33,002 nucleotides of DNA from Natronorubrum thiooxidans (GTDB lineage: Archaea; Halobacteriota; Halobacteria; Halobacteriales; Natrialbaceae), in assembly GCF_900156475.1 (NCBI RefSeq), contig NZ_FTNR01000022.1:1-33002 (forward strand), read 5' to 3'. How positions within the stretch are numbered: position 1 is the stretch's first letter; each line of letters opens with the position of its first letter. A program made the position numbers and the translations under genes. Under the pieces are notes generated by a model, which saw nothing but the letters and a program-made list of their open reading frames with translations, was not told the origin of the DNA and made no database searches. Below, in pieces: positions 1 to 33,002 of the stretch.

Positions 1-761
1 ACGTCGATGTATTTGCGGGAAAGGTCGTCGACGATGTCAAAGATTTTCTCGCCTTCCAAGGGAATGGCGCGGCCGCGCCATTCCCGTAATTCCTCCGTTA
101 CAACCGGGTTCGAGCTCTTTTTCAGCCGGCTAACGAAGTAGCCGTCGTTCTCGTCGATCAACGCGAACCGCCGGTACTTGAAGTAGGCGAGATCGAAGAT
201 CGCTAATCGTCCTTCCAGCCACGAACCTGTGTTGAACAACGTGCTGTCGTGCGTTTTCTCGTCTGTGACGCTGAAGTGTTCGACCGTCTGGTCGGTGACG
301 TTGTGGAGCAGGTGGAGCTTCGCTCCAGCCTGCTCCTCGTGACGTGCTTTGTACTCTTCAGAGAGCAACTCGTGCAATCGTAGAACGGTTCCATCAGCGA
401 TCATCACGTCCCGAAAGCGGTCGAACTCATCAGAGACGGTGTGAGGCACAGCGACCTCGTCGAACCCGTATTCGACGAGGTCGCGGAGGTACTCTGCGAG
501 TGTCAGAGTCAACCGCTGATAGAAACCACCCGGAGAGATCGATTCGTCAGCAGTGGAGTTGTAGGTTCGTCTGAAGGCTGCAAGCGTTCGGCTTTCGCCT
601 GCGGCGAAGCCGAACGCGAACGACCAGACAAGTGGCGGGAACTGAAGCTTCCCCTGGCGCTCGACCACGCCGACACCTTCGGCGTGGTCTTCGAGTGCCT
701 CAGAAGGAAGGAGGTTAGTGAGACGACGTTCAATATGACGTGAGGAGGGTTCTGTGTGCAC
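1..761 (-). CDS. ISH8-like transposase (IS4 family, DDE), C-terminus outside window
   Basis: The frame is open from a GTG at 761-759 to the window edge with no stop, giving about 253 residues. The protein contains the ISH8-type segments FRDVMIADGTVLRLHE, EEQAGAKLHLLHN and KYRRFALIDENDGYF, all typical of IS4-family DDE transposases of haloarchaea; the Asp in MIADGT is the likely first catalytic Asp. The GTG start is chosen because the second copy at 32164 has a GTG at the same alignment position, followed by a similar N-terminus; no in-frame ATG lies nearby. The visible part looks intact. Whether the C-terminal catalytic Glu survives cannot be seen. Confidence 0.85.
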   Translation of the reverse strand, partial: MHTEPSSRHIERRLTNLLPSEALEDHAEGVGVVERQGKLQFPPLVWSFAFGFAAGESRTLAAFRRTYNSTADESISPGGFYQRLTLTLAEYLRDLVEYGFDEVAVPHTVSDEFDRFRDVMIADGTVLRLHELLSEEYKARHEEQAGAKLHLLHNVTDQTVEHFSVTDEKTHDSTLFNTGSWLEGRLAIFDLAYFKYRRFALIDENDGYFVSRLKKSSNPVVTEELREWRGRAIPLEGEKIFDIVDDLSRKYID

Positions 762-845
762 AGCTGAAGCCTCCTCATTCCTTCCGAAAAGTTGTCCCGA
801 TAAGCCGCCGCAGTCATGCGATTCTTCGCTTAGCTAAAGACGGAT
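1..845 (-). mobile_element. ISH8-like insertion sequence (IS4 family), left copy, cut by window edge
   Basis: This is the 5' part of an ISH8-type element read on the minus strand. Its outer end lies near 845, where the minus strand reads CATCCGTCTTTAG, matching the outer end of the second copy at 32079. The two copies are inverted relative to each other and share the non-coding stretch before the transposase. The other end lies outside the window, so the target duplication cannot be examined. The element abuts an IS66-type fragment with almost no intervening sequence, so it probably inserted into that older element. Confidence 0.85.
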
Positions 846-1163
846 GGGGCGTGGACATTCGTTACTGACGAAGAGGTACTGTTCTGGGTTGATGAGTGTC
901 GTGGGAGCCAGGTGTTAGAGGACGTCCTCGGCGAGGACTTTGCCGAGGACTCGACGCTCAGCTGTGACGGCTGGTCAGCGTATCCGAGCTATCACACGAA
1001 GCTCCAGCGGTGCTGGGCACATCTGTTGAGGGAAGCAGAGTACGTTGCTGAACGGTACGCGGAAGCAGAGAGGCTATCTGTGGAGTTGCACGCTCTCCAC
1101 GACGATTTAACGTCGTTCGACGAGAAGGATCCGTCCGCCTTCGCCCATTTCTGCTCGCGTTAG
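843..1163 (+). pseudogene. IS66-family transposase fragment
   Basis: The frame reads DGAWTFVTDEEVLFWVDE, then a segment with GEDFAEDSTLSCDGWSAY and QRCWAHLLREAEY. These match the central catalytic region of IS66-type transposases, including the conserved CDGW-x-AY and CWAHLLRE motifs. The start of the gene is missing because the ISH8-like element abuts it at 845. The frame departs from the family after about residue 100 and stops at 1163, so the distal DDE part is lost. Only about 105 of the usual 400-plus residues remain, and the fragment cannot be functional. Confidence 0.8.
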
Positions 1164-1435
1164 TGATGCACCCGCAGCGCACCACTCTATTCGTGCGGTT
1201 TCAATCGATTTGTGTTCGGAAACGAGCTTTTATTCCCGGATTTGATGCTAGTCTTCGAGAGTTATGATATAAACACACACAGATGGACGCCACAATCTCC
1301 AATATCCGATAGTGGGCAGTTCCACATACAATGTACTGGAATCGAATCGGTCACACAGCGGGAAACTACTGTCCTCAGTGATAATTGGATGAAATCTTTC
1401 GCGAGTCGACAGGATCGTGTCTCGACGGAGGCACT
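1164..1435. other. Intergenic region upstream of eutB
   Basis: No convincing gene is visible here. An AT-rich stretch at 1263-1273 (gatataaac) and another at 1377-1386 (gtgataattg) could serve as TATA elements for eutB. A strong Shine-Dalgarno-like GGAGG lies at 1427-1431, five bases before the eutB ATG, so a leadered transcript is likely. No cobalamin-riboswitch-like structure was recognised by eye. Confidence 0.4.
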
Positions 1436-2818
1436 ATGAGTAGCGGAGAGACGGCGTATACGGCTGTGTTCGACGGGATTCAACACGAGTTTGATTCACT
1501 GCAGAGCGTTCTAGCCAAGGCAAACGAACGGAAATCGGGGGACAAACTGGCGGGAATCGCGGCAACTTCGAGTGCGGAACGCATCGCGGCGAAAGACGTC
1601 ATCAGTCGGCTGACGCTCGAAACGCTGTACGAAAACCCCGTCGTCCCTGTGGCGGACGACGAGGTCACGCGGACCATTCGGGAGGGAATCTGTGAGGAAA
1701 CGTACGAGGAAATCGCCGACTGGACCGTCGCCGATCTTCGGGAGTTCCTCCTCGATGAGTCGACCGGCGATGAGGAGATACGGACACTCAGGGGGGGACT
1801 GACGAGCGAGATGATCGCGGCAGTCACGAAGATAATGTCGAATATGGATCTCGTCGTCGCAGCTTCCAAGATGACCGTCGTCGCCCGTTGTAACAATACG
1901 ATCGGGACGGAGGGGACCGTCTCGTTCCGGCTCCAACCGAACGACCCGTCCGACGACACCGAAAATATCCTTCACAGTGTTCGAGAAGGACTCTCATACG
2001 GCGTCGGGGACGCCGTTATCGGCATCAATCCGGTAAGCGATGACGTCGCACAGGTTAAAGAACTTCTGCGAGCGACAGCGGAGTTCATCGATCGGTGGGA
2101 CGTACCAACTCAGAACTGCGTCCTTGCCCACATTACGACGCAGATGGACGCGGTCCGAGACGGGGCACCGGCCGATCTGCTCTTTCAGAGCATCGCTGGA
2201 ACCGAGCGAGGTAACCGGGAGTTCGGTATCGATGTCGGGTTACTCGACGACGCCGCTGAGCTAGGGCAAAACCGGTGTCAAGCGGAGGGACCGAACGTTA
2301 TGTACTTCGAGACCGGACAGGGCGCAGAACTTTCGAACGACGCGCACGAGGGCGTTGACCAGCTCACTCTCGAGGCGCGGTGTTACGGACTGGCCCGCGA
2401 GTACGACCCGTTCCTCGTCAACACCGTAGTCGGCTTCATCGGGCCGGAGTATCTCTACGACGGCGAGCAAGTCATTCGCGCGGGTCTCGAAGACGTATTC
2501 ATGGGCAAACTCCACGGGCTTCCGATGGGGATCGACGCCTGCTATACGAATCACACGAACGCGGATCAAAACGACATCGAGAATCTCGCGGTGTTGCTGA
2601 CTGCTGCCGGCTCGAATTTCTTCATTACGGTGCCGATGGGCGACGACGTGATGCTCAACTATCAGTCGAACAGCTTCCACGACGGACCTGCGCTCCGAAC
2701 CCTGTTCGATCTGCAAGCGGCACCGGAGTTCGAGGTATGGCTCGAAGAGATGGGGATCACCGATGACGGACAGCTCACCGACCGCGCGGGAGACCAGACG
2801 ATATTCACCGATCCATGA
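1436..2818 (+). CDS. eutB: Ethanolamine ammonia-lyase large subunit (EutB)
   Basis: With EutC this forms the adenosylcobalamin-dependent enzyme that converts ethanolamine to acetaldehyde and ammonia in the cytoplasm. The product is 460 residues, the usual EutB length. Conserved blocks of the TIM-barrel subunit are clear: YFETGQGAELS at about 290-300, then NTVVGFIGPEYLYD, RAGLEDVFMGKLHGL, DACYTNH and GDDVMLNYQSNSFHD. The ATG at 1436 is preferred over an in-frame upstream start at 1385 because a GGAGG ribosome-binding site ends five bases before it and EutB proteins begin close to this point. The stop codon overlaps the start of eutC, indicating translational coupling. It is the first gene of the + strand operon eutB-eutC-eutA. 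Confidence 0.96.
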   Translation: MSSGETAYTAVFDGIQHEFDSLQSVLAKANERKSGDKLAGIAATSSAERIAAKDVISRLTLETLYENPVVPVADDEVTRTIREGICEETYEEIADWTVADLREFLLDESTGDEEIRTLRGGLTSEMIAAVTKIMSNMDLVVAASKMTVVARCNNTIGTEGTVSFRLQPNDPSDDTENILHSVREGLSYGVGDAVIGINPVSDDVAQVKELLRATAEFIDRWDVPTQNCVLAHITTQMDAVRDGAPADLLFQSIAGTERGNREFGIDVGLLDDAAELGQNRCQAEGPNVMYFETGQGAELSNDAHEGVDQLTLEARCYGLAREYDPFLVNTVVGFIGPEYLYDGEQVIRAGLEDVFMGKLHGLPMGIDACYTNHTNADQNDIENLAVLLTAAGSNFFITVPMGDDVMLNYQSNSFHDGPALRTLFDLQAAPEFEVWLEEMGITDDGQLTDRAGDQTIFTDP

Positions 2819-3561
2819 GCCGAAATTCCGACCGTCTGAGCGGCGTCGACCGCCCCGAAAACGAAGCCCAACTCGAGCGCATCCGTGGCTCTCATCCGTC
2901 TCGAGTCGGTGTTGGCCGAACGGGATCGCGACCGCGGACGGAGACCCTGCTCGAATTTCGCTTGGATCACGCAAAAGCGCGTGACGCGGTAACAACACAC
3001 GTGTCGCCCAAACTCGTAGAGGAACTCGGCCTCGTTGGTGTCCAGTCTCGCGCCACGAGCAAGACGGAGTACCTCGCTGATCCAGGCCAGGGACGCGATA
3101 TTTCCGACGAGACAGCCGACAGTGTGCGGCAGCAGTGCACGATGCAGCCACAGGTGCAGATCGTGGTCAGCGACGGACTCAGTTCGACCGCAGTCGAAGC
3201 GAACGTGCCGGACCTGCTGCCGGTATTGCTCGACGGACTGGCCGACCGCGGACTCGATGTCGGTACACCGATCTTCGTCGAGTACGGCCGGGTCGACGTC
3301 ATGGATGCGATCGGCGAGGAACTCGATGCGAATTGTTGTGTGAACCTCATCGGGGAACGACCCGGGCTGGCGACGAACGAGAGCCTGAGCGCGTACTTCG
3401 TCTACGGTCCGGAACGCGGCGGTGCAACCGCTGATAAATCCGTGATCTCGAATATCCATCGCGACGGAATTCCGCCCGTCGAGGCCGGAGCCGAAATCGC
3501 GGCGGTCCTCGAAGAACTGTGCGAGACCAAACGCAACGGATTCGACACGGAGAGTCGGTGA
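2815..3561 (+). CDS. eutC: Ethanolamine ammonia-lyase small subunit (EutC)
   Basis: This is the small subunit that completes the cobalamin-binding site of ethanolamine ammonia-lyase. It is 248 residues, within the usual range for EutC. Recognisable segments are RVGVGRTGSRPRTETLLEF, DHAKARDAV, a YLADPGQGR block and the C-terminal NLIGERPGLATNESLSAYFV, which are typical of EutC. The ATG overlaps the eutB stop as ATGA, so the two subunits are probably made in equal amounts. The first 25 residues are variable and charged. Confidence 0.95.
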   Translation: MSRNSDRLSGVDRPENEAQLERIRGSHPSRVGVGRTGSRPRTETLLEFRLDHAKARDAVTTHVSPKLVEELGLVGVQSRATSKTEYLADPGQGRDISDETADSVRQQCTMQPQVQIVVSDGLSSTAVEANVPDLLPVLLDGLADRGLDVGTPIFVEYGRVDVMDAIGEELDANCCVNLIGERPGLATNESLSAYFVYGPERGGATADKSVISNIHRDGIPPVEAGAEIAAVLEELCETKRNGFDTESR

Positions 3562-3581
3562 GCCACCCGGTGTATCCGTAG

Positions 3582-5027
3582 ATGCACGACACAAGCCCCG
3601 AAACGCTGTCTAGTATCGGCATCGATATCGGCACTACGACCACGCAGGTTATCATCACCGACCTGGAACTCTCCCTCCCCACATACGACGGCGCGGGGGC
3701 CGTCGAAGTGGTCGATCGACGAATCCGCTACCGCAGTCCGATCCGCGAGACACCGTTCGACGGCGACCGATCGATCGACACTGAGGCTGTCGAAGCGTTC
3801 ATTGATGCTGACGTGCAGAACGCGGGATTGGCGACAAAAGAAATCGATACCGGTGCGGTGATCGCAACTGGCGAGGCGGCCCGGAGAACCAACGCCGAGG
3901 CGTTGATAAACCGGTTAGCCGAACGCACCGGCGAGTTCGTCGTTGCGACGGCGGGCGCGTCGCTCGAGGCAGTGTTAGCCGGGTACGGCTCCGGTGCTGG
4001 GGCTCGAAGCAAAACTGATGGCTCGACGATCGTAACGGTCGATATTGGCGGCGGGACCACGAACATCGCCGTCTTCGAGGACGGTGAGCCCCTACAGACA
4101 CGATGTCTCGATGTCGGCGGTCGACTCGTCCAGTTCAACGCTGACGGAACCGCCAACGCGGTTACGGAGCCGGTTAGCCACTGCCAGCTCCCGGACGGTC
4201 CCACGATCGAGATCGGGACGAAACGGCCGGAAGCGGTCTGGCGGGGGCTGGCACGGCGACTGGCTGACCACGTCTTCGATGCCATCGAGGGGCCACCATT
4301 TGACGAGGTGACGCGAGCGTTATCAGTCACCGACCTCCCCGATACCGCGGTCGACGTCGACGAAGTCGTGTTTACTGGCGGCGTCGGTCGCCTCGTTTCC
4401 GATCCCGATATCGACGACTGCGATCCACTCAAGTACGGTGATCTGGGCGTCCGTCTCGCTGCCGCGATTCGAACCCACGAGCGCTTCGATGCGTTACCGG
4501 TTCGGTCGTCGAGCGAAGACATCCGGGCAACCGTTATCGGTGCCGGGACGCGAACGACGACATTTACCGGCCGGACCATCGCCCCGGCGACCGAGTTACT
4601 GCCAGCCAGAAATCTCCCGGTACTCGCCCTCGACGGAATCGCCACAGCTGATTCCATCGACGATATTCGAGCGCGAACGGCGGCGGCAATCCGAACTGCC
4701 CAAGCCCGTCGCGATGTCTCCGGGGCGTTCGCTCTGCACATCTCGAACGTCGGGCCGCTCACGTACGACCGTCTGCGACTCGTCGCTCGCGGGATTACGG
4801 TCGCCTACGAGTGCCGTGCCGACGAGTCACGACCGTTGATTCTGTTGACCGAACAGAACTGTGCCAAGGTTCTTGGCCAACTGCTCGAGTCGATGATCGA
4901 CGATAGGTCGGTAATGGTTCTCGATGAACTCGCAGTTAGCGAGGACGAATACGTCGATTTCGACACTCCGATCATGGAGCATACCGCCGTTCCGGTAACG
5001 ATCAAAACACTTGTTTTTGACGAATAA
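3582..5027 (+). CDS. eutA: Ethanolamine ammonia-lyase reactivating factor (EutA)
   Basis: EutA is an ATP-dependent factor that exchanges damaged cobalamin out of inactivated EutBC. The 481-residue protein has the actin/Hsp70-type ATPase signatures expected: GIDIGTTTTQ at residues 13-22 (phosphate 1) and VTVDIGGGTTNIAVF at about 150 (phosphate 2), followed by CLDVGGR. A third glycine-rich block, VVFTGGVG, lies near residue 265. The gene begins 20 bases after eutC on the same strand. A reactivase next to eutBC argues that the lyase is used at high flux. No shell-protein or EutT-like gene follows within the window. Confidence 0.93.
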   Translation: MHDTSPETLSSIGIDIGTTTTQVIITDLELSLPTYDGAGAVEVVDRRIRYRSPIRETPFDGDRSIDTEAVEAFIDADVQNAGLATKEIDTGAVIATGEAARRTNAEALINRLAERTGEFVVATAGASLEAVLAGYGSGAGARSKTDGSTIVTVDIGGGTTNIAVFEDGEPLQTRCLDVGGRLVQFNADGTANAVTEPVSHCQLPDGPTIEIGTKRPEAVWRGLARRLADHVFDAIEGPPFDEVTRALSVTDLPDTAVDVDEVVFTGGVGRLVSDPDIDDCDPLKYGDLGVRLAAAIRTHERFDALPVRSSSEDIRATVIGAGTRTTTFTGRTIAPATELLPARNLPVLALDGIATADSIDDIRARTAAAIRTAQARRDVSGAFALHISNVGPLTYDRLRLVARGITVAYECRADESRPLILLTEQNCAKVLGQLLESMIDDRSVMVLDELAVSEDEYVDFDTPIMEHTAVPVTIKTLVFDE

Positions 5028-5086
5028 GGCCTGATCCGGCATATATGATAGGAATAATACTGTTATAGGACATTTTGATACGAGGG

Positions 5087-5092
5087 TTTAAA
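5087..5092 (+). promoter_or_regulatory. Candidate TATA box before the glutamine-synthetase-like gene
   Basis: The hexamer TTTAAA lies in the 90-base gap after eutA. Archaeal transcription usually starts about 22-28 bases downstream of the box, which predicts a start near 5115-5118, where the likely coding sequence begins. This fits a leaderless transcript separate from the eut operon. Confidence 0.4.
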
Positions 5093-5117
5093 CTATTCTG
5101 CTCATATCTCTCCAAGT

Positions 5118-6464
5118 ATCACAACGGATTCGAATCGCGTAGCGAGCGAGTACGACCGGATACGAGTTCTCTGGACCGATCTGAACGGCATCCCTCGGGG
5201 CAACGTCGTCCCCGCGTCGGAGTTCGAGCGGCGACGGGAGGACGGGTTCGGGTTCGCAGCGGGCGTCGCGGAGTTGACCCTCGAACCGGGACTCCTCGAG
5301 AACCCGTCGTACGGTCCCGAGAGTGGTGATGTCGTCGCCGTCCCGGACGCAACACCGCCGACGCCGGTGGGGTGGCGCAACGGGGTCGGCCTCGCGTTCG
5401 CCGATCTTAGGCACGTCGATGGAACGCCGTTCGATCTCTGCAGCCGAAGCGTCCTGAACCGCGTTACCGACACACTCGAGGCAGCCGGATACGTCCCACA
5501 GGTCGGAATCGAGCTGGAGTTTTCGTTACTCCGTCCCACTGAGGACGGCAGCTTCGAACCGTTCAACGATCGAAGTTCGTACGACATGGATGCGATCGAT
5601 CAGGCGGCGGATCTGATCGAAGACTGGACCGAGACGATGGGAGTCGCCGGCTTCGATGTAACGTGTATCCACCAGGAATCTCAGCCCGGTCAGTACGAGA
5701 TCACGTTCGAGCACGGCGACCCAGTCGAGATTGCGGACGGAGTCATATTTTTCCGGCAGATGCTCAAGTCAGTCTCTCGCCGATACAGACTGAAAGCCTC
5801 GATGATGCCTGTCCCCTACACAGGTGCGGACGCCAATGGAATGCATGTCCACTTGAGTCTCTGGGATACCGCGTTGGAGATGAACACGTTCGCGGCCGAG
5901 ACGAACAATCTTCAGTTCCCGTCCGGAACGTATCCAGCCGACGGCGCGGGGCTTTCGGCAGTCGCACGACACGCCATCGCCGGTCCCCTCGAGCACGCGA
6001 ACGCGCTCACTGCTATCTGTGCGCCGACAGTCAACTCCTATCGGCGCTTGCGACCCGGCTCCTGGGCACCGACTTCCATCGCATGGGGGCCCGACAATCG
6101 ATCGACCGTACTCCGCATCCCACCGCATCTGGGCGCTGGGACCCGCCTCGAGTTCCGCCTCCCAGATACGTCATGTAATCCGTATCTCGCGCTCGCTGTC
6201 ATACTCGCCGCCGGCGGCGACGGGATCGAGGACAGACTCGAGCCACCCGAACCGACGACCGGCAACGCTCAGCGGGGGCGTCACGAACGACTCCCACAAA
6301 CGCTCTGGGCCGCACTCGACCGGCTCGAAGCGGATGGTCTCTTGTCCCGTGAACTTGGCGAGACCCTCCTGGAATCGTTCGTTAAGCTAAAACGAAACGA
6401 GTTCGGTCGGTATCAGGAAGCCGTCTCGGAGTGGGAGCGGGAAACGTACCTCGACGCATTCTGA
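5118..6464 (+). CDS. Glutamine-synthetase-like ligase (possible gamma-glutamyl-amine synthetase)
   Basis: This is an ATP-dependent ligase of the glutamine synthetase fold. The N-terminal beta-grasp segment YDRIRVLWTDLNGIPRG is followed by LAFADLRHVDGTPFDLC and the catalytic domain, with GIELEFSLL, QYEITFEHGDPV, GMHVHLSLWD, APTVNSYRRLRPGSWAP, EFRLPDTSCNPYLALA and the terminal FGRYQEAVSEWE. It resembles PuuA/GlnA-like ligases more than classical GlnA. Given the neighbours, ethanolamine is a plausible substrate, but that is inference. The start is odd: homology extends upstream of any ATG, GTG or TTG. The frame is open back to a stop at 5076, and the first TTG at 5274 would remove the beta-grasp domain. 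The best alignment start is an ATC at 5118, just at the predicted transcription start. It ends six bases before the convergent regulator gene. Confidence 0.8.
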   Translation: MTTDSNRVASEYDRIRVLWTDLNGIPRGNVVPASEFERRREDGFGFAAGVAELTLEPGLLENPSYGPESGDVVAVPDATPPTPVGWRNGVGLAFADLRHVDGTPFDLCSRSVLNRVTDTLEAAGYVPQVGIELEFSLLRPTEDGSFEPFNDRSSYDMDAIDQAADLIEDWTETMGVAGFDVTCIHQESQPGQYEITFEHGDPVEIADGVIFFRQMLKSVSRRYRLKASMMPVPYTGADANGMHVHLSLWDTALEMNTFAAETNNLQFPSGTYPADGAGLSAVARHAIAGPLEHANALTAICAPTVNSYRRLRPGSWAPTSIAWGPDNRSTVLRIPPHLGAGTRLEFRLPDTSCNPYLALAVILAAGGDGIEDRLEPPEPTTGNAQRGRHERLPQTLWAALDRLEADGLLSRELGETLLESFVKLKRNEFGRYQEAVSEWERETYLDAF

Positions 6465-6470
6465 GCCGGA

Positions 6471-7217
6471 TCAGGGAAGTGACGAGGCGTGTTCGTCGGT
6501 CGCTCGATCGTCCGGAATTGTGTTCGAACTGGTCAACAGCGGTAATACCGACTCCAATATCCTTGCCTCGGATCGTCGAAGGTGTGTTCCGACGGTCGAC
6601 GTGTTCGCCGAATCCATCTCGGCGAGCGTCTCGATACTGCAGGCTCGCGGTGAGTCGTAATAGCCGTGTTCGATCGCTCGAGCAAGGACTTCTTGCTGCC
6701 GGGGAGAGAGGTTCTGGACGGCCTGTTTGATATTTACCAGGCCAGTGAGTAGCCCATCAAGTTCGGGAGCGCCGAGCGAATCGACCGTGATGGGGCCGAG
6801 ATCACGGAGTTCGTCGTGGGCCTGACTCACTGCCTCGTTCGTCGGGACGAGCACGCTCCAGTGTTCTCGTCCGTCAGCGACCGTTGCCGGAACGGTCGGG
6901 AAACACCGATTTCGGAGGAGGACGTTCAGGACCGGCTCGGTGTGGTCGTCGTACTCACCAACGAGCGAAATGTACGCGTTTTTGCTTGTCTCGTCGTACT
7001 GGAGCAGTTGCGCCGTTGTTATTACGGAATGAGTTCCGAGCCACGCGATGAGTTCGTCGATTATCGGTTCTTGGACGTTGTTGACTTCAATCATTGTGAT
7101 GCTGCTGCCGAGCAATCGGTAGGAATAAATGATCGTCGCCGATACGTCGGGAAACGATTCATTTATGGTCTCAGTCCAGCAGCCATTGTGTCGTATGTAG
7201 AACGTATATTCGAGCAT
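6471..7217 (-). CDS. Bat-type HTH-10 transcriptional regulator
   Basis: This 248-residue protein belongs to the bacterio-opsin-activator-like family of haloarchaea. Residues 1-165 form the usual variable sensor-like part. Residues 170-225 carry the HTH-10 signature: LSPRQQEVLARAIEHGYYDSP, then a recognition helix region with NTSTVGTHLRRSEARIL. No cofactor-binding motif was recognised in the N-terminal part. The gene lies downstream of and in the same direction as the ABC transporter genes, 190 bases after potC-like, and converges on the GS-like gene. It is the obvious candidate for pathway-specific control of both the transporter and the eut genes, but no binding site was identified. Confidence 0.85.
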   Translation of the reverse strand: MLEYTFYIRHNGCWTETINESFPDVSATIIYSYRLLGSSITMIEVNNVQEPIIDELIAWLGTHSVITTAQLLQYDETSKNAYISLVGEYDDHTEPVLNVLLRNRCFPTVPATVADGREHWSVLVPTNEAVSQAHDELRDLGPITVDSLGAPELDGLLTGLVNIKQAVQNLSPRQQEVLARAIEHGYYDSPRACSIETLAEMDSANTSTVGTHLRRSEARILESVLPLLTSSNTIPDDRATDEHASSLP

Positions 7218-7407
7218 GATCGTATCCCTCTGTTAGTGTATTTCGTAACTATGATGCCCGATATATACATCTTCTGCCAATATGTCTCCAACTCCATTAT
7301 ATTGTCCATACAAATAGAAGACAATCGTCCAATGATTCCCGCTACAAAACGATGAACAGCCTCAAAAAGATATCGTCGCGACAAGCCGTCCGGCGGGGAC
7401 CCAGTCG

Positions 7408-8211
7408 TTATCTACTGGATCGTAGCTCCATGAGAACCGCTACCAGGAGCAACAGCAGCGATACATAGAAGATCATCGAAGCGAGCGCTGGAACGACTGG
7501 CGTAAATCCCTGCGTCATCCGCCCGTGAATCCATGTCGTGATGGTGATCTCGGATCCCTTGAGGTACGAGACGATGTAATAGTTGTTCCACGACAGGACA
7601 AACGCGAAGATACCACCGGAGACGATCCCGTTCACGATCAATGGCAACAGAACGTCCTTGTAAATCGTGAGCGTATCGGCACCAAGATCACGGGCCGCCT
7701 CCTCGATGTTCGGATCGACGCCGAGTGCGCTGATCGAGACGACAAACATGACGATCGGCGAGATCCAGACGGTTTCGCCGATGATCGCTGGCACGATGCC
7801 GTAGCCGAGCCCCGTCACGTTCGCCCACATCGACATGCCGAGACCGAGGAGTATCAACGGGAAGAAGATCGGAAGGAGCGCGACGATCTTGAAGTACTCC
7901 TGCCCGGGGAACGAATACCGCGTGTATGCGATCGCTCCCGCCGTCCCAATGATGGTACTGAGGACCGTTACCGGAATCGAGATCCGGATCGTTGAGTCGA
8001 CGGCGGACTGGACGCTGGTTGACGTCAGAGCGTTGCTGTACCACTTGAGGGTAAACTCAAAGGGCAACGAGAAGGTCTGGCCGCTGTCGAACGATGCGAT
8101 GATGAGGCTGAGCAACGGCGTCATCAGGAATGCGATAACAAGGACGAGGTAGCCGTACCAGAGCCCGGTCGAGAGTTGGGGTACCAGGGATCGGTCCGAT
8201 CGCATGCTCAT
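7408..8211 (-). CDS. ABC transporter permease, PotC type
   Basis: This is an inner-membrane permease of the spermidine/putrescine-type (PotC-like) family, 267 residues with about six hydrophobic segments. The cytoplasmic EAA loop that docks on the ATPase reads EEAARDLGADTLTIYKDVLLP. The start codon overlaps the end of the upstream permease gene by four bases. It is the last of four transporter genes in the order binding protein, ATPase, permease, permease. The substrate cannot be read from the sequence. Polyamines are the family default; placement next to eutBCA suggests ethanolamine or a related amine. Confidence 0.9.
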   Translation of the reverse strand: MSMRSDRSLVPQLSTGLWYGYLVLVIAFLMTPLLSLIIASFDSGQTFSLPFEFTLKWYSNALTSTSVQSAVDSTIRISIPVTVLSTIIGTAGAIAYTRYSFPGQEYFKIVALLPIFFPLILLGLGMSMWANVTGLGYGIVPAIIGETVWISPIVMFVVSISALGVDPNIEEAARDLGADTLTIYKDVLLPLIVNGIVSGGIFAFVLSWNNYYIVSYLKGSEITITTWIHGRMTQGFTPVVPALASMIFYVSLLLLLVAVLMELRSSR

Positions 8212-9152
8212 CGGGACCCACCTCGCGAGGCGATTTCGGTCAGGTCGATTGTCCGAAGGATCACGACACCACAGACCGTCGTGATAAGCAATAGACCAAC
8301 AGCCTGTGCCGAACCGAGCGGCCAGTTCTGTGAATACCCGAACGAGTAGCTGATGTTGCTCGCCGCGGTGTAGATTGTGCCACCGCCGAGCAGTTCGGCC
8401 TCGACCTCGGCACCGAGGCTCAGGACGAACACGAACAGCGAACCGATGATGACGCCTGGTTTCGATAGCGGGAGGATAACATCGACGAACTGTTTCGTTC
8501 GCCCCGCACCGAGATCCGCCGCCGCCTCGAGCAGCGAGTCATCGATCGTACTGATCGAGAGGTAAATCGGAAACAGCATGTAGGGAAGGTAGACGTAGAC
8601 CGTCCCGAGAATAACAGCGCTTCGGGTGTAGATGATCGATGGAGCGTCCAGCCCGACGCTCCCCGCAAGGAGATCGAAGACCCCCTCGTTGATCAAGAAC
8701 AGCACCCAGCCGTAGACGCGGATGTTGACGCTAGTAAACAGTGGGATGATGAGCGCGATCAGGATGGGGAGCTTGAAGCGCCGCACCTTTGTTGCGAGAG
8801 CGTACGCGGCGGGATAGGAAACGGCGAACGCGATGACCGTTGTCAGCGCGCTGATCATGATCGTATTAGTCGTTACCTCCCCGTAGACTCCCTTGCCGCT
8901 GATCGTCCCCTGAACGATTTCCCGGTACGCATCGAGCGTCCAGTCGGCTACGGCGAGCGAAATGGTATTGGTAGGCTGAACAGAGAACAGAACGATCGAC
9001 GCGATCGGCCCCACGAACATGAACGCCAGTAACACGACCAGTGGAATGATGAGGCCGCTAGGCGGGCGCAGGACAGATACCAACGCAAGCCGCCGATCGA
9101 ATCGATCGATATCCGTCGGGACCTTCGAGCGAACGAACTCCCGGACAGACAT
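8208..9152 (-). CDS. ABC transporter permease, PotB type
   Basis: This is the partner permease of the PotC-like protein, 314 residues with about six transmembrane segments; the first lies near residues 35-55 after a charged cytoplasmic N-terminus. The EAA loop reads LEAAADLGAGRTKQFVDVILP. Its ATG overlaps the ATPase stop codon (TGATG arrangement), and its stop overlaps the next permease start, so the three genes are translationally coupled. The two permeases would form the heterodimeric channel. Confidence 0.9.
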   Translation of the reverse strand: MSVREFVRSKVPTDIDRFDRRLALVSVLRPPSGLIIPLVVLLAFMFVGPIASIVLFSVQPTNTISLAVADWTLDAYREIVQGTISGKGVYGEVTTNTIMISALTTVIAFAVSYPAAYALATKVRRFKLPILIALIIPLFTSVNIRVYGWVLFLINEGVFDLLAGSVGLDAPSIIYTRSAVILGTVYVYLPYMLFPIYLSISTIDDSLLEAAADLGAGRTKQFVDVILPLSKPGVIIGSLFVFVLSLGAEVEAELLGGGTIYTAASNISYSFGYSQNWPLGSAQAVGLLLITTVCGVVILRTIDLTEIASRGGSR

Positions 9153-10228
9153 CAGGAGTCACCTTTGGGGAGGACGTGCGTTTTGTCGGGGTTCCACTGT
9201 AGGTACGCGTCGTCATCGACTGTCAGACTGATGTCCGAAACCTGCTCAAGCGACATTTCCGAGACGTACTCCGCGTCTTCGTGTTTATCTCTCGTCTCGA
9301 CCAGCGCCGTGTTTCCTTTGTTGAGAACGTTTACGACGGTTACGGGAATCCCGAGCTCGTGCTCGAGCGAGGGTTTGACCACGGTGTCGTCGTGACGAAC
9401 GACCAAACATTCCGGAACCGGACGATCGGCGGGGCCGTACGGAAACTCCTGTCTTCCCTCAAGCACGGGATGGTCGATACGGATCCTGCCGTCGGCCCGT
9501 TCGACGACATCGATCGGGAAGACGTTCGCATCGCCCATGAATTCCGCCACGAACTTGTCGACCGGTTCCTGATAGATCTCGTCTGGGCTGCCACGCTGGA
9601 TAATCGATCCATCGTCGATGACGAACAGTTGATCGCTCATGATCAGCGCCGACTCGAGCGAGTGCGTCACGTAGATGAAAGTTGTGTTCAACTCGGCGTT
9701 GAGTTCGGTCAGTTCCCGCTGAAGTTTTTTCTGGAGTACATAATCAAGCGATGCGAGCGGTTCGTCGAGCAACAAGATGTCGGGTTCGTACGCGAGCGAC
9801 CGCGCGAGTGCGACTCGCTGTTTCTGTCCGCCGCTAAGATCGGTAACCTGCTTGTTGGCGTATTCCTCGGGGTCGAGTCGGACCTGTTCGAGCAGTGTCT
9901 CGATCCGTCCGTTAGATTCTAATCCTTGCGCGTCGATCGGAAATTCGATGTTCTCCGCGACCGTCATGTGGGGGAACAGCGACCACGACTGAAATACGAG
10001 ACTCGTCGGCCGACTCTGTGGCGACGAGTCGGTAATATCGATTCCGTCGAGTTCGATCTGTCCCGCGGTCGGCGACAGATGGCCAGCGAGCATCCTGAGT
10101 AGCGTCGATTTCCCACAGCCACTGGGGCCGACAATCGTCGCGAACGATCCCGTTTCGATCTCGAAATCGACGTCTTCGACCGCGACGGTCGATCCGTACT
10201 CCTTTCGTAAGTTGGTAGCTTTAAGCAT
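9152..10228 (-). CDS. ABC transporter ATP-binding protein, PotA type
   Basis: This is the ATPase that powers the PotBC-like permeases. In its 358 residues it has Walker A GPSGCGKST at 34-42, a Q-loop Gln at 80, the LSGGQ signature at 131-135, Walker B ILLLDEP at 151-157 and a switch His in the VTHSLESA segment. The C-terminal 130 residues match the TOBE region of spermidine/putrescine-type ATPases, which often senses regulators or substrate. The gene starts 55 bases after the binding-protein gene ends and overlaps the first permease gene by one base. Confidence 0.93.
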   Translation of the reverse strand: MLKATNLRKEYGSTVAVEDVDFEIETGSFATIVGPSGCGKSTLLRMLAGHLSPTAGQIELDGIDITDSSPQSRPTSLVFQSWSLFPHMTVAENIEFPIDAQGLESNGRIETLLEQVRLDPEEYANKQVTDLSGGQKQRVALARSLAYEPDILLLDEPLASLDYVLQKKLQRELTELNAELNTTFIYVTHSLESALIMSDQLFVIDDGSIIQRGSPDEIYQEPVDKFVAEFMGDANVFPIDVVERADGRIRIDHPVLEGRQEFPYGPADRPVPECLVVRHDDTVVKPSLEHELGIPVTVVNVLNKGNTALVETRDKHEDAEYVSEMSLEQVSDISLTVDDDAYLQWNPDKTHVLPKGDS

Positions 10229-10283
10229 ATGTTAGCTGATTCGGTTGGAAATAGTCTCGTTGTAGATGGGTTCCTGTACTATC

Positions 10284-11522
10284 TCACATCCGCGTCTTCG
10301 CTTCACGCCAGATCGGCTCGAATTTATCGAGATCGGGGACGCCCTCGTAGAACACCGACTGTTCGATGATGTCGTCGATCTCGTCGATCCGGAGGACGCG
10401 GCGCTGTTCGTCGCTGTAATTCTCCCAGGCTGTCTGGTGGGGGACGACGTTCGTCCCGCCCGAGTCCGGCCACGACAGCTCCAGTGCGTTTTCACCCCGC
10501 ATCATGTAGGCCATGTAGTTGTCCGAGATGTTCGGCTGGGATCCCTTGACGAACGATGTCGATTCGACCCAGATAATCGATCCTTCCTCAGGGACGACGG
10601 CCTTGAATTCGTAGTTGCCGTCCCGCCGAAGCGACCCGTTGATCCAGTTCCCGCTGATGAACCCGATGTCGATTTCCCCGGACGTCAGCGCTTGGTTCAT
10701 TGAGGCAAAATCTGTCAGGATAGTTGACGCATTGTCGAAGAGATCGAATGTTGCCTGTCTGACCTGCTCGATTTCCTCGTCGGTGTGTTCCTTGAACGGA
10801 TCAATCCCCTCACGGAGCATGATGACCTGAATCCCCCAGAACATCAAATCGTAAACCCCGATATCGTACTTGTCGGACCACGCAATGTCATAGGACTGGT
10901 AATCGGACTCGGCGACGGTATCCGTGTTCACTGCAAATGATGCCCATCCGAACCGTTGAGGGAACGTGTATAACGTTCCGTCGGCGTCGAAAGTGTACTC
11001 ATCCTCGTTGACGAACGCGTATTTGTAGCCATTCTCGGGCTGAAAGAGATCGATGTACTGATCGAACGTGTACGGCTTCCAACTCTCGTAATCGATCGGA
11101 CGAATCAATTCGGCTTCGGCGAGACGGGGGACCCACGCCATGTCGAACGTGCACTGCTCGAACTGCTGCCACTCTCCGGACTGCAGCCGGTTGAACGCCT
11201 GCGCGTTGTCGGTAAACAGATCGATGTTCGTATTAGCGTTGAACTTCTCCCGAAACGGCCCTTGGACGTTCTCTGCGTCGTATCCCGTCCAGGTGAGATG
11301 AGCGAGGGTCTCCGTGGAGTCTTGCTCGGTTTCGGATGGCTCGTATAGCGCAGGGTGGTCCTCTGCAGGTACCTCGGCAAGTTCATCGGTTTGCCACGGC
11401 TCGGCACCCTCTATTTTGTCGCCACCCCCCAGACAACCGGCAAAAGCAGCAACCCCAGACACCGCCGCCCCACCGACCCCACGAAGCACGGACCGTCGAT
11501 CAAACGACGGTCGTTTTACCAT
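10284..11522 (-). CDS. Solute-binding lipoprotein, PotD type, Tat-exported
   Basis: This 412-residue extracellular substrate-binding protein delivers the solute to the PotABC-like transporter. The N-terminus has a twin-arginine signal (DRRSVLRG, Arg9-Arg10) followed by a hydrophobic stretch and a lipobox FAGC with Cys30, as is usual for haloarchaeal lipoproteins anchored after Tat export. The mature protein shows the spermidine/putrescine-binding fold pattern: LTWTGYDAENV, the NRLQSGEWQQFEQCTFDMAW region, then PQRFGWASFAVNTDTV. It is the first gene of the transporter operon. The ligand is unknown; the high acidic content is normal for a halophile surface protein. Confidence 0.9.
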   Translation of the reverse strand: MVKRPSFDRRSVLRGVGGAAVSGVAAFAGCLGGGDKIEGAEPWQTDELAEVPAEDHPALYEPSETEQDSTETLAHLTWTGYDAENVQGPFREKFNANTNIDLFTDNAQAFNRLQSGEWQQFEQCTFDMAWVPRLAEAELIRPIDYESWKPYTFDQYIDLFQPENGYKYAFVNEDEYTFDADGTLYTFPQRFGWASFAVNTDTVAESDYQSYDIAWSDKYDIGVYDLMFWGIQVIMLREGIDPFKEHTDEEIEQVRQATFDLFDNASTILTDFASMNQALTSGEIDIGFISGNWINGSLRRDGNYEFKAVVPEEGSIIWVESTSFVKGSQPNISDNYMAYMMRGENALELSWPDSGGTNVVPHQTAWENYSDEQRRVLRIDEIDDIIEQSVFYEGVPDLDKFEPIWREAKTRM

Positions 11523-11649
11523 CGCTTTTCCCCGTCAACGGCAGAACTATCTTGGAACTGAACGAAACAACATTCAATAGCCTTAATTGGAGGCATACAT
11601 GTTCCTATGCCGTATTTCACTTGTTGGTTTTGGCGTATATCACCGACTA

Positions 11650-11661
11650 CTTATATATATT
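11650..11661 (-). promoter_or_regulatory. Candidate TATA element upstream of the transporter operon
   Basis: A run of alternating T and A (TATATATA, flanked by AAG on the minus strand) lies about 130 bases before the binding-protein start. It is the strongest TATA-like element in the gap between the gene and the IS5-family remnant at 11720. If used, it would give a leader of about 100 bases. Confidence 0.3.
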
Positions 11662-11719
11662 CAAACTTCTGGCAAGTACGAATGAGAACAGTCTCCTATG
11701 ACGTGCGGACCGATTTAAC

Positions 11720-11843
11720 GGCTGTGTTGAATCGCCATATGGCGTTGGATTTCACTGCTTGACGGCCTGCTTGATGTTATAGACGACACACATCAAGGCG
11801 ATTTCACGGAACTCTCGATACCAGCCCAGCGCTCGCACGGCGT
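11720..11843 (-). mobile_element. IS5-family element, terminal remnant
   Basis: This stretch begins with GGCTGTGTTGAATCGCCAT and matches, almost base for base, the end of the IS5-family copies at 22272 and 24775. It encodes, on the minus strand, the last ~25 residues of the transposase (WYREFREIALMCVVYNIKQ region and the stop). Similarity ends abruptly near 11843. It has the same orientation as the copy at 22272, so the two form direct repeats about 10.4 kb apart. Confidence 0.85.
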
Positions 11844-12147
11844 GAGTGGTCTGCGTCACTTCTGAATCGTGGCTACGCCGGGACGCTATTCGAATCCGAT
11901 GACTCGAGCGAACGCTTCCGAAACGAGTATTCAAACCAAACCCCGATCACTCAAGTAGTCGGGCGGAGCCCAACGACGAAATTTTTCACGGCACCGCACT
12001 GCTGAGTTGGGTCCCAAACTCGGTCAGAAATCTTCGCCCTTCAGGGTGGGATGGATATCGAGATTGCTCTCTTCTATGATTGGGTCCGGTTATTAGCCGA
12101 AGGCCGAGGTTTGAGCAACCACCGCGGCGAAACTTCTTAGCTTCTGC
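11844..12147. other. Non-coding debris between IS5 remnant and vapBC
   Basis: No gene is supported here. Around 12028-12056 the + strand reads aaatcttcgcccttcaggg, followed by tgggatgg. This resembles the hairpin-bearing right end common after TnpB genes of haloarchaeal IS200/IS605-type elements, so it may be the last trace of such an element. No TnpB reading frame is recognisable upstream. Confidence 0.25.
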
Positions 12148-12160
12148 ATACACGATGTAT
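12148..12160. promoter_or_regulatory. Inverted repeat overlapping the vapBC promoter
   Basis: ATACA-cga-TGTAT is a perfect 5-bp inverted repeat ending five bases before the antitoxin ATG. Antitoxins of this kind commonly bind such palindromes and repress their own operon, so this is a candidate VapB operator. Confidence 0.35.
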
Positions 12161-12164
12161 ACAC

Positions 12165-12362
12165 ATGAGTACGTCCATCCGCGTCTCGGACGAGACGAAA
12201 GCAAAACTTGATCGCCTCAAGCGCGACGACGAGAGTTTCGACGAGTTACTCGAGCGACTGGCGAGCGACGAAGAGCCGATCACCGTCGGTGCATGGGATA
12301 CGGACACAGCCGACCGGGCCCGCGACGCTATCGATCGATCCCGAGAGAGCTTCGAGCGATGA
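12165..12362 (+). CDS. VapB-like antitoxin
   Basis: This small acidic protein of 65 residues begins STSIRVSDETKAKLDRLKRD, a ribbon-helix-helix-like N-terminus typical of haloarchaeal VapB antitoxins, followed by SFDELLERLA. The C-terminal half is the expected flexible toxin-binding tail. The stop overlaps the toxin start as ATGA, the usual antitoxin-toxin coupling. It should neutralise the adjacent PIN-domain RNase and autoregulate the pair, possibly through the inverted repeat just upstream. Confidence 0.85.
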   Translation: MSTSIRVSDETKAKLDRLKRDDESFDELLERLASDEEPITVGAWDTDTADRARDAIDRSRESFER

Positions 12363-12754
12363 CATTTCTCGATTCGTCAGTCATCATCGATATGCTCGAG
12401 GGCGTCGATGAAACCGTTGCGTTCGTCGAATCACAGGACGAACCGTATTTCACATCGGCGGTCTGTGTCTACGAAGTTCTCGCTGGAACGCTCGGCAGCG
12501 GCGAAACCGATGTGCGTGCAGAACGGCAGCACTTCGGTGGCGTCCATTCCCTCGAGTTCAACGAGGATATCGCGCTCGAGGCGGCTCGGCTGCAAGATGA
12601 ACTTCTCACCGATGGTGAACGGATGGCTGTTCGAGATCTCATGATTGCGGCGACTGCTCGCTCGACCGGTGATAATCTTGTCGTTGCGGATTCTGATTTT
12701 CAGACGGACGTCCTCGAGTCGAAAATACGAGTGACGAATCTTCACGACAACTGA
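12359..12754 (+). CDS. VapC-like PIN-domain toxin
   Basis: This predicted endoribonuclease of the PIN family has 131 residues. It begins MTFLDSSVIIDML, with the first conserved Asp at residue 5. Further PIN acidic positions follow in CVYEVLAG (Glu), AVRDLMIAATA (Asp) and VADSDFQ (Asp). The ATG at 12359 overlaps the antitoxin stop; an in-frame upstream start at 12293 would read through the antitoxin gene and is rejected. As a toxin-antitoxin pair at the edge of an IS-flanked cluster it may stabilise the island. Confidence 0.88.
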   Translation: MTFLDSSVIIDMLEGVDETVAFVESQDEPYFTSAVCVYEVLAGTLGSGETDVRAERQHFGGVHSLEFNEDIALEAARLQDELLTDGERMAVRDLMIAATARSTGDNLVVADSDFQTDVLESKIRVTNLHDN

Positions 12755-12800
12755 TCGAGATGCCACGTATCCGTCGAGTTCTTGGATTAGATGAACGTCG

Positions 12801-12987
12801 CTCCCAGAGATGACTGTTCCCCTCCGTTACGCCCCATACAGACACTTTCTCGTCTCCCTGATTCACTGAAGGCCGGTACTCGGACTCAATCTCAATCCCA
12901 TCAACGACGGTATTCTGGTGGTGTTGGTACGCTCGCGAGTTCCCACCCTGCTTACTACAAGGAGTCAAGAAAAATTTCTGTGGACAT
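12801..12987 (-). pseudogene. Truncated duplicate of the HNH-nuclease N-terminal domain
   Basis: On the minus strand the peptide PQKFFLTPCSKQGG, then NTVVDGIEIES and VSVWGVTEGNSHLWE, aligns with the first ~60 residues of the intact gene at 13103 (PKNIFLAPCSREQK, DTVLNG, IAVWGVVSGNQSAWE). An ATG at 12987-12985 fits the start, but a one-base shift separates it from the homologous frame. Similarity ends near 12801 and no HNH domain follows. It is therefore a broken, inverted partial copy lying head-to-head with the intact gene. Confidence 0.75.
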
Positions 12988-13013
12988 TATTCGACGTAGC
13001 TATTAATAAGGTA

Positions 13014-13045
13014 TTAAGAATGTTAATTACTGCGACATATTCTTA
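13014..13045. promoter_or_regulatory. Inverted repeat between the broken and intact HNH genes
   Basis: TTAAGAATGT and ACATATTCTTA form a nearly complementary pair of arms with a small bulge and an 11-base loop. It sits in the AT-rich gap upstream of the 13103 gene. It could be an operator or simply an AT-rich promoter region. Confidence 0.25.
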
Positions 13046-13102
13046 GCAATGACCCAGATCTATTGGATCGGAATTATAACACACGAGTGAGGAGAACCGA
13101 GT

Positions 13103-14158
13103 ATGCCGGAACCAAAGAATATCTTTCTCGCCCCTTGTAGCCGCGAGCAGAAAGAAGGCACCTACAGACATTTTCAAGATACTGTCTTGAATGGAGTTGA
13201 TCCATCCACATACCCTGAAATCCCGGAGTTTGAAGACGACGAGATCGCCGTCTGGGGCGTTGTCAGTGGGAACCAATCTGCCTGGGAGCAGATGGATTCC
13301 GGTGACGTCCTCTTATTCTATACTAAACGGAAATCATACACGCACGCTGCAACAGTTCTGACGACGCAGGAAAACGATACACTCGCTCAAAAACTCTGGA
13401 CGCCATACGATGAAGGACGTCGCGTGGAAGACATCACCGAGGGATGGCCGTATATTATCTATCTCACCAATATTAAGCGCGTGGATATCCATTCTGAAGC
13501 GTTCCACGAAGATATTGGCTGGCAGACGTTCTATCCACAGAGCTTCACTCGAGTGATCGAGGAGCGAAAAGAGCGGTTGGTATCCAAATATGGGAGTCTG
13601 ACCGAAGCACTTCGACAGCACACCCAGAACGATCTCGGTGAGGCACCCGAAGCGATCACTGAAGAGACGGAACAGATGCTTTCGGAGACCGAGCGTGAAC
13701 CTCCGGAGTTGATGGAGTCGGAGACGGAGTATACCGAAACCCAGCGCCGAGTTCGTTCGTCTGCATTTCGAGAAGCTGTTCTCAAGGCCTACGACGAGAG
13801 CTGTGCTGTCTGCGGAGCACAGCGGTATTCGCCGGCGGGGAATCCAGAAGTTGAAGCTGCCCATATCTATCCGAAGAGTGAGGGTGGGAGTGACGATGTC
13901 CGGAATGGACTTGCACTCTGTAAGTTCCATCACTGGGCGTTTGACAATGGCTGGATCTCGATAACTGACGAGCACGAGATCATCGTCCGAGAGAAACCAG
14001 GTGAAGAAGCATATGACGAACTCACCAGTTTTGATGGAAAATCGCTGTCACTTCCGGAGAAATCTGACCACCACCCACATCAGATTTTCCTTCGTGAACA
14101 TCGCCGACTGCACGGGTTCGAAGAAGTGAGTCTGGAGGAGTCGATAGACGCGAGTTAA
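13103..14158 (+). CDS. HNH endonuclease with N-terminal EVE/PUA-like domain (predicted modified-DNA restriction)
   Basis: The 351-residue protein has two parts. Residues 1-150 resemble PUA-superfamily (EVE/YTH-like) modified-base readers: WGVVSGNQSAWEQMDSGDVLLFY is a typical run of this fold. Residues 215-300 form an HNH nuclease with CAVCG (Cys234, Cys237), AAHIYPKSEGG (His254), NGLALC (Asn268, Cys273) and FHHWAFD (His276-277). Such fusions are predicted type IV restriction enzymes that cut DNA carrying modified cytosine. A GAGGAG-like ribosome site precedes the ATG. A broken inverted copy of the N-terminal domain lies just upstream. Base composition here is more AT-rich than in the ethanolamine locus. 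Confidence 0.82.
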   Translation: MPEPKNIFLAPCSREQKEGTYRHFQDTVLNGVDPSTYPEIPEFEDDEIAVWGVVSGNQSAWEQMDSGDVLLFYTKRKSYTHAATVLTTQENDTLAQKLWTPYDEGRRVEDITEGWPYIIYLTNIKRVDIHSEAFHEDIGWQTFYPQSFTRVIEERKERLVSKYGSLTEALRQHTQNDLGEAPEAITEETEQMLSETEREPPELMESETEYTETQRRVRSSAFREAVLKAYDESCAVCGAQRYSPAGNPEVEAAHIYPKSEGGSDDVRNGLALCKFHHWAFDNGWISITDEHEIIVREKPGEEAYDELTSFDGKSLSLPEKSDHHPHQIFLREHRRLHGFEEVSLEESIDAS

Positions 14159-14256
14159 CGCTGCCATCGACGCAGATCACGGGCGATATTGACGGCTGTT
14201 TCAGGGTCGAACCGGGCTTCGTTCTGCTCGAGTTTGTCTGCGACCTCTTCTTTCAC
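14155..14256 (-). CDS. Short ORF or C-terminal remnant, function unknown
   Basis: A GTG at 14256 opens a 33-codon frame on the minus strand (EEVADKLEQNEARFD, then ending DLRRWQR) that stops inside the end of the HNH gene. The amphipathic, charged composition looks protein-like for a halophile, so it may be the tail of a lost gene. No family is recognised and it may be chance. Confidence 0.2.
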   Translation of the reverse strand: MKEEVADKLEQNEARFDPETAVNIARDLRRWQR

Positions 14257-14287
14257 TCACTCTGTCTAAGAGGAAGTACCATAACTC

Positions 14288-14298
14288 TTTAATATATA
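14288..14298 (+). promoter_or_regulatory. TATA box of the NERD-helicase gene
   Basis: TTTAATATATA ends 17 bases before the ATG at 14316. With the usual archaeal spacing, transcription would start at or within a few bases of the ATG, giving a leaderless mRNA. The surrounding 40 bases are almost pure A/T. Confidence 0.5.
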
Positions 14299-14315
14299 GA
14301 TAATAATAAAATTAT

Positions 14316-16478
14316 ATGGATTTTATTCCTACTGAAGTGGATACGGGGCAAGCCGGTAGTGAGGCTGAGTTACCTGTCTGGGAGGCGATTAAAAACGCGT
14401 TCGGGGCCGATGATCTGGGGATTGCCTATTATAAATACCCAGTCATCGATAAGAGCGGAGATGATTACGACCGAGAGCCCGATTTTGTTCTCCTGCATCA
14501 AGAACTGGGTCTTATTGTTATCGAGTGTAAGGGCTACGAAATAGACCACATTGAGTCCATCCAAGGACAAGTATGGAATCTCCAAGGGATTCGGCAATCG
14601 AAAGCGAAACCGCACCCACAAGCCCGGGATCAGGCGTTTAAGATCCGGTCATATTTCACCCGAGAAAGTGACCTCACAGACGAGGTAGGACGGTGTAAAA
14701 TTCCGGTGAATGTGTTTATCGCTCTCCCCAATATCTCACGGGAAGAATGGGAAGAACGCGGGTTTCATGAGCTACCCGCAGCACCGCGGGTACTCACATC
14801 CGATGATCTCTCACCGCAGGCACTCCGCAGCCAACTAAATGAGACGCCGAGGATGGAGGCGCTCTCAAGTAATGAGTTCCGCGCTGCACGATCCGTACTC
14901 GGTGGCGGGTCCGTTATTGGGAACGATGGAACCGCTGCACCGCCAGACCCGACCACAAAGGGTGGGTTGTACGACACCGTTGAACAGCGCCTCCCTAAAC
15001 TCGATAATAAACAGGAGGAAATCGGGGTTCAGATTCCTCCAGGCCCGCAGCGAATTCGTGGTATCGCTGGCTCTGGGAAGACTGTTCTCATGGCAATGAA
15101 GGCAGCTCGAATGCACGCGAAGCACCCTGAGTGGGACATTGCAGTCACGTTCATGACGAAAAGCCTCTATCCACAGGTCCGAAACCTTATTTCGCGCTTC
15201 CACTGGCACTTCGCTGAGGAAGAGCCGAATTGGAACAAGCTGCGGCTCTTGCACGGCTGGGGTGGACACACAGTCCTTGATGGGATGTACTACGTCCTTT
15301 CACAGCAGTCGGAGGAACACGAATTCATGAATGTTGGTGATGCTCGCGCTCGGTTTGGTCGGTTTGAAAAAACACCGGAGTTACTCGATTCTTGTTGTGA
15401 GAGCTTTCTTGAAGATGGTGATGTGCCTGTCACGTTTGATGCGATTCTGATTGATGAGGCACAGGACTTCTTGCCCTCTTTCTTTAAAATGTGTCGGGCA
15501 GCATTACGCGAACCTAAACGACTTGTGTGGGCATATGACGAGGCTCAAAGTCTCGGTTCGCTCACGGCACCTCGCTCAAAAAATATCTTCGGAACTGATG
15601 CCGATGGGAATCTTCGTGTTGATCTTAGTGGATCCTACGAGGGTGGCATCCAGAAATCTCAGATCATGCGAAAGGCCTATCGCTCTCCGCGGCAGGTTCT
15701 CATGGCCGCTCACTATTTTGGAATGGGTCTCAAGAGAAGTGAAGGTGCCGTGCAGGCGATTACAACCCAACCAGGCTGGGAGAATTTGGGGTACAAAATC
15801 GTTGACGGTGACTTCCGTCGTACCGGGGAAGACATCCGAATTCGACGACCCAAACAAAACTCGCCTCATCCACTGAGCGAACACGATGAGGCTCGTCCGT
15901 TTGTCCGCTTCTCTGCGGCTGAGACAAAGCGTGAGGAGATAGAATTGATCGGTGAGAGCATCTCACGGGATATTAATGATCATGGGCTTGCCCCTGAGCA
16001 AATCATGGTTATTCTCTTAGACCGACAAACTCAGAAAGAGGCTGACGAGCCGACGGATCATCTTGACGAAGTTACTGACGATGGGATTGGGTTTAATCGG
16101 GTTTGGGAGGGAGAATCGAGTGTTTTCGCAGTAGATGACGAAGTAACCGTAACCCGAATTAACCGTGCAAAAGGTAACGAAGCAGCAATGGTTTACATAT
16201 CGGGTTTAGAGCATATTGACGATGTTTCCAGCGGACAATCACTGGTCCAGCGACGTAACCAAGCTTTTGTTGCCATGACACGGACTCGCGGCTGGTGCCA
16301 TGTGACCGGGACTGGCTCATGTGACGCATTCAGCGAGATACGGGCTGTGGTTGATGACGTCACAGCGGATGAACCTGAAATGGTTTTCCCTGCTCCTGAC
16401 CCTCAATCACTTGAGAATGAAATGGAAGCAGAACTTGAGTCGATGACACTTGACGAATTCGTACCTAAAGCAGAGTAG
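14316..16478 (+). CDS. NERD-domain superfamily 1 helicase (predicted nuclease-helicase)
   Basis: The product is a 720-residue fusion. Residues 10-130 form a NERD nuclease-like domain with the PD-(D/E)XK-type residues Asp56 (PDFVLL) and Glu70-x-Lys72 (VIECKGYE). Residues 240-700 are a UvrD/Rep-type helicase: Walker A GIAGSGKT at 249-256, Walker B ILIDEAQDF at 377-385, a motif with MRKAYRSPRQVL, the TRINRAKGNEAAMVYISG block and FVAMTRTRGW near the end. Both active sites look intact. NERD-helicase fusions are common in defence islands, and here HNH and toxin-antitoxin genes are neighbours, so an anti-mobile-element role is likely but unproven. The next gene is convergent. Confidence 0.88.
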   Translation: MDFIPTEVDTGQAGSEAELPVWEAIKNAFGADDLGIAYYKYPVIDKSGDDYDREPDFVLLHQELGLIVIECKGYEIDHIESIQGQVWNLQGIRQSKAKPHPQARDQAFKIRSYFTRESDLTDEVGRCKIPVNVFIALPNISREEWEERGFHELPAAPRVLTSDDLSPQALRSQLNETPRMEALSSNEFRAARSVLGGGSVIGNDGTAAPPDPTTKGGLYDTVEQRLPKLDNKQEEIGVQIPPGPQRIRGIAGSGKTVLMAMKAARMHAKHPEWDIAVTFMTKSLYPQVRNLISRFHWHFAEEEPNWNKLRLLHGWGGHTVLDGMYYVLSQQSEEHEFMNVGDARARFGRFEKTPELLDSCCESFLEDGDVPVTFDAILIDEAQDFLPSFFKMCRAALREPKRLVWAYDEAQSLGSLTAPRSKNIFGTDADGNLRVDLSGSYEGGIQKSQIMRKAYRSPRQVLMAAHYFGMGLKRSEGAVQAITTQPGWENLGYKIVDGDFRRTGEDIRIRRPKQNSPHPLSEHDEARPFVRFSAAETKREEIELIGESISRDINDHGLAPEQIMVILLDRQTQKEADEPTDHLDEVTDDGIGFNRVWEGESSVFAVDDEVTVTRINRAKGNEAAMVYISGLEHIDDVSSGQSLVQRRNQAFVAMTRTRGWCHVTGTGSCDAFSEIRAVVDDVTADEPEMVFPAPDPQSLENEMEAELESMTLDEFVPKAE

Positions 16479-16504
16479 TAGAATTCGTTAGAGTGTGAGA
16501 GATA

Positions 16505-17413
16505 CTATCTGAGAATTTTTGTTTTAACGTTGGAATGGGGACATCTGGTAACAGCATACAAAAAGTTGGGCTCTTCGACGAACACAGCTTCTCCTCCTTC
16601 TGAGTCGAGGTTATTTCGCAAGACGTTCTGACAGTGCACCTGTCCTTTTCGCTGCGGCGTTGTATGGCGGGTGTGCCCGACAACCTGTGGTGGTGCGTCC
16701 TTAGGAAGGTACGCGAAATCGAGCCAGACGAGTCCTGCACCAGGGCTCTTTGGGTGTCCGTCTCCGACGCCGAGGACACGCTGGTGTTCGTCAATGACCT
16801 GCTGTTGGACACGTACGTCATCGTTGGTTCCAAGGCCGTCAGCCAGTTTTTTGGCAGCCTTGATGAGTGACTCGTTCACTTCACTGACTGAGTATGGGTC
16901 AGGGGAACCAGCATGAGCATAGGTGACGTTGTATCCCTGATAGGCAGCTACCACGTGACCCGCCAGAACCGGTTCGAGAAACAGTCGTCGGTCATCAACA
17001 TTGACTTGGCCGGCGAACCAATTTGAGTATCCAAAGTGGTCGGTCGAAAGTAAAATTGCCTCGTGGTTGCCGAGAGTGACTCGGACTCGCCCAGGTGGTG
17101 CTTCTTTTATGAGTCGAGCGACCATCTTCAGCACTGCTTCATTAGCGGGCCCTCTATCAATGAGGTCGCCATTAAACACGAGAACGTAATTGTTGTTTGC
17201 CCAATGTAGTGTTCCATCCTCATCGGCTACGACAACAGGATCAAAACCGGGATGGTCTGCTAAGGTTAGAAGAGCACTTCTGGCAGCTTCAAGATAACCG
17301 TGAATGTCGCTAATACTGACAATCGTTGGTGAGCTCTCTTCGTTAGGAACCGATCTGATTGAATCACGAAGTGGTGTGCTGAGTCGCGGCGTTCCAGTGA
17401 TATCTAGTGGCAT
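16505..17413 (-). CDS. Calcineurin-like metallophosphatase (PPP type)
   Basis: This 302-residue protein keeps every metal-binding block of the PPP/diadenosine-tetraphosphatase group: SDIHGY (Asp36, His38), GDLIDRGP (Asp83, Arg87), GNHE (Asn116, His117), YAHAG (His167) and VVGHTRHTTP near 250. It should be an active dinuclear-metal phosphatase. Substrate could be a phosphoprotein or a dinucleotide polyphosphate; the sequence does not decide. It follows dprA on the same strand after 68 bases and has an AT-rich TATA-like element (17452-17461) of its own. Confidence 0.85.
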   Translation of the reverse strand: MPLDITGTPRLSTPLRDSIRSVPNEESSPTIVSISDIHGYLEAARSALLTLADHPGFDPVVVADEDGTLHWANNNYVLVFNGDLIDRGPANEAVLKMVARLIKEAPPGRVRVTLGNHEAILLSTDHFGYSNWFAGQVNVDDRRLFLEPVLAGHVVAAYQGYNVTYAHAGSPDPYSVSEVNESLIKAAKKLADGLGTNDDVRVQQQVIDEHQRVLGVGDGHPKSPGAGLVWLDFAYLPKDAPPQVVGHTRHTTPQRKGQVHCQNVLRNNLDSEGGEAVFVEEPNFLYAVTRCPHSNVKTKILR

Positions 17414-17481
17414 GCATCGGTAATACTCATGTTCGGTCAGAGTGACTCGTTATTATATATTTTGTACACAACATGGGTTGA

Positions 17482-18399
17482 TTACGACCAGTTATCGAGA
17501 TTCATTTGTTCTGAAGTCGTCGTTGACACTCTGTTTGAGAGATCACTTACGTTTTGAATGATAGTGGTTTTTTCTGATTGTTGAAAGGTTTCTAACCCGT
17601 CACTCGGTTCAATACCGAGGCCAGGTGGTGGGGCGAACACGGGCCGGTCTTGTTCAAGTGCCATTTCGTACTGGGCCATGGTGCCACCGCTTCCATCAGT
17701 GGCAACGAAGATCATGCCGTCACTCAGAGCAGCGATGAGTTCGTTCCGGTTAAGAAATGAGTGGCGAGTTGGTTCTGCGTCCGGTGAACGCATTGAGACG
17801 AGTAGTCCGCCTGTGTCGATGATTTGGTCGAATAGGGATTGATTCTCTGGTGGATATGCAACGTTGACGCCCGTCCCAAGAACGGCGATTGTTGAATTAC
17901 TTGCCTCAAGCGCACCTCGATGTGCCGCTGTATCAGCGCCGCGTGCTCCGCCACTAACGACCGCGTATCCTTCATCGACTAACGCTGACGAGAGCGATTG
18001 GATCCACTGCCGGCCTATTTCGTTGGTCTCACGTGCTCCCGAGACGCCGACCGTCGTTTCGGTAAGCAACTCAACGTTCCCCTTCGCATACATGAGAACT
18101 GGTGCTGGCCCGTTACGAACGACATCCGGATACTGATCGTCTTCGATCCCGAGAACGGTGATGCCGTCAGATTCGTACGCGTTGAACTGGTTACAGTATG
18201 ACTCGAGTTCTTCGTCGAGCGACCGGATTTCGGCGAGCGTGCTGGCATCAACATAGTGGAATTCATCAGCTAGGGATTCCGGTGCATCGAGGAGACCCGA
18301 TGGATCATCGAAGTAGGTGTACAGATCGTAGGCTCGTGCGTCGCCGATTCCGGAAAGATCGGTTAGGGCGGCTAGTATCGCTTTATCAGTGGCTTTCAT
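17482..18399 (-). CDS. dprA: DprA/Smf-family DNA-processing protein
   Basis: The 305-residue product has a short N-terminal HhH-like segment (LTDLSGIGDARAYDLY, residues 12-27) and the DprA Rossmann-type (SLOG) domain: VGVSGARETNEIGRQW, VVSGGARGADTAAHRGAL (149-160 core), IAVLGTGVNVAYPPENQ and NRNELIAALSDG. In bacteria DprA loads RecA on incoming single-stranded DNA. A nucleotide-sensing role of the SLOG fold is an alternative. The ATG at 18399 overlaps the TGA of the large upstream gene (ATGA), so the pair is translationally coupled; a longer frame from 18501 would overlap that gene extensively and is rejected. Confidence 0.88.
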   Translation of the reverse strand: MKATDKAILAALTDLSGIGDARAYDLYTYFDDPSGLLDAPESLADEFHYVDASTLAEIRSLDEELESYCNQFNAYESDGITVLGIEDDQYPDVVRNGPAPVLMYAKGNVELLTETTVGVSGARETNEIGRQWIQSLSSALVDEGYAVVSGGARGADTAAHRGALEASNSTIAVLGTGVNVAYPPENQSLFDQIIDTGGLLVSMRSPDAEPTRHSFLNRNELIAALSDGMIFVATDGSGGTMAQYEMALEQDRPVFAPPPGLGIEPSDGLETFQQSEKTTIIQNVSDLSNRVSTTTSEQMNLDNWS

Positions 18400-21300
18400 C
18401 GTTTTAGCCCCGCAATTATCTCCGACGCCGGAGTTTCCGGGTCGGTGATTTCTTTCACGTTTTCTCGTGGGCCACCGGGTGTAAGACCGAGAGTGAGACA
18501 AGCAACTCGATCAGCGCCGGCTTGGCGGAGGAGGTGGGCCCCCGCGAGGAGCGAGCTTCCGGTGGTGCAGATATCGTCGAACAGGATCACCGTGTCACCG
18601 TTGAGTTTCGCCCGCGCTCGTAACGACGCGGATGGTTCGACGGCGACGCGCTGACGTTCATCTTTTGATTTCTCCCGCTGTCGTTCAACGGTTTCCGTTC
18701 GCTCAAGGAGCGGCGTATAGAGGATATCCGTCTCAAGTACAGCATCCTGTGCCAACTCCACTAATTGTGGGCTAAGTGAACCTGCCTCGTGTCCAGGGAA
18801 GACAGTGATGTAATCGTAGTCCCACGTATCGAGGAGGAAACGGCGATGAAGGAGATCTTGTAGTCGCGGCCGAAAAACGTCTATCGGGTCGTTCTCGCCG
18901 TGCTTTGCAAGGGCTTTGAGCGCCTCAAAACTCGGTGAGTCTGATCGATACCAGTCCAATGCGAAGACATTCAAGGATCTACTCGCTGGTGAGTCTGCCG
19001 GAGGAGCCACCCGTCTAAACAGATGTGAGAGTCGTCCGAAGTCCAAGAGCGTTGACTCCGCTTCTGTGGTTGATGTTGGTGTGGCAGCAGGAACTGGTCC
19101 AGTTGGTGGTGAGGATTCAGTCGCAGTAAGTGAAGTGAGATCAGCTTGGTGTTCTCTGCTCAGATCTTCGAAGCATGTTTGATAGATTTCGGCGATAGGG
19201 ATCGTTCGGGTGTTGATTCCATTCTCGGTTGGGAGTGGTGGATATGCTGGGAAGGTAGCAAGTCGGTTCAAGGCCTCCTGCAGTTCCTTGAACGAACCTG
19301 GGAGTTCCGGTAGGGGGTAGTTCGTGCCCGGTACGCAAGGTCGGACAAACTCTCTGGTTGTCTTCACGCTCGCCTTTTCATAGAGAAGGTCGTGTGTATC
19401 GTCACCGAACGGTTCCACATTGGTTACTTGATAGTCCGTTACTGTTTCAGCGTCTCCGAACACTTTGCGGTAATCCCGAATGCTGAATGGGAGTCTGTCT
19501 TGATGCTGTGGCCCGTAACCAGCAAACGAGGTCGAGATATCGCCGAATCCTATACACGCATCCAGCAAGACATAATACTGGACACGCGGATCTCTTCGAT
19601 CATCGGGATCAATGTCAATCCTAGGGATCTGGAAGACGAGTTCTAAAACTCTTTTCGCACTTCGGAATGACTCATAGTACTCTGAAAGGTAGTTTACAAA
19701 GACTGTACCACCCCCAGGCACCGTAAATGTCTCTGGACTCGGAACAGGTAGTTCCGACGGAGTGAGGATTCCTTGTTCGTCATCACTCGTTTCTGACATC
19801 GCTTCTCTCGCAGTCCCCTTCGGCCCAGTAGTCGATTCAGCACTTGTCAGATTAGACTGATTCTCCTCCGTTTTCGCACTCTCTTCCCTACTCGAGGAAT
19901 TCCAGTCATTATTACTTTTTATAGGGGATTCTTGTGTGGTACTGAGAAGCTGGTCTGCTACTTGTTTATTATCAGGGTCTAAGGAGGACAAATTTCCTGC
20001 TTCTGCAGCCTCTTGGAGGCGTTGTATCTGCTGGATAGAGAAATCAGATCTAGCGGACAGCTCATGAGGTGCGGCTGCTTGTAGCTCCTCAATGGTTGTG
20101 ATACCTGCCTCAACGAGAGTCTGACCACTACTAGGGCCAACACCGTAAACTGCAAAGAGCCCTTCCCCCCGTAACATCTCTGTGAGATACCGCCGTACAT
20201 ACTTGATGGCTGTATCGTGAGAACACCCCGAAGACATCAATCGATTGACTGCGTCTTCGATATCTGTGGCATCAAGTGTGGTCGCTGCTGCAAGCGAATC
20301 AACGTCCCATCCGCTTGACGATGGGATTTGGTTTTGATGGGTTTTCTCTTGATTTTCCACCGCCGTTCGTTCGTCATACACTCTGACGATAGCTGCACGG
20401 TCGGAGATTATCTGCTGGATATCGTTCTTGGATATGCTATTTCCATCACGTGTACCAATGATTTCTATGATGACAGCAGCATCATGCAGGTCCTTTCCGA
20501 GAAGCGCTGAGTCAACATCTTCAGCTGTTGCATCCGAGGATAAGTTAATTTGAAACCCGGAGACGGGGCGGGCATCGATTTCATGTGCTGTTACATCGAT
20601 CGCACCGGCAGTGACGTGATATTCGAAGAAAACCGGTGTTCGGGGTTGAGTTTTGATTTGTCTCTTACCAATGATTCGTTCAGGCATTCCCGGAGAGAGT
20701 ATTTGGATCCCTGACTCTGACGTACGGATTGATTCGGTTCGGTTTCCGATCAGAACGGCGTCAAGAGATAATTCGAGTGTGTCCTCTAACTCTGTCACAT
20801 CTTCGCTGTCAGTAGCTATCGAGACCGCATCTGAAAGCGCTACGAGATGACTAGTGGTATCGTCTGGTTGGGTTGGATTGATCTCTGAAAGCGGTGGAGA
20901 ACTTGCGCCGTACGAAAATATACCGATATCTGAGACCGTGTGCCACCCAGTTTGTGGACCTGTGAGTAGCCCTTCAGACTCTAATTCTTGAATTATTTTT
21001 GAGGTGCGTGTAGCATCGCGTTCTCCACGGACTAAGATGAACTCAACTTGGTTATCATTCAATTTGTGAAGTAATCGCTTGCATTCTTTGATGATTCGCT
21101 TGTCTGGATGTTGAGACCAGAATAAGTTACCAGTATGAATGAGGGCTCCGACTTCGCTTGTACACGCATAATCAACGATTTCTTTAAATGAGTTCACGAA
21201 ATCATTCTGCCGCTCCTGGCGGCCCATATTTTTCCGGTCAAGATGTGTGTTAGTTGTATGTAATATTGACACTTCTTCACTAGAGTGACTCTGTCTGGGG

Positions 21301-22223
21301 AGAATTATTTCATTGTCCCCAGACTGTCCAGTCTTTTCAGTCTCGATGATCCCCTTCGCAGCCTCTGGATTAGCTCCAGTAAAGATGGGATCCTTAACAT
21401 TAGTATTGGTGAAAATAGCATCCGATAATTCCGCGTCAGTGAAATTAGTTCTGAATAATGACAGTCCAGTGAGATCTGCGGTTCTTAAGTCTGAATTCTT
21501 AAGCGATATTTTTGAAACGGTGCAGTCTGTCAGGTCTACACCACGAAGGTCAGCGTTTGAAAGATTTGAATAGCTGAGGTAGACATCAGTCAAATTAGCA
21601 TTTTGGAAATCAGCACCACTGAAATCAACAGCTGTTAGAACACTACCTGTTAGTTCAGCGTTCCGTAGCACAGCTCCAGATAACAACTCTCGTGGAGAGG
21701 CGTTTAGTTTCCGATTTTCAGGTTGTTCTCGTACTTCAGCGAGTGCTTCAGGAGGCTTTGTTATGTCTGTCTCAGCATGCCAAATACACCGATCAAAACC
21801 CCGCCATGTATTTCGATAGCAACAATGTGGACGGCTTTCAGGATTGTTTTGCTTATCAGGAATCCAAGTGAATCCACAGCGGTCTGTCACAGAATCTACA
21901 TATACTGCTTCTGAGCCAGAAACATCACTCTCGGCAGTTTCAGATTGAACTTTTTCCGCGGTAGTCCGTTTAGTCGCACTCAGTTCGGTAGTTGAAGACC
22001 ATTTCTTCACTAACACATTTTCGAGCTGATACCATTCACCGTCCTCCCAATCAACATCTGTTGCAGGGCTTCCCTCCCAAACAATGAAATTCACTTCTTC
22101 TGAAGAGCCCACACACACTTTAAACTTGAAAACACGCCGTCCTCCTCCAGCGCCAAGATCTTCGTTTATTTTCACCAATAGTGATACAGAGTCATTATGA
22201 TTATACTGTTTGAGACCTCCCAT
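18396..22223 (-). CDS. Giant multidomain protein: OB-fold, Cys/His, pentapeptide repeats, Mre11-like, HhH, PRTase
   Basis: One unbroken frame of 1275 residues is seen. The order is: an OB-fold-like segment (about 10-85); a Cys/His segment (about 115-150: CGFTWIPD, HCCYRNTW, DRCIWH); pentapeptide repeats (about 178-295: SGADFQNANL, SNADLRGVDL and others); an Mre11-like phosphoesterase domain with altered metal residues (Asn325, Asn366, Glu401); a helix-hairpin-helix pair (VYGVGPSSGQTL, about 692-735); an acidic linker; and a ComF-like phosphoribosyltransferase (VILFDDICTTGSS from 1212, the PRPP loop). The ATG at 22223 is preferred: the frame stays open to a GTG at 22307, but those 28 codons are partly IS5-element sequence. 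The end overlaps dprA by four bases. The overall function is unknown; action on DNA, possibly uptake or defence, is inferred. Confidence 0.8.
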   Translation of the reverse strand: MGGLKQYNHNDSVSLLVKINEDLGAGGGRRVFKFKVCVGSSEEVNFIVWEGSPATDVDWEDGEWYQLENVLVKKWSSTTELSATKRTTAEKVQSETAESDVSGSEAVYVDSVTDRCGFTWIPDKQNNPESRPHCCYRNTWRGFDRCIWHAETDITKPPEALAEVREQPENRKLNASPRELLSGAVLRNAELTGSVLTAVDFSGADFQNANLTDVYLSYSNLSNADLRGVDLTDCTVSKISLKNSDLRTADLTGLSLFRTNFTDAELSDAIFTNTNVKDPIFTGANPEAAKGIIETEKTGQSGDNEIILPRQSHSSEEVSILHTTNTHLDRKNMGRQERQNDFVNSFKEIVDYACTSEVGALIHTGNLFWSQHPDKRIIKECKRLLHKLNDNQVEFILVRGERDATRTSKIIQELESEGLLTGPQTGWHTVSDIGIFSYGASSPPLSEINPTQPDDTTSHLVALSDAVSIATDSEDVTELEDTLELSLDAVLIGNRTESIRTSESGIQILSPGMPERIIGKRQIKTQPRTPVFFEYHVTAGAIDVTAHEIDARPVSGFQINLSSDATAEDVDSALLGKDLHDAAVIIEIIGTRDGNSISKNDIQQIISDRAAIVRVYDERTAVENQEKTHQNQIPSSSGWDVDSLAAATTLDATDIEDAVNRLMSSGCSHDTAIKYVRRYLTEMLRGEGLFAVYGVGPSSGQTLVEAGITTIEELQAAAPHELSARSDFSIQQIQRLQEAAEAGNLSSLDPDNKQVADQLLSTTQESPIKSNNDWNSSSREESAKTEENQSNLTSAESTTGPKGTAREAMSETSDDEQGILTPSELPVPSPETFTVPGGGTVFVNYLSEYYESFRSAKRVLELVFQIPRIDIDPDDRRDPRVQYYVLLDACIGFGDISTSFAGYGPQHQDRLPFSIRDYRKVFGDAETVTDYQVTNVEPFGDDTHDLLYEKASVKTTREFVRPCVPGTNYPLPELPGSFKELQEALNRLATFPAYPPLPTENGINTRTIPIAEIYQTCFEDLSREHQADLTSLTATESSPPTGPVPAATPTSTTEAESTLLDFGRLSHLFRRVAPPADSPASRSLNVFALDWYRSDSPSFEALKALAKHGENDPIDVFRPRLQDLLHRRFLLDTWDYDYITVFPGHEAGSLSPQLVELAQDAVLETDILYTPLLERTETVERQREKSKDERQRVAVEPSASLRARAKLNGDTVILFDDICTTGSSLLAGAHLLRQAGADRVACLTLGLTPGGPRENVKEITDPETPASEIIAGLKR

Positions 22224-22271
22224 TGATCTAGACAGAATTAATTCCAAGAAGATAACCTTAATGGCAGAAAG

Positions 22272-22919
22272 GGCTGTGTTGAATCGCCATACGGCGTTGG
22301 ATTTCACTGCTTGACGGCCTGCTTGATGTTATAGACGACACATATCAAGGCGATTTCACGGAACTCTCGATACCAGGTACGCGCTCGCACGGCGTAGCCG
22401 AGCGAGCGCTTGATAGATGAGTTGACAGCTTCGGCCATTGACCGCTGAGCGTACCGATCTTCGTCAATGCGGGCGTTGTGTGCGTGATCGTACGGCGCGA
22501 AGATCCGGTGTTTGATCAGCGGGCGAATGTCGAGTTCACGCAGTCGTTCTCGGAGTTGTTGCTTGTCATAGCCTTTGTCAGCGGCAAGTGACCGCAGATC
22601 GCCCGCATTCCGGCGGGCGATCTGCTCGGCGAGGTCTGCGTCGCTTCCTTCTAACGTCGTCGAACAGTGGAGATCAAGAACGGCTTGCGTTGCTGTATCG
22701 ACGAGTTTTGTGATTTTGAGCGTTTGAACGCGGTAATTCGTTCGTTGGCAGTAATGGCGGCTCGCACGATCACGTTCATAGAATGTTGCGTCGATAGCAG
22801 CGTGTTCGGATGGATCGTGTAACTGCGCCGATTGGCGCAGCAACACTCGACAGACGCTCATACTGATCCGGTCGAACGCCTTACATAATGTGGATGGTGA
22901 GGGGAGATCGGCCGCGCTG
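22272..22919 (-). pseudogene. IS5-family transposase, 3' half (copy A)
   Basis: The minus strand encodes the C-terminal two-thirds of an IS5-family DDE transposase, from AADLPSPSTLCKAFDRI through IDATFYERD (catalytic Asp), LAADKGYDKQ (Asp) and AEAVNSSIKRS (Glu) to the stop at 22304. The terminal repeat GGCTGTGTTGAATCGCCAT lies at 22272. The 5' third is replaced by the IS630 element at 22920. The outer end lies less than 50 bases upstream of the giant gene. Confidence 0.9.
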
Positions 22920-24131
22920 AGTGTAGCTTCAAGCCTGAATCTGTAGATCCTCTTCAATCTCAATTGGGTAGAGCTGGCGTAGCTTGATCCGGGCGTCGTC
23001 AGTAGTAAACTGCCAGTCGATGGGACGATTGGTCGTGTTTCGACGCCTTTGCCACGCAGCGACCTCCGCTCGGAGGGTCGCTGCGTGATAGATCCGATGA
23101 TAAAGACACTATCGTTTGAGGACACCTATTTCGATTTCAGCCATATTCAGCCAACTTCCTCTCTTGGGAGTGTAGTGAAACTCGAACCGATCAAGATACG
23201 CTTGAGCAGAATCTGGTGGGAAGAACTGGTAGAAGGCAGTAGGCTTGTGGGTGTTGAGTTGATCCATCACAACCCGGATGCAGTCCGCATCCGGGTAGTG
23301 GATATCTGCGAGTTCGACCATTCGGTCGATCCATTCTGTCGTCCGTCTCTTCTCGGTAATTTCGACGTTTACCCAGCCAGTCAACGGTTCTGTCGAGAGG
23401 TGGAGTCGCTTTTTGCCGTTTCGTTTGTAGCGGTGATCGGAACGAGCGACCGCTCCCGGTCGGGCCGGGAGCGGGTCGCGTTCGTGTCCTCGTAGCGCCT
23501 TGCTAGATTCGTCAAAACAGATGACTGGACGCTTCTCGTCGTACGGTTCGTGGTAGAGATTGAGAACATCTTCCATATAGTAGACGAAGTCAGCGTCCTG
23601 TTCTGGTGGTATCTCCCAGTAGCTGGAGAGATGAGGTTTTAGAGCGTTTTTTAGCCGCTGTCGGACGGCCTCGTGAGAGATCGACTCGAAGTCGATCTCG
23701 TCGAGGGTAACGAGTTCGTCGGCAAGGAGGTGGAGTGTCCATCGAGAGTGTCCTTCTGGCGGTTCGCTGCAGGCGAGTTTGATGAGGTGGGCTTCGGCGT
23801 TGCCATCGAGTTTGCGTTCGTACTCACGGTCAGGTTTGCGGCGATGAATCGCCGCAATCCCTCGTTCAGTGTAGTCTTTGCGTGTGTTGTGGACGGTTTG
23901 GGGATGACAGTCGACGTGCTCACTGATTGTCGCATCAGTGAGCCCGTCGTCAGCTTTCAGAAGGATTCGTGCGCGTGTGTTGTCTTGGGCTCTCCGTTCA
24001 CTGGTAGAGGTGAACTATTCGAGCGTCTTGCGGTCTTCGTCGCTGAGTTCAACAATATATTTCTTCCCTCCCATTCAGTAAGAGACGCGCTCAGAGAAGA
24101 TACGTTAGACGTTCACTGTTGAAGCTACACT
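22920..24131 (-). mobile_element. IS630-family insertion sequence
   Basis: The element is bounded by perfect 13-bp inverted repeats, AGTGTAGCTTCAA at 22920-22932 and TTGAAGCTACACT at 24119-24131. It is about 1.2 kb and contains a single transposase frame on the minus strand. It is flanked on both sides by 3' halves of an IS5-family element in opposite orientations, which a simple insertion cannot produce. Because neither flank has its original partner, the target duplication cannot be judged. Confidence 0.85.
22929..24074 (-). pseudogene. IS630-family transposase with two internal amber codons
   Basis: The frame runs from ATG at 24074 to TGA at 22929, 381 codons, without a frameshift. It begins with an HTH region (SDEDRKTLE, then ISEHVDCHPQTVHNTRK) and continues with the DDE domain: ICFDESSK (Asp), CIRVVMDQLNTHK (Asp) and GSWLNMAEIEIGVLKR (Glu). 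TAG codons interrupt it at 24017-24015 (after TLE) and 23111-23109 (after VLKR). Relatives appear to have Gln at these places, so both look like CAG-to-TAG changes. A 155-residue internal fragment (23576-23109) with all three catalytic residues could still be translated. Confidence 0.85.
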
Positions 24132-24775
24132 GAGGCCGATCTCCCCGCACCATCTACGCTGTGTAAGGCGTTTGACCGGATCGAAATGAGCGTCTGTCGA
24201 GTGTTGCTGCGCCAGTCAGCGCAGCTACACGATCCATCCGAACACGCTGCTATCGACGCAACATTCTACGAACGAGATCGTGCGAGTCGCCACTACTGCC
24301 ACCGAACGAATTACCGCGTTCAAACGCTCAAGGTCTCAAAACTCGTCGATACAGCAACGCAAGCCGTTCTTGATCTCCACTGTTCGACGACATTAGAAGG
24401 CAGCGACGCAGACCTTGCCGAGCAGATCGCCCGCCGGAATGCGGGCGATCTGCGGTCACTTGCCGCTGACAAAGGCTATGACAAACAACAACTCCGAGAA
24501 CGACTGCGTGAACTCGACATTCGCCCACTGATCAAACACCGGATCTTCGCTCCGTACGATCACGCACACAACGCCCGCATTGACGAAGATCGATACGCTC
24601 AGCGGTCAATGACCGAAACCGTCAATTCAGCCGTCAAGCGCTCGCTCGGCTACGCCGTGCGAGCGCGTACCTGGTATCGAGAGTTCCGTGAAATCGCCTT
24701 GATGTGTGTCGTCTATAATATCAAGCAAGCCGTCAAACAGTGAAATCCAACGCCGTATGGCGATTCAACACAGCC
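24132..24775 (+). pseudogene. IS5-family transposase, 3' half (copy B)
   Basis: This is an inverted near-duplicate of copy A. It reads EADLPAPSTLCKAFDRI, IDATFYERD, LAADKGYDKQ and TETVNSAVKRS, then ends with the same terminal repeat at 24775. The frame begins directly at the IS630 end without its N-terminal third. The missing 5' part of the same family is found at 31828-32055 in the same orientation. Confidence 0.9.
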
Positions 24776-24849
24776 GAACGAGGTTTACCGCGACTACTGG
24801 TAACTTCGATACCAGCCTTTGCTTCGTGACTGCTCCGTCCCACTCTTTT

Positions 24850-25548
24850 TCACTCTCGGCTGATCTCTGGATTCTCAAACTTGTCCGATCGGAAGTAATA
24901 GACGTACCCCCCAAGGCCCAAGATAGAAAGCACGACTAGGACGTTCTGCGGCTTAATGTCGGGCAGCAATCCGAGTATCCCAGGATCAGTACCACTCTTT
25001 ACGTAGATCCGTTCTGGCGGTTGTTCATCCTCGCTCACAGTCCACTTCGCGGTTTGATCGTTATTTTCTAAAGTATCCGCATTCGAGTCGTGGATCTGAC
25101 CGGGCATATCTACAGTGTACGTTAACTCGACGTCATTGATCCTATACGACGAATCTAGCGCATCCACGTACGTCACGTTCCCGTCCGTTTCCGTCACGTT
25201 GATTCGGGAATCTTCACCGGGTGTGAACTCCTGTAGGGTGAGCGTGATCGTAGTTTCGCTACCTTCCGTGGATCGATCGCAGGATGCCTCTTCATAGTTT
25301 GATTCATTGTAAGCGTCCTTTGCAAACTCGCAGACGGTGTCATACCCCTGCTGTTCTGTCTGCCCACTCACTTGAGAAAACGTTTCTTGAGGCATTGATG
25401 CGACCACTTTGTGCGTCTCGATAGTCCCGCTCGAATCAACTGTAGAGGATGCGGTTATCGACGCACATCCGGCGAACAAGACCAAAACGCTAACTGCGAC
25501 AACTGTAATGACGAGTCGCTTATTAGATGACTGTGGATCTTCGAGCAT
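24850..25548 (-). CDS. Membrane-anchored lipoprotein, LppM-like
   Basis: The 232-residue protein has a signal peptide (hydrophobic residues 12-27) ending in a lipobox LFAGC with Cys28. A beta-rich extracellular domain with many Thr, Ser and Asp residues follows, and near the end a transmembrane helix (NVLVVLSILGLGGYVYYF), leaving a short cytoplasmic charged tail. This layout matches haloarchaeal DUF3153/LppM-like proteins, whose role is unknown. It is divergent from the small gene at 25639 and may belong to the envelope-associated module that follows. Confidence 0.7.
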   Translation of the reverse strand: MLEDPQSSNKRLVITVVAVSVLVLFAGCASITASSTVDSSGTIETHKVVASMPQETFSQVSGQTEQQGYDTVCEFAKDAYNESNYEEASCDRSTEGSETTITLTLQEFTPGEDSRINVTETDGNVTYVDALDSSYRINDVELTYTVDMPGQIHDSNADTLENNDQTAKWTVSEDEQPPERIYVKSGTDPGILGLLPDIKPQNVLVVLSILGLGGYVYYFRSDKFENPEISRE

Positions 25549-25638
25549 CGTGCTGTACCCTACCCAATTGAATACTAAAGTGGTTCGGAATTCTGACCAT
25601 TCAAACCACTAATCGGTTCCCGGACCACAGTATCGGTA

Positions 25639-25920
25639 ATGGAACCTGATCGTGTCGATACGGGGGACAGGGGATCATTCTCCCCCCAGAAGATCAACCC
25701 TGAAGAATTCGAGAATGCACGTGTTAGAAATCGAGTCATGCGAAGAGTGGTGGATCTGTGTGAAGCTGATCCTGAAGTAAGGGCGATGCTTCTCACTCCC
25801 TTCATTGAGTTGAAAGAGAACACAGGGCAGGACTATTCTGATCTCCGGGACGATATCTCGGAAGCTTCTCCTGCGGAGATTGAGCAGCGACTGCGTGATA
25901 TCCCCAACAGCACCGGATAG
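25639..25920 (+). CDS. Small acidic protein, unknown
   Basis: This 93-residue protein has no recognised domain. It is predicted to be mostly helical after residue 20 (ENARVRNRVMRRVVDLCEAD, then EIEQRLRDI). It starts at an ATG after a 90-base gap from the divergent lipoprotein gene and is followed 16 bases later by the tailed acidic protein, so the two are probably one transcript. Its job may be as a partner or chaperone of the next protein, but nothing in the sequence proves it. Confidence 0.6.
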   Translation: MEPDRVDTGDRGSFSPQKINPEEFENARVRNRVMRRVVDLCEADPEVRAMLLTPFIELKENTGQDYSDLRDDISEASPAEIEQRLRDIPNSTG

Positions 25921-25936
25921 ATCTTGCGAAAAGGGG

Positions 25937-26764
25937 GTGATAACCGAAGAGAAAATGGCCGAAGTCAGAGACCACATTGAGAACGATCCTCAGCTGAGAG
26001 AAGATTGGGGTCTTGATGGGCCGCAGGTAGTTGCCGAGGAAGAACAGAAACTCTGTGCGACGCATAGATCTCCTGTTCGGCCGCGGGTTGCCGATGAACA
26101 ACAGACTCAAACGCAAAGTCGTGAGAATGCGTACTCTGAAGAAAAGGATTCAAACGTAGGAACAGATACAGCGGTGAAAGCTGAAACAGGGGCCGCGTTC
26201 ACAGATTCAACAACAGTTGGTGCCGAGCAGGGGAATTCAACAACAAGTGGGAGAACAGGTTACGATTGTTCGTCCGGAGACCCTACGTGTCCGCTGAATA
26301 GACGTGCTGCCCTGAACGAGATGGAGTTCCATTCCGCGACGAATAATCACAGCGAAGACTCGCTCCGTGATCGATGGGAACGACACGGGGAACAGACGAG
26401 TGAAACAGAGACCGAAGATAATCACGATCATAACCATGACCACAACCATGCACCCGCGGACAATGAAGATCGTGAAGACCAGACGGAGAAAACCCCGAAC
26501 GAAGGTGAGGACGATGCTCTCCGTGCAGATGACGTAGAAAATCAAAATGAGGGCGCACAAGCCAGCGAAGATACGAATGAGGGTATTAGTCCTGACGACA
26601 CACAGTCTATACAGAGTGGTGAGGGAAACAGCGAAGATGAGAACGAGGGCATCAGTACTGCTGATACTCCAAATGGCAATGATTCTGGCAATGCCGGTGA
26701 TGGGGAAAATGAAGGTGAGGAGAAGGATAAAAATCTGAATCAGTCGAATATGCGCCTCTTCTGA
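25937..26764 (+). CDS. Acidic protein with His-rich segment and shared C-terminal tail
   Basis: The product is about 275 residues, strongly acidic and largely disordered. An N-terminal helix (TEEKMAEVRDHIENDPQLRE) is followed by a low-complexity stretch, a small Cys-containing patch (YDCSSGDPTCPLNRR), and a His-rich run (DNHDHNHDHNH) that could bind metal. The last ~90 residues, from NEGEDDALRADDV to LNQSNMRLF, are shared with the metallo-beta-lactamase-fold protein at 29449 and contain repeated NEG-x-S-x-DD-like units. GTG at 25937 is taken as start; ATG at 25955 is equally possible, and the frame is open upstream to a TTG at 25880. It lies just before the VirD4-like ATPase gene. It may be a substrate or adaptor of that ATPase. 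Confidence 0.65.
   Translation: MITEEKMAEVRDHIENDPQLREDWGLDGPQVVAEEEQKLCATHRSPVRPRVADEQQTQTQSRENAYSEEKDSNVGTDTAVKAETGAAFTDSTTVGAEQGNSTTSGRTGYDCSSGDPTCPLNRRAALNEMEFHSATNNHSEDSLRDRWERHGEQTSETETEDNHDHNHDHNHAPADNEDREDQTEKTPNEGEDDALRADDVENQNEGAQASEDTNEGISPDDTQSIQSGEGNSEDENEGISTADTPNGNDSGNAGDGENEGEEKDKNLNQSNMRLF
26498..26764 (+). repeat. Tail-coding repeat, copy 1 (inverted relative to 29449-29711)
   Basis: This DNA encodes the shared acidic tail. Its first ~40 bases and last ~35 bases are nearly identical to the minus strand of 29449-29711, while the middle is more diverged and has small length differences. The two copies are inverted and flank the ATPase gene. Confidence 0.8.
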
Positions 26765-26856
26765 TAGGGACCAGCAGACTAGTTCATAGTCTCTCTCGTC
26801 GTGCGGTTTTCCCAGCAGGCTGTTTTCCTCGTGAGATCCTCTGAATATCCACGCTG

Positions 26857-26880
26857 ACCCCTATGAGAAGGGGTTTCTTG
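26857..26880 (+). terminator. Candidate transcription terminator after the tailed acidic protein gene
   Basis: ACCCC-TATGAGAA-GGGGT forms a 5-bp GC-rich stem with an 8-base loop, followed by TTCTTG. It lies about 90 bases past the stop codon and before the promoter of the ATPase gene. Confidence 0.4.
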
Positions 26881-26956
26881 ACGTGACGGATTTGCCAAGT
26901 AGTGACAGATCTCCAATAAATACTCAAGTAACCATCATTACTGGAAACCGGACTAA

Positions 26957-26992
26957 TGCTTAGTATTATAATTCAAGTATAATGTCTAAGCA
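26957..26992. promoter_or_regulatory. Long imperfect palindrome upstream of the VirD4-like gene
   Basis: TGCTTAG...CTAAGCA are perfect 7-bp arms extended inward by TATTATA and TATAATG, with one bulged base and a 7-base centre. It ends 42 bases before the ATG and just before the TATA-like element, a natural operator position. Confidence 0.45.
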
Positions 26993-27000
26993 GAAACCCA

Positions 27001-27010
27001 ATTATATATT
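27001..27010 (+). promoter_or_regulatory. TATA box of the VirD4-like gene
   Basis: ATTATATATT lies 25 bases before the ATG at 27035. Standard archaeal spacing would place the transcription start at or near the ATG, consistent with a leaderless message. Confidence 0.5.
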
Positions 27011-27034
27011 ACCATTCAGGAATGTCTTCTACAT

Positions 27035-29401
27035 ATGGTATTATATAGTAGTGTCAATTTAGGAACAAACCTACTGTTCATTGATGGATTCGCACAAGTA
27101 GCAGCCGGTGCCGGACTAATTCCAATCGCACTAGCTGTCCTTGCATTCTTCATCCTCGCTGGGATACTCATCTTCGGAAACCCGAAGTCCCTGTTCGTCA
27201 AAGCACTTCAGTTGAAAAGTTACAAGCAGGTCTACCGGGATCTGAAAGAGTACTACGGGGGACGGACAAGTTATCCGCAGGATAAGAAATCCATCCTCGC
27301 AACGTACGCACTCGGAGGTGGATTAACCGTCCTTGTCTCGGTCGCAGTTCTCTTCCCACCGCTGATGATCCTGTACCCGCTCATCCTTCCTGTTCTATTC
27401 GGGTACTACGTGCGTGAACTCAGTTGGATCATTCACGCTGAACACGATAAGACCCTTATCGAAGAACCATTCCCCGAAGACCGGCCTGCATTCGGCGATA
27501 TCCCGTCAATGACCGTTGATGGGATTAAGGCGATCGGCTTGCTGGTCATGTACATCGGTGCATCCTTTGTAGCAGGGTATCTTGTGACCGCCGTGCTTCA
27601 CATCGGCTTGTCGTTCCGGAGTGCTGCCAGTGGTGGACTGATCGCCAGTGGACTCGTCCTCATCGGCGGCGCGTATGTCCTTCCTGCCTTCTTAGCACGG
27701 TACGCTCACGAAGGAACGCTTAGTGATGCACTCACCCAGCCAATTGACTTCTTAGAACCGATTGTGAAGGATGCAACGTACTTCCGAGAAGTGCTTCTCG
27801 GAACGTTCGTCATCGGTGCATCTTACCTCACGATCCTCGCTGTTGCGTGGGTCTCACCACTCCTCATGCCGGTCGTGTGCTTCCCTGTGATCTTCATTGC
27901 CACTCTACAGGGCCTGGATCACTATGCACGCGGATACAGCGCTGCAGTCGGTGTGAGATACGACGATGATACGCTCACTATTGATGACGACTCGTATGCA
28001 CTGCCCCTCCGCGGCGGAGGCGTTATCACGCCTGATCGCGACCGATCTATCCTTGCACTCGGTGAAACCGGGTCAGGGAAAACGGAAGCGATCAAGCTAC
28101 TCGCCTACCAGTTCAACACAACTGACGACACGCCGTTTATCGCGTTTGACTACAAAGACGACTACAAGGAGTTCTTCGGACAAGCACCTGCCATGGCTGA
28201 CGGTGGGGATACCGAAGATACTGGCCGTGCAGCGCAGTCCCCAGTCTCGAACAACGTCATCATCCTGTCCTTAGAAGATTCCACGTACATCTGGAATATC
28301 TTCGAAGAGGTTCGAGACGAGTCTGAATTCGAAGAGATCGGCCGTGCGATCTTTGCTAGTGAAGCAGAAGAGTCGAATAATCCGTACTTCCCACGTGCTG
28401 CTCAGCAAGTGTTCATCGCACTTCTTAAAGCCATTAACCGTGTCAAAGATGATCCGTCCAACAAGGCGCTTATAGACACGTTCGAAAAGAACAGCAAGGA
28501 AGAGTTATACGAGATCATCGCTGGCTTTGACGAGTTAAAAAGCGCGGCTGCTCATCTCGACCCAGATGCCGGCGAGCAAAGCGCCGGTGTGTACGGCCAC
28601 CTGCAGACAATGGTGGGCGAGATTTTCAAAGGTGATTTCCGGAAGAAAGGCGACTTCAGCATCCGGGACTACATCGAAGATCCAGACGGGAAAACACTGA
28701 TCCTAGACTTCCCACTGGACCGTGGGGATAGCGTCAAGCCGGTGTACCGTCTGTTCATCGACTGGTCGATCCGCCACGGTCTCGCTGCTGACGACCGTGA
28801 TACGTACTACCTGCTCGACGAGTTCCAGACCGTCCCTGGTCTAGAACGGATCGAGCGACTGGTGAACGCTGGTCGAGCTCAGAACGCGTATGGTATCATC
28901 GGGCTGCAGAGCAAGGCTCAGTTAGAAGGTACGTACGGTGAGGCAGACGCATCTTCAATCCTATCCGGGTTCACACAGGAACTGTTCCTCCGTGTTGGCG
29001 ACGAAGCCAGCATTGAATACGTCCGTACACGAACTGGCCGCGTTCGGAAGGAACGCCTCACCCAAGGTCCAAACACATGGATGGGGCGAAACCTGACCGG
29101 CCGCAGCGTCGTGTTCAACCAGACTACGACCGAAGAAGAGTACCAGATTTCCGAAGAAGAGATCCAGCGATTCGATCCTGGCGAAGCGATCGTCATGCAG
29201 CGGAACGGATGGCGACAGGGCAAACTGCACATGCTGGAAGAAGTACAGGACGAAATCGATCAGTGGAAGGATCGTTCTTCCAGCAATGATGACACTGGCG
29301 ATAGGAAGACAGGTACTACGCTGTCTAAAGACAAAATTGGAGGGACATCAGAAAGTGGTACAGGACCCATACCGGAAGAAAAGGCCACTGTTGACGATTA
29401 A
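27035..29401 (+). CDS. Polytopic VirD4/TraD-like coupling ATPase
   Basis: The 788-residue protein has two parts. Residues 1-300 are membrane-spanning, with about six to eight hydrophobic segments (first near 28-48, a pair near 90-128, others near 165-300) that resemble haloarchaeal DUF4013-type domains. Residues 325-745 form a FtsK/VirD4/TraD-type ATPase: Walker A GETGSGKT at 343-350, Walker B YYLLDEFQ with LLDEFQ at 593-598, and a TraD-like NAGRAQNAYGIIGLQSKAQL sensor region. The C-terminal 50 residues are a flexible Ser/Thr/Gly tail. Coupling proteins bring DNA or protein substrates to a transfer channel. No relaxase or VirB4 gene is in the window, and the flanking genes encode tail-sharing proteins, so protein transport is an attractive inference. 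Confidence 0.85.
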   Translation: MVLYSSVNLGTNLLFIDGFAQVAAGAGLIPIALAVLAFFILAGILIFGNPKSLFVKALQLKSYKQVYRDLKEYYGGRTSYPQDKKSILATYALGGGLTVLVSVAVLFPPLMILYPLILPVLFGYYVRELSWIIHAEHDKTLIEEPFPEDRPAFGDIPSMTVDGIKAIGLLVMYIGASFVAGYLVTAVLHIGLSFRSAASGGLIASGLVLIGGAYVLPAFLARYAHEGTLSDALTQPIDFLEPIVKDATYFREVLLGTFVIGASYLTILAVAWVSPLLMPVVCFPVIFIATLQGLDHYARGYSAAVGVRYDDDTLTIDDDSYALPLRGGGVITPDRDRSILALGETGSGKTEAIKLLAYQFNTTDDTPFIAFDYKDDYKEFFGQAPAMADGGDTEDTGRAAQSPVSNNVIILSLEDSTYIWNIFEEVRDESEFEEIGRAIFASEAEESNNPYFPRAAQQVFIALLKAINRVKDDPSNKALIDTFEKNSKEELYEIIAGFDELKSAAAHLDPDAGEQSAGVYGHLQTMVGEIFKGDFRKKGDFSIRDYIEDPDGKTLILDFPLDRGDSVKPVYRLFIDWSIRHGLAADDRDTYYLLDEFQTVPGLERIERLVNAGRAQNAYGIIGLQSKAQLEGTYGEADASSILSGFTQELFLRVGDEASIEYVRTRTGRVRKERLTQGPNTWMGRNLTGRSVVFNQTTTEEEYQISEEEIQRFDPGEAIVMQRNGWRQGKLHMLEEVQDEIDQWKDRSSSNDDTGDRKTGTTLSKDKIGGTSESGTGPIPEEKATVDD

Positions 29402-29448
29402 ATAAGGGAACATTCTTCCTTCCTTTGATTTAACCAGGAGGAATACTT

Positions 29449-29711
29449 TTAGAAAAGATACCTGTTCGACTGATTCAGATCGTTGTCTTTCTCCTCAGCA
29501 TTCTCTCCACTGGATCCGTCAGTATCAACATCATTCGGAGCGTCATCAACGCTGACCCCTTCGTTGACATCCTCCTCATTGCCTTGTCCGGTGTTCACGC
29601 CGGTTTGTGTGTCGTCAGCACTGATCCCCTCGTTCGTGCCTTTTCTCTCTTGTATGCTCTTGTCCTGTCTCTGTACGTCATCTACACGGAGTGCATCGTC
29701 CTCACCTTCAT
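29449..29711 (-). repeat. Tail-coding repeat, copy 2
   Basis: This is the partner of 26498-26764, encoding the shared acidic tail of the metallo-beta-lactamase-fold protein. Both proteins end at the same alignment point, with LNQSN-x-x-LF immediately before the stop. Confidence 0.8.
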
Positions 29712-30903
29712 CTGCAGGATTATCATTAGTGTAGGCCCTTGATTCCTCCATAGTGAGTTCCTGGGACTTATCCTCACTGGTAGCACTATCGTCTGTACCA
29801 GAAGTCGTCGGTTCTAAGTGAGCCTCAGGACTCCCTTTCTCTAACCGTTCCTCCGAGCCCGTATAGTCAATTTGTTCTTCTGTATCCTCTATTTCTGGTG
29901 TCTGTTCTTCGCTCAGGCGATCTTCAACGACTTCACCGGGTGTCTCCCCATTGGATAGGCTGCTTTCATAGATATCTCCGTGACGGTCTGTGTGATAGAC
30001 GTCACAGTTAACGTCTGATCCCTCAACAGCGGCCATCGTCAACTTGTTTGGATGTCCCCAATCCATGTGTTCTGGATCGGAGGAAACAACAAAATTGTCC
30101 GGATCAGCCTGCTCAAGATAATCAATACTGAGGTCGTCAGCTACTGCATCGAAATCCTCTCTGGTGGTGATACTGTCGTCGATTTCTTTCTTATCAGCGT
30201 CTGCACTGAGCCCGAGTTGATCTCTCGTATCCTCCGATAATATCTCTGCAAGTGGTGTCTCATCTGCTTCCGCTGGATCAACCTCTTGTTCACGAAGTTT
30301 CTGTTCAGGGATATTCTTCGTGTCAAAGTTATTTCGACTTCCGTGGTGAGGAGCAACGACAGTCTCAGCGTCCCTGAGGAACTCATCATCAATCCTAGCT
30401 AATTGATCAGGTGTTGAATCACCTAAAATCACTGTTTCATTCCCTCGGGATCCAACACGTGCCACCAACCCGTCGTTATTTGCAATAGGAGTGTCTTCGT
30501 GCGGGACATCATATTTGACTGGTCCTTCTTGCCCGAATGAATCGACCCTCTTCACCTCAGTAGTCCGATTTTCAGCAGCTCTATACACCTGTTGAAGGTG
30601 CTCTCCTGGCTCCCCTGGGCTCAAATCGTACAAGTTCTCGTTAGGGCCGTATAACCGGTCAATTTCAACATCGTCAGATTTGACCAGTTTTTTCATACCG
30701 GCTATATGATCACTATGACCGTGGGTAATGAATGCAGCGTCGATTGTATTACCATCTAATTCACTTTTGATATCGTCTACATGGCTTGCACGGTCAGCAT
30801 CAATCAAATACGTCTTATCCCCGTCACTGATACACGTAGCACTCGCCTGTTTGACATCGATATGAACAATATCCCACCGTTTATCACTCCTCTGTGTTGT
30901 CAT
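29449..30903 (-). CDS. ComEC-like metallo-beta-lactamase-fold protein with shared C-terminal tail
   Basis: The product is 484 residues. Residues 10-290 form a metallo-beta-lactamase domain like the C-terminal domain of ComEC: THGHSDH at 60-66, VILGDSTPDQL, then VVAPHHGSRNNFD (HHGS at 186-189) and a final DWGHPNKL with YHTDRHGDIY. The metal ligands look intact, so hydrolase or nuclease activity is plausible. An acidic disordered linker leads to a tail from DEGEDDALRVDDV to LNQSNRYLF, shared with the protein ending at 26764. No signal peptide or membrane segment is seen, so export would need another route. It overlaps the upstream small gene by 20 bases and converges on the ATPase gene. Confidence 0.82.
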   Translation of the reverse strand: MTTQRSDKRWDIVHIDVKQASATCISDGDKTYLIDADRASHVDDIKSELDGNTIDAAFITHGHSDHIAGMKKLVKSDDVEIDRLYGPNENLYDLSPGEPGEHLQQVYRAAENRTTEVKRVDSFGQEGPVKYDVPHEDTPIANNDGLVARVGSRGNETVILGDSTPDQLARIDDEFLRDAETVVAPHHGSRNNFDTKNIPEQKLREQEVDPAEADETPLAEILSEDTRDQLGLSADADKKEIDDSITTREDFDAVADDLSIDYLEQADPDNFVVSSDPEHMDWGHPNKLTMAAVEGSDVNCDVYHTDRHGDIYESSLSNGETPGEVVEDRLSEEQTPEIEDTEEQIDYTGSEERLEKGSPEAHLEPTTSGTDDSATSEDKSQELTMEESRAYTNDNPADEGEDDALRVDDVQRQDKSIQERKGTNEGISADDTQTGVNTGQGNEEDVNEGVSVDDAPNDVDTDGSSGENAEEKDNDLNQSNRYLF

Positions 30904-31261
30904 CTCTAATCACTTGTTCAACGTATTCGTCATAGATTTCAGTGAGCTCTGGATCGAATTGAAGACCGAGTATATGCTGATCACTCTCTACCTTCCCGGA
31001 AGCATACTCGGTGCTGAATATGCTGAACTCCCCGTCTCCGTGTGGAACAACACGGAAAATTGTTCTGCCTCTATACTCGTCTGGGACTTCCTCTTCGTAT
31101 TGATATGCCTCGATAACAATATCCATCTCAAAGTCCTCGCCTGGCTCGGGTCGTGCATCGTATATCCCGAACGTCGCCACGCCTTCTTCGAATTCTTCTA
31201 TCCGGGCGATACGCACCTTCTCGTCTGATTCAGCATCTGGAGAAATCCATCCGTCAGGCAT
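30884..31261 (-). CDS. Small acidic protein coupled to the metallo-beta-lactamase-fold gene, unknown
   Basis: This is a 125-residue soluble acidic protein with alternating hydrophobic and charged residues suggesting a beta-rich fold (KVRIARIEEF, FEMDIVIEAYQYEEE, TIFRVVPHGDG) and a C-terminal helix (ELTEIYDEYVEQVI). No family is recognised. Its last 20 bases overlap the start of the metallo-beta-lactamase-fold gene, so both are made together. An antidote or chaperone for that protein is a reasonable guess from gene order only. Confidence 0.65.
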   Translation of the reverse strand: MPDGWISPDAESDEKVRIARIEEFEEGVATFGIYDARPEPGEDFEMDIVIEAYQYEEEVPDEYRGRTIFRVVPHGDGEFSIFSTEYASGKVESDQHILGLQFDPELTEIYDEYVEQVIRDDNTEE

Positions 31262-31827
31262 TATCGATAAATCTGATTAAGTGTAAATCAATGTTAGGAC
31301 TTCTCAACGAGATTTCCAGCCAAGTAATTATCTAAATCAATATACCCCTGCGTATTCGGCACCGTCTAGTTAGCGCAGTCTGAGGAACGAGCAGGTCTGC
31401 GAGCATTAGTCCAAATCAACTCAACGGTCTGCTCGCTTCTCAAACTGGCTCAACTGAACAGTGTAAACAGCAACAACAGGTGCCACAAACGTCAAATCTC
31501 TAGCTCCGAATGACAGCGTATCGTCACGGTCACGTCTCGAAGATAATTGGACTCGAGACATCACTTTCGACGGGAGCCAGACATATGCCTTCACCACTTC
31601 GAACAACCTGTTCGTACCGGTATCAGCCGCTCAGCGATCCGGAACCTGACGACGCGGTTCCGATCTCACCTGCAAAGCCGTCTCACTGTCCGCATCCCGC
31701 TGCTCGAGGCGACGACGAGCGCTGCCTCTTTCACAGCGCAGACCGAGAGTTTCCGCCCGATAGGCTCCATTGAATCACTAGACGGCGTCGGGATAAGTCG
31801 GTAAATCGAAGGAGTTGAAGCGGGTGA
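31262..31827. other. Region without recognisable gene
   Basis: The first ~100 bases are AT-rich and probably contain the promoter of the minus-strand pair at 31261. From about 31500 the GC content rises, and short open frames on both strands (for example 31547-31804) have halophile-like composition but no recognised family. It may be debris of another insertion or of the sequence that once preceded the IS5-family element. Confidence 0.35.
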
Positions 31828-32055
31828 GTGGCAGTTTGGATGAACGTCACTACCCGCTTCACTGAAGAAATGGTGTCGCTGGCGAAAAGTTATTGCGACG
31901 ATCCGGCCGAAACTGCCGCGCCGGAAGACGGCGGCAGTTTCGCCGAATACGCGATGATCTCCCTCCACGGACTGCGGATTTTCCTCGATGAGACCTGCGA
32001 GATGATCATTGACCGGTTAGAGGTAATGCCGCCAATTCTGGAGATCGTCGGCCTT
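31828..32055 (+). pseudogene. IS5-family transposase, 5' part
   Basis: The frame encodes the N-terminal ~72 residues of the same IS5-family transposase whose 3' halves lie at 22272-22919 and 24132-24775: MNVTTRFTEEMVSLAKSY (ATG at 31840), the acidic FAEYAMISLHGLRIFLDE block and MPPILEIVGL. Similarity ends at 32055, exactly where the 3' halves begin in the protein. About 23 unrelated bases separate it from the ISH8-like end at 32079. Confidence 0.75.
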
Positions 32056-32078
32056 GTGGTGGTTCATACATCATTCAC

Positions 32079-33002
32079 CATCCGTCTTTAGTTAGGCGCA
32101 AAACCGCACGATAGCGGCGGCTTATCGGAGTTACTTTTCGGAAGGAATGAGGAGGCGGAAGATGTGCACTCTAACCCCTCCTCACACGAAGTGGAACGCC
32201 ATCTCACTAACTTCCTTCCATCTGAAGCGCTCGAAGACCACGCCGATGCCGTCGGCGTGGTCGAGCGCGATCGGAAGCTGCAGATTCCACCGCTCGTCTG
32301 GTCATTTGCGTTCGGCTTCGCCGGCGGCGCAAGCCGAACGCTCGCCAGCTTCAGACGGAGCTACAACTCGACTGCAGACAAGACATTGTCCGCAGGAGGC
32401 TTCTATCAGCGGTTGACGCCGACTCTCGCAGAGTACCTCCGCGACCTCGTCGAGTATGGGCTCGACGAGGTCGCTGTCCCCCACACCGTCTCAGAGGAGT
32501 TCAACCGATTCAGAGACGTGATGATCGCAGATGGAACGGTTCTCCGGCTCCACGAGTTGCTTGCTGAGGAGTATGAAGGTCGCCGTGAGGAGCAGGCTGG
32601 AGCACGGCTCCACCTGCTCCACAACGTCACTGAGCAGACGATCGACCGGTTCAGCGTCACAGACGAGAAAAGACACGACAGTACGCAGTTCGAGACAGGA
32701 TCGTGGCTCGAAGATCGGCTAGCGATCCTCGATCTGGCCTATTTCAAGTACCGGCGGTTCGCGTTGATCGACGAGAACGACGGCTACTTCGTGAGTCGAC
32801 TGAAACGCAGCTCTAACCCGGTTGTAACCGACGAATTACGGGAATGGCGCGGCCGCGCCATTCCCTTGGAGGGGAAGAAAATCTTCGACGTCGTGGACGA
32901 TCTCTGCCGCAAGTACATCGACGTCGAAGTTGAGATCGAGTTTGACCGGAGAGAGTACGCGGGCACGCAGTCACGTGATACGAAACGGTTCCGCGTCGTC
33001 GG
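32079..33002 (+). mobile_element. ISH8-like insertion sequence (IS4 family), right copy, cut by window edge
   Basis: This is the second ISH8-like copy, inverted relative to the one at 1-845. It begins with CATCCGTCTTTAGTTAGG, matching the outer end of the left copy, and runs off the window. The two copies are similar but clearly diverged, so they are separate arrivals or an old duplication. Confidence 0.85.
32164..33002 (+). CDS. ISH8-like transposase (IS4 family, DDE), C-terminus outside window
   Basis: The frame is open from GTG at 32164 to the edge, about 279 residues, with no stop. It carries FRDVMIADGTVLRLHE, EEQAGARLHLLHN, KYRRFALIDENDGYF, WRGRAIPLEG and DTKRFRVVG. The GTG start corresponds to the one at 761 in the left copy; a second in-frame GTG at 32191 is an alternative. 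An ATG at 32162 is out of frame. The visible part appears intact. Confidence 0.85.
   Translation, partial: MHSNPSSHEVERHLTNFLPSEALEDHADAVGVVERDRKLQIPPLVWSFAFGFAGGASRTLASFRRSYNSTADKTLSAGGFYQRLTPTLAEYLRDLVEYGLDEVAVPHTVSEEFNRFRDVMIADGTVLRLHELLAEEYEGRREEQAGARLHLLHNVTEQTIDRFSVTDEKRHDSTQFETGSWLEDRLAILDLAYFKYRRFALIDENDGYFVSRLKRSSNPVVTDELREWRGRAIPLEGKKIFDVVDDLCRKYIDVEVEIEFDRREYAGTQSRDTKRFRVV

What the first reader, a model, noticed from the sequence alone, without database searches (positions are those of the whole stretch)
25639..31261. Possible archaeal secretion or transfer module: VirD4-like ATPase between two proteins sharing one C-terminal tail
Seen: a polytopic ATPase with VirD4/TraD motifs lies between two otherwise unrelated proteins. 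One is disordered with a His-rich run; the other has a ComEC-like metallo-beta-lactamase fold. Their last ~90 residues are homologous, with repeated NEG-x-S-x-DD units and a common LNQSN-x-x-LF end. Known: coupling ATPases of type IV systems recognise C-terminal signals on substrates. Inference: the tail is a sorting tag, the enzyme is an effector or DNA-processing substrate, and the 125-residue and 93-residue proteins are an antidote or chaperones. No relaxase or VirB4 is present in the window.
Basis: partly seen in the sequence, partly recalled or inferred. Interest (0 to 1): 0.88.

Follow-up and report, generated by a model that had tools for sequence, protein, structure and literature searches.

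The report
Archaeal VirD4 module with matching tails
In a salt-loving archaeon, a membrane pump of the kind that feeds DNA or proteins into transfer machines sits between a DNA-cutting enzyme and a partner protein that end in the same tag; a second genus has the same gene set with a different shared tag, which suggests an undescribed tag-guided archaeal machine.

Summary
A TrwB/VirD4-family membrane ATPase (27035-29401 +) lies between a mostly disordered protein (about 25937-26764 +) and a ComEC-type metallo-beta-lactamase nuclease (29449-30903 -). Their last ~88 residues are 58% identical (z 23 over shuffles); the bodies are unrelated. The tail occurs on no other gene of this genome. Its end signature is absent from the other 391 Halobacteriales genomes scanned.

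The main new result is an independent parallel. Halocatena marina carries the same set: an h550 protein homologous to the window's 'disordered' one, DUF3006 proteins, MBL and VirD4. There too h550 and MBL share a C-terminal tail, of unrelated sequence (z 8). Among 3255 nearby gene pairs, such sharing between unrelated bodies occurred only at these loci. Tails evolve under purifying selection. Most VirD4 relatives elsewhere serve NikA plus relaxase; this group has no relaxase. Relatives of the nuclease mostly carry lipoprotein signals; the VirD4-associated ones carry none.

Best reading: the tail is a locus-specific docking tag that brings nuclease and partner to a relaxase-less VirD4. Docking to VirD4 and export are inferred. 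No VirB4 was found, so a membrane-bound DNA-processing or defence complex remains a serious rival. A new variant of a known kind.

The parts
25639..25920 (+). 93-aa acidic/helical protein; no family; may be a partner of the next gene
   Evidence: no Pfam hit, only a chance-level NCBIfam match, no PHROG hit; not demonstrably homologous to the h550 N-terminus (z 1.0)
25937..26764 (+). h550-like partner protein (start GTG 25937 or ATG 25955): conserved N-terminal half (ITEEKxxEVxxxIENDPxxxxxWG, C..H, C..RRA..FH, W-E), His-rich run, disordered acidic linker, shared tail
   Evidence: homologous to Halocatena h550 proteins: blastp E 3.9e-12, z 7.9, alignment A7
26498..26764 (+). C-terminal tail, copy 1 (88 aa): NEG-x-S-x-DD units, ends LNQSNMRLF
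   Evidence: 58% identical to copy 2; unique in the genome and its end signature unique in 392 genomes
27035..29401 (+). VirD4/TrwB-family membrane ATPase, 788 aa, extended N-terminal membrane part (DUF4013-like)
   Evidence: Pfam, TrwB structures, tree with relatives
27362..27844 (+). DUF4013-like multi-TM region of the ATPase
   Evidence: Pfam E 6.3e-9; hydropathy
28040..29206 (+). TrwB/VirD4 ATPase domain: GETGSGKTE Walker A, YYLLDEF Walker B
   Evidence: Pfam PF10412 E 1.7e-38; invariant columns
29449..30903 (-). ComEC-type metallo-beta-lactamase nuclease-like protein, 484 aa, no signal peptide, with C-terminal tail
   Evidence: Pfam/NCBIfam, ComEC structures; THGHSDH, GD and HHG motifs conserved, but the ComEC-family GQGDS motif is degenerate (VKQASAT)
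29449..29712 (-). C-terminal tail, copy 2 (87 aa), ends LNQSNRYLF
   Evidence: dN 0.26-0.27 against dS 1.0-1.8 relative to copy 1
30884..31261 (-). 125-aa acidic protein, start of a two-gene operon with the MBL (20-base overlap); possible diverged DUF3006-type MBL companion
   Evidence: position matches DUF3006 next to MBL in relatives; similarity weak (z 2.7; no Pfam DUF3006 hit)

Best explanation
The module is a relaxase-less VirD4 system. A TrwB/VirD4-type hexameric membrane ATPase recruits two cytosolic proteins, a ComEC-type MBL nuclease and an h550-type partner, through a locus-specific C-terminal docking tag carried at the end of an acidic, disordered linker. The tag replaces the relaxosome (NikA plus relaxase) as the coupling protein's substrate signal. 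The most likely purpose is to move the nuclease, or nuclease plus partner, to or across the membrane: the nuclease's relatives mostly act outside the membrane as lipoproteins, and the VirD4-associated ones have no signal peptide. The small co-encoded DUF3006-type protein would be a cytosolic guard or chaperone of the nuclease. Shown: the parts, the shared tails, their selection, their recurrence with a different sequence in Halocatena, the conserved partner, and the absence of a relaxase and of signal peptides. Inferred: that the tag binds VirD4, that the cargo is translocated, that the nuclease is active, and that the small protein is its guard.
For: (1) Window tails share 58% identity with unrelated bodies. 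(2) In Halocatena marina the loci of two strains (L041, L121) have the same gene set, and h550 and MBL share a C-terminal tail unrelated to the window's (within-locus z 8.0, between-genus tail z about 0). (3) Among 3255 nearby gene pairs in about 45 loci, tail sharing above z 8 between unrelated bodies occurs only at the window, L041 and L121; the other hits are paralogues or shared domains. (4) The window tails show dN 0.26-0.27 against dS 1.0-1.8, and the Halocatena tails dN 0.32 against dS 2.0, so the protein sequence is maintained. (5) Tail A is on the MBL at all four loci with a clade-I VirD4 (L041, L121, L083, L122) and absent from the MBLs beside a clade-II VirD4 (L079) or no VirD4 (H. 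salina), although those two lie inside the tail-A group in the MBL body tree (moderate support). (6) h550 bodies without an MBL neighbour carry another tail B (L078, L123, L124), so the tail is modular. (7) Eight of nine MBL relatives away from VirD4 have a lipobox, against none of seven of the signal-less group, six of which adjoin a VirD4. (8) In relaxase loci the NikA adaptor ends in an acidic linker plus a short LxxLR-like motif (12 of 31 against 19 of 664). (9) The window VirD4 groups with the relaxase-less Halocatena clade (91/77).
Against: No VirB4 (PF12846) was found in this genome or in four Halocatena genomes, so no T4SS channel is known; only one family was tested. Docking of the tail to VirD4 has no direct evidence. 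The window's MBL and 125-aa genes are convergent to the VirD4 gene, not in one operon with it. Some Halocatena VirD4 genes stand alone without such cargo (L080, L081, L084). The window's MBL is very divergent and its GQGDS motif is degenerate. The window's VirD4 sits on a long branch, so its placement is weak. Independent instances of tail sharing number only two lineages. Tail-A monophyly on the MBL body tree is not rejected (p-AU 0.14). The NikA motif was noticed before it was tested.
Confidence: 0.45

Rival explanations
1. A membrane-bound DNA-processing or defence complex that secretes nothing. The TrwB-like motor handles DNA (incoming plasmid, viral or mating DNA), and the tag holds the ComEC-like nuclease and the partner on its cytosolic face, comparable in logic to HerA-nuclease or Lamassu systems.
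For: TrwB/VirD4 are DNA motors and the MBL is of the ComEC type that cuts incoming DNA. The MBL matches the PADLOC effectors LmuA (E 1.4e-11) and RTasMBL (E 4.7e-8). The window holds DprA plus ShosT/PsyrT-like PRTase, HNH, and a UvrD-type helicase 51% identical to one beside the Halocatena locus L122. No secretion channel was found.
Against: Relatives of the nuclease mostly carry lipoprotein signals, pointing to work outside the membrane. The PADLOC hits are superfamily-level. The partner h550 has no nuclease or ATPase signature.
Confidence: 0.27
2. The tails are docking tags, but for another shared partner or for each other (for example a scaffold joining MBL and h550), and VirD4 is adjacent for other reasons.
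For: No binding partner has been shown. Solitary VirD4s and VirD4-less HEAT+h550 loci exist, so the parts are partly separable.
Against: MBL+DUF3006 and HEAT+h550 recur beside VirD4s of two separate clades (L041/L083/L121/L122 and L079/L085). Tail A goes with clade-I VirD4 even where h550 is absent from the locus (L083, L122).
Confidence: 0.18
3. The shared tail is a neutral or salt-adaptive acidic extension copied between neighbouring genes by recombination and kept alike by gene conversion.
For: Acidic disordered ends are common in haloarchaeal proteins, and the two genes are neighbours.
Against: Nucleotide identity is only 68% with dN well below dS. No other neighbouring pair among 3255 shows it except at this kind of locus in another genus. 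The end motif is exact.
Confidence: 0.07
4. A decayed mobilisation (conjugation) module whose relaxase was lost.
For: Most VirD4 relatives sit in NikA-relaxase-VirD4 operons; transposase genes flank the module.
Against: VirD4, MBL and partner frames are intact. Halocatena keeps the relaxase-less set in several genomes with the same partners.
Confidence: 0.03

Closest known systems
Xanthomonadales killing T4SS (X-T4SS): VirD4 with XVIPCD-tagged effectors (PMC6536674)
   Same: A VirD4-family coupling ATPase; unrelated proteins carrying one shared C-terminal region of about 100 residues; a small gene beside the enzyme gene
   Different: XVIPCD is a ~120-residue conserved domain on many effectors across a genome, with a full VirB machine. 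Here the tail is on two proteins, is locus-specific, mostly disordered, and no VirB4 was found
Bartonella VirB/VirD4 with BID-domain effectors (PMC8714903)
   Same: C-terminal signal shared by unrelated N-terminal parts and tied to VirD4
   Different: BID is a folded domain and the machine a complete bacterial T4SS; sequence relation not tested, none expected
Haloarchaeal NikA-relaxase-VirD4 mobilisation operons (this study)
   Same: Same VirD4 family; the NikA adaptor often ends in an acidic linker plus a short hydrophobic motif
   Different: They have a MobA/VirD2-type relaxase and a NikA-like DNA-binding protein, no MBL or h550, and no shared tails
Exported ComEC-like MBL + DUF3006 pairs of haloarchaeal plasmids
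   Same: Same nuclease family and same small companion gene
   Different: A lipoprotein signal (8 of 9), sometimes a lamin-tail domain, no VirD4 within 5 kb, companion gene downstream instead of upstream
Lamassu LmuA (MBL type) and HerA-nuclease defence
   Same: Motor ATPase plus nuclease logic; weak MBL similarity (PADLOC)
   Different: No SMC-type LmuB, no HerA partner domain; a membrane-embedded TrwB-type ATPase instead

Membership tests
VirD4/TrwB coupling-protein family | N-terminal membrane segments plus TrwB-type AAA domain with Walker A/B and TraG-D_C region | tested here: met
VirD4/TrwB coupling-protein family | couples a relaxosome to a VirB-type channel | tested here: not met
   no relaxase/NikA near it; no VirB4-type PF12846 in the genome (one family tested)
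Type IV secretion system with C-terminally tagged effectors (X-T4SS-like) | one C-terminal signal on unrelated proteins | tested here: met
Type IV secretion system with C-terminally tagged effectors (X-T4SS-like) | VirB channel and ATPases encoded in the genome | tested here: not met
   limited to PF12846
Type IV secretion system with C-terminally tagged effectors (X-T4SS-like) | signal binds VirD4 and is needed for export | not testable with these tools
   needs binding and secretion assays
ComEC-type MBL nuclease | MBL fold with HxHxDH and HHG metal motifs, closest to the ComEC C-terminal domain | tested here: met
   GQGDS motif degenerate in the window copy
ComEC-type MBL nuclease | nuclease activity | not testable with these tools
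   needs an enzyme assay
DUF3006 (125-aa protein) | significant match to PF11213 | tested here: not met
   no match to it up to E 0.1; z 2.7 against H. marina DUF3006, 7 of 500 shuffles as high; only the position agrees
Archaeal conjugation/mobilisation module | relaxase beside VirD4 | tested here: not met
Lamassu defence | LmuA effector with SMC-type LmuB | tested here: not met
   no SMC-type gene seen among the window ORFs; only a weak LmuA-type MBL match

The most novel reading that the evidence does not exclude
A haloarchaeal protein-translocation system in which a stand-alone, relaxase-less VirD4 ATPase exports a ComEC-like nuclease and a companion protein by means of swappable, locus-specific C-terminal tags that co-evolve with the ATPase; to my knowledge no VirD4-dependent protein secretion has been shown in Archaea.
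Probability: 0.25. Interest if true: 0.87.

Novelty: new variant of a known kind. Interest (0 to 1): 0.63.

Why it matters
Coupling proteins of the VirD4 family are known as gatekeepers of bacterial conjugation and effector secretion; as far as I know, tagged protein substrates have not been shown for one in Archaea. A system in which two unrelated proteins share a tag, and the tag differs between lineages while the set of proteins stays the same, is a natural experiment on how such ATPases recognise cargo. The tag can be tested directly with peptides and the ATPase domain. If export is confirmed, it adds an archaeal protein-delivery route; if not, it is a new membrane-bound motor-nuclease complex.

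Tried and rejected
Tail as a widespread sorting signal: rejected; unique to this genome. Viral origin: P0003, P0002 and the VirD4 alignment found no relatives in viral contigs; PHROG hits are superfamily-level. P0002 found no plasmid record and only generic MBLs in 392 genomes. Single-protein scan of genome contigs found nothing; the alignment scan gave four Halocatena-type loci with names. AlphaFold models of the h550 domain and MBL core were poor (pLDDT 43 and 39), so no fold search was made. Tail B was found on h550 proteins only. The repetitive acidic end of the 602-aa protein at L085 is not shared with another protein. A crude test for hydrophobic ends on NikA proteins was not significant (p 0.11); the specific LxxLR-type motif was, but it was chosen after looking. 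Tail sharing between NikA and relaxase: none seen. The 93-aa protein as a split N-terminus of h550: not supported (z 1.0). The L100 pair in the tail-sharing control is a shared copper-protein domain.
Full report
WHAT IS THERE. The window is the whole contig C10 of a draft haloarchaeal genome of 4.2 Mb. The reported genes are present. The 788-aa protein is a VirD4/TrwB-family ATPase (TrwB_AAD_bind E 1.7e-38, TraG-D_C 2.9e-12; solved TrwB E 2.4e-20) with an N-terminal DUF4013-like membrane part. The 484-aa protein is a metallo-beta-lactamase whose family profile best matches ComEC nuclease domains (9ic4, E 5.9e-30). It overlaps a 125-aa gene by 20 bases. The upstream 'disordered' protein and the MBL share their last ~88 residues: 50 of 86 ungapped columns identical, z 23, 0 of 500 shuffles as high, bodies unrelated. 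The tail occurs on no other protein of this genome. Its end signature LNQSNxxLF-stop, searched as DNA, occurs twice in this genome and in none of the other 391 Halobacteriales genomes scanned.

THE SAME SET ELSEWHERE. A Halocatena marina plasmid (L041) encodes HEAT protein, 550-aa protein (h550), two DUF3006-type proteins, MBL and VirD4 in one row. A second H. marina strain (DFN5; L121) has the same. The window's disordered protein is homologous to h550 in its N-terminal half: blastp E 3.9e-12 over 190 aa, N-terminal z 7.9, conserved IENDP..WG, C..H, C..RRA..FH and W-E. In Halocatena, h550 and MBL also share a C-terminal tail (EAGEEGxRIxEEIxSxxIENGxGxS; z 8.0), which has no similarity to the window's tail (z about 0). 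So the set of partners is conserved while the shared tail is replaced in both partners.

CONTROLS. In 3255 pairs of genes at most five genes apart, in about 45 haloarchaeal loci, every case of tail sharing with z above 8 was a pair of paralogues or a shared domain (a copper-protein domain at L100), except the window, L041 and L121 (genes called by a simple script, 60 shuffles per pair). The window tails are 68% identical in DNA with dN 0.26-0.27 and dS 1.0-1.8; the Halocatena tails dN 0.32, dS 2.0. The dS values are near saturation, but selection on the protein is clear. Tail A sits on the MBL at all four loci with a clade-I VirD4 (L041, L121, L083, L122). It is absent from the MBL beside a clade-II VirD4 (L079) and from the H. 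salina MBL with no VirD4 nearby, although these two lie inside the tail-A group on the MBL body tree (monophyly not rejected, p-AU 0.14). h550 proteins without an MBL neighbour (L078, L123, L124) bear a third tail, B. The tail is therefore modular with respect to the body.

THE VirD4 FAMILY. In 392 Halobacteriales genomes 42 have relatives of this ATPase. In the tree of 40 rows, 19 sit beside a NikA-like RHH protein and a MobA/VirD2-type relaxase (families; neighbours), 3 have NikA only, and 18 have neither within the stretch seen (a few of these are at contig or stretch ends). The window's ATPase groups with a relaxase-less Halocatena clade (91/77), on a long branch. MBL+DUF3006 and HEAT+h550-like genes also occur beside a second VirD4 clade (L079, L085). 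NikA proteins in the relaxase loci often end in an acidic linker plus a short motif of the type LxxLR (12 of 31, against 19 of 664 other proteins, p 5e-10; motif chosen after looking, some rows near-identical). A general hydrophobicity test was not significant. Searches of 125 genomes of the window's family and 146 of the Halocatena family added relaxase loci but no third tail-sharing lineage.

WHERE THE NUCLEASE FAMILY WORKS. MBL relatives on haloarchaeal plasmids are followed by DUF3006 in all eight plasmid loci read, and in the second MBL locus of the H. salina plasmid. Eight of these nine have a lipobox; none has a VirD4 among the annotated genes within 5 kb. The seven signal-less ones include the window's, and six of the seven lie beside a VirD4. 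This suggests, without proving, that VirD4 stands in for the missing export signal.

MECHANISM. Shown: two proteins with unrelated bodies carry one selected C-terminal tail per lineage, in a conserved set with a relaxase-less VirD4. Inferred, in order of decreasing confidence: the tail is a docking tag; the receptor is the VirD4; the complex moves the nuclease to or across the membrane; the small protein guards it. Against export: no VirB4 family member (PF12846) in this genome or four Halocatena genomes. The main rival is a membrane-anchored motor-nuclease complex acting on DNA. In its favour are the ComEC-like nuclease, weak LmuA/RTasMBL matches, and the defence-like surroundings with DprA, PRTase, HNH and a UvrD-type helicase that recurs 51% identical beside L122.

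COMPARISON. It works most like the X-T4SS, where effectors bind VirD4 through a shared C-terminal domain (XVIPCD; PMC6536674), or Bartonella BID effectors (PMC8714903). It is not a member of either: no VirB machine was found, and the tail is short, locus-specific and found nowhere else. Searches of the open literature for haloarchaeal VirD4 with relaxase, for DUF3006 and for DUF4013/VirD4 returned no description of this module. The two papers opened (archaeal dark-matter islands, PMC4158269; polymorphic toxins, PMC3482391) do not describe it in the passages found.

LIMITS. Two lineages only. Gene calls outside annotated records are mechanical. Structure models failed. The 125-aa protein's link to DUF3006 rests on position. 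The window's MBL is divergent, with a degenerate GQGDS motif, so its activity is uncertain.

Noticed in passing
window 18396-22307 (-) and 17482-18501 (-): 1303-aa ORF joining pentapeptide repeats, Mre11-like phosphoesterase, HHH and phosphoribosyltransferase domains (ShosT/PsyrT-like in PADLOC), overlapping a DprA gene: looks like a ShosTA-type defence pair with unusual fusions.
   Followed up: no
window 14316-16478 (+) and L122:1095-3236: NERD/UvrD-type helicase 51% identical over 710 aa between the window and the Halocatena pleomorpha locus that holds DUF3006-MBL-VirD4; both have an HNH-type gene near.
   Followed up: partly
window 22304-24743 and 32164-33002: DDE transposase genes and fragments on both sides of the module; two copies of the same transposase at 22304-23125 and 24186-24743.
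   Followed up: no
L032, L035-L037, L040, L042, L043, L086, L094, L095, L098, L186: NikA proteins of haloarchaeal relaxase operons end in an acidic linker followed by a short LxxLR-like motif, others in WYF/WSF/DDLL-like ends: candidate docking peptides for VirD4.
   Followed up: partly
L080, L081, L084: VirD4 genes without recognisable cargo on Halocatena contigs; at L080 and L084 (and L082, which has cargo-like neighbours) a conserved chromosomal place beside a 527-aa serA-like gene.
   Followed up: no
L122, L045, L082, L041, L121: Several VirD4-type cargo candidates of Halocatena end in GxSL/GSSV (MBL L122 ..GSSL, H. salina MBL ..GFSL, L082 427-aa ..GTSL, h550 ..GSSV): possible minimal end motif, untested.
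   Followed up: no
window 24850-25548 (-): LppM-like lipoprotein gene divergent to the module start; relation unknown.
   Followed up: no
L147:3707-4438: A DUF4013 gene next to an exported MBL+DUF3006 pair in Halococcus dombrowskii; DUF4013 is also the membrane part of the window's VirD4.
   Followed up: no
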